A DNA stretch of 64,000 nt from Gracilaria domingensis. Its lineage: Eukaryota > Rhodophyta > Florideophyceae > Gracilariales > Gracilariaceae. The position numbers and the translations under genes are program-made. Positions within the stretch are counted from its first letter, which is position 1. Each line of letters starts with the position of its first letter. The DNA lies in contig VCMS01000212.1 in assembly GCA_022539475.1 (NCBI GenBank), positions 1 to 64,000 on the forward strand, written 5' to 3'. This document shows positions 1 through 64,000 of the stretch, one piece after another. Below the pieces are notes generated by a model. The model saw only the letters and a program-made list of their open reading frames with translations, did no database searches and had not been told where the DNA came from.

Positions 1-265
1 AAACGTCTTTGGTCAGTTCGTCTAATGCAACATGCCCAACAATGCTCGGGTATCGTTACACATTGGTGGCACCATTCAATTCGCAATTGAACATGTAGCG
101 TCCTAACATTTCTGAAACTGCACTTAAGGTTCCTTTTAAGAGAAGTATGAAACTGAGAAGTCTATAGAGTTCCTGTCTATGCGGTACTTGTGGCAGTATG
201 GTGACTGTATCAGGAAAAATGGCAGAGGAACAGAGAGACTTGGCGGAAATTTCACCAAATACCTT

Positions 266-1093
266 GTCTAAGTTCATATATGCCAATGGTTACGGTATAT
301 TAAGTTCGTTGATGGAACGTTGAGAAGAGAAGGAGAGTCAATTCCAGAAGAAGTTGTGAAGTGTATGAAGTTCATTGACGAACGTGTTGGTTTCGGACTT
401 GTCACAGGGGGTGATGTGGGCGACGTGGAGGGGAAAATGGAAGGACTCGGAGACTATAAGTTTGGTGTCTCGGCGAATCATGGAGCTTTCCTGCGTTTCT
501 CTGACGAGAGGGAAATTAAGGGTGCATTCAATGATCACACCCTTGACCACACTGTTGACGGACTACTGTTCCTGGCAAGGGATTTGAATAGGAGGCATGG
601 TATTGTGAATGATGATGAGAAGGGGTTCGTGGAGACCAGAAGTGATAGTGGCCTTCCCAATTTCGTGTACAACAAACTGTGGCAGTGGAAAGAAGAAGTG
701 GATTCTGCTATTGGGGACCTGTTGCAGAAGATGGATGCGTTTGTTATCTATCCCGGCGATAAAAGTTGCGAAATTGTGGACAAGCGATACACAAAAGGAA
801 GCGGAGGAGAAAATCTTGTGGATAATGAACCGAGATTTATTGATACGGATGACGTCGTGACGTTCGGAAGTGCTTTGAGCGACGGGCCTTTGCATGAGGT
901 AGGCGTGTACGGCGTTCACGTCAAAGAAGATTGTATCCCGGTGGAGTACACAACCTGTTCGAAAGCGTGGAGGATGTACATTCGACAATTATGTTGGTGG
1001 CTCTGTTGTACGGCTACGAGGAAAAGCAGCACGATAAAAACCACCAAGATTCATAAAAGGGTATTGAGATATACACGACACTTTTATTACTGA
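266..1093 (+). pseudogene. Degenerate HAD-phosphatase paralogue, copy 1
   Basis: The reading frame parallels the HAD phosphatase on the other strand at 1109-1981 along its whole length, for example the shared SDSGLPNF block. The three catalytic motifs are damaged. The motif I region reads FVDGT instead of DVDGT, so the first aspartate is lost, and a length change beside it breaks the frame. Motif II reads VTGGD instead of ATGRD. Motif IV reads FGSALSDGPL instead of FGNASNDGPL. The end of the frame has no match to the intact paralogue. It lies tail-to-tail with that gene, 15 bases apart. I infer an old inverted duplicate that has lost phosphatase activity; a non-catalytic role cannot be excluded. 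Confidence 0.7.
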
Positions 1094-1108
1094 GATCTCA
1101 TATCATAG

Positions 1109-1981
1109 CTAAGTATTAAGGGCATCGTAGCACTTGAAACAAATTCCAAGAGCATTTCTAAACCTTTGACACTTGCATTTTCTGTACCCGTACAGTTCTG
1201 CCACCCTTCTGATGGTCTCATGCACGTCCTCCACGCCATCAACAAGATATGTTACCGCTGCTGAATGGTCTTCTCCCTTCACATGAACTGCCAGGGTTGC
1301 CATTTCATATAGAGGGCCATCATTGGAAGCATTCCCGAAAGCAACGATTAAATGTGTGTCGAACTGGGGGTCGTTTTCAACCAAGGCTAGCGCCCCACTA
1401 TTTTTCGTGAAACGAATGTCCCCTATATCACAGTTTTCATCCTGAGGGTACGCAACCAGGTTCGGAAAGGATGTCAACACTTTTGAAATACCGGAGTTAA
1501 CTTCTGTTTTCCACTTCGACAGTCCATTGTACGTGAAGTTAGGGAGTCCACTGTCTTTTCTAGTGCTCACCACTGCTTGTTGACGCTCTTCGTGAAGTCC
1601 GTGCGATTCATTTAAGGAGAGTGCAAGTCTCTCAAGTTCGGCTGCACATCTTTTGTAGCCTTCCCTGTCAAGGTCCTGATCAATTTCGGTACCATTGGAT
1701 AATCTCACCCGTGCGCCTTGGTTTCCAGAGATGCCAAAAGTGTAGCCACCCAGGTGCTCCATGAAACTCTCGGCATCCTCTATATCTCGCCCAGTAGCAA
1801 TTCCGAAACCAACGCGTGCGTTGATGTACTTCATGCATTTGACTGTTTCGGCAGGAATGTTCTCCCCAGCTCTTTTCAGAGTACCGTCAACATCACTAAT
1901 CACGGCGTAGCCATTTTCGAATATTTCGTTAGCCAGCTGCTGAGGAGTTACTTCTTGGGCTCTAACTTCTGAGTTATACAT
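1109..1981 (-). CDS. HAD superfamily phosphatase (IIB/Cof-like), copy 1
   Basis: The frame from the ATG at 1981 gives about 290 residues. It carries HAD motif I as SDVDGTL (residues 29-35, nucleophile and acid aspartates), motif II as ATGRD, and motif IV as FGNASNDGPLYEMA. This class hydrolyses phosphate esters through an aspartyl-phosphate. A large cap region between motifs II and IV fits subfamily IIB, which includes sugar-phosphate phosphatases. The substrate cannot be read from the sequence. The frame is open upstream to 2059, but only with a GTG start. The second copy at 31304-32244 carries an internal duplication, so this is the better-preserved version. Confidence 0.8.
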   Translation of the reverse strand: MYNSEVRAQEVTPQQLANEIFENGYAVISDVDGTLKRAGENIPAETVKCMKYINARVGFGIATGRDIEDAESFMEHLGGYTFGISGNQGARVRLSNGTEIDQDLDREGYKRCAAELERLALSLNESHGLHEERQQAVVSTRKDSGLPNFTYNGLSKWKTEVNSGISKVLTSFPNLVAYPQDENCDIGDIRFTKNSGALALVENDPQFDTHLIVAFGNASNDGPLYEMATLAVHVKGEDHSAAVTYLVDGVEDVHETIRRVAELYGYRKCKCQRFRNALGICFKCYDALNT

Positions 1982-2606
1982 GTTTTGAAAGCTTTCGAAA
2001 GGGTTCGTTTTGCAAATGGGTGTGGGTATACGAATGAGAAGGATGTGATTGATGTTCACAAGGTGTTTCGTAGTATAAAAAGAGTCTACGAACGACCATA
2101 TACGGGTATTGTAGTACTGTTTTAAAACGTTACTAGGAGGAGAAGTTTTTGCATCGATTTGAAGTAAAGAAAGGATGATTTAGTCATAAATTATATGTAC
2201 GGGTTCAAGTGGGTAAAGAAAACTGTAAATATCTTTACATGAGCTTAGAAATCAAGAAGAGTAAAACAACCTCCATTATGGGTTGAAACCCATAAAAGGT
2301 TTACCTTACTTTATACGGGTGCCCAAGTAATGCAAACGCTTAGTTCTTCAGAAATATCACAATTTTTGTACCTGTTTCGTTACTAGTATCGTGCACTTTA
2401 ATGATATGGAATGACCATTTTCTATCTAGCAAAATCTTAGCGAAGTATTAGTGATAACGGATGTAGGATTTAAAGGGGCATATTTGAACCACAGAAGGAC
2501 GAACAATATAAGTAATGTAATAGGAACAGGTCATTTCGATAAAGTAACTTTTATGTTTGACTATCTCTAAAAGGTTTACAACACCGAAAAGTCATGTGTT
2601 CTAACC
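1982..2606. other. AT-rich spacer with no gene
   Basis: This spacer separates the divergent-looking end of the HAD gene from the 3' end of the reductase-like pseudogene. It has no substantial open frame on either strand and no repeat I can name. It is carried almost unchanged in copy 2 at 32245-32871. The 5' part presumably contains the HAD promoter. Confidence 0.6.
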
Positions 2607-3508
2607 TCAAAGCTGGGGGAATGGGGAGGGGGATAACTTTTCCTTAACAACGTTGACGTAGTTCGTATGAAAAGGAGCCGGGTCACGGCCTACGATGTTT
2701 CTTTCTTGGCGGGAAAAGTCGTAGAAGTACGCGTTCCTAAACTGAAAGTCGGAGAAAGAAGTAGGGAAGCCAACGAGAGTTTTCCCATATGCAAGAAGTC
2801 GCCCAATGGTCTCTTCCCGGTTGAAAGTAGTACCTGTCTTAAGCGAAACTATCTTCAACAGCTCTTTCATTATTGTGAGCACAACCGTACTGCACTCCGT
2901 AGCGACTACGTCCATAGGAATGAAACCTCTTGAGGCCCCGACGATGTTGAACGCTGATAGCCACACGAGCTTCTCATAATAGCTTACGAGAAATGTGTCT
3001 TCGTCGACAACCGCGCAAGTGAGACCCATAGACCTAAACCTGTCTGCAACGTTGGAGGCCCACTTTCCTGTTGCGACAGTGAGACCATCCGGACTTTGAG
3101 GAGTGACACCATCCTGCGGAGCTGCGTTTCTTGAGGGGACACCAACGTATAGGACAACTTTTGAACATTTGTCCACACCGAGCTTCGAAAGCAATGGTAT
3201 GATGTCTCCATTCTGGAAGAAAACGAGATTCTCTCTGAGCGAATAAGGGCAAGCCTGAATTACGGTCTCCAGGGTGTTCGTTCTTCCACAAACTAGTATC
3301 GGTACATCAGAAAGATGAGAGGTAGCAGCCATGCTGCAGAATTCGTGTGCGGAAATGACCGTATCTTCTTCGTTCGCCAGCATGGTACCTATACGCCCCT
3401 TCCAACAATAACGGCCCGAGTCGTTCGGGCGGGAGATGAGGCCTGAGGGACGTCAGAGTATCTGGGACTCGGAGGCGGAGTGGGAGGCATGTCGGACTGG
3501 GAGTTCAT
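2607..3508 (-). pseudogene. Ketopantoate-reductase-like gene, frameshifted copy 1
   Basis: From the ATG at 3508 the frame reads a Ser/Pro-rich leader and the start of a Rossmann strand (RAVIVGRG). It then shifts because a run of five C on the plus strand in copy 2 (33661-33665) is only four here (3396-3399). The remainder continues in another frame from 3383 to 2607 and includes YEKLVWLSAFNIVGA, which matches the catalytic-lysine segment of ApbA/PanE-type 2-dehydropantoate 2-reductases. The break falls inside the dinucleotide-binding glycine loop, so this copy should give no active enzyme. A homopolymer sequencing error would be the other explanation. Confidence 0.72.
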
Positions 3509-3904
3509 TGCAAGTGTTTGATTGTTTTTGTGTGACGATAAAAATGGAAGATGGGGCGGAGAACTGCTGGGGTAAAGAGTGGTACTTAAGTACAAACGGT
3601 TGGGAAGCGCAGAACGGGAACATGGTTCACTTTGTGAAAGTGAGCGAAATGTATGATATGTGATTGTACTGAATGAATGATAGGCCTTGTATGAGACGAC
3701 AAGCCACAAAGTGTGATGATGTTTTATGAAAGGTAGGTGGAAGAGTAAAAAGTGTGCCATGAATGAAACTGATTTCGAACCTGAATTGTAAAGTAGTTGT
3801 AAAGTACGAGTTACGGGGAGCTTGAATACAGGATGAAAGGAGCCATTTTGGCTTCATAAATGAGGTGAACGGGTTTTATAGCTTCAATCGGATTGCCATA
3901 ATTA
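3509..3904. other. Spacer upstream of the reductase gene, no gene
   Basis: No convincing coding sequence. The segment should contain the promoter of the minus-strand reductase-like gene. It is conserved in copy 2 at 33775-34170. Confidence 0.5.
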
Positions 3905-3920
3905 AAAGGATGGAGTTGGA

Positions 3921-4226
3921 TTGCGCCCGAATACGTCTACAAAGGTCGTAGAAGCACTTATGAAGGAAGGAGTTGTAGACATGTTATTGTTGATGACGGT
4001 GGAGCCAGGGTTTGGAGGACAGGCGTTTATGGAGGGTGTTCTGGATAAGGTGCGACATGCAAGGAAGTTGTACCCAAGAATAGGGATAGAGGTGGATGGA
4101 GGTATTGGACTGAGTACTGTGAAAGGAGTAGTGAAGGCCGGTGCAAACATTTTAGTGGCAAGATCTGCCATCTTTGGCTCGAGTAACCCAGCTCATGTCA
4201 TAGCTGGTTTTCGAAAGGTTTGTTAG
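3921..4226 (+). pseudogene. Ribulose-phosphate 3-epimerase, C-terminal fragment, copy 1
   Basis: About 101 residues match only the C-terminal half of ribulose-phosphate 3-epimerase, the TIM-barrel enzyme linking ribulose 5-phosphate and xylulose 5-phosphate in the Calvin and pentose phosphate pathways. Diagnostic stretches are MTVEPGFGGQ, IEVDGGIGLSTV and SAIFG. The N-terminal half, with the first metal ligands, is absent and nothing like it lies upstream, so this is a truncated copy. VARSAIFG replaces the VAGSAIFG of copy 2, a change in the phosphate-binding glycine region. The first in-frame codons have no convincing ATG. Confidence 0.8.
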
Positions 4227-4295
4227 AGATAGTAGCATAAATTTATTGTTTATTACATTGTTACCTTTACGTTTTATCACGACTATATTCTCCGT

Positions 4296-4626
4296 GTCCA
4301 TTGGAGATGTATTTCTCTTGTATCACAACCGGGAAAGGATGTGAGAGAACATCAATATATCCCCAGTGGACGCTGAGAGGGAGGATGAACTACTCTACGT
4401 GCTATCATTGTTACCCATCCTGTGTCGAGTGGTGACATATTCTTTTTTTGTCACAACCCACAAAGGATGTGACGGAAGAAGAACATGCCCCCAGTCGAGA
4501 CAGAGGGTGAGCAACTCTAAGTGCAATCACTAGTCCCTAGCTTGCCTCCACTGGCAATATCTTCCTGTTTTGCTATAACCATCGAGTGAGGTTATGGTGG
4601 AAGAGAAAAATATCGCCGGTCGAGGC
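4296..4626. ncRNA. Three tandem imperfect hairpins, copy 1
   Basis: Three inverted repeats follow one another at 4296-4371, 4421-4502 and 4544-4626, with a period of about 124 bases. Each has an outer stem of roughly 9-20 bp (gtccattgg with ccagtggac in unit 1; gcctccactgg with ccggtcgaggc in unit 3). Each also has inner stems around tcaca/tgtga or ctataacc/ggttatgg. The units differ in primary sequence, yet each keeps its own pairing, including the wobble and mismatch positions. That pattern suggests constraint on structure. It could be a structured RNA, a hairpin precursor, or a foldback-repeat family. No protein is encoded. Confidence 0.55.
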
Positions 4627-4865
4627 GAGGTGGGTGGGGATTATGTGAGCGCGAAGAGGAGACAGAGAGATGGCGCTTAAGTAGTGGAAGGCGCGAAGGT
4701 GTACAGTAGATGTTTTGGCGGGAAATGGGATGAGGGAAACAGGGACAATCATGGTGCTGGATATAGCCCGTGTGGTTGGACAGTGGGGGTGGACAGGACA
4801 GTTTAGCTCGATTGCACTGTATCGCAGCGGAAACTTCGATCCAACTACTACTTCTTCTTCTGAAG

Positions 4866-5795
4866 ATGTCGAACGGATACGTGAAGGATGAGGAGCTGTG
4901 GGTGCTGTTGGAGGGGAAGGAGGTACCGCAGACGCCGTCACCAAAGCGGGAAGAGGACGTGATTACGGCGGCTGGTCGGATGTCGCAGAAGAAGGAAGTG
5001 GCTGATGAAGGAAAGAAGTGTGAGGCGAGGAGAGGGGATGGTGATGAGGTGGAGAAGGGGGTAGAATTGGAGGTGGAGGGGGTCGCAATGGAGAGAAGGG
5101 GTGCGGTGCATCTGAGTCAGTTAGAGGTTGGAGACCAGATAGAGAGTGGGGGCGGAGAGGGTGACAGGGAGATGCGGTTTGTGGGGGAGATGAAGGCGAG
5201 GGTGGGGATGTTGGGGTTGGTGATGAAGGAGCAACTGGACGATGGAATTGTGGAGATTGTAACGGAAATGGGCGGTGTGGTGCTGAGTGGGGGTGGTAGT
5301 GGTGTTTCGGTTGAGGCGATTTCGAGCCTGCGGAATTCGTTGTCGGTATTGGGAGTGGAGATGAGAAATCATGTGTATGGGATAGTGGAGTGTGCGGGAA
5401 GGGAGGTTGGAGAGTTGCGGGAGGAGAATAGTGTTCTGAACGAGAGGTTGGACGTGCTGGAGAAGGAGGTGAAGGAGCTGGGCAAGAGGCAAAGATTGGT
5501 GGAAGAGGAGACGCTGAAAGGAGGTGTGGAGGGAAAGACGGAGAAGGGAAGTGTGGGAAGGGTGGCGGTGCAGAAGGGGTCTCCTGTGACACCGAAGACA
5601 AAGGGTGGTGGGGTTGGGGATGGGAAGAGCCGTCTGAAGAAGAGGCGTAAGGAGATGAAGAAGGTGGAGGAGGAGGTGGCGCGGGAGGGAGTGGGAGCTC
5701 CGGTGGTGACTGGGTTTAGGAGTGCGGCGGAGGTAGCGCGGACTGCGAAGGGGAATCTGAGGGGACAGGAGGAGAGAAGGATGGGAGGGATTTGA
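4866..5795 (+). CDS. Coiled-coil, Glu/Lys/Gly-rich basic-tail protein, copy 1
   Basis: From the ATG at 4866 the frame gives about 309 residues. It contains a coiled-coil-like segment (about residues 185-230, with the heptad-type run LNERLDVLEKEVKELGKRQR) and a Lys/Arg-rich C-terminal part including KSRLKKRRKEMKKVEEEV. I recognise no enzymatic domain. Composition is highly biased, and the opposite strand opens long Pro/His/Ser-rich frames for that reason. A near-identical copy is at 35126-36055, and a decayed relative lies at 10276-11073. The multicopy distribution suggests a mobile-element or otherwise amplified gene, possibly nucleic-acid binding. The function is unknown. Confidence 0.5.
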   Translation: MSNGYVKDEELWVLLEGKEVPQTPSPKREEDVITAAGRMSQKKEVADEGKKCEARRGDGDEVEKGVELEVEGVAMERRGAVHLSQLEVGDQIESGGGEGDREMRFVGEMKARVGMLGLVMKEQLDDGIVEIVTEMGGVVLSGGGSGVSVEAISSLRNSLSVLGVEMRNHVYGIVECAGREVGELREENSVLNERLDVLEKEVKELGKRQRLVEEETLKGGVEGKTEKGSVGRVAVQKGSPVTPKTKGGGVGDGKSRLKKRRKEMKKVEEEVAREGVGAPVVTGFRSAAEVARTAKGNLRGQEERRMGGI

Positions 5796-6265
5796 AGCCG
5801 TTTTGGGGCGAGGCGGGTATACGAGAAGGGGGAGGGTTGTCCACCTGACTTCTACAAAATGACGTTTGCGGAGACGGAGAGAGAGGATGGGAACGCGTGA
5901 TGGGCGAGAAATGGGTAAATAGCGGGGGTGGTGTGGACTGGGAAGAAGTGATGGGATGATTGAGGTGGGATGAGTTGCGATTGGCATTGCAACATGGGAG
6001 AAAATGGAAAGGCAAACTAGCACGAGTGCAGTTTTGAGAGAGGGTCGCGGAAAAGAGTGAATGGGGTGGTGCGGCGAAGTAGAACCTCTACAAAAACTAG
6101 GGGACCCAAGCACTAAACTGCGCGAAATGGAATTTAATATTCCAAAATTTCTTAATTTTTTGAGTGCCAGCCTCTGCTACCCCCTCGCGCGCCCCAAATA
6201 GCCCCAAAACTAGCTTAGTTTCCAAAGCGAACAGACTATATTCCACTTTGCAGAACACAGACGAA
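5796..6265. other. 3' flank of the duplicated segment, no gene
   Basis: This is a noncoding tail shared with 36056-36524. It includes an AT-rich stretch near 6130-6170 with the palindromic core taatatt. The shared sequence stops at 6265. No gene is supported. Confidence 0.5.
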
Positions 6266-6716
6266 TGGTTGACATGCTGTTGAAGAGATAAGACTCCTCG
6301 GCGAGTAACGAAGGGGCACCCACGCTTCTTATGTGTACAGTAGTAGACCATGGGAAGAAGAAATGAACGAGAAACGACGACAAGGACTGCAAGGGAAGGG
6401 CGTCCGAACGGAGAAGGAGGTCGAGCGACAGTCAATATCGACGTCTTGCTCAGAACGGAGAATATATTTTGAGTTTAAATCACGTGCTTTCGTTCAAAAA
6501 GGAACGTAGGTACACGTCGACCTCAACATAAGGGTGTACTTCTCGTATTATCTACCACTGGTTATAAACCTGTGGTTTCCCAACGTTGTACGCTGTACAC
6601 TTTTCCAATCTCGCACAGAAAAATAAATCTCTTCCCTCCGCCGCCGCCGCCGCCCGTCCGACGTCCGACCTTTTGTTACCGTCGTGATCCGTGCCATCCT
6701 CGCGTTCTACTCCGCT

Positions 6717-6780
6717 CCGTCGTACGTTTTCCGCCCTCGCACTCGCTACGAAGTGCGAGGGCGGAAAAAAGTACGACGGA
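6717..6780. repeat. Long near-perfect hairpin
   Basis: Arms ccgtcgtac plus ttccgccctcgcact are followed, after a short loop, by the reverse complement. The two arms are about 28 bases long with one length difference. The corresponding place in the right arm (about 15,300-15,355) has a different, weaker inverted repeat around tttatgg/ccataaa. It may be a foldback insertion. Confidence 0.75.
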
Positions 6781-7032
6781 TTACGAAGTAGCGTGCTGAG
6801 AATGGATTCCATTAAGCGGACATGAAGCGTACCTCATTCTCTTTCTCCGCCCTCGTCGGACGCCTCCATAAAGCGGACAGCATCCGTATCTCACGGATGT
6901 ATTCCGTGCAGTCTTTTCGTACGTGCTTCTATTTCCTTCTACGTATCTTTGTTTTAAACTAATCAATCCTCACCACATCTCTTCGCGCTCTGCGACATGT
7001 AAACGGCAGGAAAAAGGCTTTGGGTTACTTTT

Positions 7033-8690
7033 GCGAGTTACTAGGTCCCTCGACTTTTCTAGCGCAACGTTTCTGTTTTGCTCTTATCAATGGTACGTTT
7101 TATCGCATTTCAACTGTATCCAACGGAGCATTGACTAACTTATGGATACTTTCTGCTTGCGTATACAGGAAAACGACCAATTTCATTTCGTCTCTCAAGA
7201 TCGATCTCTGGCTGTTCGGGATAGGCGATTCTGGTACTTGGTTGGGACATAGGCTGCTCTCTCGTTTATCGCATCTTGCGGTATGTTTGCTGCTTGGGCA
7301 TTCTTGGTGTCCTTGGTTGTGAGTTCTCGCTTCGACACCTTTTCGCGCTTTACGATGATGGTGGGCTGGTAATCTAACCGATCCCTTTCCTGCTTCTTCT
7401 TCCGTTTGCGAGTTACTAGGTCCCTCGACTTTTCTAGCGCAACGTTTCTGTTTTGCTCTTATCAATGGTACGTTCTATCGCATTTCAACTGTATCCAACG
7501 GAGCATTGACTAACTTATGGATACTTTCTGCTTGCGTATACAGGAAAACGACCAATTTCATTTCGTCTCTCAAGATCGATCTCTAGCTGTTCGGGATAGG
7601 CGATTCTGGTACTTGGTTGGGACATAGGCTGCTCTCTCATTTATCGCATCTTGCGGTATGTTTGCTGCTTGGGCATTCTTGGTGTCCTTGGTTGTGAGTT
7701 CTCGCTTCGACACCTTTTCGCGCTTTACGATGATGGTGGGCTGGTAATCTAACCGATCCCTTTCCTTCTTCTTCTTCCGTTTGCGAGTTACTAGGTCCCT
7801 CGACTTTTCTAGCGCAACGTTTCTGTTTTGCTCTTATCAATGGTACGTTCTATCGCATTTCAACTGTATCCAACGGAGCATTGACTAACTTATGGATACT
7901 TTCTGCTTGCGTATACAGGAAAACGACCAATTTCATTTCGTTGAGAGGCTCTCAAGATCGATCTCTGGCTGTTTGGGATAGGCGATTCTGGTACTTGGTT
8001 GGGACATAGGCTGCTCTTTCGTTTATCGCATCTTGAGGTATGGTTGCTGCATGGGCATTCTTGGTGTCCTTGGTTGTGAGTTCTCGCTTCGACACCTTTC
8101 GCGCTTTACGATGATGGTGGGCTGGTAATCTAACCGATCCCTTTCCTTCTTCTTCTTCCGTTTGCGAGTTACTAGGTCCCTCGACTTTTCTAGCGCAACG
8201 TTTCTGTTTTGCTCTTATCAATGGTACGTTCTATCGCATTTCAACTTTATCCAACGGAGCATTGACTAACTTATGGATACTTTCTGCTTGCGTATACAGG
8301 AAAACGACCAATTTCATTTCGTTGAGAGGCTCTCAAGATCGATCTCTAGCTGTTTGGGATAGGCGATTCTGGTACTTGGTTGGGACATAGGCTGCTCTTT
8401 CGTTTATCGCATCTTGAGGTATGGTTGCTGCATGGGCATTCTTGGTGTCCTTGGTTGTGAGTTCTCGCTTCGACACCTTTCGCGCTTTACGATGATGGTG
8501 GGCTGGTAATCTAACCGATCCCTTTCCTTCTTCTTTTTCATTTTGCGAGTTACTAGGTCCCTCGACTTTTCTAGCGCAACGTTTCTGTTTTGCTTTAACA
8601 ATGGTACGTTCCATCGCATTTCAAATGTATCCAACGGATCATTGACTAACTTATGGATACTTTCTGCTTGCGTATACAGGTAAATGACTT
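7033..8690. repeat. Tandem array, four 375/381-bp units plus a partial fifth
   Basis: Units start at 7033, 7408, 7783, 8164 and 8545, giving periods of 375, 375, 381 and 381 bases, all divisible by three. The minus strand of each unit reads part of a Lys/Arg-rich frame, including RDLVTRKRKKKKERDRLDYQ. It is interrupted in most units by one TAG where the single-copy right arm (14552-14818) has TGG. Each unit also has a tract followed by a CAG that resembles a splice acceptor on the plus strand. The right arm holds one unit only, so the amplification happened in this arm. Confidence 0.9.
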
Positions 8691-8726
8691 TTGATGCGGA
8701 CGTAGCTCACGAGTTGCAGGTGCAGG

Positions 8727-8811
8727 TTCCTCAAGTAGGGAACCATGCATCTGGGCATGGTTCCCTACATGAGGAACGGAGAGGATGAGGCGCTTCGCTC
8801 CTCATCCTCTC
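8727..8811. repeat. Two adjacent hairpins
   Basis: The first has arms gttcctcaagtagggaacca and its near-complement around 8750-8777. The second pairs gagaggatgagg with cctcatcctctc at 8779-8811. The right arm has the equivalent pair in inverted order at 14376-14461, with different loop bases, so the stems are maintained in both copies. Confidence 0.8.
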
Positions 8812-9013
8812 GGAGTGCGTATTTGTTCTACCGATACAGCCGATGGTGGACGTGCAGTCTGCGGTATCTGCCGCAGATTGCGCCTACACCCGCTCCATCA
8901 TGGGGATATGGTACATGTAATATAGCGAAGTAGTGGTTAGCAAAAGCGGTCGATAGAATAATAAATACGAATAAAACGGTATGATTTCATAATGGGCATC
9001 ATCTGTACTAGCA

Positions 9014-9736
9014 CTAGTATTCCATGCGTTGCAGGGTATCATTCCGCAGAAGGTATCGTGTAATGTGCACCTTAATGGAAACTGAACCTAGACTTCGCGA
9101 AATACAGTTCAGGTAGCCCTCGACTAAAGAACTAGCACGAGTGGAAACCCCACCAGTATTTACTGCACAGCGATTCTGGACGACCCAAGCAATTATCTGC
9201 AAATTTTGAAATAATTGATCTCGATATTTTTTCAAAAACTTTACTGGACGACCCTTGCCAATCTCTGGACGACCCTCGCCAAAAACTAGCATCTGCAAGA
9301 GACAGACGATACTGAGAGGATTCCGAGAGTAGAATCTTGACTGATATATATAATTCGAAAGCTCTGGGAGAGTTCGAATAGCGTGAGTAAGGGGTGGGTG
9401 CTCCAGAATACTTTCGTGACGGGGTGTGTCATGCAGTATTTCATAGAGCTCATTGAGCTCATTCTGCTGTGCACGAATGATGAGAGTTTGCACCCCACGA
9501 ATGTGAGCTTCTTCGCCATCGAGGTCGTACAGTAACTGAAGGCAGTTGTTGAAAGCGATGTACGTTGCATGTGGGAAAGCATCTAGCTGGATACGTACAG
9601 AACGCAGTTGATTGTTGAGCGGGATTTCTCGTACTTGGTGTGTATTGCGAAAGACCATTGCGGAACAGTTTCGTTTTCGAATTCGTACCAAAGGAGAGTA
9701 AAGGGGGCTTTGGATGGTTGTAGAGATGCGGTACAT
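9014..9736 (-). CDS. Unrecognised 240-residue ORF
   Basis: From the ATG at 9736 the frame gives 240 residues with no domain I recognise. The C-terminal 95 residues, starting at LVFGEGRPEIGKGRPVKF, recur in the right inverted arm at about 13900-14178. The N-terminal 145 residues occur only here. At the boundary between the two parts the sequence tctgtctcttgcag looks like a splice acceptor and is conserved in both arms, so the shared block may be an exon with different upstream partners. Conservation of the frame between arms, with mostly conservative replacements, suggests it was once translated. Confidence 0.4.
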   Translation of the reverse strand: MYRISTTIQSPLYSPLVRIRKRNCSAMVFRNTHQVREIPLNNQLRSVRIQLDAFPHATYIAFNNCLQLLYDLDGEEAHIRGVQTLIIRAQQNELNELYEILHDTPRHESILEHPPLTHAIRTLPELSNYIYQSRFYSRNPLSIVCLLQMLVFGEGRPEIGKGRPVKFLKKYRDQLFQNLQIIAWVVQNRCAVNTGGVSTRASSLVEGYLNCISRSLGSVSIKVHITRYLLRNDTLQRMEY

Positions 9737-9839
9737 TTATTCGTTAGAACGTCGACTGCTTGTGAGTTACAATACATAGGAAGACAGCTCTACTATTACG
9801 CTTCTTTAAACGTGAAGGCTACTAACATGTAGAGAACAT

Positions 9840-10275
9840 GGTTTTCATAAACGATTGATTAGACTGGTTGCTTTTGTACTATACTATGCGACGTGACAGT
9901 GATATAAGTAAGGAATAAGGTACATGGATGATGAAGAATTGGTAATATGAAGAGGAGGAAACCGTTGAAAACTGGGGAATTGGGCTAGAATTTATGAATT
10001 TTTTTTAGAGAAACAACTTGTTTCACAGCGATGAGAACGGGTGCTAGGCAGTGGTAGTGAAAGCGCGTACATAAATGACACGGTTTTCGCGCCGTGATAA
10101 GCTCACGGAGCGCCTACGCACTAATAGATTTTCGTCTTTTCCCGTTTCGGATCCCTTCCGTTTCGGATCCCTTCCGTTTCTGTTCCCCTCCGTTCCCGTT
10201 CCCGTTCCCTTCCCTCCCTTTCCGTTTCCTATCCCTCCTTCCTGCCGATACGTTCCCTCTAATTGAAGTCTGATC
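9840..10275. other. Spacer with a pyrimidine tract
   Basis: There is no gene here. About 10136-10245 is a polypyrimidine tract built from repeats of ccgttccc and ggatcccttccgtttc, directly upstream of the decayed ORF starting at 10276. The opposite strand opens artefactual Gly/Arg-rich frames. Confidence 0.6.
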
Positions 10276-11073
10276 ATGAGCGGCAAGTCTCATTCGAACG
10301 TGAAGTGGCCGTGGGATCCCAGCGATGGGGAAAGGTCGCATAAGAAGATTAAGAGGATTTCTGCGGAGGAAGATGAAGAGGAGGACAAGGAGGAGCTGAA
10401 CTGGTAGTCGATGGCGATGTTGGGATGCGCAGGGGCGATGGGGACCCGCATTGGTGAGGACGTGCGTCGACTGACGAAGAAGGTCACAGGATTTGTTGCT
10501 AGAGAGCTAAGGGGATTGAAGGATGGGCAAAAACAGTTGATGGGTCGAGTGCAAGATCTGGAGGAGAAGCTGACGGAACTCAGTAAGAAGCGAGAGGATG
10601 TAAGTCAAGCCCGAGGTACTCCAGTGACTCCTGCGCTGAGGCTTGTGAACGCGGTCGGGGTCGGGGTCGGTGTCGATGGGGCTAGTGCGGATGCAGATGA
10701 GGATGCGAGGGACTTTGTGCCGGCTACGGAGAGTTTGGGTGAGGATGAAATTGTTGCGGGTAATGAAGGAAAGTAGAGGGGCCGAAAGAGGAAGTACGGG
10801 GAGAATAGGCCAATCGTGGCGAGGAAGCTAGAGATGGAGAAGGATGAAGTGAGGCCGAAGGTTGGAAACGATAAGAACGAGAAGATGGAGAAAAAGAAGA
10901 AGACTAGGGTTCGTTCAGGTGTGTTCCGAAGCCGGTGTGGAAAGGAAGCAGCGTTGTGGGATATCAGGAGAAGTGGAGCTGGGAGGATGTGGAGGAAGAG
11001 GAAAAGGAGGACGAAGGTGGCGATGATGTGGCGAAAGGGTTTGGGCCATTGTCTTTCGCAGATGCGGAGATAG
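10276..11073 (+). pseudogene. Decayed relative of the coiled-coil basic protein
   Basis: A single frame from the ATG at 10276 runs to 11073, interrupted by in-frame TAG codons at 10405-10407 and 10774-10776. It has an acidic start, a coiled-coil-like stretch (VQDLEEKLTELSKKRED), a GTPVTPALR segment resembling GSPVTPKTK of the proteins at 4866 and 35126, and a Lys-rich segment. I take it as a diverged, broken member of that family. Stop readthrough or splicing would be the alternatives. The function is unknown. Confidence 0.5.
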
Positions 11074-11149
11074 AGGAGTGTGGCGGCGGTGGACTGTTCT
11101 AAGTAGGATGCAACTTGAAGAGGTATGGGGCTGGGGAGATGCATGCGCG

Positions 11150-11960
11150 CGGTTTCATAATATGAATGTTGTACTAGGTAGTCGTAGTAATGATGACTAT
11201 CCTAGAGTATTTGCAGAAAATTAGCGAACGTAAATATGGCGGCACAGGTGGACATCACATGATGTCCACACACGACGACAAATATTACGTCTGATACTTT
11301 CATTTCGTGAACATATACTATCAGTCGTGGGGTACGTCAACTGTTTTACATTGAATGGAGAAAAAGCCCTAGTACATGAAAGCGTAGTATACAAAAAATT
11401 AAAATTAATTGCTTGCACATAGCCGTATACGCAATTTTTGCAGATTTTTTGAATAATTTCGTCCGATAATCGTGTTCTAGTGCACCTAACCAGCAAAACG
11501 AGAACACAGACGCACTAGCTAGAAACACTCAATACTACCAATCATCTTCTAACATAACATGGTAACACTCCCACACTATCATGGCAGCTCACAACAACAA
11601 AGCACAACAACGCACAACAGTGCACAACAAGTTACGTGCCTACACATAACCATGACCATGCACAGATTCACATAGTGCCAACACATTGTAATCCCTATAC
11701 GACACCATAACACTTACGTACAAGCTCACCAACAACACCTCACCACAAATTCACTCCAAGTCCTACGTCACCAACAACACCATACTCTAATCCTCTTGAC
11801 ACCGCATCAACTCTTCACCATAGTGCCCAAGTTACAACAAGTTGTCCTACACGTCCACGTACATACGTGTGTACCTGTGCATCATGTACAGCATGCCCAG
11901 TGTACTAGCTACACACGTGTACCCCGGAAACAACCCATTAGCGCCACAACACTTGTACGA
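11150..11960. other. AT-rich spacer with a CAACAA-rich tract
   Basis: No gene is supported. Around 11580-11840 is a low-complexity tract of caacaa, cacaac and accaaca motifs. The rest is AT-rich and without a clear repeat partner. Confidence 0.55.
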
Positions 11961-12115
11961 ACCACAATGCATATGATCATTTGCAGTAGCCAATCGGAAG
12001 CCCGTTTCAAGTTGAGATTGCGCAGAGGCGCATATGCGCTTTTCCAACGGCACCCTCCAAAACAGCCCATGCTCCCCGACAGTTTTGGTTTTCAGTGAGA
12101 GCACAGGGTCAACAT
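11961..12115 (+). repeat. Left flank of an inverted pair around a LINE fragment
   Basis: The block beginning near catttgcagtagccaatcgg and containing aggcgcatatgcgctttt matches, as a diverged inverted copy, the minus strand of 13100-13235. The two flank the LINE reverse transcriptase remnant at 12229-13121. Confidence 0.6.
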
Positions 12116-12228
12116 CCAATAATCAGTTTGAAGAAAGTTGCCTCTAGCTTCACAATGGCAAGGTCTAACTGTGGCGTAAGCGGTACAAGATGGAGCGCAT
12201 ATTCGTAAATCGACCTAACGAAGACGCG

Positions 12229-13121
12229 CTACAGCCTTACACAGCTTCGCGTATCGAATCCATTTCGGTGTAGCCCTGCTGTGGCGAGGCTTCCAAGTCG
12301 ACGTTGTGCAGACACTACGCGTTCTACATGTTTGTCTGGTGTAACTCCGGTGGTGTTTAAAGACACTCCAAGATACACCGCACTACTCACAACACTCAGT
12401 ACATCACCCGCCAGAGTGAATGGAGTGGAGTGATTTGTGTTTCCAGGTAGTTGGAGTACCATGAACTTGCCATTTGCAGTATTCCACGGCATATGCATCT
12501 CATTCCCCCAACTACTGCATATGTCCAAAAGTTGTTCTAGAACTCCATCTGTCTTTGCCATGAGTATCACATCGTCTGCAAACGTGCTTGCACCACGATC
12601 CGACACATGATATGGTACCTCCTCCAATCGATACAGTACCGAATCTATGTACATGTTGAACAATGTACAGCTAAACGGGTCACCTTGTGACACCCCAAGA
12701 GTCTTTTGAACATCAGCTTTGTTCCAATTTCCAGTAATCTGAGCGTCGACTGGCTGCAGCAATAGAGTTGCATTGCCGCATGTTTCGGTTGAAGCCTAGA
12801 TGCGCATACTTGTAACAACAGTTTTCCGTCAACGTTTTCGTACGCCTTCTTCAAATCCAAAACAGCCACACGAGAATGGCCGTTTGTGATGATGTTGTTC
12901 ACCTGCACAATCGATTGTTCCGTTCCATTGTACTTGGAGAACCCATATTGAAATTCATGAAACTCGACACCGTTTAGCACAATCGGGTTGATTGGAGCTG
13001 AGATCACCTTGCGCAGATGCGACAGGATGGATATTGGACGGTAGTTGGATGGTGTTGATGTTTGGATGGGGTCGAGTGCCTGGCAGTCCTTCAATGTGTC
13101 TCCACGTACCTGGAACACAAA
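12229..13121 (-). pseudogene. Non-LTR retrotransposon (LINE) reverse transcriptase fragment
   Basis: Two overlapping minus-strand frames together give the fingers-palm part of a LINE-type reverse transcriptase. The upstream frame (to about 12645) has YRPISILSHLRK, YGFSKYNGTEQSI and AVLDLKKAYENVD. The downstream frame (12762-12229) has LGVSQGDPFSCTLFNMYID, the catalytic FADD in STFADDVILMAKTD, and the thumb-type YLGVSLN. A frameshift separates them, and endonuclease and C-terminal parts are missing. It is therefore a dead fragment. The region is bracketed by an inverted repeat pair. Confidence 0.85.
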
Positions 13122-13235
13122 GTTGCAGGGGAGCATGGGCACTTTTGGGCACTCTGGCGCAAAAAGCGTATATGCGCCTCTCCGAAAACCCAATGTGATA
13201 CTGTAATATGATTGGCTACTGCAAATGCGTGTATG
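13100..13235 (-). repeat. Right flank of the inverted pair around the LINE fragment
   Basis: On the minus strand this carries gcatttgcagtagccaat and gaggcgcatatacgctttt, diverged from 11961-12115 on the plus strand. The inner edge overlaps the first codons of the LINE frame. Confidence 0.6.
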
Positions 13236-13876
13236 CAACGTAGTATGGACAAGTGTGCCTGGCTGTATGGGGCAGGAGTGGCGGATGCTACAAGTGGTGC
13301 GCTGTGATTGGCTGAAGTGTGCTAGTGCTGGCCAGTTATGCAGTAGTTGAGAATGTGCGCATACAGGCTGTTCCGGACGGGTTTTGCTTTATGTGCGATT
13401 CTAGGCTAGTACGAAGGGTTTTGGAGCGAATGTGCCGTTCTGAGCTGCGCGAGGGGGTTTGTTGCGCCAGATGGAAATTGTTGATTTTTTAGAGCGATTT
13501 ATGGATCATGGAGTTGGCATTGGATTTGGCGCAGTTTGATGTAGTTGTTTTGAATTCGTACTATGAATTGCGGGCGCTTTCGTTGTCAAGGTGTACATTT
13601 TGACAGCGTGTGCTGTTATGTCGCATGCAGCGACGGCGGCGGTGCGCGGTTAGTACTAGTAGGTTGCGATCGTCCCCGAACACTAAACTCGGTCGAAGGT
13701 GGCCTACCCCCTTTACTGGTTCTACTCTTCTTGTTTGTCTCTTTGTCACTTCCCTTTGTCTAACCTGCGCGCCTCGCGTAAGGTTATGGGCCCAGAGCGT
13801 CGACTCTTTGCAGACGTCACGCTCTTTTACTGATTTCTCTTGTGGATTCTACGAAGTTTTTGTTTCTGCGACAAGT
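13236..13876. other. Spacer, no gene recognised
   Basis: Short frames occur on both strands, but none has a recognisable domain or a counterpart elsewhere in the window. The right inverted arm starts at about 13877. Confidence 0.5.
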
Positions 13877-15826
13877 ACGTCTGTCTCTTGCAGATGCTAG
13901 TTTTTGGAGAGGGTCGTCCAGAAAGTGGCAATGGTCGTCCAGTAAATTTTTTGAAAAAATATCGAGATCAATTATTTCAAAATTTAGAGATAATTGCTTG
14001 GGTCGTCCAGAATCGCTGTGCAGTAAGTACTGGTGGGTTTTCCACTCCTGTTAGTTCTTTAGTCGAGGTCTACATGAACGGTATTTCGCGATGTCTAGGT
14101 TCAGTGTCCATTAAGGTGCACATTACACGATACCTTCTGCGGAATCATATTCTGCAACGCATGGAATACTGGTGCTAGTACAGATGATTCCCATTATGAA
14201 ATCATACCGTTCTATTCGTATCTATTTTTCTATCGACCGCTTTTGGTAACCACTACTTTGCTATATTACATTACCATTTCCCCATGATGGAACGGGAGTA
14301 TTTGCAATCTGCGGCAGCTGCTGCAGACTGCACCTGCACCAAAGTGCGGTATCAGTAGAACACATACGCACTCCAAAAGGATGAGGCGCGAAGCGCCTCA
14401 TCCTCTCAGTTCCTCAGGTAGGGAACCATGCCCAGATGCATGGTTCCGTACTTGAGGAAACTGCACCTGCAACTCGTGAGCTACGTCCGCATGAAAAGTC
14501 ATTTACCTGTATACGCAAGCAAAACGTATCCATAAGTTAGTCAATGCTCCGTTGGATAGATTTGAAATGCGATGGGACGTACCATTGATAAAGCAAAACA
14601 GAAGCGTTGCGCTAGAAAAGTCGTGGGACCTAGTAACTCGCAAAAGGAAGAAGAAGAAGGAAAGGGATCGGTTAGATTACCAACAATCTATTCATAGTAA
14701 AGCGCGAAAGGTGTCGAAGCGAGAACTCACAAGCAAGGACACTAAGAATGCCCACGCAGCAAACATACCGCAAGATGCGATAAACGAGAGAGCTGCCTAT
14801 GTTCCAGCCAAGTATTAGCCTGGTGATATTGGTTGAATTGCTTGCGGGATAGGCGATTTTGAGAATCGCCTATCCCGCAAAAGCCAGTCAACCAAGATCG
14901 CCAACAAACCAAAAGTAGCGCAAGACGCGAGAAGCTAGAGCCTATGGTGCTACGAAAGAAACCTTTGGTAGCGTACTTACAGTCGTCGTGACCGTTGGAA
15001 GAAATAGAAGGGACGCACGTCAAAGAATGGTTACTAACCCGGAGGGTTACTATTTCCACCCTTCAACTCGTTCTATTTATTCAGGAAGGTAGTAACTTTT
15101 TGACGATATGGAACAAGTTGAAGCATTAAAACCGGAACCCGGTAACTCAAAGCTTATTTCCTGCCGTTAACATGTCGCAAAGCGCGAAGAAACGTGGTGA
15201 GGATTGGTTAGTTTAGAGCAAAGATACGTAGAAGGATATGGAAGAACGCACGAAAAGACTGCACGGAATACATCGGTGAGATACGGATGACTCCGTCTTA
15301 CTTTTTTCCGTCCTCTACTTTATGGAGCCTCCATAAAGTAGAGGGAGGAAAGAAGAAGGACGGGGCGCAGTATAACGAGAGGATGTGGATGGCACGGTTC
15401 ACGACGGTAACGGAACGTCGGACGTCGGAAGCGCGGCGGCGGCGGCGGAGGGAAGAGATTTATTTCTCTGTGCGAGATTGGACAGATGCGTACAACGTTG
15501 CGAAACCACAGGTTTATAACCAGTGGTAGATAATACGAGAAGTACACCCTTGTGTTGAGGTCGACGTGTACCTACGTTCCTTTTTGAACGAAAGCACGTG
15601 ATTTAAACTCAAAATATATTCTCCGTTCTCAGCCTGACATCGAACTTGACTATCGCACGACCTCTTTCTCGCCTCGAATGACCTTCTTTTGCCGTCTTTG
15701 TCGTGGTTTCTCCTTAATTTCTTCTTCCTGTGGTCTACTACTGTACATATAAGAAGCGTGGGTGCCCGTTCGTTACTCGCCGAGGAGTGTTATCTCTTCA
15801 ACAACATGTCAGCCATTGTCCGTTTC
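13877..15826 (+). repeat. Inverted repeat, right arm
   Basis: Colinear in opposite orientation with 9310-6266. It contains, in order, the 95-residue block also found in the left arm (13900-14178), the hairpin pair at 14376-14461, one unit of the sequence that is tandemly repeated in the left arm (14500-14840), a stretch missing from the left arm (about 14880-15130), and the upstream region and start of the transposase frame. It appears to be the 5' part of a DNA transposon whose coding region follows. Confidence 0.8.
14842..14880. repeat. Perfect 17-bp hairpin
   Basis: ttgcgggataggcgatt at 14842-14858 pairs fully with 14864-14880 across a five-base loop. The equivalent left-arm units keep only the single arm gggataggcgatt, so the second arm was gained here or lost there. 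Confidence 0.85.
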
Positions 15827-18800
15827 GTGTGAAAGCCGCGCTGGAAGACGACAATAGGCGGTCCATTCGGAGAAGCAAGCGTCTCAAGCTTTCCGCGCCC
15901 GCGCCTGCATCTACCGAAACAGTCACTGCCCCTTGTCGCCTTCTTGAGCCTCCGGTGTCCGAGGAAACCGTTGACCCCACTCCGTGCGCCCGTGCCATTC
16001 CGGACACTTCGCATTGTGTTTCTCTTTCCCCAAGTCCGGCGGCATTAGAGCGAGAACACGGAAGCAGTTCACGCTCAGTGCCTTCTGAGGAGGCCCTCGG
16101 TGATATGCATATGGATTATGTCACGGTTTGTCAGGCTTCAGTAGCTTCCAACCTCGGTCATCGTGAAGCAGACGAACTAATTGGGCTACTTTGGGACCTG
16201 CGATTCTCGCAAAAGTGATTCAACGAGACCATAACAAGTTTCAAGCGCTGTACAGAACTGAAGAACGCCATTTTCGAACGATACGCCTCAAAAGACGGTT
16301 TCAGTCGAAGAACCGTCTCGCCAGAAGGATGCAAGTTCAGCGCCACCCTCTACACGAGAGACCCCGTTAAGACACTTGTGAAACACCTCCAGTTGGCAAA
16401 CAACGAAAACACATTCTTCCACCCTATACCTCAGACCCACTCCACGAAAATATCTCACCCCATGTCCGGCTCTCTCGCAAGAGACGCCACCTCAAAACTT
16501 AAGGAAATGTTCATGGGCTCGTTGGATAGTAGAATAGTGTGGTACTCCCAGTAAATAAGTTACAGTGAATCTTTCGTAGGTCCTCTGCAGGTATACACCG
16601 ATAAGTCTTCAACAACTCTAAAGCAAACATCGGTTACCGCCTATCCTCTTCACCTCATATTTCTCAACTTCTCCGACGAGCTACGCCGTAAGTGCATCCG
16701 TAATGACCTCACAGTAGCGGCATACTTCTCTACCACACTGATTGAGGTTTCCACATCTGAAGCAGACGCAATGCCATTCGTTTTTAGCAAGTCTCTACGC
16801 GAGTCCAGGATGCAGATCCTTCAAGAATCTCTTCGTCAAGTTCTGGAGCCCATTCTGAATCTCACGCAGAAAGGTTTTCGGTTCATCGGCGAAGACAAAC
16901 TAAGTCGAGTGTGCCATCCTCTGCTTGCAAGTTATTGTGCGAATATTCCTGAGGCTAAAGACATTCTGTATATTCTTCATGGGACCAAAACGGAAAGCCC
17001 GTGTCATAGATGCAAAGCCCCTTGCTCATCTCTATGCAGTCATGTTCCCACCACATTCCACGAACGTTCTCAAAAGCACACAAAAAGCATCCGAAAGACA
17101 TACACAGCTATCTTACAACATGCACAAAAAGACGAGGAGGAAAGACGTCCACGTCTTGCGAGGGAGAGGAGATCTCAGGCGGATACTCTGATGCGTTCAA
17201 ATTCCATATCCCTCATTCCTTCGTTCCTCGAAACTCCCGTAAGCTTTGGAATAATCCCGGGATTTTTTCCATACAGTCTGTTCTCATTCAAACCGTTACA
17301 CAACTTGCATCTCGGCATCTCGAAGCTGATAAAGACGGCCACAATCGAGAGACTGCAGTCAAACACCCTGTGCACCACAATAAGGACATCTGCATCCCGT
17401 TAATTTCGAACGATATGCACCCAACTCCTCAACCATGCAAACGCAATTCTAGCTGCAATAGAACGCGATTCTCCTGCCAAAGGTTTACCTATCGATTTCT
17501 CCACGCAGGACAAAGGCAAATCTTTGAATGGTATCTTCACGAAACACGGTCTCCGTGGAATGCTGGAGATCAAAAACTACAAAGCACTTGACATGATCTT
17601 CCCTTTCATAGGAGCATTCCTTGAAATATGCTGTGGAGAACAGGACGGTGCCCCAATCACAATCATCTTCTCTCAGTGCTCGGACTTGCTATCGACTTTA
17701 TTCAGATACAATCGTGACAAGTAGTGGATTGAAAGCTCTCTCCTGTGTCTTAGTTCGGAGATTGAAGCCTTCAAGCGTTCCGCAACAAAGACTCTGTCCG
17801 ATTTTCATCCCTCCAGACTGGGAACTCTGAAGTTTCATCTTCTCGATCATCTCGTGGACGATATTCGCCGTCTGGGAAGTATCAAGTACTACGACGCAGG
17901 CATATACGAACATGCACACCTGCTATTTAAGAGACACTACAAAAAGACGTCCAGAAGAACAGCAACGGCTGTGGAGGAGACTATTCGCTCCATTGAGCAC
18001 GGACATGTTAGGAAGCAATGGAATGGCAATACTCCTCATCAGCGTAATCCAGGTTTACCAGGAACTTCCACACAGCTCCCTCGATTTGCAATGAGAGGGC
18101 GTTATTTCACTTTACGAGCTCTTCAACATTTTGTTTCAAGTATTTGCAGTTCAAAAACATGGACTGCTGTTAGAGAGATGTTCTCAAGTACGGACACAAG
18201 GTCGATTCTTGACCAAATTGGTGAACAGGCCCTTCCTCCTTTCCTCAGTCTCGTGAAAGAAACACTGAATGAGCACTCTATACTTCCCAGAAAAGACAAG
18301 GATAACTCTGGTGAATTCGGCCCTCGTGAAAGGCGGTTTCGTTCCGACTCTTGAACACTACGATTCGTCTTCTAAGGCACATAAGCTGGGACGACCCAAA
18401 TACCTCATCATCCAACGAGTCTTCGCTTCTCCAGCATTTGGTCCCAGTAGAAAGCCAAAGTTTTCCACCGTATTGGTAAGCGGAGAAGATTCAGAGACTT
18501 GGGTTGCCCAGGTAGTCGCTCTGATTCGAATGTCTCTCCTTGATTCTGCACTTACCGCACCAGAGGGGGCATTCGTCCGGTATTTCGAGGTTTTACCCCC
18601 CGCAACAAACATCGACCACATATTGAAATGCATATATTTACGGTGGGCTACAAACGACGAAAAGAACTACACTCTTCCGTTCCCTCGTCATTCCAAAGCG
18701 GAGACTATCTTAGAGTTAACTCCTTGGTACGGGATGGTTCCGGCTTCTGCACTTCTGCACTACAGGGAACTGTCCATGTTGTTCGATCAAACTACCCTGC

Positions 18801-18919
18801 TCCACCTTTTTGTCCTCCACTTCAATGGTTTCAACACCGATTCTACATCAATCGATTCTATCATGATTCAGATGAAGGACCAACTGAGCACGTTGATCTT
18901 GTACAGCCTTGAACATTAA
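15730..18919 (+). pseudogene. Plavaka/CACTA-like DNA transposase, broken
   Basis: Fragments in several plus-strand frames line up as one transposase. The first (15730-16218) has a zinc-finger-like start, CPFVTRRGVLSLQQHV followed by C, typical of Plavaka-type proteins. The next (16771-17403) carries ASYCANIPEAKDILYILHG and the paired-cysteine SPCHRCKAPC, then PLHNLHLGISKLIK, matching the core of CACTA/Plavaka transposases. Later frames (17854-18354, 18269-18919) give the C-terminal region. At least five frame changes are needed, so it is inactive. No CACTA terminus was identified. Its end overlaps the end of the minus-strand gene at 18861 by about 60 bases. Confidence 0.62.
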
Positions 18920-20411
18920 GGGCTCCATCCTCTACATGTTCACCTTGTGGTGCCTTTTCTTGTGATCCTGTGCTACTTCCGAAATCGTTCATGTCCATTT
19001 CCTTGAACTCTATATCCCCTTCCTCGCGTTCACCAACTAAACAATCGTTAATAGAACCCAATCTTCGGCTCACACTGTCAATAAAAAATTGTTCTTTCAC
19101 AGTGAGGTAAAGTCTTCCGTTCGACGGCATTCGATATCCAAATGTAGCCTCTCTCATGTTATTACCAAGAACCTTAGTCCAATCTTCCGTTGTCGTTCCA
19201 AAACTATGAAACTCGCTGGAATTGGTCCTCAAGACACGTTGCCTAACATCCCCCAGAACATTCTTTAAACACAGAGGTAGCAGTTGGGCAAACTTCTTTG
19301 TAAACAGTTTCTGTCTCTGGCCACCCCTTGACACATCTGTACTTAGAAGGCTCACAACCGTCAACACCCAAGCGTCCAAACGTGCGAGCAACAGTATTGT
19401 GCCATCTAAAAAGGTGCCCGTATCCTTGTCTTCCACATCATACCCAATAAAGTCCTTCAGTACTTCTACCCCGACACGGTTTCGGAAGAACAAGTCTTGA
19501 TCTTCCGTCGGCATATTCTCGACATTGTCCGCATTGGAGTACTTTAGACGAACAAATGTGGCTTTTATCCACCATGAAGTGTTCGGTACACCATTTTCGT
19601 CAAGACGCAGTATGTTCTCCTGCGCTTCCTTCAACTGCATTGTGAGTTTGTCAGCATTCTCTTCTACCAGCTTTGTTCTTCTCCAAATCAGATCGTACCC
19701 CAGGAGCAGAAATAGTTTATCCCTCGTATTTCTATTCCGAACGCCCACGACGTCAATCTTGGTCTGCCGAATTCTCTGCCTAAGGCACATATCTGTACAA
19801 AGTTCCAGTATACACCTGTCGGTAAGAGATGCTTTTCTAATACCTTCCCAGCTCAACTCCTTGAACTCGCTTTCAACCATTTTCTTCAGCAAAGCATCTG
19901 TCCCCCCCTCTACCGACGGTGTGAACATGGTAAAACTGCCCAAGAGCTCCACGGGATTTTTAGGAAACATGTATGAACCACCTTCCTCCGGCTCAATAAG
20001 CCCTTCCCCACTCTCAGTTGCGTCTTCCACCTTCTCGGCACGGTTAACCCAATTTCGGGTGAGCGACTCACCTTCGAGCCATAGCTCACTTGTTTCTCTC
20101 CTTGTCCACGTCAGCATGTTGTGATAAACTACTCGAGGAACCCCTCGAAACTCGTCGCGCACCTCAATTTTATGCTTCTTTCGACCTGTCTGTCCAGGTT
20201 CACCAGCACGTGTACTCCTATCTCCCCCCTGTTTCAGTGCACCCCTTAGCCCTTCAATGACTAGATCTTTCTCCTCAAGCCTCTGTTTCAAAGCCGTACT
20301 CTGCTCTTGGGCGACCTTCACTAGAATACCCCGAACCATCAAGTCCTCTTGTAGCGTCTTAACCGTTTCTTTCAAGCAATTCAGTTCATTTAAAAGATCA
20401 CGTCTGTTCAT
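18861..20411 (-). CDS. Long unrecognised coiled-coil protein, distal gene of the leftward arm
   Basis: From the ATG at 20411 the frame gives about 516 residues. The N-terminal 80 residues are coiled-coil-like (LLNELNCLKETVKTLQEDL and KQRLEEKDLVIEGLRG). The rest is a mixed, folded-looking region including LFLLLGYDLIWRRTKLVEEN, and a Gly/Glu-rich tail. I recognise no family. The upstream ORF at 20451-21305 is in the same frame and is separated by a single TAA. A GTAAAT...ACAG interval of 51 bases spans that stop and would join the two in frame if it were an intron. It is the most distal gene of the leftward arm and may be structural or DNA-binding. Confidence 0.6.
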   Translation of the reverse strand: MNRRDLLNELNCLKETVKTLQEDLMVRGILVKVAQEQSTALKQRLEEKDLVIEGLRGALKQGGDRSTRAGEPGQTGRKKHKIEVRDEFRGVPRVVYHNMLTWTRRETSELWLEGESLTRNWVNRAEKVEDATESGEGLIEPEEGGSYMFPKNPVELLGSFTMFTPSVEGGTDALLKKMVESEFKELSWEGIRKASLTDRCILELCTDMCLRQRIRQTKIDVVGVRNRNTRDKLFLLLGYDLIWRRTKLVEENADKLTMQLKEAQENILRLDENGVPNTSWWIKATFVRLKYSNADNVENMPTEDQDLFFRNRVGVEVLKDFIGYDVEDKDTGTFLDGTILLLARLDAWVLTVVSLLSTDVSRGGQRQKLFTKKFAQLLPLCLKNVLGDVRQRVLRTNSSEFHSFGTTTEDWTKVLGNNMREATFGYRMPSNGRLYLTVKEQFFIDSVSRRLGSINDCLVGEREEGDIEFKEMDMNDFGSSTGSQEKAPQGEHVEDGALNVQGCTRSTCSVGPSSES

Positions 20412-20450
20412 AGAGGTTGAATTCACACCAGTGTGGATATTCTCCGGTAT

Positions 20451-21305
20451 TTACCTAGCCTCTTCGGCGATAGGCCCCCGTAATGCCGCAGGATTCGGTG
20501 TTATTTTGTTATCGGAACTATCCTCATGTGCCATACCCTTAGACACGAGAGGCTGCAGGCGTTCCGTGTCCACCCTTGGAACGGCTCCCAGTTGCAACTC
20601 CCGTGTCTTTCTTCCTCCATGGCATCGTATATCAGATGAATTGGGCCTCGCACGAGCAGCAACAGCCCCCGTTCTGGAAAGAGGGGAAGGCCGAGGAGTA
20701 ACTCGCCTATCAGTCGTCTCTCGATTTCTTATTGTCTTTCTTCCTTGTCCGGACCCATTGCGAGGCATAATACGATTCATAGCGGTCCCAGTTCTGGAAG
20801 ACAGGGAGGGACGTGACGATCTTAATATATTACGGTTGTCACGACTTCTCGTTATTTTCCCTTGTTGTCCAGATCCACTGGGCAGCGTAACCCGCGCCTC
20901 AGTAGCCCCGGTCTTCGATATCGGCGGGGGACGTGAAGGTTTTGGTGTCATACGAACCTCTTCAGTTTCAGTTGTCATGCCCTCCTGTCCAGACCCGCTG
21001 GGCCGAATTACCTCCTCTTTTTGGGGAGCAGACACAGATGTACGATTTGCATTATCGGCAGTTGACGGCACGACATCGTTCGCTGATCCCCAAATTCCTG
21101 AAGCAATCCCAGAATACCCTCCGCTGCGAGATGGGCGAGAGCGTACTGTAAAAGGACGCCCACTGACTCTCTCCTTCGTCATAGACGACTTCCGTTTAGG
21201 ACTTGCGTTGCTTGTAACCTGATTTGTATCATCCGATGCTCTTCTCTTCTTCTGTCCACTTTGGTTCCGCTGCGTACTATTTCGCTTTCTCGTCGTTATA
21301 CCCAT
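20451..21305 (-). CDS. Ser/Arg/Gly-rich internally repetitive basic protein
   Basis: The ATG at 21305 opens 284 residues rich in Ser, Arg, Thr, Pro and Gly. It begins with a basic nuclear-localisation-like stretch (TTRKRNST, KKRRASDDT). Four or so diverged repeats of about 40 residues follow, each with a GSGQ core and a following SRTG or SKTG block. No known domain is visible. It resembles in style the Ser/Thr/Lys-rich repeat protein at 26335-26793 on the opposite arm. It is in frame with the long downstream protein, with one TAA between, so the two could be one protein if that stop is spliced out or read through. Confidence 0.6.
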   Translation of the reverse strand: MGITTRKRNSTQRNQSGQKKRRASDDTNQVTSNASPKRKSSMTKERVSGRPFTVRSRPSRSGGYSGIASGIWGSANDVVPSTADNANRTSVSAPQKEEVIRPSGSGQEGMTTETEEVRMTPKPSRPPPISKTGATEARVTLPSGSGQQGKITRSRDNRNILRSSRPSLSSRTGTAMNRIMPRNGSGQGRKTIRNRETTDRRVTPRPSPLSRTGAVAARARPNSSDIRCHGGRKTRELQLGAVPRVDTERLQPLVSKGMAHEDSSDNKITPNPAALRGPIAEEAR

Positions 21306-21722
21306 GTTGTGGAGATAAACGGGGTAATGAACGAAATAGTTGGAGGCGGGGGGGGGGGGTGGAGTGCATGGTTCAGATATTCCGGGAGACTTCGCAGTTC
21401 CTGATTTTCAGGAATTTGAGGTGCCCAATGGGTCGCAAATATCGTCGTTACAAATATATGAAGAGCTCCAGTGTACATATACAACGCGTATTGCAGGCAG
21501 CTGCAACATTCACAAGCATATTTACTTTCTATTCCGTACTGCACTCATCTATTGCTCCAATGTCAGAGCCCAGTCCCAGGCGTACTGCTCTCCGTAGTCG
21601 AAATAAAACCCTTCGCACCTTTCAATATCTCTTACTGCTCTACAACAAAGTAGAGCATAGTTAGAAAGGTCGGACGTAAACTGTATCACGGCCTTTGCTT
21701 CCATTATCTGCACATTGGCACT
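21306..21722. other. Spacer within the leftward arm
   Basis: No recognised gene. It includes a run of about eleven G at 21348-21358. It separates the repeat protein from the SET-like gene and may hold its own promoter or processing signals. Confidence 0.5.
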
Positions 21723-22148
21723 TCAAGTCCTGTTCGACCGAGGCTGCGATAAATCGGGATCCCCGGTATGATATCTGGCGTCGTTAATGTAGCCCCCGAT
21801 ACAAAAAGGCGCCGGGACAATGTAGACTTCGCTCTCCTTTCTATCCTGAGCCTGTCCTGGTCTGTTCCTCAGGTCGAGAAACTCCGGACCAGTCACAGTG
21901 ACCATCATGGAAAACAACTTGTACCGCACAGGAGTTGCTCCGAGACAGTCACTTCCATACGTTAGGTGTCTTTCCTTCCGGTTCGTCAGATCCGTGTATA
22001 CCAAAGTTCCATAAAAATGACATATAGTTTCCCCAGCCAATATCTTATGTTCCCTGAACACCCCCATACCAGCACGGAGATGTCGAATCTTAGAAGATGC
22101 TACATGTAAGCGATAGCGATTGGCTTCAACAGTCAACATCATATGCAT
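21723..22148 (-). CDS. SET-domain-like protein
   Basis: The ATG at 22148 opens 141 residues that look like a short SET domain, the fold of protein lysine methyltransferases. The N-terminal SET motif is represented by LRAGMGVFREHKILAGETI followed by FYGTLV, matching the usual G-x-G-v-f and G-E-x-I pattern. The late motif is represented by GGYINDARYHTGDPD, in the place of the family's N-H-S-x-x-P-N-type core. It lacks recognisable pre-SET and post-SET cysteines. The frame continues in phase from the methyltransferase gene upstream, but several stops lie between. Enzymatic activity is uncertain, and the assignment is by motif only. Confidence 0.5.
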   Translation of the reverse strand: MHMMLTVEANRYRLHVASSKIRHLRAGMGVFREHKILAGETICHFYGTLVYTDLTNRKERHLTYGSDCLGATPVRYKLFSMMVTVTGPEFLDLRNRPGQAQDRKESEVYIVPAPFCIGGYINDARYHTGDPDLSQPRSNRT

Positions 22149-22273
22149 ATCTATTAGATTCAGAGTTCCTCGATGCTTCTAGTCCCAAAGCTATACAGTA
22201 TGCTGTCCACACTTGTCGATAAACTCCAAGTCCTTCCAGTATCCTCCTAGGAACTGAGTAATATGTGCAGGCA

Positions 22274-23299
22274 TCACTTGGTACTGGGGGTATCCAAATG
22301 GAGCCTCCCATTCAAGCCAACCTCGATCCCGATGTGGAACCCGTCATATGTTTTTGAAGCAGCATCCACCACCTCCTGTTCAACCACGATGTCATTCTTC
22401 CCCCCGCGAAGAACTTCGGTCATAAGAATCGTTATATGGTGCTTCGCATGGCTGAAACATGGTCTAATTTTCTCGCGCCTCAAGAACTTCCTATTCTTTG
22501 TAAGCGATAGGCACGCCATACCGGTAGAAAAACTTCCCGCGAACATGTCCATGACAAGATCACCCGGTCTTGTGAAGCGACAAATCAACTCTTTCATCAA
22601 ATCCCTGGACTTCTGCTCCGGTCTTATGTACTGTGCACTTGGTACTGAACTACCTGGCTCATTTAACATCCATGTCAACCACTCCTCCGCTCTCGGTTTC
22701 GGCAACCGGTCAATTACATTCCTGTTTGCTGGGAAAGTAGAAGGAATGGAATTTTTCTCCTCAAATGGAGTAAGACTGGCTTCCTCCGATGGTCGCAATC
22801 CACGCTTCACTCCATGAACGGCGTACTCCGTTACGGGCTGTATCCCAAACTTTGGTGGATTCCCACCGACATTACTTCGATCCCGGATGAACACCAGTGG
22901 ATTCCCATCCACTTTAAACGAAGGCATGAGTTCTGGCTTACCTTCGCTTCCAGCTTCATCTTTCGTACTCGCCGTCTCCGAGAGTATCCTGTGCCAAACA
23001 TTAAACTGTGCCATGGCACAGAATATAATGAAGTGCCCACCTGACTGAAGCGCGGAACTTATTAAGTCAGCCGTACTGATCATGTCATCCTCACTGAAGA
23101 CATCGTGAGCACTATTCCGTTTGCTCCTCTTCCTTAGAGTGTTAAAGGGAGGGTCTGTTAGGACAAGCTGTGCCTCACCGCATAAAATCTCACTCTGATT
23201 CACTAACGTTTCATGTGTGTGCCTTAGGTCCTTCATGTCAGAGTTGTACGCTACAAAGTGTGACTTTCTCATCCCCTTCCACACCTTGTCCATATTCAT
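22274..23299 (-). CDS. DNA N6-adenine/N4-cytosine methyltransferase (beta class)
   Basis: The ATG at 23299 opens 341 residues. Motif IV, the catalytic D-P-P-F, is at residues 49-52 (LVLTDPPFN). The AdoMet-binding motif I, FAGSFSTG, lies much later at residues 253-260, preceded by RPGDLVMD. That permuted order defines the beta class of amino-methyltransferases that modify exocyclic amines of adenine or cytosine. It is unlike the MT-A70 group of most eukaryotes, whose motif is D-P-P-W. The glycine of the usual FxGxG is changed (FAGSF), which may affect cofactor binding. It sits in the leftward arm between small ORFs and the SET-like gene. Confidence 0.75.
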   Translation of the reverse strand: MNMDKVWKGMRKSHFVAYNSDMKDLRHTHETLVNQSEILCGEAQLVLTDPPFNTLRKRSKRNSAHDVFSEDDMISTADLISSALQSGGHFIIFCAMAQFNVWHRILSETASTKDEAGSEGKPELMPSFKVDGNPLVFIRDRSNVGGNPPKFGIQPVTEYAVHGVKRGLRPSEEASLTPFEEKNSIPSTFPANRNVIDRLPKPRAEEWLTWMLNEPGSSVPSAQYIRPEQKSRDLMKELICRFTRPGDLVMDMFAGSFSTGMACLSLTKNRKFLRREKIRPCFSHAKHHITILMTEVLRGGKNDIVVEQEVVDAASKTYDGFHIGIEVGLNGRLHLDTPSTK

Positions 23300-23572
23300 T
23301 CAAAAGAGACTGGATATACCCTTCAACGGGCGGCTCAATACTAGTCTTTTCGATGTAGTACCCGGCAACCCAAGACTCATGCTCCGCACGATTCACCGGC
23401 TTCTCGAAGTCGTCGCTATCGGAGCTCACGAGGTCCATATATTCTCGACGAGATGGGGTGGGGCAGACTTGGTCGAAGAAGGTTCGGCATTACCTGAAGT
23501 TTTAGGAGTTTTCGTCAGTTCAATATCCGGTTTCGCGTGAATGCCCACATTGAACCCTGCCGCATGACTCAT
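23238..23572 (-). CDS. Small overlapping ORFs upstream of the methyltransferase
   Basis: A 48-residue frame opens at the ATG at 23572 and ends at 23426. A 66-residue frame opens at the ATG at 23438, overlaps it by 13 bases, and ends at 23238 inside the start of the methyltransferase gene. The second is acidic (MDLVSSDSDDFEKPVN). Either they are two tiny proteins or one protein joined by a frameshift or a short intron. No function is recognised. Confidence 0.35.
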
Positions 23573-23587
23573 ATCCGATATCGGTTT

Positions 23588-24685
23588 CTATAGCAACTCC
23601 GAAAAGTTCTGAAATCGTGCAGGCAACTCACCGGAGTCAGAATTAGATACAGTATCCATCCGTATCTCATAAAACTCTATCCAGTTCCGCATCTGATCAA
23701 CCCGTAATCTATAGAGGCTATCGTGGGTGCATATGGTTTCGAGGTCTGTCAAAACTTCCTTAGCCAGTATTCGGAGGTTTGTATCGCATTCATCGCCCAA
23801 GGTCTCCACCAATTTAGTAGTACTGCTCTGTGCCACATCTTGTGTGTGGAATCGAGTACTCTGGCTTGGCCGGGCATAAGCGAACTGCCGTGTCTCTAGG
23901 GCTGTATACTTCAACGTGTGCATATTCATGTAAATGTATGGTTTCACCATGTGCTGAACGTTTTTGTATCCAAGATGAGCCGCAAAACAATTCTATGCCC
24001 ATACGACCTCACTGATAGCAAATCCCAGTTGATTGCAGTTGTCTTTGGAAAACGACGTAAAAGTGGGTATGTACACAGATGGTGCATGGTTCAGTTTTCG
24101 TTTCTTTTTCGGTTGTTTCTTCTTCATCATTCTGATCTTGTGGTTCTCTCCCATTATGTGGCCAAGGTATGATAAGTATATAACGACCCCAAATGGGTCC
24201 ACAGCTGTTGGTGGGATAAACACTGTCGTCTTCAGAACCTGCTTTTTCCTGGTCATGAAATATCCAACCAGGAATCGCACCGGTAGGTATATACCCTTAT
24301 CCATGGAGAGAAGGAAATAATCGCGGGGTCTTTGGTCATCATCTCCGTCCTTCTTGTCAAGAAGCTTCGTCACAAGGTAACGTTGCTCTACAGGTTTGTT
24401 ATTCACCACACTGTTTCGCAGCTGCTGCCGTGTCAAGTTCTGCAGGTTCTTGGAATTAGTGGCCTCCTCAAACATCTGCCTTGCCTCCGGAATATCCTTA
24501 TAGTTCTCGGCGCAGAACTCTATAAGCCCTCTAAACCCCACGTCCCCTGGCCGATCAGGGCCTCCATCGCTGTTTGCCAAAGCATCGCGAAGAACCAAGA
24601 AAAGTGTCACATATGTATGGAACGCCGGAGGCGGAGCACTCATGTCGATAGGATTTATCTCCTCTCCATCATCGATGGAATCCAT
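23588..24685 (-). CDS. Unrecognised protein, first gene of the leftward arm, with one in-frame TAG
   Basis: From the ATG at 24685 a frame of 230 codons ends at a TAG (23993-23995). The same frame then stays open for another 135 codons to 23588, including a second ATG at 23950. A 51-base GTATGG...TTCAG interval spans the TAG and would leave the frame intact if spliced. The first part has a Lys-rich patch (MMKKKQPKKKRKLNH) suited to nuclear import, and the second a helical RLRVDQMRNWIEFYE stretch. I recognise no family. It lies immediately downstream of the shared promoter-like module at 24701-24750. Confidence 0.5.
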
Positions 24686-24700
24686 CGCTTCAGCGCAAAG

Positions 24701-24750
24701 AACGGAGGCGAGACTTTAAATGGCGACTTAGGCTGGGCACCCCCGCTTTT
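24701..24750 (-). promoter_or_regulatory. Shared promoter-like module, left copy
   Basis: On the minus strand this reads AAAGCGGGGGTGCCCAGC, then AGTCGCCATTTAAAG, then CTCGCC. It matches the plus-strand copy at 25892-25941 in about 45 of 50 positions. The TTTAAA core lies 30 bases upstream of the first ATG of the leftward arm. Confidence 0.7.
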
Positions 24751-24980
24751 GGCAGCTCCTCCTAGCGCACTGCCAGTCTCGCCCGTGTCTGTGTCCGCTC
24801 CCTTCTGGGGTCGGTGTCCGTGCCGCTTTGAGCGGGTGCGATAGCGTCGCGTGTCGGCCACGTCGCGATTCGGAGCTATTGCAAAGGTCGCGTATTGTGC
24901 TAATAGTCGCGGACTAAGTGGATGTGAAGTGCTAGTTTTCTCTAGTTTGATATATGTGCACGGCGTGTGCAGCGAAATCA

Positions 24981-25052
24981 CTGCCGGAAGTGCCGAGGGG
25001 AGTCTTTTGGGAGGTCTCCGGAGGGTGCCAGAATGTGGCCAGAACGTGCCCA
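24981..25052 (+). repeat. Control-region element, copy a
   Basis: This begins ctgccggaagtgccg and ends with gccagaatgtggcc and acgtgccc. It is repeated in the same orientation at 25815-25882 and inverted at 25231-25302. Confidence 0.75.
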
Positions 25053-25065
25053 CGGGCGGGGGGTC

Positions 25066-25097
25066 GGTCGTGTTAGGGTAGGTACCCTAACACGACC
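25066..25097. repeat. Perfect palindrome with a TTAGGG-containing arm
   Basis: The 15-base arm ggtcgtgttagggta at 25066-25080 pairs fully with 25083-25097 across two bases. The same arm recurs in the next hairpin. Confidence 0.85.
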
Positions 25098-25172
25098 GGA
25101 CCCCCCCCGCGGGCATAGAATCGCGCAATTTTCAAAAAATCGCCCAAAACGTGCCCGCGGGAGGAAGGTTCC

Positions 25173-25204
25173 GGTCGTGTTAGGGTACCTCCCCTAGCAC
25201 GACC
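25173..25204. repeat. Second hairpin with the same arm sequence
   Basis: ggtcgtgttaggg pairs with ccctagcacgacc with one mismatch. A long C run follows it at 25207-25224. Confidence 0.8.
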
Positions 25205-25230
25205 GACCCCCCCCCCCCCCCCCCGCCCGC

Positions 25231-25302
25231 GGGCACGTTTTGGGCACATTCTGGCGCCTTTTCGGAACCTCCCAAAACACACCCCCCGGCACTTCCTGTA
25301 CC
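25231..25302 (-). repeat. Control-region element, copy b (inverted)
   Basis: Reverse complement of the 24981-25052 and 25815-25882 elements, with a few substitutions. Confidence 0.7.
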
Positions 25303-25814
25303 CACTGCGTCACCTCAGTGGACCATCCCGTCTTCTCCACCCTCCAGAAACTCCCTAATTTTCACGCGCATCACACCTACCCTAGGGAAGAGGATGGTGT
25401 CGAGAGTCAATGATGTGGGGGACTCTATGCATTCTGCGCTATGTTCCATGACGAGGGCTGATATACTGGATGCACCGCCGATGTCCCGGAGGCCGCCCCT
25501 GGCGCAGCAATACTTAAGAGCGCCATCGATAGCAGTCTTTTGTAGTCTAGTGGTAAACTATGAAGCAACTTATCACTTTCAGTAAACTGATCTTTACGGC
25601 AGTCATCCACTGTACATGACGCAATTCCATCCCGGAGCCGTAAGTTCGTTACGCGCATGCAGCCCATCGGAGGGCCGCCGCTGTGCTCGCCAGCGACCGC
25701 GCGCAACAACAGTCTCACTCCGAACCCACGACACCGACCGCTGCTGACACCAGGGAGTTAGGGAGCATTGCAAGGATGGAGAAGACGCGTTGGTGCATTA
25801 AGGTGAGGCGGTGG

Positions 25815-25882
25815 GTGCCGGAAGTGCCGGGAGGAGTGTTTTGGAAGGTCTCCGGATGGTGCCAGAATGTGCCCAAAACGTG
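25815..25882 (+). repeat. Control-region element, copy c
   Basis: Same orientation as copy a. It ends immediately before the right copy of the promoter-like module, so in the rightward arm the two elements are directly adjacent. Confidence 0.75.
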
Positions 25883-25891
25883 CCCGCTGAC

Positions 25892-25941
25892 GAAAGCGGG
25901 GGTGCCCAGCGTGAGTCGCCATTTAAAGGCTCGCCTTCGTT
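25892..25941 (+). promoter_or_regulatory. Shared promoter-like module, right copy
   Basis: Faces rightward. Its TTTAAA core is at 25922-25927, about 77 bases upstream of the ATG at 26004. It matches the left copy on the opposite strand in about 45 of 50 positions. Confidence 0.7.
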
Positions 25942-26003
25942 CTTGTATCGTCCAGAGCGAGCGTATTGTTGATATACACCTTTCACTGCAAAAGCTGTTC
26001 AAC

Positions 26004-26330
26004 ATGAACCAGACTTGTGTTCGAAAGCGTACGCAAAGCGTGACTCCTCGCACTCGGTGGAGCACTCGATCATTGCAAGGTGGAATGCCGGTTTCTCTGC
26101 AGATAGATATTGAGAATGAAGGAAAGGTGATATTCGGGGCGTTGTTGCATGGAATTGGAAGTTTTCTACGTCGCGAGTTGAACGGGAAGCAATTGGACCC
26201 AGGTCTTGTGGTGTATCATTTCATAATATTCTCATCAGTCGAAACGGTCAGACGTTCTACCCTTACCGGGCGGAGGGCCTGGATCTTTCAAAAACATCCA
26301 GGATCTCCGGACGGCCGCTCCTTGGGATGA
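26004..26330 (+). CDS. Small unrecognised ORF, first of the rightward arm
   Basis: The ATG at 26004 opens about 108 residues starting with a basic MNQTCVRKRTQSVTPRTR stretch. A more ordered section follows (VIFGALLHGIGSFLRRELNG). The last third may be out of frame. From about 26230 another frame reads GQTFYPYRAEGLDLSKTSRI, which looks more protein-like, so a frameshift or short intron near 26220 is possible. No family is recognised. Confidence 0.4.
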   Translation: MNQTCVRKRTQSVTPRTRWSTRSLQGGMPVSLQIDIENEGKVIFGALLHGIGSFLRRELNGKQLDPGLVVYHFIIFSSVETVRRSTLTGRRAWIFQKHPGSPDGRSLG

Positions 26331-26334
26331 GAAA

Positions 26335-26793
26335 ATGATGGAACCGGTGGCAGCCAGCATTCCGGCGTCCAAGCGACGAACGCTGAGCGCTATGAGTGAG
26401 GTGATGACGCCCACAAGCCGCATGGAGCCAATTAGAAGTTCATCAACACCGAGAGGTAGCATATCAGTAGCACCTCCGCGGGCCAGTGCGTCCTCTGTTA
26501 CGAAGCGGAAAATGGAGACGAGATCATCCCCAGCTACGAAACGGACAGGCCAAACAAAGTCCGCATCCGCTACGAAGCCCACTGCGTCGAGAAGGGCATC
26601 TCCTGCGATGAATCAGACCGTGGACACGAGGGAAACTTCTCCGTCAAAACAGACGGTTCAGCACGGGACTGCTGTGCGAGAAGAGGAAGATGAGATCATA
26701 AAAGGTCCCCTTCTAGACGCGGATGCGCAATCCACACAACGAGCTGGTCCGTACCCAAACTGCACCACAAAGTGCGGAGCAGCAGGACGATGA
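26335..26793 (+). CDS. Ser/Thr/Lys-rich repeat protein
   Basis: About 152 residues from the ATG at 26335. The middle consists of diverged 12-13-residue repeats with the pattern S-P-A-T-K-R-T (SSPATKRTGQTKSASATKP and so on), giving a strongly basic, histone-H1-tail-like composition. The C-terminal part overlaps the start of the ParB-like frame by 71 bases. The two may be exons of one protein. No enzymatic domain is present; a DNA- or chromatin-binding tail is the simplest reading. Confidence 0.45.
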   Translation: MMEPVAASIPASKRRTLSAMSEVMTPTSRMEPIRSSSTPRGSISVAPPRASASSVTKRKMETRSSPATKRTGQTKSASATKPTASRRASPAMNQTVDTRETSPSKQTVQHGTAVREEEDEIIKGPLLDADAQSTQRAGPYPNCTTKCGAAGR

Positions 26794-27517
26794 CATTGTG
26801 CTTCTGTCCACAAGAATGGCACGTTCAAGTGTTTCTGGCGAGCGGTCTGGAACACAAGGGACACCTACTCGGAGCAAGATGTACAGACGAATTCGTCAGA
26901 AGGTCCCAAAGGTGAACCTCAATCACTACTGGATGGTTGCTGTTACTGTTGACATCACTCTCGTGGACACTCCGCCCAATTTACTCCGTGGAGTAGGTAA
27001 ACGCCACGTTGAAGCCCTTGTGAAGAGTATGGAGGAGCGGGGGATATTGCAGTCGATGGGTTCCCCAGTGGTGGCCTTACAAGATGCTACTACGGGAGAG
27101 AGGGATACTGACAAGGGACGTCTAACAAAGAAGTGCTTCATTGTAGATGGTGTGCATCGTCTGAAAGCTATACAATATTTGGCAGCGACTGGTGCACCGA
27201 AGTGGAAGCGATTAGCCAAGTTTTGGCGTTGCAATCTGCTGATACGAAGAGATGGGAGGCTCATTGGGATGAAGGAATCGTTATGTGTTGCTTCGTACCT
27301 CAAAGCGTCGACGAGTATCATGCGAAGGATGATGTTTGCAGACAAGATACCCTCTATAGTTAGTATGGTCGCCATTCTATTTGAAGATGTTGAGGGGGTG
27401 ACGCCGACAGACGTGGATCCTGCAGAAGTGACGGAAGTGTTGAAGGAGAGCCAACTGATTGGGATTGTGACAGTATCTGAGATATGCCAATGTCGCCCTG
27501 CGACTCATGTCTCGTGA
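26723..27517 (+). CDS. ParB/Srx-like nuclease-fold protein
   Basis: The ATG at 26723 opens 264 residues. A Gln-rich start is followed by a ParB N-terminal-type domain. GVGKRHVEALVKSMEERGI (residues 90-108) matches the first ParB motif, and FIVDGVHRLKAIQYL (139-153) matches the family's v-D-G-x-H-R-x-x-A core. This fold covers chromosome-partition CTPases, nucleases and sulfiredoxins. It is common beside methyltransferases in prokaryotic and phage DNA-modification loci and rare in eukaryotes. The end of the frame overlaps the next ORF by 11 bases. A 67-base GTATCT...TTCGAG interval would join them in frame if it were an intron. Confidence 0.62.
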   Translation: MRNPHNELVRTQTAPQSAEQQDDDIVLLSTRMARSSVSGERSGTQGTPTRSKMYRRIRQKVPKVNLNHYWMVAVTVDITLVDTPPNLLRGVGKRHVEALVKSMEERGILQSMGSPVVALQDATTGERDTDKGRLTKKCFIVDGVHRLKAIQYLAATGAPKWKRLAKFWRCNLLIRRDGRLIGMKESLCVASYLKASTSIMRRMMFADKIPSIVSMVAILFEDVEGVTPTDVDPAEVTEVLKESQLIGIVTVSEICQCRPATHVS

Positions 27518-28571
27518 GGGAATGCTGACCCATTTCGAGGATATATGTGAGACTGTGAGTGACATATGTATCACACATCTGTCCCATACTCCGCTATATG
27601 TCTTGGATGCCGAGGAGTTTTCCTTCATTCTTGATTGTCTTCATATGTTTCTATTGAAGGGCAAGTCGACGAAGACAAAGCAATGGAAAAGCTTTGAGGA
27701 GGTTCAAGGTTTCTTTTATGATAGAGCAGTGTCTCTGTTCCGCGCGGCTCGAGCAGTGAGGAATGAACTGAACGAGGAAGAGTCGATGGAAGTGTTCCTG
27801 AAACGCGAAGTCAGTCTTTCTGCTCTATCGAATGAAGATGACGTTGAAGACCCAGACATCAACGCAGCTGTGTATCAGTTCTTTTTGGGACAAGTTGTGA
27901 ACTTCAACACATTGCCGCGTGTTCGGAGCAGGACGAACTCAATTAGAACTGCCACGACTTCCGTTCAGAATCGATTGCAGACGATGCTCAAGGTAGTTTC
28001 GCCCCCCGCACCAGTGAAGCAGTCCGTGACGAAGAGGAGGACCTCCGCTGCTGCTGCTGCAACATCTGTCAGTGAAGAAGGGGAGCCGCGAAGAAGTGCA
28101 CGAGAACGGGCGCAGGTGAGTTATAGAGAAATTGAGCACGGCCGAAATCGAGGCGCCGTAGAAGTTCTGGATAGCTCTGATGAAGAACAGCGGGCTCCGC
28201 CGAGGAAGAAACAGAGAAAGACTTTCACACAACAGATGAGATCTACTCTGAACAGCATGACACCGGATGACCTGATGTCTCAAATAAATGAACATGTGCT
28301 GAGAGGAAGGTCGATGAAGGTTCAGTTCGTGGCATTGGAAGAGAGAGGGAATGCAGAGACCGCAAGCAGTTCTGCTTTTGTGGGTGACGAAGAGCTTCTT
28401 GCTGTGACAGTTCCACGGGTTGTCACCGTCGAGAAAGATGCTGCGCCAGACGATCAGCAAGAGAAAGGTGGGGGGCCAATTGATGACGAGCTACCTACAG
28501 CTCTTCCGGAATCTGAGGAGCACGGACTTATTCGAGGAGACCCATATGATGGCCCACCGAACCCATCATGA
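27507..28571 (+). CDS. Charged linker-type protein following ParB
   Basis: The ATG at 27507 opens 354 residues. The first third is helical (HFEDICETVSDICITHLS, FILDCLHMFLLKGKSTK) and may be the C-terminal half of the ParB-like protein. The middle is low complexity, with acidic SSDEE and basic PPRKKQRKTF nuclear-localisation-like patches. The TGA at 28569-28571 is followed by the same frame, open to 29834. No domain is recognised. It may be the linker of a larger ParB-dioxygenase protein. Confidence 0.5.
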   Translation: MSREGMLTHFEDICETVSDICITHLSHTPLYVLDAEEFSFILDCLHMFLLKGKSTKTKQWKSFEEVQGFFYDRAVSLFRAARAVRNELNEEESMEVFLKREVSLSALSNEDDVEDPDINAAVYQFFLGQVVNFNTLPRVRSRTNSIRTATTSVQNRLQTMLKVVSPPAPVKQSVTKRRTSAAAAATSVSEEGEPRRSARERAQVSYREIEHGRNRGAVEVLDSSDEEQRAPPRKKQRKTFTQQMRSTLNSMTPDDLMSQINEHVLRGRSMKVQFVALEERGNAETASSSAFVGDEELLAVTVPRVVTVEKDAAPDDQQEKGGGPIDDELPTALPESEEHGLIRGDPYDGPPNPS

Positions 28572-28601
28572 TGCGGGTATGTCAGGCTGAGACCGCAGGA
28601 A

Positions 28602-29834
28602 TTGCAAGGGAAGAACGTAGTTGAGCACAAGGACCCTTGGCCCAGAGTCATTCACTTGCCGAAGTCACATAGGTCGGAGCTGCTAAGTGTCTCGGATCTC
28701 AGAGATGTACACCATCTTGTGTTTTGGCAAGCTGCAAGGGCTGAACATCACCTACGGGCGGAGATATTTGGTATGCAGTATCCTCGTACTCGGCCGACAG
28801 GTATGGATGATGAAGAGGTGCTGTGGATTGCTGCGAAGGAGCATGAAGAAGTTGGGCAAATGTTCTTGGCCCGAATGCAAGCTGAGCTTAGGCAGAATGG
28901 ATATTGCGTGCTTGATGGCTTTGCGACGGATAATGGTGTCCCTAAATGGGAGGAGTTAGAAGAAGTTCGGGAGCTCGGAGATGTGTCGGGGAAGTTGGTG
29001 GACTTCTTCGGGAATGAGTATGGAGCGATGCCGGATATACGGAAAGAAGAGGAACAGAAGTCGTTTGTTCAAATCATCAACGATGATGAAGGATGGAAGG
29101 ACGGGAGCGATGGACCATTTGAGGGGAGAGTGATGTCAACACGTTGGGGTACGGTGGAGAAGCCGGAGGATAATGAGGAGCTCAGGTGGGTTGTAAGGTC
29201 GCGTGCTTTACTTGATGTTCGAATGGGTACAATTGCTGCGGCTTTAAGACTATGGGTCAATGAAAGGGAAGCTGTGAAGATGTACACTCCGAAAACTGGT
29301 GGTCGATTTTTGGGGACCACGAGAAAGTGCAAGCGCCAGACGCTGCACACCGACTTCAGTGGTCTAGTTACGAAGGAAACAATGAATACTGGTATCCCCG
29401 GATTCTTTGTAATGGCTTCTGCGAAAGAGGGCTTTCCTCTCTGGGTGAGCACTGGAAGCCGTCAACTGGTGGGGATGAACAACCAACAGTTGCGAGTGAT
29501 GTCGGAGGTGTATCCAGCGAAGAAGATAATCATCCCATCGTACTCTGTATTCGTGGGCCGTGGTGATGTGACACATGCTGGAGCAAATGGGAAGGACAAG
29601 TTGGATAGGCCTGAGTCTATGGATTTGCTTGTTAGATACCACATGTACATGGTACCAGAGGGCTACGCACTACCTGATGCTGTTCATCGGGTACGGGATT
29701 TCCGACCCACGTTGTCAATGGTGACGAGGAGGAGGAGGCCGAGGATGAACTGTTGTCCGATAAGGAGGGTGGGGCGGTTGACATGGAAGAGACCAAGTGG
29801 TCGTGGAGATTGGTGTGGAAGCGGACGAAGGTAG
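28602..29834 (+). CDS. 2-oxoglutarate/Fe(II) dioxygenase-like protein
   Basis: The frame is open from just after the TGA at 28571. The first in-frame ATG is at 28773. The double-stranded beta-helix signature is present: metal ligands in TLHTDF (HxD, near 29346-29354), a distal histidine in GRGDVTHAGA (near 29574), and a 2-oxoglutarate-binding arginine candidate in LLVRYHMY (near 29634). NGYCVLDGF upstream resembles the N-terminal strand of phytanoyl-type oxygenases. Such enzymes hydroxylate or demethylate small molecules, proteins or nucleic acids. Beside a DNA methyltransferase, a nucleobase role is plausible but inferred. Near 29710 a different frame gives an acidic tail, so the true C-terminus may differ. 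Confidence 0.6.
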   Translation: MQGKNVVEHKDPWPRVIHLPKSHRSELLSVSDLRDVHHLVFWQAARAEHHLRAEIFGMQYPRTRPTGMDDEEVLWIAAKEHEEVGQMFLARMQAELRQNGYCVLDGFATDNGVPKWEELEEVRELGDVSGKLVDFFGNEYGAMPDIRKEEEQKSFVQIINDDEGWKDGSDGPFEGRVMSTRWGTVEKPEDNEELRWVVRSRALLDVRMGTIAAALRLWVNEREAVKMYTPKTGGRFLGTTRKCKRQTLHTDFSGLVTKETMNTGIPGFFVMASAKEGFPLWVSTGSRQLVGMNNQQLRVMSEVYPAKKIIIPSYSVFVGRGDVTHAGANGKDKLDRPESMDLLVRYHMYMVPEGYALPDAVHRVRDFRPTLSMVTRRRRPRMNCCPIRRVGRLTWKRPSGRGDWCGSGRR

Positions 29835-30014
29835 AACCGAAGTGCTCGAGAGCAGTATTGATGACGATTTACCAACAATGAGGCTGCGAGCGCCTCGAAG
29901 TGGATGAGAATGAGATGATTAGTAAATTATGAGTGTCTTGCGAGTATTAAGAGTAGTATACTACTACATATGAACATAGAAAAGGTTGCGGCAGGCTGGT
30001 AATGTTAACAAATG
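29835..30014. other. Junction between the cassette and duplication copy 2
   Basis: Short AT-leaning spacer without a gene. Homology to the start of copy 1 begins at about 30015. I find no terminal repeat matching the left side of the cassette. Confidence 0.5.
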
Positions 30015-30264
30015 TCATACCTCTTGGTCCAGTTGGCCGGCTAATTGCAACAGCAACATGCCCTCGGTATCGTTAACATCATTGGATGGCACCATTCGAT
30101 TCGCAATTGAACATGAAAAAACGCCCTACCACTTCTGAAACTGCACTGAAGGTGGCTTTTGAAGAGAAGTATTTGAAACTGAGAAGTCTATGCAGTTGCC
30201 TGTCTATGCGGTACTTGTGCCAGTCATGGTAAGTGTATCAGGAAAAATGGCAGGAAAGAAAAGA

Positions 30265-30391
30265 GAGACTTGCGGAAATTTCACCCAATACCTTGTCTAA
30301 GTTCATATTTGCAATGGTTACGGTATATTAAGTTCCCGTTGGGACGTTGAGAAGAGAAGGAGATCAATTCCACAGAGAAAGTTGTGAAGTG
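30265..30391 (+). pseudogene. HAD paralogue fragment, copy 2, cut by the gap
   Basis: Matches the start of the degenerate HAD paralogue at 266-390, with additional small indels (for example ttcccgttgggacg in place of ttcgttgatggaacg). It runs into the unsequenced gap, so the rest is not visible. Confidence 0.7.
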
Positions 30392-31303
30392 NNNNNNNNN
30401 NNNNNNNNNNNNNNNNNNNNNNNNNNNNNNNNNNNNNNNNNNNNNNNNNNNNNNNNNNNNNNNNNNNNNNNNNNNNNNNNNNNNNNNNNNNNNNNNNNNN
30501 NNNNNNNNNNNNNNNNNNNNNNNNNNNNNNNNNNNNNNNNNNNNNNNNNNNNNNNNNNNNNNNNNNNNNNNNNNNNNNNNNNNNNNNNNNNNNNNNNNNN
30601 NNNNNNNNNNNNNNNNNNNNNNNNNNNNNNNNNNNNNNNNNNNNNNNNNNNNNNNNNNNNNNNNNNNNNNNNNNNNNNNNNNNNNNNNNNNNNNNNNNNN
30701 NNNNNNNNNNNNNNNNNNNNNNNNNNNNNNNNNNNNNNNNNNNNNNNNNNNNNNNNNNNNNNNNNNNNNNNNNNNNNNNNNNNNNNNNNNNNNNNNNNNN
30801 NNNNNNNNNNNNNNNNNNNNNNNNNNNNNNNNNNNNNNNNNNNNNNNNNNNNNNNNNNNNNNNNNNNNNNNNNNNNNNNNNNNNNNNNNNNNNNNNNNNN
30901 NNNNNNNNNNNNNNNNNNNNNNNNNNNNNNNNNNNNNNNNNNNNNNNNNNNNNNNNNNNNNNNNNNNNNNNNNNNNNNNNNNNNNNNNNNNNNNNNNNNN
31001 NNNNNNNNNNNNNNNNNNNNNNNNNNNNNNNNNNNNNNNNNNNNNNNNNNNNNNNNNNNNNNNNNNNNNNNNNNNNNNNNNNNNNNNNNNNNNNNNNNNN
31101 NNNNNNNNNNNNNNNNNNNNNNNNNNNNNNNNNNNNNNNNNNNNNNNNNNNNNNNNNNNNNNNNNNNNNNNNNNNNNNNNNNNNNNNNNNNNNNNNNNNN
31201 NNNNNNNNNNNNNNNNNNNNNNNNNNNNNNNNNNNNNNNNNNNNNNNNNNNNNNNNNNNNNNNNNNNNNNNNNNNNNNNNNNNNNNNNNNNNNNNNNNNN
31301 NNN
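30392..31303. other. Assembly gap (912 N)
   Basis: Unsequenced bases. From copy 1, the expected content is most of the degenerate HAD paralogue and the 3' end of the HAD gene. Frames reported across this stretch are meaningless. Confidence 1.
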
Positions 31304-32244
31304 CTTCAAAGAACTGCCAGGGTTGCCATTTCATATAGAGGGCCATCATTGGAAGCATTCCCGAAAGCAACGATTAAATGTGTGTCGAACTGGGGGTCGT
31401 TTTCAACCAAGGCTAGCGCCCCACTATTTTTCGTGAAACGAATGTCCCCTATGTCACACTTTTCATCTTGAGGGTACGCAACCAGGTTCGGAAAAGATGT
31501 CAACACTTTTGAAATACCGGAGTTAACTTCTGTTTTCCACTTCGAGAGTCCATTGTACGTGAAGTTAGGGAGTCCACTGTCTTTTCTAGTGCTCACCACT
31601 GCTTGTTGACGCTCTTCGTGAAGTCCGTGCGATTCATTTAAGGAGAGTACAAGTCTCTCAAGTTCGGATGCACATCTTTCGTAACCTTCCCTGTCAAGGT
31701 CCTGATCAATTTCAGTACCATTGGATAATCTCACCCGTGCGCCTTGGTTTCCAGAGATGCCAAAAGTGTAGCCACCCAGGTGCTCCATGAAACTCTCGGC
31801 ATCCTCTATATCTCGCCCAGTAGCAATTCCGAAACCAACGCGTGCGTTGATGTACTTCATGCATTTGACTGTCTCGGCAGGAATGTTCTCCCCAGCTCTT
31901 TTCAGAGTACCGTCAACATCACTAATCACGGCGTAGCCATTTTCGAATATTTCGTTAGCCAGCTGCTGAGGAGTTACTCCTTGGTTTCCAGAGATGCCAA
32001 AAGTGTAGCCACCCAGGTGCTCCATGAAACTCTCGGCATCCTCTATATCTCGCCCAGTAGCAATTCCGAAACCAACGCGTGCGTTGATGTACTTCATGCA
32101 TTTGACTGTTTCGGCAGGAATGTTCTCCCCAGCTCTTTTCAAAGTACCGTCAACATCACTAATCACGGCGTAGCCATTTTCGAATATTTCGTTAGCCAGC
32201 TGCTGAGGAGTTACTTCTTCGGCTCTAACTTCCGAGTTATACAT
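31304..32244 (-). CDS. HAD phosphatase, copy 2, with internal tandem duplication, 3' end in gap
   Basis: From the ATG at 32244 the frame follows copy 1, but residues covering motif I and motif II are present twice. A 237-base unit at 31742-31978 is repeated in frame at 31979-32215, giving two DVDGTLKRAG and two ATGRD motifs. The units differ at only a couple of bases, so the event is recent. Two N-terminal half-cores in front of a single cap and motif IV would be expected to disturb folding. A local misassembly is possible because the gap lies nearby. The 3' end is missing. Confidence 0.75.
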
Positions 32245-32871
32245 GTTTTGAAAGCTTTCGAAAGGGTTCGTTTTGCAAATGGGTGTGGGTATACGAATGA
32301 GAAGGATGTGATTGATGTTCACAAGGTGTTTCGTAGTATAAAAAGAGTCTAAGAACGACCATATACGGGTATTGTAGTACTGTTTTAAAACGTTACTAGG
32401 AGGAGAAGTTTTTGCATCGATTTGAAGTAAAGAAAGGATGATTTAGTCATAAATTATATGTACGGGTTCAAGTGGGTAAAGAAAACTGTAAATATCTTTA
32501 ACATGAGCTTAGAAATCAAGAAGAGTAAAACAACCTCCATTATGGGTTGAAACCCATAAAAGGTTTACCTTACTTTATACGGGTGCCCCAAGTAATGCAA
32601 ACGCTTAGTTCTTCAGAAATATCACAATTTTTGTACTTGTTTCGTTACTAGTATCGTGCACTTTAATGATATGGAATGACCATTTTCTATCTAGCAAAAT
32701 CTTAGCGAAGTATTAGTGATAACGGATGTAGGATTTAAAGGGGCATATTTGAACCACAGAAGGACGAACAATATAAGTAATGTAATAGGAACAGGTCATT
32801 TCGATAAAGTAACTTTTATGTTTAACTATCTCTAAAAGGTTTACAACACCGAAAAGTCATGTGTTCTAACC

Positions 32872-33774
32872 TCAAAACTGCGGGAATGGAGAGGGGGATA
32901 ACTTTTCCTTAACAACGTTGACGTAGTTTGTATGAAAAGGAGCGGGGTCACCGCCTACGATGTTTCTTTCTTGGCGGGAAAAGTTGTAGAAGTACGCGTT
33001 CCTAAACTGAAAGTCGGAGAAAGAAGTAGGGAAGCCAACGAGAGTTTTCCCATATGCAAGAAGTCGCCCAACGGTCTCTTCCAGGTTGAAAGTAGTACCT
33101 GTCTTAAGCGAAACTATCTTCAACAGCTCTTTCATTATTGTGAGCACAACCGTACTGCACTCCGTAGCCACTACGTCCATAGGAATGAAACCTCTTGAGG
33201 CCCCGACGATGTTGAACGCTGATAGCCACACGAGCTTCTCATAATAGCTTACGAGAAATGTGTCTTCGTCGACAACCCCGCAAGTGAGACCCATAGACCT
33301 AAACCTGTCTGCAACGTTGGAGGCCCACTTTCCTGTTGCGACAGTGAGACCATCCGGACTTTGAGGAGTGACACCATCCTGCGGAGCTGCGTTTCTTGAG
33401 GGGACACCAACGTATAGGACAACTTTTGAACATTTGTCCACACCGAGCTTCGAAAGCAATGGTATGATGTCTCCATTCTGGAAGAAAACGAGATTCTCTC
33501 TGAGCGAATAAGGGCAAGCCTGAATTACGGTCTCCAGGGTGTTCGTTCTTCCACAAACTAGTATCGGTACATCAGAAGGATGAGAGGTAGCAGCCATGCT
33601 GCAGAATTCGTGTGCGGAAATGACCGTATCTTCTTCGTTCGCCAGCATGGTACCTATACGCCCCCTTCCAACAATAACGGCCCGAGTCCTTCGGGCGGGA
33701 GATGAGGCCTGAGGGACGTCAGAGTATCTGGGACTCGGAGGCGGACTGGGAGGCATGTCGGACTGGGAGTTCAT
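32872..33774 (-). CDS. 2-dehydropantoate 2-reductase-like protein, intact copy
   Basis: The ATG at 33774 opens 300 residues, a usual length for the ApbA/PanE family. A Ser/Pro leader precedes the Rossmann strand RAVIVGRGRIGTML, with the G-x-G-x-x-G cofactor loop at residues 36-41. Later the segment YEKLVWLSAFNIVGA carries the family's catalytic lysine and asparagine pattern. Known members reduce ketopantoate to pantoate with NADPH on the way to vitamin B5. The sequence is divergent, so the exact substrate is uncertain. Copy 1 of the same gene is frameshifted inside the cofactor loop. Confidence 0.72.
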   Translation of the reverse strand: MNSQSDMPPSPPPSPRYSDVPQASSPARRTRAVIVGRGRIGTMLANEEDTVISAHEFCSMAATSHPSDVPILVCGRTNTLETVIQACPYSLRENLVFFQNGDIIPLLSKLGVDKCSKVVLYVGVPSRNAAPQDGVTPQSPDGLTVATGKWASNVADRFRSMGLTCGVVDEDTFLVSYYEKLVWLSAFNIVGASRGFIPMDVVATECSTVVLTIMKELLKIVSLKTGTTFNLEETVGRLLAYGKTLVGFPTSFSDFQFRNAYFYNFSRQERNIVGGDPAPFHTNYVNVVKEKLSPSPFPQF

Positions 33775-34170
33775 TGCAAGTGTTCGAATGTTTTTGTGTG
33801 ACGATAGAAATGGAAGATGGGGCGGAGAACTGCTGGGGTAAAGAGTGATACTTAAGTACAAACGGTTGCGAAGCGCAGAACGGGAACATGGTTCACTTTG
33901 TGAAAGTGAGCGAAATGTATGATATGTGATTGTACTGAATGAATGATAGGGCTTGTATGAGACGACAAGCCACAAAGTGTGATGATGTTTTATGAAAGGT
34001 AGGTGGAAGAGTAGAAAGTGTGCAATGAATGAAACTGATTTCGAACCTGAGTTGTAAAGTAGTTGTAAAGTACGAGTTACGGGGAGCTTGAATACAGGAT
34101 GAAAGGAGCCATTTTGGCTTCATAAATGACGTGAACGGGTTTTATAGCTTCACTCGGATTGCCATAATTA
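33775..34170. other. Reductase upstream spacer, copy 2
   Basis: Counterpart of 3509-3904. No gene; presumably promoter. Confidence 0.5.
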
Positions 34171-34186
34171 AAAGGATGGAGTTGGA

Positions 34187-34492
34187 TTGTGCCCGAATAC
34201 GTCTATAAAGGTCGTAGAAGCACTTATGAAGGAAGGAGTTGTAGACATGTTATTGTTGATGACGGTGGAGCCAGGGTTTGGAGGACAGGCGTTTATGGAG
34301 GGTGTTCTTGATAAGGTGCGACATGCAAGGAAGTTGTACCCAAGAATAGGGATACAGGTGGATGGAGGTATTGGACTGAGTACTGTGAAAGCAGTAGTGA
34401 AGGCCGGTGCAAACATTTCAGTTGCAGGATCTGCCATCTTTGGCTCGAGTAACCCAGCTCATGTCATAGCTGGTTTTCGAAAGGTTGGTTAG
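34187..34492 (+). pseudogene. Ribulose-phosphate 3-epimerase fragment, copy 2
   Basis: Same truncated C-terminal half as 3921-4226, with MTVEPGFGGQ, VDGGIGLSTV and the family-typical VAGSAIFG. Differences from copy 1 are single residues (IQVDGG for IEVDGG, AVVKAGANIS for GVVKAGANIL). No N-terminal half is nearby, so this is a duplicated fragment rather than an enzyme gene. Confidence 0.8.
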
Positions 34493-34560
34493 AGATAGTA
34501 GCATAAAATTATTGTTTATTACATTGTTACCTTTACGTGTTATCACAACTAAATTCTCCG

Positions 34561-34892
34561 TCTCCATTGGAGATGTATTTCTCTTGTATCACAACCGGGA
34601 AAGGATGTGAGAGAACATCAATATATCCCCAGTGGACGCTGAGAGGGAGGATGAACTACTCTACGTGCTACCATTGTTACCCATCCGGTGTCGAGTGGTG
34701 ACATATTCTTTTTTTGTCACAACCCACAAAGGATGTGACGGAAGAAGAACATGCCCCCAGTCGAGACAGAGGGTGAGCAACTCTAAGTACAATCACTAGT
34801 CCCTAGCTTGCCTCCACTGGCAATATCTTCCTGTTTTGCTATAAACATCGAGTGGGGTTATGGTGGAAGAGAAAAATATCGCCGGTCGAGGC
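34561..34892. ncRNA. Three tandem imperfect hairpins, copy 2
   Basis: Counterpart of 4296-4626, with the same three units. Base changes relative to copy 1 fall mostly in loops or leave stems largely paired, for example ataaacatcgagtgggg for ataaccatcgagtgagg in the loop of unit 3. Confidence 0.55.
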
Positions 34893-35125
34893 GAGGTGGG
34901 TGGGGACTATGTGAAGAGGGGACAGAGAGATGGCGCTTAAATAGTGGAAGGTGCGGAGGTGTACAGTAGATGTTTTGGCGGGAAATGGGATGAGGGAAAC
35001 AGGGACAATCATGGTGCTGGATATAGCCCGTGTGGTTGGACAGTGGGGGTGGACAGCACAGTTTAGCTCGATTGCACTGTATCGCAGCGGAAACTTCGAT
35101 CCAACTACTACTTCTTCTTCTGAAG

Positions 35126-36055
35126 ATGTCGAACGGATACGTGAAGGATGAGGAGCTGTTGGCGCTGTTGGAGGGGAAGGAGGTACCGCAGACGCCGTCA
35201 CCAAAGCGGGAAGAGGACGTGATTACGGCGGCTGGTCGGATGTCGCAGAAGAAGGAAGTGGCTGATGAAGGAAAGAAGTGTGAGGCGAGGAGAGGGGATG
35301 GTGATGAGGTGGAGAAGGGGGTAGAATTGGAGGTGGAGGGGGTCGCAATGGAGAGAAGGGGTGCGGTGCATCTGAGTCAGTTAGAGGTTGGAGACCAGAT
35401 AGAGAGTGGGGGCGGAGAGGGTGACAGGGAGATGCGGTTTGTGGGGGAGATGAAGGCGAGGGTGGGGATGTTGGGGTTGGTGATGAAGGAGCAACTGGAC
35501 GATGGAATTGTGGAGATTGTAACGGAAATGGGCGGTGTGGTGCTGAGTGGGGGTGGTAGTGGTGTTTCGGTTGAGGCGATTTCGAGCCTGCGGAATTCGT
35601 TGTCGGTATTGGGAGTGGAGATGAGAAATCATGTGTATGGGATAGTGGAGTGTGCGGGAAGGGAGGTTGGAGAGTTGCGGGAGGAGAATAGGGTTCTGAA
35701 CGAGAGGTTGGACGTGCTGGAGAAGGAGGTGAAGGAGCTGGGCAAGAGGCAAAGATTGGCGGAAGAGGAGACGGTGAAAGGAGATGTTAAGGGAAAGACG
35801 GAGAAGGGAAGTGTGGGAAGGGTGGCGGTGCAGAAGGGGTCTCCTGTGACACCGAAGACAAAGGGTGGTGGGGTTGGGGATGGGAAGAGCCGTCTGAAGA
35901 AGAGGCGTAAGGAGATGAAGAAGGTGGTGGAGGAGGTGCCGCGGGAGGGAGTGGGAGCTCCGGTGGTGACTGGGTTTAGGAGTGCGGCGGAGGTAGCGCG
36001 GACTGCGAAGGGGATTCTGAGGGGACAGGAGGAGAGAAGGATGGGAGGGATTTGA
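35126..36055 (+). CDS. Coiled-coil, Glu/Lys/Gly-rich basic-tail protein, copy 2
   Basis: The ATG at 35126 opens about 309 residues, differing from the copy at 4866 by about ten substitutions and no frame change. Preservation of the frame in both copies, including the coiled-coil segment and the basic KSRLKKRRKEMKK block, is consistent with a translated gene, although recent duplication alone would also explain it. No family is recognised. Confidence 0.5.
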   Translation: MSNGYVKDEELLALLEGKEVPQTPSPKREEDVITAAGRMSQKKEVADEGKKCEARRGDGDEVEKGVELEVEGVAMERRGAVHLSQLEVGDQIESGGGEGDREMRFVGEMKARVGMLGLVMKEQLDDGIVEIVTEMGGVVLSGGGSGVSVEAISSLRNSLSVLGVEMRNHVYGIVECAGREVGELREENRVLNERLDVLEKEVKELGKRQRLAEEETVKGDVKGKTEKGSVGRVAVQKGSPVTPKTKGGGVGDGKSRLKKRRKEMKKVVEEVPREGVGAPVVTGFRSAAEVARTAKGILRGQEERRMGGI

Positions 36056-36524
36056 AGCCGTTTTGGGGCGAGGCGGGTATACGAGAAGGGGGAGGGTTGT
36101 CCACCTGACTTCTACAAAATGACGTTTGCGGAGAGGGAGAGAGAGAATGGGAACGCGTGAGGGGCGAGAAATGGGTAAATAGCGGGGGTGGTGTGGACTG
36201 GGAAGAAGTGATGGGATGATTGAGGTGGGATGTGTTGCGATTGGCATTGCAACATGGGAGAAAATGGAAACGCAAACTAGCACGAGTGCAGTTTTGAGAG
36301 AGGGTCGCGGAAAAGAGTGAATGGGGTGGTGCGGCGAAGTAGAACCTCTACAAAAACTAGGGGACCCAAGAACTAAACTGCGCGAAATGGAATTTAATAT
36401 TCCAAAATTTCTTAATTTTTTGAGTGCCAGCCTCTGCTACCCCCTTGCGCGCCCCAAATAGCCCCAAAACTAGCTTAGTTTCCAAAGCGAACAGACTATA
36501 TTCCACTTTGCAGAACACAGACGA

Positions 36525-37384
36525 TCCGGTTTCGGAGGCAGAACAACTGCAGATGCCCACGGCGAGTGAACCGGTTCTATCATGCCAGTGCCGAGCACTT
36601 TGTTGACCTGAAACCCTTCTTCTTCCTGTGCCTTCGGGCCTGCCCTATAAGGGTGCTGAGAAATCTGCTTGGTCTCCGGTAGGAGGTCAATCCGGTGTTC
36701 CGTAGTTAAAACCTCTCCGAAGGAACCATGACACATTGGTGTATACTCTCACAACATGTTGCGCAAACTCTCACTGTGTGAAACCGGTACATGACCGAGA
36801 TCCAATTCTTCTATCTCCTTCACAGGGTCAAGCTTGTCGTAATTCGTAGGAGCGGTGCCAACTTCCGAATCGTTCGTGTGTTCAACCGTCTGAGAACGGT
36901 TCGACTTAGACGAGTGTGACGAATCTCCCTCCATCTCCTTAGAGTGAGGCGTATCAGTGTCTTCTTCAGAAATCCCGAGCATCGCGGCGGCGGTCATCTT
37001 AGTGGAGATAAGCGAAGTAGGGCGCGGTAGTGCAGTTCCAATTCCTTCGTTCTTCTCCAGGTACTGGGGTTTCTTGCTAAAATTAGCTAACAGAACCCGA
37101 AAGGGGTGTTCGTTGTTGATTTGAACAACACTGTTAGCCAACACGACCTGATACTTCTCGTACAGCGAATTCAATAGTTGAACAACCCACAAATCCAGCT
37201 GTGCAGCGGTAAAATCAACCCAAACCTGGGATTCTGGCGGAATGGCAATAGCCCGTGCAACATGGAGTTTTGGCCACTCCTTGGGAGGTGTGAAATCCTG
37301 CAACGGGGCAGGTAACGGAACCAGATTTGCTGAGGCTCTCCGCAGAGAGCTGCGAATAATCGGCACAGTAGATCCATCTTCCAT
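36525..37384 (-). pseudogene. Ty3/gypsy pol fragment (protease-RT linker and RT start), truncated
   Basis: The frame from 37384 carries the typical segment between protease and reverse transcriptase (VANSVVQINNEHPFRVLLAN, then NEGIGTAL). After an in-frame TGA at 36749-36751 it continues with TTEHRIDLLPETKQISQHPY and MIEPVHSPWASAVVLPPKPD, the N-terminal edge of a gypsy reverse transcriptase. It stops at 36525, where the duplicated segment begins. The catalytic part, RNase H and integrase are absent. Confidence 0.8.
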
Positions 37385-38185
37385 GGTTACTTTCCGCGCA
37401 CGCGGCGTAATGGCTTCGACGCATCTGGCACAGAAGTCACACCCTAGAGTGACAGGGGCTGCAAGCGTCTTGCAGAAGATAAATTAGACCTGCTTGATGC
37501 AGTTACTGATCCTGACGATCAGTGAAACCATTCCAGCTGGTTGTAACGGGTTATTATTAGCGTCTTCCACGTTCATGACGGGTCTCAGGCGGACTCAACA
37601 ACGGATTTCCGGCAGTAGTAACGACTCAACAATGAAGCTGCCCAGCACTTGTGCCCAAAACAGAGAGATGACGCACCATACGCTGGGTGGATAGGCCAAC
37701 GTCAGCAAAATTCTTGTAGTTCCGCTTGGCTATCACCATGACTCGATCCAGGATCCATTTGCTCCAGAACCGTATCTACGGGCGACGTAACACACCAATG
37801 ATGGTAGAGTCTACGTCTGAAACGGTCTATTTCCTCGAAAAGTTTCTGACATGGGAGCGAGGCGGGGACTCCTCGGGTGCCGTATACCTCGACTCGGGCG
37901 CCTCTCCGTTGAAGACTCCCATACTCAGTTTAACTGAGTTCCATCCGTTCTAACAGGAACGGGTTCTGCGCAGCAGGAATTTGACCAGATAATTGTGAAA
38001 CAGTGGCAGAACTAACCGCAGCAGAGGTTGCCGTCATGGCTTGAGCCGGTGAAACTTAGCCTTAGGACGAACCAGTGTGTTGTCACGCGATTAATTCGGC
38101 GGTGGAAACCAGTCTCGGAAACTCCGTTTTCGCAAGCAATTAAGCGGTTCCGGGCACAGACGCTGGCTCGTCGGGGGTCAGCGCT
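37385..38185 (-). pseudogene. Decayed gypsy region between gag and pol
   Basis: This should hold the protease of the same truncated element. Frames are short and broken and I see no clear D-S-G or D-T-G motif. Confidence 0.4.
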
Positions 38186-40062
38186 TTAAAACTCGCCACA
38201 ACCGTTGGCATTTCCTTCAGTGAGAGGTTGCAGTTCGGAGCTGCATGTCCACGTCCGTAGCATGTGTAACAGATCAGCGCGGGTCTTCTGGTACTCCGTG
38301 GGTCCTACATCCTTACCGTTCGCGGGTCTAAATAACAAAGTTGCTGTAATGACTCTCTGAATAGAGTACTTGAGGACTGCGAACGCGGAGAGGGTCGGCA
38401 TAAAGCAGCGCCTCTTCCGTCTTCGATGAAGCTTCCGATATGAAAAGCAACTCTGCAGTCGAGATAGAATCCCGTTCCGCCTGTGCAAGATGTAGATTAT
38501 CCACTGCGTGGCCAGCGTAATACAGAGGAGACAGTGAAGCCGATGACGACCCTCCTCCAAGGTGCCGCGCTTTGGATGAAGCCCGGTGACGGGTGCGAGC
38601 GCGCAGTGCGTCGCCTTCTGCTTTCGTGTACGGGCCTAGCTCCAGATAGGTAATCTTCTTCCGGTCTTCACGTCGTTGGGCCACCAAAATGCGAATAGCT
38701 GGAATCAATCCGTTGATCAACAAAGTACAACGCTCATTAGAGGAACAAACGTTGCCACAGTGGGGGAAAGACTTGTTCAGGCGTACCGAGAACCCGGTCT
38801 CCGATTCTTTCAGGCCCTGTTTTGTATCCCGGAACGCGGTGATTGCCTCTTCAATAGAAGTATCCTTCGCGTACGAGCGAAACCAAATACTGCATTGCTT
38901 TAGGCCCGCAGGTGACCCCTCCTTCAGAGGGGCGTGATGAACTTCTTACAGAGTTCTAATGATCTTCAGAGATTCTACGTAGATAATAGGGTAAGGCAAC
39001 ATACGCTTGCCCAGCACACATGCCGAGGATGTCAGTTTCCGCTACAAAGCGTGAAAGAAAATCCAGCACCAAAATGGGATCCAACCTAGTGAACAACTGG
39101 TTACGAAAGGTTAAGGACATGCGCTTGATGCAGTCCTTCACCTTACCAGTGCCATGGGGCCTCCGATTTAAACTAGAATCTTCCAAACGGTAATACCGGT
39201 AACACGACAACTTTTTGAACAAGGGATTCGTCGCTTCCAGTTCCCTCAAACCTGAGTGCTTTCGACCCTGTTTACGGCAACCAACAACCAAAAACACCAT
39301 AGGTGGACGTAGAAGTCCGCGAACGCTTAGAAAGAGCGCGGAGCTCACCGTCACTCGACGAGCTCGATGATGGAAAACCCGCCGAGCGGTTTGAAACAAC
39401 AAAAGACTGTGAGGAATCCGAGTCATACTCGTCAACATTCCTCTTCTTGGAGCGACACTCACGGGACTTCCGGTCACACGTACGACGAGATACTCATGCA
39501 CACGCGGCAGCAGAGCCATCATCCTCACAGATGGTGCTTCTAATGTCTCAAGATGGCCAAGAATCCGAATGCTTTTCGTGTCTACCTCCTCGGTGAAACC
39601 GGGGTATCCTTGAAGAACCTCCGAGAGGGCGTATATATCCTTCCGTAAATTACATAGATCATCTGGTACACCTCGGTTGAGGGCAGCGTCAACCTTCAAA
39701 CGAAGTCTGTCGACCTCGGAAACCAGTGCTCCATAAGAACTTCTCATGACTGCAGTCTGAGCCTCAAGTACACGAACTTGAGTCTCCAACTCGTTCACGG
39801 GCGCATCTTTCGCCGCGGCAGCGAGTGTAGGACCCTTCAAAAGAGCAGATGAGGGCCCAGCCACTGAGGCGTCAGACGGCTTGACAGACTGTTTCCGGTT
39901 TCCGGTTCCTTTTACATCACCGTGTAGGGGTTCTGGAACATACCGCAGACGGGGGGGGGGCAGGCCAGAACCAAGGAAGCGAGGCATCATCGGGCTCGGG
40001 CGTTTGCCTGATACCATTTTACACGACGAGATGAAACCAGAAACCTGGGAAAAACGAGACAA
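38186..40062 (-). pseudogene. Ty3/gypsy Gag, decayed
   Basis: The largest piece (40062-38956) has a coiled-coil stretch (ELETQVRVLEAQTAVMRSSY) and a capsid-like end (GKVKDCIKRMSLTFRNQLF). A second piece lies in another frame at 38723-38328. A zinc knuckle CYTCYGRGHAAPNC, with perfect C-x2-C-x4-H-x4-C spacing, sits at 38231-38273 in a third frame. At least two frameshifts separate these parts. The start at 40062 is not an ATG. It belongs with the pol fragment at 36525-37384 as one 5' portion of an element. Confidence 0.68.
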
Positions 40063-42590
40063 ACAAACTAATTAACCTTGAATGAGAGTAGCGTCCTTCC
40101 ACGACTGACGATAACCCATAGATCGGACGAGCCAACCGTACCAACGGGAACAGCCGTATGCGGAATTAGGGACAGTTCGAACGGATTGCCGGGACAAGTT
40201 CATAAACCAGACGGGGTGAAAACAACCGTACTGACGGGAATCACAAACTATGGAAGTAGCTAATGCCACCGGTAGTAAACCGTGGCCAAGCAGCAACCCA
40301 AAATGGGGAAAGCAGTACCAAAACGTTGTCGGCAAAGCTCTCCAGTATACAATGTGTGTGTTCTCCACGCCCAGAGATGAACCGTCAAACCGGGAATTGA
40401 TCAGAAAACCAGCTTGTTGGATCAACACGACTTCTAAGTCGGGAGACCAACCTGTGATGCAAACCCCGCGAACGGGCGAAGCCACGAAAGGTGTTCGAAG
40501 CCTTCCCTCTAGAGAGATGTGCGCAGAAGTAGAGCCCCTCTCACGGTGATCACAGGAGCCGGGCGTAAATCCGTGGATCACTGTCACGACACGCGTACAG
40601 AGCGGTTAACCCAAGAAGACGCGGATAGCGGTGGAGACAACGACACAGTCGGTAGTTGGTGTCACGTGAGTGAGACGTGGCACCAACGAGAGTGGCGATG
40701 ACACGAGATAGCGTTGAAAAGCCACGCGAGTGTACGAGCCAAGAAATAGTATGCACCGGAACGCGGTAGCGCGCGCGCTACCTGTTCAACAGTGATGCAA
40801 ACCCGAGAAAACACACCCACAGAACAAACAACGCAATAGAGGTAGTCGGGTTATAGACCCCGCGAGGCGTATAACAGTCCCTACGCAAAGCGAAAGCTCT
40901 CCGCAAGGAGTCTGCTGAACATCAAGGGTGGAAATTTAGAGCCAAACACTCGGCTGGGTCGTTTACACTCCCGTCAATGGGTGCGGCTAAACCTAATAAG
41001 TAGTGTAGAGTGCCATCCCACTGTCAAGTGATGTAATGAAAATATCTAAAATAGATATCTGAATTACCCTAACTAGGGGGTGCAAACTTCCCACACGTGT
41101 GTGACTGATCAGCAATGATGTGAACATCTCCTGGATCCAACCCAGCGTATATTGCGTCCAATAATGGGTTTTCCACATCAAATTCTAATTCGAGGTACCA
41201 TCGCCCGCATCGGCAGCGCATGCTATGACTCGCAACAGCGATGAGGTGACCGCGAAAGCGTTGCACTACAAAGGGGCCTGTTCTAATTCAAAGAGAGATC
41301 CGCACGAAAGGAGTGATAGACCGAATCACGGTTATGCCTGATATCTCTGCCGAAGGCAGAGCTTGAAAGTCTGCTCTTACAGTAACAGATTAGAATTTGC
41401 GCTACCGCCTTCTGAATAGAAAGGCTCCGACTTCACAATACTTGGTGCCCGCTTGGTGTCTCTAACAACGCGAACCCGGTTAAGATTCCGTCATCGTCTT
41501 TAACAGGGCACAGCCGTACATTGGAGAGGCAGAAAAACTCCGCAAAGCCGAGAGGCTTTTGTTGCTAGTTTTCGAAGGCTACCCCAGGCATGTGCAGTCC
41601 CGTACTTTGCCATTTCTCCTGCAAAACCGCCTCATTGCTGTCGCCTTTCTTTTTCAGTCCGATTACATTTTGTGGCTTCTTGATGTGTCTAGTTTCAGAG
41701 CATTCAATTCTTATTTTCACAAAGAGCTTCATCGTACGGCGAGGATTAAAATCGTACACACACTTGAACTGTGCGTAGGCGTTACCATTGCTTTGCCTGA
41801 GGCTTTGAGCGTCTGGAATAATCTGTAGTGGCTTTCAGAAAACGGGTTTGTGGGTGCCTGCAAGAGTTGCTCTAAATGTGACTGCTATTGCGTATGAAAA
41901 TTTGTGGTTTAATCTTGACGGCTCTGACGAAGTTAGGATTGGATTACTTAGTAGACATGTACTTAAAAAATGTCCAGTTGCTTGTTATGGAATCTGGAGT
42001 GGATGTGATGAGAAAGTTTAAGGTGCGTACTGCGTACGGAGCACACATGATGTCGAATGTTGTGCTGTAATTACATGGCGTTTTGTGTTTATGACACGCA
42101 ATATTGGTTATGGATAATTATTTGGTTTCTCTGAAAGCATCATTTGCTGCGAAGGCGCTGGAAATATTGAAAAGCAAAACTTGGTAACAATACTAAGTGT
42201 GCTTGTGTACCAAAAGACACTTAATCATTCTAATAGATAATAGTTAGGAGAGTTAGCTCTAAAGTAGTATAAAACGGAGCTTGGCGAAGTAGGACGTCAA
42301 CAACTCTGAAAGAATAACAACAATATATCGGATTATCAACTAGATCAACTATTACGATCAGTTTAACTGAGAGCGGGAGACCGCGCAGCCCACTGTTGCA
42401 ACTGTTGCTACGTAACTCAAAGAATCGCCCTATGTCTAAATAACATGTGTGTTTTCATCAACCTCTGTGTCGTACAGAATCGACAGGTTTATTCGTCTAC
42501 AGCTCTGAGAGAGCCGGATTGGCGATTACGCTTGTGAGAGTGGACTAGTTCTTCTGAGGACCAGAACCGCTAGACCGTATTTACTGGGTT
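40063..42590. other. Noncoding, probable retroelement leader or LTR remnants
   Basis: No coding domain is recognised on either strand. The perfect palindrome ggtagcgcgcgcgctacc is at 40765-40782. The stretch probably includes the leader and LTR of the truncated element, but I found no second LTR copy in the window to define it. Confidence 0.4.
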
Positions 42591-43309
42591 TTATTGAGTC
42601 CGGTAGAGATTGGATCTAATCAGCACGAGATTTCTCGACACATGACAGCGAAAGTGGATTTTCCGCTTCTTGTGCTTGTAGTTTTGGCTTTCGTACTTTT
42701 GAAAATGTTGCGCCTTCTGGCTGAGCCGGCTCTTTGTCGTAATTTGTTGATGGAGCACCTTGCTACTACTCACGCCACGCGCCCCATAACTCCAGCAGCT
42801 TGGGCGGGTTATGGGCCCCATTCTTGGGAGTACTTTGCTTTATGGCCATGGAAGCTAACGCAGACTACTCAGTTTTGTCACGCAAAGAGTTTGATATTAC
42901 CACTATCATTTTATTTATATGTTCGTTGGATTCGATATTATATTTTCTTCGTCAGCCCCACCGGAACGAGCGAGAAGTGTGTAGCAAAGCGTACAGAGAA
43001 ACACGCGCCGTGCACGCGTATCTTAAGCGAGAGTGAGCTCGAGCTGCTGACGCAGCTCGAGGAGCTCGCACCGCGGAAGATTCAAGACAATAAACTTGAC
43101 ACTGTCCGCCCCCGAAGAATGCCATTCGGAGGTCCGGACAGACTGGAACCTTCGTCCCGGAAACGTTTCTGGTTCAGCGACGACGACGCGAGTAGACGAA
43201 GTTTGCTCTACTGCGTACGACGAGCACGCTCGAGTCCACGCAGCGTACAATAGTTATGGACCCAGTTGTGCCTTGCAGAGCTTGGAGGCGAACGAACAGA
43301 GATGTCCAA
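42591..43309. other. No recognised gene
   Basis: Frames of up to 219 codons occur on the plus strand (42594-43253) without a recognisable domain. A local inverted repeat ctcgagctgctgacgcagctcgag lies at 43039-43062. I would not call a gene. Confidence 0.4.
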
Positions 43310-43557
43310 GCAATGCGGCCGTTTCAACAGGTAATGGGGAACTGGGTCGATACCCTTCTTTACTGAGCTACGGAGACTTTATTGAGTTCAAGAACACTAG
43401 TGTCACACATTTCTCAAGCCCCTTTGCGACGGAGCGTACCTCTCTTCCATGTCACCGACCATTTGCACGATGACTGTCTCGGTCTTATGCGCCCTCTCTC
43501 AGATGATCACAGTGCACTGTTGCACCATAGCCTGCTCAACCATAGCCAGGAACTACG
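43310..43557 (-). repeat. LTR-like segment downstream of the older gypsy element
   Basis: On the minus strand this follows the chromodomain stop directly and contains ctcaataaag, a polyadenylation-like signal. It is diverged but clearly related to the minus strand of 62031-62240, sharing gcataagaccgagacagtca and the AATAAA region. It is probably part of the 3' LTR of the older element. Confidence 0.55.
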
Positions 43558-44236
43558 TCAGTGAAGATGGAGCAGTAGATTCTTTTGCACGAGGTATTCA
43601 TGCAAGGCAGCAGTAATAGTGCCGTCCGCATCGACAAAATCCCGCGTAGGCTGCCACTCGGCGTCATGAGTGTTCGAGTTCTCCATCAGCATCAACCACT
43701 GGTATCCGCGGCCTCGGCGGCGGTGGGCAAGAATACGTGCTACCTGAAACAACGGCGTCCCCGACGTAGACTCAACAGGTACAGGGGTAGTTCGGCGCGG
43801 TTGGGCAAGAGCGTTAGGCTGAGACTTGTGTGGTTTGATATGCGACACATGAACAACATGATTCCTACGGATAGGCGCGGGAAGTCTAGAAGAACAGCGT
43901 TCTTTCCAAGCAACTTGATGATGCGAAAAGGTCCAAACCTACGAGCGGAGAGCTTATCAGAAGCTCGCACTTTGCTGTACGAATCCTTAAATAGCTTTCA
44001 AGAGACCCAAACTTCATCGCCAACCTCATAGGTAGGAAATTTGTAACGAACACTAGCCTCAGCAGTCTGTCTTGCCTTAGCCAGACGATGCCCATACTGA
44101 ACGTCACATAAAATAGAATCCAACCGATCACGAAAATCCGTGAGAATTTCTATTTGCAACGGCGCCTGAAACAGTACATGAATAGGAGCCTTTGGTTTCC
44201 AGCCAAGGTAAATTTCAAAAGGAGAGAGCCCCAAGT
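43558..44236 (-). pseudogene. Older gypsy element: integrase C-terminus and chromodomain
   Basis: Immediately beyond the insertion point at 44236 the minus strand resumes the interrupted integrase with LGLSPFEIYLGWKPKAPIHV. DRLDSILCDVQYGHRLAKAR follows, then the SH3-like part (RFGPFRIIKLLGKNAVLLDF) in another frame. A chromodomain-like end, YQWLMLMENSNTHDAEWQPT, lies in a third frame and stops at 43558. Frame changes show decay. Together with 51556-54309 it forms one element split by the 44237-51550 insertion. Confidence 0.8.
44232..44236. repeat. Target-site duplication CAAGT, left copy
   Basis: CAAGT abuts the LTR at 44237. The same five bases abut the other LTR at 51551-51555. Confidence 0.9.
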
Positions 44237-44753
44237 TGTTAGAACACTGGGTCTGAGGTTGAGAACGTGAACGATGGTGACTGCCGAGGAGAGTTCGGGC
44301 AGTCGACCAGGGTTTATATGGAGAATCGGACCTTCGAAAATAAGGTCGCTAACGCAGATTTCTAGAATATCCCTCAAACTAATGTGTCTATGAGTACTGG
44401 CCCTTGCGTCGGAATTAGTGTAGAAACTGTGCGTAGAAATCGACAGTGGAGTCGTCTAGAAGCTTCTAGAAGTTCCTGAAACGTATCCATTTGTAGAAGT
44501 TCCAGCAAGGCACCGAAACTATGAAGTCAGTCATGACGTCAACTGACGAGGCAGACATCACACGTGACATGTCTTGGTAACATTATGACAACTAATGTCA
44601 AACAAAGACTCTGAGGATCATTAGGGTATCAAATCGGATCGCTAGATCACGGGGAATTCAAAGAAAGCATCAAAACATTAAATGACTAACTAAAAGCGTA
44701 GCAATATAACAAATTCAAATAAAAACATGACCAGAATTAACGAAATCCTAACA
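44237..44753 (-). repeat. 3' LTR of the young gypsy element
   Basis: 517 bases bounded by tgttag and ctaaca. Nearly identical to 51034-51550, with differences such as cggacc/cggact. Confidence 0.95.
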
Positions 44754-44768
44754 TCACTTCCCCCATTA
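44754..44768 (-). promoter_or_regulatory. Polypurine tract
   Basis: On the minus strand the bases just upstream of the 3' LTR read aatgggggaagtga, the expected position and composition of a plus-strand primer for reverse transcription. Confidence 0.8.
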
Positions 44769-44788
44769 AGGAGAGTCGTCCCGACTCG

Positions 44789-45301
44789 TTAGTTGTTGGG
44801 CGTACCATTCGGAATAGGATGATTTTCAAACTGTCCTGGAGGGTTAGGGAAGAGAACCATATCGGAACGCGGTTCAAACGTTATGGAAATATCAGTATTA
44901 TCTCCAAATTCCTCGATGTGTAGAATAGCACTTTCAATTGTATTCAAGAATGTATCTCCGGGGTCCGGCGAGAGGTGACCAAACTGAGATACCAGGTAAG
45001 AGAATAGGAATAGAACGAACTCTTCATGAATATCTTCAAGTGTGCCATCTTCATAAGCTTTGAATAGCTTTCTTAGCATGATCGCATTCTCTGGGGTTAG
45101 AAATGGTCCTCGAACTTGCAGAAAGGCAAAGCAAATATGACATGAGGCCCATGCAAGACGAAATCTATCGAAAAGTTCATCGGTAATACCATCAAACCAG
45201 GTAAGCATCCTTCGTCCCCCAAGAACTATACGACTGTAGAACTGACTGGCGTTGTCGAGTTGCAGATTGTTCGCGATGTTCGGCTGTCCGTTGTTCGTCA
45301 T
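44789..45301 (-). CDS. Extra ORF after pol in the young gypsy element
   Basis: The ATG at 45301 overlaps the pol stop as ATGA, and the frame gives 170 residues. It is mostly helical in appearance, with acidic stretches (AYEDGTLEDIHEEFVLFLFS) and a Pro/Asn-rich end. There is no signal peptide or strong membrane segment, so it is not a typical envelope-like protein. No family is recognised. The start-stop overlap suggests translation by termination and reinitiation after pol. The frame is intact although pol is damaged. Confidence 0.65.
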   Translation of the reverse strand: MTNNGQPNIANNLQLDNASQFYSRIVLGGRRMLTWFDGITDELFDRFRLAWASCHICFAFLQVRGPFLTPENAIMLRKLFKAYEDGTLEDIHEEFVLFLFSYLVSQFGHLSPDPGDTFLNTIESAILHIEEFGDNTDISITFEPRSDMVLFPNPPGQFENHPIPNGTPNN

Positions 45302-45948
45302 TGTTGGTGATGGGTGGTTACTGGGCCCGGAGATGTCCAGAGGTTGTGGCTTCTTTTATACCGCTCGAGGAGGTCAAAACAGTTCTTGAGTTCGGATTCA
45401 GGGAGCCACATGTTTTCGTGATCGGGATAACCAAGCCATTTGACAAGGTATTCTGACTTGCGTCTCCGTTTTCGATGATTAAGAATTGCTTCCACATCAT
45501 ATTCTTCTGTTCCATCAGATAATTGGATGACTGTTGGCTTGGGCTGGGGTCTTCTGAAGGTATTGTCTTCATGGTATCTTCTGAGTAGTTGGCAATGAAA
45601 CACGTCATGTATTTTTCTCTGCTTCATGACAGTCCCTATATCAAGTCGAAAGGTTACTGGGCTTACTTGTTCCGTGATTCTGAATGGACCACAGTACTTG
45701 ATTCCGAGTTTGTTCCGTGGGCCTGTTTCGTCCATCTTGAGATTCTTTGTCGATAGCATGACGTAGTCACCAACTTTTAAGTCGCAAGGCGTTCGTTTCC
45801 GATTATAGTAGCTTTCTGAGTACTTGCTTATCTTGGTGATTTGGCTCCTAGCAAGCTTGACAGCATCTGAAATACTTGTCAGAAACTCAGAGGCGGCTTG
45901 ATTCTGGGAAGTGATTGCATCCATTGGTAAAACACGTGGTTCCTCTCC
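45298..45948 (-). pseudogene. Integrase C-terminus and chromodomain (young gypsy)
   Basis: In phase with the integrase frame above but separated by a TAG at 45949-45951. It holds the integrase SH3-like region (GDYVMLSTKNLK, KYCGPFRITEQVSPVTFRLD) and a chromodomain (YDVEAILNHRKRRRKSEYLV, then KWLGYPDHENMWLPESEL). Chromodomains in this clade direct integration towards modified histones. The single nonsense codon detaches this part from the catalytic core in this copy. Confidence 0.85.
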
Positions 45949-46758
45949 CTATTTGAGAAAGAATGGGGTAAATGACGTGGTAGAATTGACTGAAGAATTG
46001 TAAGCAACTTCGAATTGAATGAGGTGTTCATCCCAATTATTCTGCCTGTGGTTGACAAAACATCTGATCATCTCTTCAATCTTCTTATTCATTACTTCGG
46101 TTTGTCCATCTGTCTGTGGGTGATATGCTGATGATGGCTTTAATTTTGTGCCAAGTGATCGAAATACTTCCTTCCAGAACTTACTCATAAATATTGAATC
46201 TCTATCGGATACTATGGAATCAGAAAGTCCATGATGACGATAGATATTCTCCAGATATAACTTGGCTGTTTCTACAGCAGTGACATTCTTGGTTGTGGGA
46301 ATGATGCGTATAAGTTTCGAAAGGCGATCGACTACTACATATATGGCACTGTTTCCAGACTTAGTTCGTGGAAGTGGAGTAATGAAATCCATTGTGATCT
46401 GAGACCACTTCTTCAATGGGGGTTCTAATGGCTGGAGGTATCCATGCGGCTTCTTGGTAATTGGTTTCGTCTCCTGACACTTCTGGCATGTCTTTGTGTA
46501 GGTGTACACGTCCTTTCTCAGGTTCTTCCAAAAGTAAGATTTCCAAATTCTTCTTAATGTCTTCTTAAATGCCATATGTCCTGATGAAGGGAGATCATGA
46601 TTCTCGAATAAAATCTTAGTTCTGATTTCCCCACTCGGTATACATAACTTATTCTTGTAGTAGAGAAGATTTCCTTTTCGTTCAAAGGGAAGTTCCGGAT
46701 TCAGGTAAGCAGCTGAAAATTCGTTGTCCTTCTTATATCCATCAGTGAATGCGCGCAT
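45949..46758 (-). pseudogene. Integrase core (young gypsy)
   Basis: Zinc-binding HHCC region (SGHMAFKKTLRRIWKSYFWK, CQKCQE) followed by the DDE core: D in TMDFITPLPR, D in VSDRDSIFMSKFW, and E in the HPQTDGQTEVMNK block. All catalytic residues are present. The frame ends in a TAG where related proteins continue. It is separated from the RNase H frame by a -1 shift near 46750-46800. Confidence 0.88.
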
Positions 46759-47453
46759 ATCCTTCTTGGATATTTCACAAATAAGAGATAAGAGTTCAAC
46801 GGGTTGGTTCTGGAGACTGCTTCATCTAATAGAGAGAGGTTACTAGCCAGCGGATCTTCAACATGCTTAGGATATCTTGAGAGAGCATCTGCAACTATGT
46901 TGGATTTTCCTTTGATTGGTTCGAAAGTGAAATCAAACTCAACGATCCTTTCGAGCCATCTTACTTGACGTTGGGAAAGATTTGGCTGTGTTTGCAGATA
47001 CTTCAGTGGAAAATGATCTGTACGCACTTTGAAGCGTTGTCCATGTAAGTAGACTCTCCAAACTCTTAACGTGTCTACGACTGCAAGAAGTTCTCGCTCA
47101 TGGGCGGCGTAGCGTTGCTCGGCTGGATTCAAGGTTCTTGAATGAAATGCAACAGGTCGGGCAATACCGTTTTCTACTTGTTCCAATACTGCTCCTAGAG
47201 CATACTGAGATGCGTCAGTGGTTACGATGATAGGCAGTTTTGGGTCAAAATGACGGAGCACTGGTGTACTTGAAACTGCATCTTTCAGATTTTTGAAGGC
47301 GTTTTCTTGATCCCCTCCCCACTTGAATGGGTTATTTCCACACAGAGCGGTTAGTGGTTTTGATATTTCGGAGCAGTTCTTAATAAATCGTCGGTAGTAA
47401 TTAACAAGTCCAAGAAAAGCTTGAACATCGGTCTTATCTTCGGTGTTTCCCAA
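46759..47453 (-). pseudogene. RNase H and RT connection (young gypsy)
   Basis: Begins in the thumb/connection ([20 protein letters not shown]) and carries the RNase H-like region TTDASQYALGAVLEQ, then AAHERELLAVVDTLRVWR and HFPLKYLQTQPNLSQRQVRW. It overlaps the upstream protease-RT frame by about 100 bases in a different phase. The junction near 47445, in an AAGATAAG context, looks like loss of one base. Confidence 0.88.
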
Positions 47454-48961
47454 TTTGTGATGGCTTTCACTTTTTGTTTCTCTACTGATATTCCTTCGGG
47501 TGTAACCACATGCCCGAGGTATTCAACCTCCTTCTTTAGAAATTCACACTTTGAAAGCTTCCCATACAGCTTGTGTGCACGAAGTTGGTCGAATACTTTT
47601 CTAATGTGTTCTACATGCTCCTTTACAGTTTTGCTGTAAATAAGAATGTCGTCGAGATATACCAGGACAAATTTATCCAAATGATCCTTCAGTACATTGT
47701 TCATTAAGCTCATGAAGCTTGCGGGTGCGTTGGTGAGGCCGAAAGGTAGGACAAGAAACTCAAAATGACCATATCTAGTTCTGAAAGCGGTCAGTGGAAT
47801 GGAGGTATCAGAGAGTCGAATTTGGTGGTAGCCCCACCTTAAATCGATTTTCGAAAATACTTTTGCGCCACGGAGTTGGTCAAAAATATCATCAATCCTT
47901 GGAATAGGGTAACTATTTTTGATGGTCAACTTATTGAGGGCTCGGTAATCAATGCAAAGTCTTAGGCTCCCATCCTTCTTTGCTGCGAAAAGAACAGGGG
48001 CACCCCAAGGGCTTGAACTAGGTCGAATAAAACCTTGTTCCAAAAGTTCATGGAGTTGCTTCTTTAGCTCTTTCAACTCTTTATCTGACATTCGATATAC
48101 GCCTTTCTTCTGAGGTGTTGCTTCAGGGGATAACTCGATATGAAAATCTTGTTCTCGGTGAGGGGGTAATCCTTTTGGTAATTTCTCTGGAAATAGGTCC
48201 TTGTACTCTTCAAGTAGTTCTTTGAGTTTATGATCATTCGCTGGTTCATAGGTTTCTTCTTTTGAAGGCCGAAGCGCTACAACAAATACAGGTAGCTTCC
48301 TTCGTATTGACTTCTTGATTGTGTTCACAGAAATTAACTTCTCGTTCTTCTTAATGTTTGCTTTGATGAAAATGGTTCTGGAATTGTGAACAAAAGATAT
48401 TTCATTGGTTCGGTGGTTGATATAGGGGTTATATTCGTATAGCCAGTCTTTTCCTAAAATGACGTCATATCCGTATAATGCACATATTGCAAAGCGTCTC
48501 TTTTCTCGCAGTTCTTCATTCTGGATATCTACTCCATCTTCTCGGGTTTCCTGGAGCACAGTAATGGAACCGTTGGCCATTTCGGCTTCATAACTAGTGT
48601 CAATGGTTGGGATCTTCATGCTTTTGCAGATGGCTTTGGACAAATAACTGATTTCGGAACCGTTATCGAACAGAGCCGTACATTTTCTGCCATTGATGAA
48701 TACATATGCAAGGAGTAGTCCAACAGAGGGGGTTTCAAATGGTGACGCTAAGCGTGAGGTAAGAAGTTTATGTCTTCCATTGCTCAATATTTTTTCTTGG
48801 GTACGATGTTTATCTGCAGATTCAATGGGTACGGGGTTTGCTGGCTTAGTCAATGGTTGCGTTTCGATTGAATTCAGTGGGGTGCAATGGTGGTCCGGTG
48901 GAACTGACGTGGGTTCTTCAGATGACCCTGGAGTCAGTTCCTCTGGGAGTTTTTTGGGCAC
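47454..48961 (-). CDS. Protease and reverse transcriptase (young gypsy pol)
   Basis: Reached from gag by a -1 frameshift. The retropepsin-like site is [14 protein letters not shown]. The reverse transcriptase has all main blocks: LELL-type entry, [62 protein letters not shown] and the catalytic [10 protein letters not shown]. The frame is open to 47351 but leaves the true pol phase near 47445. Up to that point it is undamaged. Confidence 0.9.
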
Positions 48962-49806
48962 TGTTTATCGCGTGCCATGTGTCCAGGTTGTCGACAGCGG
49001 AAACAGAGTCCCAACTTTCGACAGTTCTCGCGCTCTTCCTTGGTTAACTTCTTCAGCTTCATATTTCCAATATCCATGGGTACCGGTCCTTGAGATGATC
49101 CAGAGCCGCCAGGTTGCCTGCCAAATCGCGCCTGTCCACCCCTTCGGAAAGCAGATTCCACCCGCTCAGCGTCTTTCATTGCATTAGTCAAAGATTTGTA
49201 CTCATTGGTGCAAAGCTCTTTCCAGATGTATCTTTTCAAGCCTCTGGTATATCTGTCGATTTGCTCTTCCATACTGATGTTGGGGATTTCAAGCACAATC
49301 TTGAGGAAGTCTTCATTGAACTGTTGAACATCTTTGTACTGCTTCCACTTGCTTAGTTTGTCCCGAGCAAGTTTCTCTTTGTTGACAATAGTAAATCGTT
49401 TCTGAAGATGTTCAAAGAGTTCCTCAAGGGTTTGCAGCTCCAGTCCATTTCTTTGCTGGGCGAGATACCACTCATGAGCAGCTCCACTGATGTAACTAAG
49501 CGCGATCGTTAATGCTTTGTCGTCAGGGGTTCCATCAAGATAATTGCGAATATGAGTGATCCAACTGTCAATGTTTTGCTTTCCAGTGAACGTTGGGGGC
49601 TTGTTGATCTTTGGATTCGTGGCTGGGCTGTCCTTATTGGCTAGGACACTGAGTGAGGTCTCGAGAGCGGATATCTTCGTTTGCGCTTCTTGCTTCAACA
49701 ATTCCATCTGAGCCCGTGTTTCATCAAGCGCGCGAGCCATGCTTTGGATCATTTGGCCTGCACGCACCTGTGGGGGTGTGCCTGGGTTGCCTTGAGGGGT
49801 CGTCAT
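48934..49806 (-). CDS. Gag (young gypsy)
   Basis: The ATG at 49806 opens 290 residues. A coiled-coil-like start ([20 protein letters not shown]) precedes the retrotransposon capsid domain ([51 protein letters not shown]). It ends with a zinc knuckle, [16 protein letters not shown], whose last spacing is two residues longer than the usual C-x2-C-x4-H-x4-C. The frame is intact. Gag packages the element RNA. Pol is produced by frameshifting at the 3' end. Confidence 0.9.
48949..48955 (-). promoter_or_regulatory. -1 ribosomal frameshift slippery site A AAA AAC
   Basis: In the gag phase the codons are CCA AAA AAC, so the heptamer A AAA AAC is in the required X XXY YYZ register. The gag stop follows at 48934-48936. 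Shifting by -1 continues directly into the pol frame as [10 protein letters not shown]. Similar sites serve many retroelements. Confidence 0.85.
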
Positions 49807-49964
49807 GGTATAAGCTGCGCGAACGGAGAACCTTTGAAATTAGCTCAAATCGGGGGGTTGCCCAAATAAATTGTCTAATTTTTCGAAAAGTGCAAATCAA
49901 GCCTCGCGCTGGGACTTTTAAAAAATTGCAATTTGCAGGTTGCAGACAAGCAGTGCCGCGCGCC

Positions 49965-50009
49965 TGGCCTAGTGGGTAGGCGGCGCCGGTGCAATTTCAG
50001 AGGTTCTAG
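49965..50009 (+). other. tRNA-like Pol III promoter boxes in the leader
   Basis: TGGCCTAGTGG at 49965-49975 fits an A box, and GGTTCGATTCC at 49999-50009 is a perfect B box. Acceptor and T stems do not fold well, so this is not a functional tRNA gene. It lies antisense within the leader of the young gypsy element. It could be a tRNA-derived insertion or chance. Confidence 0.4.
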
Positions 50010-50253
50010 GTTCGATTCCCTTCGCTGTAAGTTGCAATTGCAGCCGGAGTGGTTCAATTAAGGTTTCTTCAGTTCAATTACAAAGCGTCAAGCGACTGGG
50101 AAGATAGTAAGCCCTGTACGGCGACTTCTCCCTTGACAATGCTAAGTAATACGAACGTAGCGGAAACTGGAACACAACCACAAACGGTAGCTTAAAGGGT
50201 AGAACAACCGATTCTTGGAAACTTTTGTCAACACAAGGTGTTTACGTTATAAT

Positions 50254-50907
50254 TTACTTGAAATAACGCTGTTGACGTCGGTTTTCCTTGTTGACAGCTG
50301 CTTGGTGCTTGCGTCCACCTCGGTGATCCTCGTAATGCTTCCAATTATTGAACGAGAGTATACCACATTCGTAGCAGCCCGGTGGGGAGCGCTTGTTCTG
50401 GAGCTTGTTGCGGTGTCAGCTACCAGACAAATGTTCGCGAAGTTGCACTCGGCTATTGAAACGGAGTTCACAGTCGTCACACTTGGGGGTCTTCAAGCGA
50501 CGTCGAAGGTTACGTACACGCCGTCGCTTGATTCGATCGGTGGCCACGCGAAGGATATGGATATTAGCCGCGTCGTCTATGCGGAGCAGATGACGTGGAG
50601 TACCCTCGGTAGCCTCGGTAACCGATCGGTTCATTGAAATCGGATTGCTGTCAACAGGATCGGGTTGTTGACGAGCTGGTGACGACGGTGGTGACGGTGT
50701 GTATGAAGGTGGTGTACTCGGTTCCAAGGTGGACACGGCAGCGGAAACAGGGGTTTCGGTGGTGTTGACAGGGGGTGGCGGCGGTGGCGGCGATGACGGC
50801 GGTTCGGTGGATATTTCCGTGTTCGTATAGAACGACGGCGATGACGGCGGTGCTTGGGATCGGCGTATTGAGCTCACTGGAAACACCCAAATTGGGTCAG
50901 AAATCAA
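50254..50907 (-). CDS. Zinc-finger ORF in the gypsy leader, with one in-frame TGA
   Basis: Between the 5' LTR and gag a minus-strand frame begins Pro/Ser/Thr-rich, then gives a basic stretch (DRIKRRRVRNLRRRLKTPK) and two C2H2-type fingers. Finger one is CDDCELRF...H and finger two CYECGILSFNNWKHYEDH with a later H. Both have H-x5-H if the TGA at 50416-50418 counts as one residue of finger one. There is no upstream ATG in this frame, so expression would need splicing or another start. The likely role is nucleic-acid binding; it may be a captured host fragment. Confidence 0.5.
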
Positions 50908-51015
50908 CAGTCAGTAAAGAGCTGGACGTCTGTGGCTCATCCAAACCTAGGGAATTTTGTATAGCAAAATCCACTAGGGCTGGATGTTCACTCAGTTTCA
51001 AATGAGCGCAATACT

Positions 51016-51033
51016 TACTTGCGATGCTACCAA
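51016..51033 (-). promoter_or_regulatory. Primer binding site
   Basis: On the minus strand, directly after the 5' LTR, ttggtagcatcgcaag follows. TGGTAGCA fits the 3' end of an initiator methionine tRNA, the usual primer for gypsy elements; the rest of the match is uncertain. Confidence 0.6.
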
Positions 51034-51550
51034 TGTTAGAACACTGGGTCTGAGGTTGAGAACGTGAACGATGGTGACTGCCGAGGAGAGTTCGGGCAGT
51101 CGACCAGGGTTTATATGGAGAATCGGACTTTCGAAAATAAGGTCGCTAACGCAGATTTCTAGAATATCCCTCAAACTAATGTGTCTATGAGTACTGGCCC
51201 TTGCGTCGGAATTAGTGTAGAAACTGTGCGTAGAAATCGACAGTGGAGTCGTCTAGAAGCTTCTAGAAGTTCCTGAAACGTGTCCCTTTGTAGAAGTTCC
51301 AGCAAGGCACCGAAACTATGAAGTCAGTCATGACGTCAACTGACGAGGCAGACATCACACGTGACATGTCTTGGTAACATTATGACAACTAATGTCAAAC
51401 AAAGACTCTGAGGATCATTAGGGTATCAAATCGGATCGCTAGATCACGGGGAATTCAAAGAAAGCATCAAAACATTAAATGACTAACTAAAAGCGTAGCA
51501 ATATAACAAATTCAAATAAAAACATGACCAGAATTAACGAAATCCTAACA
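51034..51550 (-). repeat. 5' LTR of the young gypsy element
   Basis: 517 bases, tgttag...ctaaca, about three differences from 44237-44753. It contains the element's promoter. Confidence 0.95.
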
Positions 51551-51555
51551 CAAGT
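51551..51555. repeat. Target-site duplication CAAGT, right copy
   Basis: Same five bases as 44232-44236. Beyond it the older integrase resumes. Confidence 0.9.
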
Positions 51556-52378
51556 CTTCCGAGATCGCAGAATTGTAGGCAAACGAAGCACTGGGAATCA
51601 ATTGATCCCAATCTCCCTGTTCGAACGTACAAGAACGGCGAATGTAAATCTCTACCATCCGGTTCATTACCCCTGATGCGCCATCAGTTTGTGGATGGCG
51701 AGAGGAGGCCATGTGGATGGCGAGAGGAGGCCATACGCAAGCTCACACCACATAAAGACATCAAAGCTTGCCAGAACTTCGAAATAAAACGAGGATCTCG
51801 ATCCAAAATGATGGAGTCGGGCAATCCATGCTGCGGAAAGATATTCGCGAAAAACAGTCGAGCTACAGCCGGAGCGTCATCAGTTTCTTTGCAGGGAGGG
51901 AAACGAACGCGCCGAGAAAGATGGTCAACCCACCTAGAAATCGCGTCGTGACCACGCGCACTACATGGGAGCTTCACAATAAAATCGGTGGCAACCATGC
52001 CCCATCGACGAGTGGGCAACGGAAGTGCTTGCGGGTCATTGAGGGTTTGGCCATGGAAGTCCTTCTGTTGTTGACAGACACTGCAACCAGCACAATAACG
52101 CTTCACGTCACGGGTCTTATGCTTCCAATGGTAGTTCGCCAGATGCGCCAAGGTCTTGGCAGAACCAAAATGACTCCCAGCCAGGTTGTCGTGGACCAAC
52201 TCGAGAACAGCGCGTCAGACTTTGGCGGGCACACAAAGACGCCCCTCATATAATAACCGCCAGTCGTCCAGACGGAAAGAGGGCAAGAGCGTCTCAATGC
52301 GCTTACGCTGTTTGGCATCTGAGGGCCAAGAGCTGTTGAGAGCGGCGACCACGGGCCCAAAATGCTGATCTGCCTCAT
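51556..52378 (-). pseudogene. Older gypsy element: integrase, interrupted
   Basis: The zinc-binding HHCC region (HFGSAKTLAHLANYHWKHK, CAGCSVCQQQKD) and the first two catalytic aspartates (ATDFIVKLP, ILDRDPRFISKFWQ) are present. A short tandem duplication of about 22 bases (ggatggcgagaggaggccat) at 51692-51736 disrupts the frame before the expected glutamate. The following ADGASGVMNRMVE has glycine where the family has glutamate. The coding sequence then runs into the young element at 51555. Confidence 0.82.
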
Positions 52379-53121
52379 AGTTTCCTACCAACTGCTGCAA
52401 TGACGAGAATTCTGCTGCTGTCACGTTGTTCAGCTTCGCAGAGAAGGGAACACGAGAAAAAGAGTCGCCAAGGACGTGAATCTTAGCTGGCCGAAGGGTA
52501 ACGGCACTAACAGTAAAGGAGGTGAGCGTATACAACCAACGTGCCTCCCTGCGGTTAAGGTTCTTCTTGGTCAAAAAGTGCTCGACGACCTGGTTGTCGG
52601 TGATAACCTTAAACGACATACCTTCAAGATAACAGCGAAATCGTAAAAAGGCAAAGACAAGTCCGAGAAGCTCGCGCTCGTGCGCCGTGCAATCCTGCTC
52701 CGCGGACGTCAGACGACGAGACATATAAGCAGTAACACGCTCCTTCCTGTCGCCCTCAAGCTGAGTTATCGTGGCACCCACAGCATGCTGAGATGCATCG
52801 ATATGAACACGGAAGGGCTTTGTCCAATTGGGAGGAACAAGCACAGGAGCATTAACTAACGCTGATTTCAGATCACGAAAAGCGTCGGTAGAAGCGGCAT
52901 CACAGTCATGGGATGCCTGATCTTTTCTGCGTCGAACGCGTCAGAGGGGCGGCACGGGTCGAAAAGTTCGGAATGAACCGACGAAAGAACTGCACGAGGC
53001 CAACATTGCAGAGTTTCGTGAGAGATTGTGGAATCGGCCAATTTTCAATGACAGAGGTCTTCTCGGAATGGACACGGATACCGTCACGACCTACAAGGAG
53101 GCCCAGGAACTCGGTCTTCGA
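52379..53121 (-). pseudogene. Older gypsy element: RNase H and RT connection
   Basis: 52844-52215 carries the RNase H-like IDASQHAVGATITQLEG, CTAHERELLGLVFAFLRFR and KNLNRREARWLYTL. The connection at 52845-53121 includes the segment preceding it in a different phase, so a frameshift lies between. It is a standard gypsy order and decayed. Confidence 0.82.
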
Positions 53122-53745
53122 TTACAGAAACTCACATTTCTTTGGCGACGCATGCAGCTTGTGCTTCTTCAACCGGTGGAGTACAGCACGAATGTAGTGA
53201 AAATGCTCTTCGCGATTTCGACTGTAAATCAATATATCATAGATATAAAGGACAAGAAAACGATCAATGTAGTCATGAAAATAAACATTGTTCATCAGGC
53301 CCTGAAAGGTCGCAGGCGAGTTACAAAGACTTATGGGCATCACTAGGTATTCAAATTGGCCGTACTTCGTGTTGTAGGCAGTCTTCTCGATGTCACAAGG
53401 CCGAAGGCGAATCTGATGGAAACCCGTCTTGAGATCCAGTTTTGAAAAGTAGGAAGCCTGCCCCAGGCGATCGAACATCTCATCGCACCGCGGGATCGAA
53501 GCGCGATTGCGTTTCGTTATGCGATTAAGGGCTCGATAGTCAACAACACCGCGTAATTCAGCGCCGTTTTTCACACAGAAAAGCGCGGCGCCATACGGCG
53601 AGTGACTATGGCAGATCTTACCAGACTGGAGAAGCTTGTAAACATAGTTACGAGCGGCCGCCAACTCGGGCGGACACAATTGATATAAGGTCCGGTAGGG
53701 AGGTTTCGACCGTGGCAGCAGGTCAATGGTGTGCTCGACGTCGCG
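53122..53745 (-). pseudogene. Older gypsy element: reverse transcriptase, catalytic aspartate lost
   Basis: Blocks HSPYGAALFCVKNGAELRG, VDYRALNRITKRN, FSKLDLKTGFHQIRL and EYLVMPISLCNSPATF are clear. The catalytic site reads YIYDILIYS instead of the family's Y-x-D-D. The first aspartate codon became TAT at 53239-53241. The frame is in phase with the upstream protease part, separated by a TAG at 53746-53748. Confidence 0.85.
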
Positions 53746-54309
53746 CTAAGGTGGCAAACCAGACAGGAGCTCTGGTTGAAACACGTCATCACACTCTGCG
53801 AGAATAGCACGCAAGTCATCGTCCCCATTTGAAAGAAGCTTCTCCTTGGCAGAGACCGGGGGAAGGGGGGGGGGTGCAGATTCGAGGTTATTACAGACGG
53901 AAGAAGGGAGAGGAATCAAATGGAAAACGGACGTCGCCTTGTTCCGAGAACGGAGCAGTTTGGGAAATCTTTTGACACCCAGGGACGTCACTTGCACTGG
54001 GTTCTCACGAGGCACGATACGAGCAGGCAGTGAACGCCCCGCGATAGAGACTGTGCGCTTCGAGTAATCGGCGTCTGGGTTTTTATCCGTATGCCACTGC
54101 ATACCGAGGGAAACGTCATAGCAACAGTCTGCGAGAAGCCAGGAGCCGGTGTAGGTATATTCACAGATCGTAATGGAGCCAAGAGCAAGCGATGTCGCCA
54201 TCTCATTCGAACCGAGCGTAGAGTGACTGACGTCCATCAGTGTTGGCTGAAAATGAAGTCCTTCACAATGACGCTCTGCGAAACTGGGGAAAGAACAATA
54301 GCAGTACAA
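53746..54309 (-). pseudogene. Older gypsy element: protease end and linker to RT
   Basis: LADCCYDVSLGMQWHTDKNP is the C-terminal hallmark of the gypsy aspartic protease. It is followed by the linker LRAILAECDDVFQPELLSGL. The frame ends at a TAG directly before the expected P-P-x-R-x-V-x-H block, which continues in phase beyond it. No gag is visible upstream. Confidence 0.8.
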
Positions 54310-55320
54310 CTATCATACTTAATTATACTGAGGGAGATGGAATCAAAGATTACATCAAACACAAGGAGCAGAAAGCACGGCGCGGTAGCCACCTGACTAG
54401 ACATATTAGCGCAAAACAACACGTTTGAAACAAGAGGCCCTTCCGACATGCACTTATTTGTTTGGGAAGGACCATTTAGTTTTCCAGCCTATCAGATTCC
54501 AGAGCATCGGTCGCAGCCAGAGCGACTTGGATGTTTTCTACCATAACTGCAGATGCGGAACTAGAGATACGGTGTTTCTACGACTGAAAAACCGGTCTGT
54601 GCCACGTTAAGCACGCTTTATTCTTAAAATTCTAAGAGCGCAGCTTGAACGCAGGCGTTTGCCTCACATTCGTGTTGCCAATCTCTATTGGTTCTGGAGC
54701 AGAAATAACAAGCTTTCTAGGTGTCAAAGTTGTTGCCACACTAAGGCCTAAAACGTCGTTTCAATGCGCATGGCAATCATCGTTGCTTTTTCAAAAGCAA
54801 AGCAGTTGGCCTTGCAAAACTCAAAATGGATATTTTGCTTGAGCCCTAGAACAACTTTGTCCTAATGTTTGCTCTGAATCAGATCTGAAACTGCGAGAGT
54901 AATGTTCCGAAAACGCAAAAAATATTTAGCGACAGAAGAAGGTTTTGTACATGTGCATTAAGCGTTGCACGCACGAGGTTCAGGATTCTTCGTTATAAGC
55001 TCTTTTCTGATAGATTTCAAAAAGTTCTCACATGTCTGAGAGGCTTAAGTAGTCTCCAAAACGGTGTACCATTAAATAGCTGCTGTATATGTCAGAAGAG
55101 TCACAAAAAACAAGATGTAATTTTTTTCGGTCAGTACCACATCATTTGGAAGTTGAATTAGATAAGGCATCGAATACGAAATATGACAAGCTTTTGAGCG
55201 TGCGTAAATTTTAGGCTTTGTGCCGTTACGAAGGCATACAACCCCTTTCAGTAACATCTCTACGGAGAGCGGTTGGGGCTACGATATGGTTACTATGAGC
55301 GCCTCCGAGGCTGAAATTCA
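54310..55320. other. No gene recognised
   Basis: Upstream side of the older gypsy element. No gag, no LTR matching 43310-43557 and no domain on either strand. Either the element is 5'-truncated or its gag has decayed past recognition. Confidence 0.45.
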
Positions 55321-55321
55321 A

Positions 55322-55373
55322 GGCCAAAGGCTACAGCGCCAGACGCACTTTTCTGGCGCTGTAGCCTTTGGCC
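55322..55373. repeat. Perfect 21-bp hairpin at the edge of the GC-rich island
   Basis: Arms 55322-55342 and 55353-55373 are fully complementary (ggccaaaggctacagcgcc...) with a ten-base loop. It lies beside the abrupt rise in GC content and near the 3' end of the methyltransferase gene. It could be a foldback insertion or a junction product. Confidence 0.9.
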
Positions 55374-55379
55374 AGTATC

Positions 55380-56465
55380 CAGCGCTGCAGAACTGGCGCA
55401 TCTGGAAAATATCTCGCACACCCATGCACGCGTGAAGGCAGCGGCGACGCCGTAAGGTTGGGAGCCACCAGCGCGCGCAGCCGCGCCACGTCCACGTGCT
55501 GCAGCAGCCGGCCGTGCACCAGCGCCACGCTCCACACCTTCGACAGCCGCACCACGTCGCCCACAAACACCAGCGCCGGGCTGCGCATCGCGTGGCGCTG
55601 CGTCTCGCGCCACAGCTCGCTCAACGGCGCCGTCAGGATGCGCTACGCGCGCGTGGTGCCACCGCCACACTGGGCGTGGTCGCGCACAGCCCGCCGCTCA
55701 TCATCTGCTCCGCGATGCTCGGCAGCTGCGACAGCCCCATGTACACCACGTACGTGGTGTGCGCGTCCACGTTTGTGAGCTGCACCTCGCGCGCCCCTCG
55801 CGCGCGTGCCCCGTCACGAACTGTACAGAGTGCGCCACGCCGCGCTTCGTGAGCGGCATGCCCAGCTCCGTCGCGATGCCCGCCGCGGCGGTGATGCCCG
55901 CCGACACGGACACGCACACGCCGCGCTGCTCCAGATAGTCCAGCTCCTCGCCCCCGCGCCCGAAGATGAACGGATCGCCGCCCTTGAGACGCACCACCTT
56001 GTGCTTGCGCGCCGCGAAGAAGTTGAGCAGCAGATGGACGTCGTGTTGCTTGCGCGTGTGGAAGCCCGCCTGTTTGCCCACGTAGATGAGCTGTGCGTCG
56101 CGGTTGCACAGCTGCAGAATGTCGTGCGACACCAGACGATCGTACAGAATCACGTCTGCCGTCTGCATGTGGTGTAATGAGCGCAGCGTGAGCATTGACG
56201 GGTCGCCTGGTCCTGTGCCCACCAGGTGCATTTTTGCGGGCGCGCTGCCTTGGGAGTGCGCCTGCCGTGTGTGCTCTTGGTCGCGCAGCGTCGGCAGCAG
56301 CGCGTCGATGCACGTTGGGAAAGACGGCTGCGCGGAGGACGCGGCGTTGGCGTTGGATGGCAGTTGGGCGCGAACGGAGTGCGGCCGTCGGGGCGCACAA
56401 ACGCGCGCTGTGCTGCGCGCGGCGCGCGACGACGACGGCAGCGGTAGCGGCGTCACGAAGGCCAT
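55380..56465 (-). pseudogene. Uroporphyrinogen-III C-methyltransferase, frame-disrupted
   Basis: From the ATG at 56465 comes an Ala/Arg/Ser-rich leader that fits an organellar targeting peptide. The SUMT domain follows: HLVGTGPGDPSMLTLRSLHH, VILYDRLVS, RLKGGDPFIFGRGGEELDYL and VSAGITAAAGIATELGMPLT. This enzyme makes precorrin-2 for siroheme. The phase shifts near 55800 (NVDAHTTYVVYMGLSQLP continues in a second frame) and again near 55650. There a third frame gives RILTAPLSELW and SPALVFVGDVVRLS, after one TAG. Because siroheme synthesis is normally essential, either an intact copy exists elsewhere or the breaks are assembly errors in GC-rich DNA. Confidence 0.82.
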
Positions 56466-56620
56466 GTTTGAGGAAGGAGACGACGGCAGACGACGGCGGC
56501 GGCGGCGGCGATAACGGCGCGGAAGCAAGCTTGCGCAACGGCGCGGCGCATGTATACGCGGCAGAGCCATTTCACAACAGCGCTGACGTGGAAGTTGGGA
56601 GTGGTGACCGTCAGCATGCC

Positions 56621-56885
56621 AGGCACGGTGCTGCCGCGCACCGCTTCCAGCGCCAGCAAAACCATCTGCCTGCCGTCCCGTCACCGCGCCGAGCACGGCG
56701 AGCCCGTGTACCGCCTCCAGCGCAACTACCACCATCTGCCCGCCGTCCCATCACCGCGCCGAACACGGCGAGCCCGTGCACCGCCTCCAGTGCAACCAGC
56801 ACCATCTGCCCGCCGTCCCGTCGTTGCGCCGAGCACGGCGCGCCCGTTCACCGCCTCCAGCGCAAGCAGCACAATCTGCCCGCGG
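56621..56885. repeat. 70-bp minisatellite, about 3.8 units
   Basis: Units start at 56641, 56711, 56781 and 56851 with exact 70-base spacing and a partial unit before them. Each contains ccgcctccag and ccatctgcccgccgtcccg. Because 70 is not divisible by three, no single frame runs through, although each unit reads VALEAVHGLAV on the minus strand. Confidence 0.9.
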
Positions 56886-56899
56886 TCCAGTGCTATCAG

Positions 56900-57560
56900 C
56901 AGCAGCGTGTTTATCAGCGCCACAGTCGTGCCCATCAGCGCCGAAAAGTTGGCGAAGCCGGCGCATTGTCGCATGCTAGCAACGCGACCATCTACAGTAC
57001 ACACCGGCCCAGCAGCTGCGCGCACATCTTCACCATGCTTTCCGGACAAGAAAGCTACGCGCATGCCCCGCCACCGACGCTGCATCCGTCGCTGCTTCTG
57101 TAGCTGCTACAGAAGCCGAGCACGCCACGAGCCCTCGACAGCAGCCCGAAGGCCGTCTCCCAGTCGAACCGCGCAAACTCCACGCTGGGCGCGCCCGAAC
57201 GGCAGCCGAGCAACGCGTTCGTGCCGCCTATAAGCGCATAGCGCGGGTTTAGCTACACGCCCAGAATTGCGACGCGGTCTGCTGGGCAGGGAAGCGTGCG
57301 GGGGCGCAGCGCGATTGGCTGCACGTCGCACTGCACGATGAACACCATCTCGTGCCCGCGCAACGCGCGGATGTACTCGACGACTCGTACGTGCTCGATG
57401 CCCACGTTTGGACGGGCGCGACGTCTCCTGACTCAATTAAATCGCCCCTGCGCATCACGTCGCGCGCTCCGCCGCCGTGCCCGTCAATAACGTGCAGCAC
57501 AGCCAGGCTCCACATCGCTGCGTGCTTGAACCTTCCCAGCGTCAGCTTTGACCCGAACAA
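56900..57560 (-). pseudogene. Unrecognised GC-rich coding remnant
   Basis: Minus-strand frames give protein-like runs in different phases: KLTLGRFKHAAMWSLAVLHV near 57550-57480, then VRVVEYIRALRGHEMVFIVQ and LRPRTLPCPADRVAILGV, a TAG, and FARFDWETAFGLLSRARG to about 57110. The order suggests one gene with a frameshift and a stop. I do not recognise the family. Composition matches the neighbouring SUMT gene. Confidence 0.35.
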
Positions 57561-58108
57561 CGCGGATCACGCAAGCTCGAGGTGGGCTGGCAAGCTCGCG
57601 CCTATCAGAACCGTGCGCTGCGCCGGAACCGGTTCTGCAACAGGGTCTGCTTCTCTTCTGCATTATGGTTGTTGACATCGTCAACCCGCATGTTCGGGGA
57701 GGAGGAGACAAAGCTGAGGAGCAGCAGCAGCTGCAGGGCGAACTTTAGGATCGAAAAACGCAACTTGAGAGAGAGCAGCTCGAGTTCCAAGCCGATGGAG
57801 AAGCTAGGCACGCGGATGACCTGCCCACGCGCCCCCACAAAGCGATCTGACTTTGTTCAGGGTGTGGGATAATACTGTCAGACCCATGACAAACAGCTGC
57901 ACCTGACGCCGCCGCACACGCGTGTAACGCAGCATCGCACGCGCTTTTGCCGAGCCCATCAATGGAAGCTCGCCTCATCCGTCACTCGCGCTACGCAGTG
58001 CCCGCGCCGGAAGGTTGGATATTGCGATCACAAACGGTCTGATCCGGAGTGGCGCATCATTGCGAGCTCAAGCTCGACACTCTTCGCTTTAAACAAGAGA
58101 CTGCTGCG
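57561..58108. other. Transition from the GC-rich island to the Harbinger element
   Basis: No gene recognised. GC content falls back near 57990. The left terminus of the Harbinger element should lie here, but I could not find a terminal inverted repeat with a partner beyond 61471. Confidence 0.4.
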
Positions 58109-59350
58109 ATGAATACGGAATGCTCAGACTCTTCAGAGTCCACTTTTTACGCCGAAAGAGATCGAAACATGGCCCAACTCTTCATGATCACCATGTATGC
58201 CTTCCTCATTGTCGTCCGCCACCTGGAAAAGAAAAAGAAAGCACGCACGGAGACACGCTTCCCTAAAAACAAAGAGAGGTTCGATGAGTTAACATCCGTG
58301 TACTCCGATCCAGACTTTCACGCCGCGTTTCGTATGAACTGGCAAACATTTAACCGCCTTTGTCACAAACTGCTGAAAAGCTCTTTCATCCGAGAGCGAG
58401 CTCCAACGAACACGCGAACTATTCCTGCGAGGACAAGAATCGCAATTGGTGTCCGAGTCATGGCCGGTGCAAGTGTTCACGACCTCATGCTCGCCTATAA
58501 GGTGAGCAAGTCAAGCGTTCACAAATGCTTTAAAGCATTTATTTCAGGCGTCGTAGAAACAATGGATCTCCCTGGAATCCCCGACACAGATGAAAAACTT
58601 GAAGAAGCAAGTCTCAAATTTAAGATGTCGAGAAGGTTTCCGAATCCATTGACTGGCTGTATTGGTGCCCTTGACGGTATTTGCGTACGAATTAAGAAGC
58701 CTAGATCGTACGAAAATCCCAGTAGCTTCTTTTGTCGGAAGGGCTTTTTCTCTATTCCTGTCCAGGCTCTTGTAGACTCGTCATACAGGTTTATCGACTT
58801 TTCGGCGCTAGCAGTCGGTTCTACGAATGATGCGTTGGCTTTTGTTCTTTCGCCGCTTGCAAAGTTCTTGGACGCCGGGAAGCTATTGCTTGGGTACTTT
58901 GTGGTTGGTGATAATGCGTACACACTTTCCAACTGGCTTGTTCCTCCCTTTCCTGGGAAGAATTTGGAAGCGTACGAGGACTCGACGAATTTCTTTTTAT
59001 CGTCCATGCGCATTCATGTGGAACAAGCTTTTGGGATTTTGAAGCGAAGATGGCGAGTATTCTCCAATGGCGAGTTAAACTATGATATAAATGACTGCGT
59101 GCCTATCATCGCAGCAGGGATGCTACTGCATAATTTCTGTATCGACAACCAAGGAGTTAATGAATATGAGTACAGCAGCGAGGAGGTGGACGCTCTAAAG
59201 CAGGAGTCTGCCGAATGGCATGCACTCGTTAAGCACAAGCTCAGCGAACATGGGGGAGATGCGTCTTCGTTGGATCGGGGTTCGATACGCGATTTATTAA
59301 GAGATGTTGTGAGGGAGAAGGGACTGCTTCGCCCCACTGTAGTGTGGTGA
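58109..59350 (+). CDS. PIF/Harbinger DDE transposase
   Basis: The ATG at 58109 opens 413 residues; the frame extends further upstream only with a GTG. It has a helix-turn-helix-type region (VSKSSVHKCFKAFI) and the DDE_Tnp_4 catalytic core with all three acids: D in CIGALDGICVRIKKP (about residue 189), D in YFVVGDNAYTLSN (about 268) and E in RIHVEQAFGILKRRW (about 305). It moves DNA by cut-and-paste with a three-base target preference in known members. The frame is intact. The partner DNA-binding gene lies convergently at 59891-61471. Confidence 0.92.
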   Translation: MNTECSDSSESTFYAERDRNMAQLFMITMYAFLIVVRHLEKKKKARTETRFPKNKERFDELTSVYSDPDFHAAFRMNWQTFNRLCHKLLKSSFIRERAPTNTRTIPARTRIAIGVRVMAGASVHDLMLAYKVSKSSVHKCFKAFISGVVETMDLPGIPDTDEKLEEASLKFKMSRRFPNPLTGCIGALDGICVRIKKPRSYENPSSFFCRKGFFSIPVQALVDSSYRFIDFSALAVGSTNDALAFVLSPLAKFLDAGKLLLGYFVVGDNAYTLSNWLVPPFPGKNLEAYEDSTNFFLSSMRIHVEQAFGILKRRWRVFSNGELNYDINDCVPIIAAGMLLHNFCIDNQGVNEYEYSSEEVDALKQESAEWHALVKHKLSEHGGDASSLDRGSIRDLLRDVVREKGLLRPTVVW

Positions 59351-59832
59351 TGAAGTTGGGTTTAGGATCTGCAGATACCCAGCGGTGAAATGAGCGCTCC
59401 GCCTTTGAAATGACCTCAGTAGAGTGTTCATCTGCGAGGAGTTCGGCGATACGCCGTTTCTCCGAAAGAGCTGGAGATACTACGTCCACCGCAACATATT
59501 TGACAACAATCCCATTCAGTAAACATAGCATCGAAAGCTGCCGTTTCCGTGTTTCCTCCTCGCTCCTCAGCTGTGTCTGCGAATACGAATCGCAAACGAG
59601 GCGCTCGCGCATTGGGCGAGAGAACAATCTCCGGTGTGATGGGTTGCAGAAATGATAGCGGTTCTTGTGAAGTTATGGTAGGACAATCGTCGCAATCTGA
59701 TAATCGTTGCGGGTCGGTGATGAGCACGGCGTTGCGGCGTGACGCATCGGCATCAACGACAAACACAGCGGGCGCATCCCGCGACGACTGCCCGAATCGA
59801 GACAGCACACTCTCGGCCACTGCGTAGTGCAT
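59300..59832 (-). CDS. Unrecognised minus-strand ORF pair between transposase and partner
   Basis: From the ATG at 59832 a frame reads MHYAVAESVLSRFGQSS and AVFVVDADASRRNAVLITD to about 59570. A second frame then continues KRQLSMLCLLNGIVVKYVAV and ELLADEHSTEVISKAERSF to about 59300, overlapping the 3' end of the transposase on the other strand. Both look protein-like and are probably one gene with a frameshift or short intron. No family is recognised. It could be an accessory element gene or host sequence. Confidence 0.35.
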
Positions 59833-59890
59833 GGACACAAACGGCAAAGGTGCATACAATTAATCTATCTGTAACAATACTCTAGTTCTA

Positions 59891-60457
59891 TCACTCATTA
59901 CCTTCCCTTCTGTCCCCCTCGTTCTCTCCAAGCATTGCTTCGAAAAGCTTGTTTATGGAGTTATACGCCTTTTTCAAGCGAGATATGTGCTCATCGTCCG
60001 CACCTCTCTTCTGGGCCTCTTGATACTTGATGTTGGCCTCTTCTAACATCCTCGTCACTTCCATTAGAGAGGTCGTTTGCTGTATTTGAGCCTGTAAAGA
60101 ACTACAGGCTGCCTGAGAGGTGGTCGATTCTTTCGCTTCCTTGCGATCCCTGTGCTTCTCCTTCTGTATATCCACGCTCTGCCTGAAGCTCCCCGCCACC
60201 AGGTCCATATGCGAACTTAAATTTGAAACCATATCATGAATAGCATTGTCACTGCTATCTCGTTGAGACTTGGGACGCTTGGATCCTTGAGATACATCAC
60301 CTCCGCTAGAATGCCTACGCTTTCTACCGAGAATCACATCAATGTTCCTGGTAACACCCAGAGATCCACCCGCGTCGTTTGGTAGCTTCTTCGTCATAAA
60401 CTGGCCGACTTGGCGATCGTAGTCAACATAGTCCAGCCCATACACACAATACGTTAT
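59891..60457 (-). CDS. C-terminal part of the Harbinger partner, after an in-frame TAA
   Basis: In phase with the frame at 60458-61471 and separated from it by one TAA. The first ATG after the stop is at about 60409. It contains basic RKRRHSSGG and HRDRKEAKES stretches and a coiled-coil-like end (MLEEANIKYQEAQKRGADDE). It is most simply the tail of the Myb-like protein cut by a nonsense codon. Confidence 0.5.
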   Translation of the reverse strand: MTYCVYGLDYVDYDRQVGQFMTKKLPNDAGGSLGVTRNIDVILGRKRRHSSGGDVSQGSKRPKSQRDSSDNAIHDMVSNLSSHMDLVAGSFRQSVDIQKEKHRDRKEAKESTTSQAACSSLQAQIQQTTSLMEVTRMLEEANIKYQEAQKRGADDEHISRLKKAYNSINKLFEAMLGENEGDRREGNE

Positions 60458-61471
60458 TTACACGCGACGACCTAACGCAGACAGCTGGTTTTTTCGCTGG
60501 ATTCGGTGGCAAAAGTCAATAAACGGCAACTCGCCATTGTTACCGGAAACTTCGTAATTTGCAACGGTACTCGTCCAGTTACTGGTGTTTTCTCGCCAAA
60601 CCGTCGACAATTTCTGGCCCGTGCGCTGTGTCAACGGCACCAAACCCGGACAGAGGTCCTGGACAGGCTCTGGAAAAGATTCATTTGGGCAAAATGCGGG
60701 ATTATTGAACCTCGATGCAATCCGGTCCCACAAGTGTGACTTCTTGATGCCTATATCTTGTTTGTCTCGCGGGATTGTGATGCAGAGGTTGGAAATGTAT
60801 CGCTTTGTCTGCTCGTCGTCTCTCATTAGGAGCAGCAGACGAGCAAATTCATCGTCACAGAACTCTGGGGTTTGTTTCTTGCCTCCTTCTTCGGTTTCCT
60901 TATTTGGTGGTTCTCTCATTGCGGACAACGAAACACCGCCGACGGGGGAAGATGTAGAATTCAGTAAATTGGGGGGGTGAATTCGCTCGAATGCCTTTCT
61001 CTCCTTGTCCTTGCCAAGCATAGCAAGGAGAACCACACTGGCAGGCATCCGTGCACACGTTGCGTGCTTTTTCCTTTCAATATGCTGTGAAACAGCCTCT
61101 TTCGCTAACGACTCAAGCAAGGAGACTGGCATAATGGCACGTTCGACCTCGCTAAGGACGTGAAGAGCCAATCGTGCGCGCAACACGTCGCGCTTACCAG
61201 AGTTTGAGCGGCGAACGCGGTAGTCCTGTAGCAATTCTTTTAGTTGGGAAATACTTCTGGTAAGGATAAAGTCGTATGAAAAGTCGAGCTCTTCATTTAC
61301 GGTGGTAAAGTGCATCTTTTGGTACTTGCTCTTGGATGGTGAAGCTGTTGAGGAATTGGACGGTAAATGCGGTCTTGTTTGTTGTTGTGGCGTCGTCTTT
61401 GGGTCTTCATCGGAAGGTAAAAGGGCTTCTTCGGCGAGTTCCGCTTCTTCAATTTCTTTGTCCAAATTCAT
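60458..61471 (-). CDS. SAP and Myb/SANT-like partner protein of the Harbinger element
   Basis: The ATG at 61471 opens 337 residues. An acidic start (NLDKEIEEAELAEEALL) precedes a SAP-type DNA-binding motif (SISQLKELLQDYRVRRSNSG) and a C-terminal Myb/SANT-like region (SHLWDRIASRFNNPAF, then RTGQKLSTVWRENTSNW). Harbinger elements typically encode such a second protein, which brings the transposase to the ends. Convergent orientation to the transposase fits the family layout. It stops at TAA at 60458-60460, where the frame would otherwise continue. Confidence 0.7.
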   Translation of the reverse strand: MNLDKEIEEAELAEEALLPSDEDPKTTPQQQTRPHLPSNSSTASPSKSKYQKMHFTTVNEELDFSYDFILTRSISQLKELLQDYRVRRSNSGKRDVLRARLALHVLSEVERAIMPVSLLESLAKEAVSQHIERKKHATCARMPASVVLLAMLGKDKERKAFERIHPPNLLNSTSSPVGGVSLSAMREPPNKETEEGGKKQTPEFCDDEFARLLLLMRDDEQTKRYISNLCITIPRDKQDIGIKKSHLWDRIASRFNNPAFCPNESFPEPVQDLCPGLVPLTQRTGQKLSTVWRENTSNWTSTVANYEVSGNNGELPFIDFCHRIQRKNQLSALGRRV

Positions 61472-61551
61472 GTGGGCGACGTAGAGTAATATCACCCCAA
61501 CGGGGTGACGAACGGAGTGCGCGTGGTAGGGGATCGTCGGGATTTCGATAG

Positions 61552-61580
61552 GGGTGCGCAACTTTTGGAAGCACCCCTCT
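61552..61580. repeat. Hairpin upstream of the Harbinger partner gene
   Basis: aggggtgc and agcacccct pair around a loop of about 12 bases. Possible terminus or promoter structure. Confidence 0.5.
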
Positions 61581-61735
61581 AGTAGGGACGCTATAATCTG
61601 CTGGCTGCTCCTGCTTTGCAGTAACTGCGCAGCAAGGTTTGGGCTAAGTTGGTCTTGTTCGATGCTGGTATGGGTGAGGAATCAGACGAAGTGGAGAAAT
61701 CTCAAGAGTGGCTTACAGATCTATTAAATACTCCA

Positions 61736-61787
61736 AACTGGCTCGCGGCTACCGTGAAGCAATCTGCGTGGTAGCAGCGAGCCAGTT
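61736..61787. repeat. 18-bp inverted repeat
   Basis: aactggctcgcggctacc at 61736-61753 pairs with ggtagcagcgagccagtt at 61770-61787 with one mismatch, across a 16-base loop. It might be a minute foldback or a fused pair of element ends. Confidence 0.8.
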
Positions 61788-62030
61788 CGACGTAATACTA
61801 ACCGCAAGGTTATTTGTAACGTCCAAAAGTACGTTTTGTTTGCGCCGCAGCTTTGCCGTAGTTTTGATACCCAACCCCTAAAAGTATTGAATAAGTTTTT
61901 ACTTCTATGTATTTGTTAGCAAGAAATTACGAGTACCGGTTAATGGTTTTGGCTTATTTGGCTTTAAGTTGATCGCTCCAGAGCAATTAGCTGTCATGAA
62001 AAAGGAGATATAAAACACAGCAATGCTACC

Positions 62031-62240
62031 AGTTCAACAGATAAGTGGAATCTGAGTGAATGACCTTCTTTACTAGTTAATAAAGATTTTATTGAGTTGA
62101 AGTACACTTGCGTCACAAATTTCTTACGCTCTTTTGTGACGGAGCGTACTTCTCTTTTGTGTCTACGATCATGTGCACGATGACTGTCTCGGTCTTATGC
62201 GCCCTCTCGCAGATGGTCATTGTGCACTGTTGCAGCCGTT
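62031..62240 (-). repeat. Diverged LTR-like sequence
   Basis: On the minus strand this shares gcataagaccgagacagtca, ctcaataaaa and the surrounding 200 bases with 43310-43557. It has no linked coding sequence, so it is perhaps a solo LTR of a related family. Confidence 0.5.
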
Positions 62241-62881
62241 GCGAGTACTGCGGCGCCGAACACATCCGATAATCTTGATGTCATCGATTGCACTAGGGCT
62301 TGGGATGGTTAATTTCGGGTCGAGATGTATTATGGGCCTCGTTGAGTGGCTGATAGCAGCGCTACGGTGATCTAGACACGTGCGAAGCACGAGCGACGGA
62401 ATAAAAATGTACACGAAAACAGCCCTGTCTGGGGTGGTCCACTGTTTGGTTTACTACATCGCCGATATTCGCTATCAAACCTTCTTGTTCTGCAGAGATG
62501 TGGACAAGACGGAGCTCTTTCCAGTGGTGTATTGACCGTTATGATTGCTCTACCAACACGCAGGCTATGGCAGTTTCATTACCAGTGAATGCCGGTTTGA
62601 GGAACGTCCGACGAATTTGGTGCAGAACAGTTCAACAGTTAGATAGAGGTTTACAGATTTCACAAACAATCTGAAGAAATCTTCAGATTGCAGTGATTTC
62701 ATTATTCTGTTCTGCACGGAATGAAAGACACTTCTTGACGCAACGCCGTTGTTAACTCGACTGCTGTTTCCCCGAGCTTTGCGCAGCTCTCTGATCATCT
62801 CGTATCCCCCAAGAGCGTGCATCTAACGATTTCATCCACTGTTTCATTGGTTATTGGACGGCCGTCTCGTAAGAAGCCGTA
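62241..62881. other. Spacer upstream of the hydrolase gene
   Basis: No gene recognised. It contains a nested inverted repeat at 62621-62716 and presumably the hydrolase promoter. Confidence 0.45.
62621..62716. repeat. Nested hairpin
   Basis: Outer arms tgcagaacag (62621-62630) and ctgttctgca (62707-62716) enclose an inner perfect hairpin caatctgaag-aaat-cttcagattg at 62667-62690. Confidence 0.8.
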
Positions 62882-63844
62882 ATGGTCGCCTTTCTTTCAG
62901 TCTCCACGATCGGGGGGAACAGATTCTGTTCATCTTTGTCCGGAAAGAGCCTATCTACAAGCCCACGTAAGGTACATCGTCGCGCGAATCGTTCTTTTAG
63001 ATGCTCAATCCAACAAGAAAGCCAAGTGCAGCAGCCAAAAACTGGTATATGCACAGGACATGATTGTCAGCTTGTCTTCGACGGGCGTTCGATTGCGTAC
63101 GATTACTTCCCTGGAACTTCTCCGACCATCATGTTTCTTCCTGGTTTCTTCTTTTCCAGATGGCGTCAAGCGAAAGCGAATGCATTAGAGATATTTGCAA
63201 AGCGCAAGGGACAAGCTATTTTTGCTGAAGAATACCTTGGAACTGGTAAGTCTGAAGGCGACTTTGTTACCGATGGAACATTATCACGGTGGATAAATGA
63301 TTCTCTTCGGCTACTGGATGAGGTGATTCCTGGAAAGGTCTTGTTGGTAGGTGCTGGTGTTGGAGGTTGGATTATGCTTCACTTGGCCATGCTACGTCCA
63401 GACAAAGTAATTGGTCTCGTCGGAATGAACCCGTCAGTGGACTTCACTGAGGACCTTATCAAACCAAACTTGAGCGAAGAACAACAGAGGAGCATAGAAA
63501 ATGAAGGATTTGTGAACATGAATTGGGGTTTCAGAAACTACCCAATAAGTAAAGCTTTGCTGGAAGACGCACAGAAGTGGTTGGTGCTTCGCGGTGGTGC
63601 AGATTCCTTAGACATCACGTGCCCGGTTCGTATTCTGCAAGGACTGAGCGACGAAGAGCTTCCTCCGAAGCGAATGCTTGATCTTGTCGACAAAATCAAA
63701 TCGGAAGACTGCGTGCTTTCTTATATTAAGTACGGAGACCACAACCTCGAAGAGGAAGAAGACTTTGTGAGAATGTGGGATGCTGTATGTGAACTATCAG
63801 AGATGCACTATGAGTACGACCTTACGACCACAAGCAGTGGTTAA
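62882..63844 (+). CDS. ABHD10-like alpha/beta hydrolase, nucleophile replaced
   Basis: The ATG at 62882 opens 320 residues. The first 45-50 residues are Ser/Arg-rich with few acids, fitting an organellar transit peptide. The core resembles ABHD10-type thioesterases/esterases: FLPGFFFSRW, EYLGTGKSEGDF, the nucleophile elbow VGAGVGGWIMLHLA, the acid in LQGLSDEELP (D257) and the histidine in YGDHNL (H287). The elbow should be G-x-S-x-G. Here residue 159 is glycine (GGT at 63356-63358), so the canonical serine is missing. The frame is otherwise intact, suggesting a non-catalytic or altered role, a sequencing error, or a recent loss. Confidence 0.82.
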   Translation: MVAFLSVSTIGGNRFCSSLSGKSLSTSPRKVHRRANRSFRCSIQQESQVQQPKTGICTGHDCQLVFDGRSIAYDYFPGTSPTIMFLPGFFFSRWRQAKANALEIFAKRKGQAIFAEEYLGTGKSEGDFVTDGTLSRWINDSLRLLDEVIPGKVLLVGAGVGGWIMLHLAMLRPDKVIGLVGMNPSVDFTEDLIKPNLSEEQQRSIENEGFVNMNWGFRNYPISKALLEDAQKWLVLRGGADSLDITCPVRILQGLSDEELPPKRMLDLVDKIKSEDCVLSYIKYGDHNLEEEEDFVRMWDAVCELSEMHYEYDLTTTSSG

Positions 63845-64000
63845 TCCCTGGCAGAATTCTGCTGTGTAAACAAGGGCTGATCAGACCCAGTAGATATGGG
63901 GAGGAGGAAACTCATAAATCATGTCATGTTGTGACAATTGTATCTTCTACATTGCTTTGCGATGCAATCCTTGGATTGAAGTGCTGCGATGTTCTTTCTA
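63845..64000. other. 3' flank of the hydrolase gene
   Basis: Short noncoding end of the window. No feature supported. Confidence 0.5.

What the first reader, a model, noticed from the sequence alone, without database searches (positions are those of the whole stretch)
18861..29834. Divergent cassette pairing a DNA amino-methyltransferase with a dioxygenase, ParB-like and SET-like proteins
Seen: two compact gene arms diverge from one control region and encode a beta-class D-P-P-F methyltransferase, a SET-like protein, a ParB-fold protein, an HxD...H dioxygenase-like protein and several basic or coiled-coil unknowns. Known: writers and oxidisers of modified bases are often encoded together in phages and some eukaryotic transposons. 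Inference: a mobile or viral-derived system that marks, reads and possibly removes a base or chromatin modification. I know of no described element with this gene set.
Basis: partly seen in the sequence, partly recalled or inferred. Interest (0 to 1): 0.88.

Follow-up and report, generated by a model that had tools for sequence, protein, structure and literature searches.

The report
Giant algal transposon carrying epigenetic enzymes
The gene cluster is part of a roughly 22-kilobase jumping gene, present in hundreds of full or shortened copies in what is most likely a red alga, that carries a DNA-methylating enzyme and probable DNA-binding and oxidising proteins around a palindromic control region, perhaps to recognise and mark itself.

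Summary
The cassette is real and mobile, but is the middle of a larger element. Window 13878-36523 is one decayed copy of a ~22-kb Plavaka-type DNA transposon in a ~78-Mb genome, most likely a red alga's. Termini CGTCTGT...ACAGACG count 565 left and 575 right. Two-base target duplications flank 12 of 12 tested copies of 10-16 kb but only 1 of 8 of 19-23 kb. Diverged lineages (25-50% protein identity) keep the divergent layout. In all four lineages read, the spacer holds long palindromes of lineage-specific sequence; the main one has 1358 genomic sites and lies in 10 of 10 shortened copies checked. No cytosine-5 methyltransferase was detected, making the 5mC-eraser role proposed in fungi less likely. 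Giant EnSpm/Plavaka elements and ParB-methyltransferase cargo are already reported in algae, so this is a new variant of a known kind; I found neither the two fusions nor the palindromic centre in the literature searched. Dioxygenase fold, ParB identity and all functions remain inferred.

The parts
13878..36523 (+). Whole transposon copy (22.6 kb) from left terminus CGTCTGT to right terminus ACAGACG; contains a stretch of N at about 30.39-31.30 kb; no target-site duplication seen
   Evidence: Homology to another copy (c71) starts and stops at the same terminal bases in independent copies; termini counted genome-wide; flanks
13878..13894 (+). Left terminus (short inverted repeat CGTCTGT...)
36507..36523 (+). 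Right terminus (...ACAGACG)
15730..18909 (+). Plavaka transposase gene, broken in this copy (frames 2/3/2; Pfam-matching ORF 16771-17403)
   Evidence: PF18759 E=5.1e-9 for the piece, 2.7e-19 for the 1059-aa homologue L056; tblastn map
18861..21305 (-). Protein of unknown function, coiled-coil-like by eye (ORFs of 521 and 284 aa; one 659-aa frame in c71)
   Evidence: diverged homologue in the C6 lineage
21579..22343 (-). SET part of the methyltransferase-SET protein; in another frame than the methyltransferase here
   Evidence: tblastn with L040; PF00856 in L040 and L001
22274..23299 (-). Beta-class DNA methyltransferase ORF (DPPF motif; adenine type by nearest solved structures)
23300..24685 (-). 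N-terminal region of the same protein, no recognised domain (ORFs 23588-23950 and 23993-24685)
24698..25944 (.). Divergent control region with mirrored outer arms (24698-24756 / 25886-25944) and palindromes between them
   Evidence: fold z-score -21.0 for 24980-25300
25065..25098 (.). Palindrome GTCGTGTTAGGGTA-NN-TACCCTAACACGAC (second, imperfect copy at 25172-25215)
   Evidence: 1358 sites genome-wide, reversed-pattern control 0
26004..26815 (+). N-terminal extension of the ParB-dioxygenase protein, spread over several frames
   Evidence: tblastn with L044
26816..27469 (+). ParB-like domain (VDGxHR core)
   Evidence: PHROG ParB families, best E=0.007; alignment A5
27471..29904 (+). Linker plus dioxygenase-like domain; HxD 29346-29354, H 29574, R 29634
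31306..32244 (-). HAD-type hydrolase ORF with a 237-bp tandem duplication in this copy
   Evidence: PF08282 in homologous ORFs
32872..33774 (-). 300-aa protein resembling ketopantoate reductase (weak)
   Evidence: ApbA_C E=0.062, below cut-off, in the C6-lineage homologue only; 50% identity across lineages
35126..36055 (+). Coiled-coil-like ORF near the right end (by eye; no family above cut-off)
1..6263 (+). Right part of a second copy of the element, ending at its right terminus
   Evidence: 98% identity to c71 17446-23706
6264..9308 (-). Left-end fragment of a further copy in inverted orientation, with 375-bp tandem repeats

Best explanation
The region is a copy of a giant cut-and-paste DNA transposon of the Plavaka (EnSpm-related) group, most likely in a red alga (identity shown by sequence). 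A DDE transposase moves it and leaves 2-bp target-site duplications (duplications shown for 10-16 kb copies; transposition itself inferred). Its cargo is a self-recognition and anti-silencing kit (inferred). One protein couples an N6-adenine-type DNA methyltransferase to a SET histone-methyltransferase-like domain, so it would mark the element's DNA and its nucleosomes. [quoted passage not shown] it would bind the palindromes in the shared control region, as ParB binds parS, and remove or oxidise a methyl mark there. The pair would distinguish element from host DNA and keep the control region open. Shortened copies that keep termini and palindromes would be moved in trans. Identity as a Plavaka transposon: about 0.95. 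The functional scheme: about 0.45.
For: Plavaka Pfam hit above cut-off; D, D, C2C, H3H and E motifs in order in the 1059-aa copy. Termini counted, reversed control 0; 2-bp TSDs in 12 of 12 pairs of 10-16 kb. Methyltransferase and SET both above cut-off in single frames of two diverged lineages. Nearest solved structures are adenine methyltransferases (DpnA, CcrM, MboIIA). Convergent transposase and methyltransferase 5.5-8.8 kb apart, mostly 6.0-6.5, in 18 of 77 and 13 of 46 transposase hits of the two families as I split them; same-strand control 1 and 0 (both lists capped). Methyltransferase dN/dS 0.12-0.34 among the unshifted copies L022, L024, L038-L040 and c71, and 0 for the three near-identical pairs. 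Palindromes in the same spacer in 4 of 4 lineages read; in the three folded no shuffle folds as well. Main palindrome at 1358 sites; the 50 listed lie within 13 kb of a listed element feature, and 16 of 16 clusters on seven contigs do so where 21% of those contigs is covered; present in 10 of 10 paired copies of 6-14 kb. Family-2 palindrome core at 96 sites; 16 pairs among the 50 listed are 494-498 bp apart.
Against: The dioxygenase has no Pfam or NCBIfam match and only chance-level PDB matches; the single-sequence fold failed (pLDDT 29). ParB is below thresholds and its VDGxHR core reads INGAYR in the C489 lineage. The ParB-dioxygenase fusion as one open frame was seen only in the main lineage; in C6 and C489 the two parts are adjacent in the same order but in broken frames, and in C12 they were not fetched. 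Only 1 of 8 pairs of 19-23 kb has a TSD, so long copies may be chimeric, misassembled or mispaired. At zero mismatches 2 of 3 paired copies of 20-23 kb show no listed palindrome, and 16 of 50 listed family-2 palindromes had no family-2 hit nearby. Cargo could be hitchhiking: dioxygenase dN/dS is 0.36-0.52 between subfamilies and up to 0.77 within. Methyltransferase pairs with L035/L036 reach 0.68, and pairs with the frame-shifted group reach 1.2. No expression, binding or methylation data.
Confidence: 0.5

Rival explanations
1. The dioxygenase is a TET/JBP-like eraser of 5-methylcytosine that relieves host silencing, as proposed for fungal transposons including Plavaka, and the methyltransferase is incidental.
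For: Some fungal Plavaka families carry TET/JBP dioxygenases (PMC12730594: abstract, passages, sections 3.2.3 and 3.4). 5mC is reported in another red seaweed, Gracilariopsis chorda (passage in the review PMC8566409).
Against: No C5-DNA-methyltransferase domain was found in this genome (PF00145; control rang in 10 of 14 genomes). No Tet_JBP match (but no control genome rang). HxD here, rather than the HxE of the PE type that the fungal Plavaka elements carry.
Confidence: 0.15
2. The cargo is passenger sequence: a giant transposon picked up host and phage-derived genes that do nothing for transposition.
For: HAD and KPR-like genes look metabolic. A 10.3-kb copy that lacks methyltransferase, SET, the dioxygenase and most of ParB has a clean TSD. 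Many copies are frame-shifted or carry stops.
Against: The methyltransferase-SET fusion and the divergent layout persist in lineages at 34-46% identity in that protein. Methyltransferase dN/dS is low in the unshifted copies, and the HxD...H...R residues are conserved.
Confidence: 0.25
3. The palindromes are a replication, hairpin or transposition cis-site unrelated to the ParB-like protein, and the enzymes only modify host chromatin.
For: Palindromes are kept in a deletion copy that lacks the ParB-dioxygenase gene and in all ten short copies checked. Their sequence differs between lineages.
Against: In the four lineages read they sit between the two divergent genes, like operators. Shortened copies could use the protein in trans.
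Confidence: 0.3
4. A giant-virus or virophage-like integrated element rather than a transposon.
For: Gene-dense, long uninterrupted frames, phage-like methyltransferase.
Against: Short terminal inverted repeats, 2-bp TSDs and a Plavaka transposase; no capsid, packaging ATPase or DNA polymerase family among the 20 proteins scanned; no relative of the transposase or dioxygenase found in IMG/VR.
Confidence: 0.03

Closest known systems
Giant Plavaka/EnSpm DNA transposons of red algae (Petroll et al. 2025, Curr Biol 35:2771; not held; seen only through sentences in PMC12477816 and in reference lists; the word Plavaka in its abstract is recalled)
   Same: Giant EnSpm-type elements with multiple accessory genes in red algae; PMC12477816 also cites it for ParB/methyltransferase-type proteins in red algal transposons
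   Different: I could not read whether it describes the methyltransferase-SET and ParB-dioxygenase fusions or the palindromic centre
Sola1-1_Ec32 of the brown alga Ectocarpus (PMC12477816, passages)
   Same: 21.5-kb transposon with a ParB-like domain and an N6A/N4C DNA methyltransferase encoded opposite to the transposase; binding and modifying its own sequence is proposed there
   Different: ParB and methyltransferase are in one 1104-aa protein and the transposase is Sola-1; here ParB is next to a dioxygenase-like domain, the methyltransferase is fused to SET, and the transposase is Plavaka
TET/JBP-carrying Plavaka (PlavakaB) of fungi (PMC12730594: abstract, passages, sections 3.2.3 and 3.4, figure legends)
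   Same: Plavaka transposase plus a dioxygenase; short TSDs; escape from silencing proposed
   Different: The word ParB does not occur in its main text, and I saw no DNA methyltransferase or SET cargo on Plavaka there; termini CATCA..TGATG; the dioxygenase is the HxE type
Plavaka giant repeats of Amoebidium (PMC11244446, passages and one section)
Phage ParB-DNA methyltransferase fusions
   Same: ParB-like domain paired with a beta-class methyltransferase; 2 of 8 IMG/VR ORFs read here have this form, judged by eye
   Different: One protein; no SET or dioxygenase in those ORFs
HarbingerS and MuDR transposons with SET genes in Phytophthora (one sentence in the introduction of PMC12730594)
   Same: Transposon-borne SET domain
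   Different: No fusion to a DNA methyltransferase is mentioned in the sentence seen

Membership tests
Plavaka DNA transposon | Plavaka transposase domain | tested here: met
   PF18759 E=2.7e-19 in L056, 5.1e-9 in the window piece, at least 123 genome hits above cut-off
Plavaka DNA transposon | D, D, E with C(2)C and H(3-4)H motifs (as described in PMC12730594) | tested here: met
   YTDKS, ADIPE, CHRC, HLLDH, YEHAH in order in L056; residues assigned by eye, not by structural alignment
Plavaka DNA transposon | 2- or 3-bp target-site duplication | tested here: met
   2 bp in 12 of 12 pairs of 10-16 kb; 1 of 8 of 19-23 kb, the window copy being one of the 7 without
Plavaka DNA transposon | Published termini TGT..ACA (PlavakaA) or CATCA..TGATG (PlavakaB) | tested here: not met
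   Termini are CGTCTGT..ACAGACG; therefore not filed under A or B but as a separate lineage carrying a Plavaka transposase
Beta-class N6-adenine DNA methyltransferase | DPP[YF] motif N-terminal to the SAM-binding FxG-type motif | tested here: met
   Alignments A2 and A4, PF01555, nearest PDB chains adenine methyltransferases
Beta-class N6-adenine DNA methyltransferase | Methylates adenine | not testable with these tools
   Needs assay or long-read calls; N4C not excluded
SET domain | Pfam SET above cut-off | tested here: met
   PF00856 6.8e-7 (L040), 7.8e-6 (L001), 3.4e-8 (L053); none in the window piece or in the cut-off L100 frame
2-oxoglutarate/Fe(II) dioxygenase | HxD...H...R triad conserved in diverged relatives | tested here: met
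   Present in main and C489 lineages (A3) and in C6 (HTD; H and R); 10 of 10 main copies. C12 not fetched
2-oxoglutarate/Fe(II) dioxygenase | Double-stranded beta-helix fold | tested here: inconclusive
   No credible profile hit; AlphaFold on one sequence pLDDT 29
TET/JBP | Tet_JBP profile match | tested here: not met
   None in the element proteins or genome (where no control genome rang, so sensitivity unknown)
ParB/Srx-like | ParB profile match and GxHR core | tested here: inconclusive
   PHROG E=0.007-0.086; no Pfam ParB match; core present in main and C6, altered in C489
parS-like site | Palindromes in cis next to the parB gene | tested here: met
   sequences unlike bacterial parS (parS recalled)
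parS-like site | Bound by the element's ParB domain | not testable with these tools
   Needs a binding assay
Polinton / giant-virus element | Capsid or B-family polymerase genes | tested here: not met
   No such Pfam match among the 20 proteins scanned; not every ORF of every copy was scanned

The most novel reading that the evidence does not exclude
A eukaryotic transposon group carries a complete writer-eraser pair for a DNA base mark: an adenine methyltransferase fused to a histone-methylating domain, and a ParB-guided dioxygenase that acts at palindromic, parS-like operators. Element DNA would carry its own epigenetic identity and promoter control in a host where no cytosine-5 methyltransferase was detected. 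Each lineage evolves its own palindrome and matching ParB domain, giving self/non-self specificity among lineages.
Probability: 0.25. Interest if true: 0.88.

Novelty: new variant of a known kind. Interest (0 to 1): 0.62.

Why it matters
The element may make up about a tenth of this assembly: a rough 7.5 Mb from ~570 ends and a 13.1-kb median length of 46 paired copies, assuming that every end belongs to such a copy. If the cargo writes and removes a base mark at its own palindromes, it would be a self-marking mobile element with a defined operator, and it would make the function of 6mA in a eukaryote testable by a clean prediction: element DNA marked, host DNA not. Lineage-specific palindromes give a direct binding test. 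It would also show that transposons coping with silencing need not target 5mC.

Tried and rejected
The dioxygenase core found no relative in IMG/VR, GTDB genomes or phages; the ParB-like region none in phages; the transposase none in IMG/VR. PDB searches with the dioxygenase and ParB sequences gave chance-level matches. A virus-derived origin and a plain host-gene cluster were considered and rejected (see rivals; copy number, termini, TSDs). A CCGCGG hexamer shared by the palindromic spacers (3-8 per spacer in six spacers, against 2, 0 and 1 in 21.3, 19.7 and 10.2 kb of other window, C71 and C6 element sequence; first-order shuffles P 0.066 for the window spacer, 0.01 or less for the other five) was noticed by eye, is post hoc, and carries no weight here. 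A reference phage with a TET-like protein and the red-algal paper were not held.
Full report
WHAT WAS CHECKED. PHROGs give three weak ParB families for 26723-27517 (0.007 to 0.086).

HOST. The window lies in a 77.9-Mb, 680-contig genome. Fourteen phycobilisome-linker matches, four of them on contig C680, which looks plastid-derived, point to a eukaryote with phycobilisomes (of 14 control genomes only the cyanobacterium rang). Most likely this is a red alga; glaucophytes, which also have phycobilisomes (recalled), are not excluded. The species was not identified.

IT IS A TRANSPOSON. Whole-genome searches returned at least 102 dioxygenase, 118 methyltransferase and 145 ParB matches (only top candidates are scored, so these are lower bounds). 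Comparing two other copies (c71 = L053-L055, c60 = L056-L057) with the window shows a unit repeated over ~22 kb. Homology between the window and c71 stops at the same bases at both ends: CGTCTGT on the left, ACAGACG on the right; the fetched part of c60 does not reach its ends. In the window the full copy is 13878-36523; a second copy's right part is 1-6263 and an inverted left fragment is 6264-9308. Terminus patterns with up to 3 mismatches count 565 left and 575 right ends; the reversed control gives 0. Of 46 paired ends (from 96 and 94 of the 100 listed ends each; two pairs reuse a right end), 30 span 9-15 kb, 12 span 18-24.3 kb and 4 fall outside these ranges; the extremes are 6.4 and 24.3 kb.

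TARGET-SITE DUPLICATIONS. Two-base duplications flank 12 of 12 tested pairs of 10-16 kb. Among 19-23 kb pairs only 1 of 8 does; the seven without include the window copy and c71 (C54 was tried with two alternative right ends and neither matched). Apart from the window and c71, pairs were joined by distance and strand only. Ectopic recombination between copies, misassembly of repeats longer than the reads, or mispairing are possible causes, untested. This is the main blemish on the element's definition.

GENE CONTENT. From left to right in better-preserved copies: a Plavaka transposase (1015 and 1059 aa; D, D, C2C, H3H, E in order); a coiled-coil-like protein; then on the minus strand one protein with an uncharacterised N-terminus, the DNA methyltransferase and a SET domain (L040, 1036 aa, both domains above cut-off); the spacer; on the plus strand one protein with a ParB-like and a dioxygenase-like domain (L057, 1033 aa; L044 shows a further N-terminal part); two HAD-type hydrolases, a KPR-like protein and a coiled-coil-like protein. 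These were read from different copies; no single copy was shown to have every gene open. The 10.3-kb copy on C8 is an internal-deletion derivative that keeps a broken transposase gene, the spacer, the start of the ParB-side gene, the KPR-like gene and the right end, with a TSD.

THE WINDOW COPY IS DECAYED. Mapped with proteins from other copies, its transposase runs through three frames, its methyltransferase-SET gene shifts frame near 22343 and carries stops upstream, and its ParB-dioxygenase gene shifts near 27470 and 29712, with further breaks upstream (ORFs). So 'separate SET, ParB and dioxygenase genes' is an artefact of decay. A near-identical copy is on C518 (three genes at 99-100%) and another on C218 (ParB and dioxygenase at 99-100%); these may be recent copies or unmerged haplotypes.

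DEEP CONSERVATION. Three further lineages were read in part. C6 (L059, L001, L058): methyltransferase-SET in one frame at 45-46% identity to L040, with relatives of the ParB, dioxygenase, KPR-like and both coiled-coil-like genes. C489 (L002, L060): methyltransferase, SET start, ParB-like and dioxygenase-like, in broken frames. C12 (L100, L181): methyltransferase and SET start in one frame, 34% identical to L040, and the start of the ParB-side protein; its ParB and dioxygenase domains were not fetched. C489 and C12 are 55-72% identical to each other in the pieces compared, so they are sub-lineages of one branch. ParB-region identities to the main lineage are 25-40%, dioxygenase pieces 36-49%. 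The open ParB-dioxygenase fusion is shown for the main lineage only. The transposase hits fall into two families by matched profile range; transposase and methyltransferase converge 5.5-8.8 kb apart in 18 of 77 and 13 of 46 of them, against 1 and 0 on the same strand (both lists are capped, so a missing partner is not informative). Methyltransferase dN/dS is 0.12-0.34 between unshifted copies L022, L024, L038-L040 and c71 (0 for the three L038-L040 pairs); pairs with L035/L036 run up to 0.68, and pairs with the frame-shifted group up to 1.2. Dioxygenase dN/dS is 0.36-0.52 between the window/L010 group and the rest, 0.35-0.77 among the rest where dN is above 0, and the catalytic motifs are intact in 10 of 10 copies. 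Between-lineage conservation, not these ratios, is the stronger sign of function.

ENZYME ASSIGNMENTS. The methyltransferase profile's best solved relatives are adenine-specific (DpnA 9e-15, CcrM 3e-10, MboIIA 1.5e-6; an N4-cytosine enzyme, PvuII, at 2e-4), and DPP[YF] precedes the SAM motif. Phage relatives abound (at least 83 at E<=1e-3), and 2 of 8 ORFs read there look like ParB-methyltransferase fusions by eye, so the ParB/methyltransferase pairing itself is a known prokaryotic theme. The dioxygenase has the expected triad in three lineages but no credible profile match, and the only fold attempt failed; I put ~0.75 on the 2-oxoglutarate assignment and ~0.7 on ParB, both judgements.

THE CONTROL REGION. 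This was not in the finding. In the main lineage the spacer holds a 30-bp palindrome, often in arrays, inside longer inverted repeats, flanked by mirrored outer arms. The C6 lineage has three hairpins of 156-174 bp (fold z -22.9), C489 a 29-nt-arm hairpin with a partial second copy (z -9.0), and C12 a perfect 38-bp-arm palindrome with a 23-bp-arm second copy ~494 bp away (not folded). The window spacer folds at z -21.0. In the three folded, no shuffle folds as well. Genome-wide the main palindrome has 1358 sites (up to 2 mismatches; control 0). The 50 listed (all exact) lie within 13 kb of a listed element feature; as a control, such neighbourhoods cover 21% of the seven contigs of known length, and all 16 clusters there fall inside. 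Of 13 paired copies on the contigs covered by the listing, ten of ten of 6-14 kb contain 1-6 exact sites and one of three of 20-23 kb does; that the ten are internal deletions was read in one case (L082) and is inferred from size in the others. The family-2 core, taken from C12, has 96 sites (up to 3 mismatches; control 0). Of the 50 listed, 34 lie near a family-2 methyltransferase or transposase hit and 16 do not; 17 of 33 family-2-like methyltransferases have one 1.9-3.1 kb away on the upstream side, in two fixed positions, and 16 neighbouring pairs are 494-498 bp apart. Retention in short copies suggests a cis-acting role.

SILENCING CONTEXT. No C5-DNA-methyltransferase domain was found (control rang in 10 of 14 genomes; six-frame search exon by exon). 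A Tet_JBP search found nothing, but no control genome rang. A review reports mostly non-CG cytosine methylation in Gracilariopsis chorda and H3K27me3 on repeats in Cyanidioschyzon (PMC8566409, passages), so the lack of a recognised C5 enzyme here does not prove a lack of 5mC.

LITERATURE. Searches (listings only unless said) with Plavaka (11 papers), Plavaka with methyltransferase and with red algae, Bostrychia with giant transposon, transposon with DNA methyltransferase, SET domain and N6-methyladenine, red algae with N6-methyladenine, ParB with transposon and dioxygenase terms and giant transposon with ParB showed no description of a methyltransferase-SET or ParB-dioxygenase fusion in a transposon; this covers open-licence PMC only. 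[quoted passage not shown] 2025, which I could not read. PMC11244446 (passages and section 7) describes Plavaka giant repeats in Amoebidium. PMC12730594 (abstract, passages, sections 3.2.3 and 3.4, figure legends) covers TET-carrying transposons in fungi, Plavaka among them, and notes that the fungal enzyme CcTET also oxidises 6mA.

VERDICT. A giant Plavaka-type transposon, most likely of a red alga: secure as to transposon type. Its cargo as a self-recognition and marking kit with a palindromic operator: plausible, about 0.45. New variant of a known kind.

Noticed in passing
window 24980-25300; L054 2337-3045; L058 237-884; L060 7768-7834; L181 116-191 and 625-670: Each of the four lineages read has long palindromes of its own sequence in the divergent spacer; the main one has 1358 genomic sites.
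   Followed up: yes
window 1-9308: A second copy's right end abuts an inverted left-end fragment of another copy, suggesting nested or rearranged insertions.
   Followed up: partly
window 7030-8688: 375-bp tandem repeats (4.4 copies, 97% matches) near the left end of the inverted copy; related repeats in c71.
   Followed up: no
window 31742-32219: 237-bp tandem duplication inside the HAD hydrolase ORF.
   Followed up: no
window 4001-6000 and 34001-36000: Strong GC skew (+0.50 and +0.46) over the right-end coiled-coil-like ORF of both copies.
   Followed up: no
L005, L025-L034 and window 22274-23299: Methyltransferase ORFs share a C-terminal tail (ending TPSTK) that replaces the link to SET: a frame-shifted subfamily that appears to have amplified.
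   Followed up: partly
G000 whole genome: No C5-DNA-methyltransferase (PF00145) match, although cytosine methylation is reported in another red seaweed.
   Followed up: partly
L082 (C8:198179-208117): A 10.3-kb deletion copy with a clean TSD that lost the methyltransferase-SET and dioxygenase but kept the spacer; nine of the 46 paired copies are 10.1-10.6 kb, so it may belong to an amplified non-autonomous subfamily.
   Followed up: partly
window 55322-55373: Perfect 22-bp-stem hairpin outside the element.
   Followed up: no
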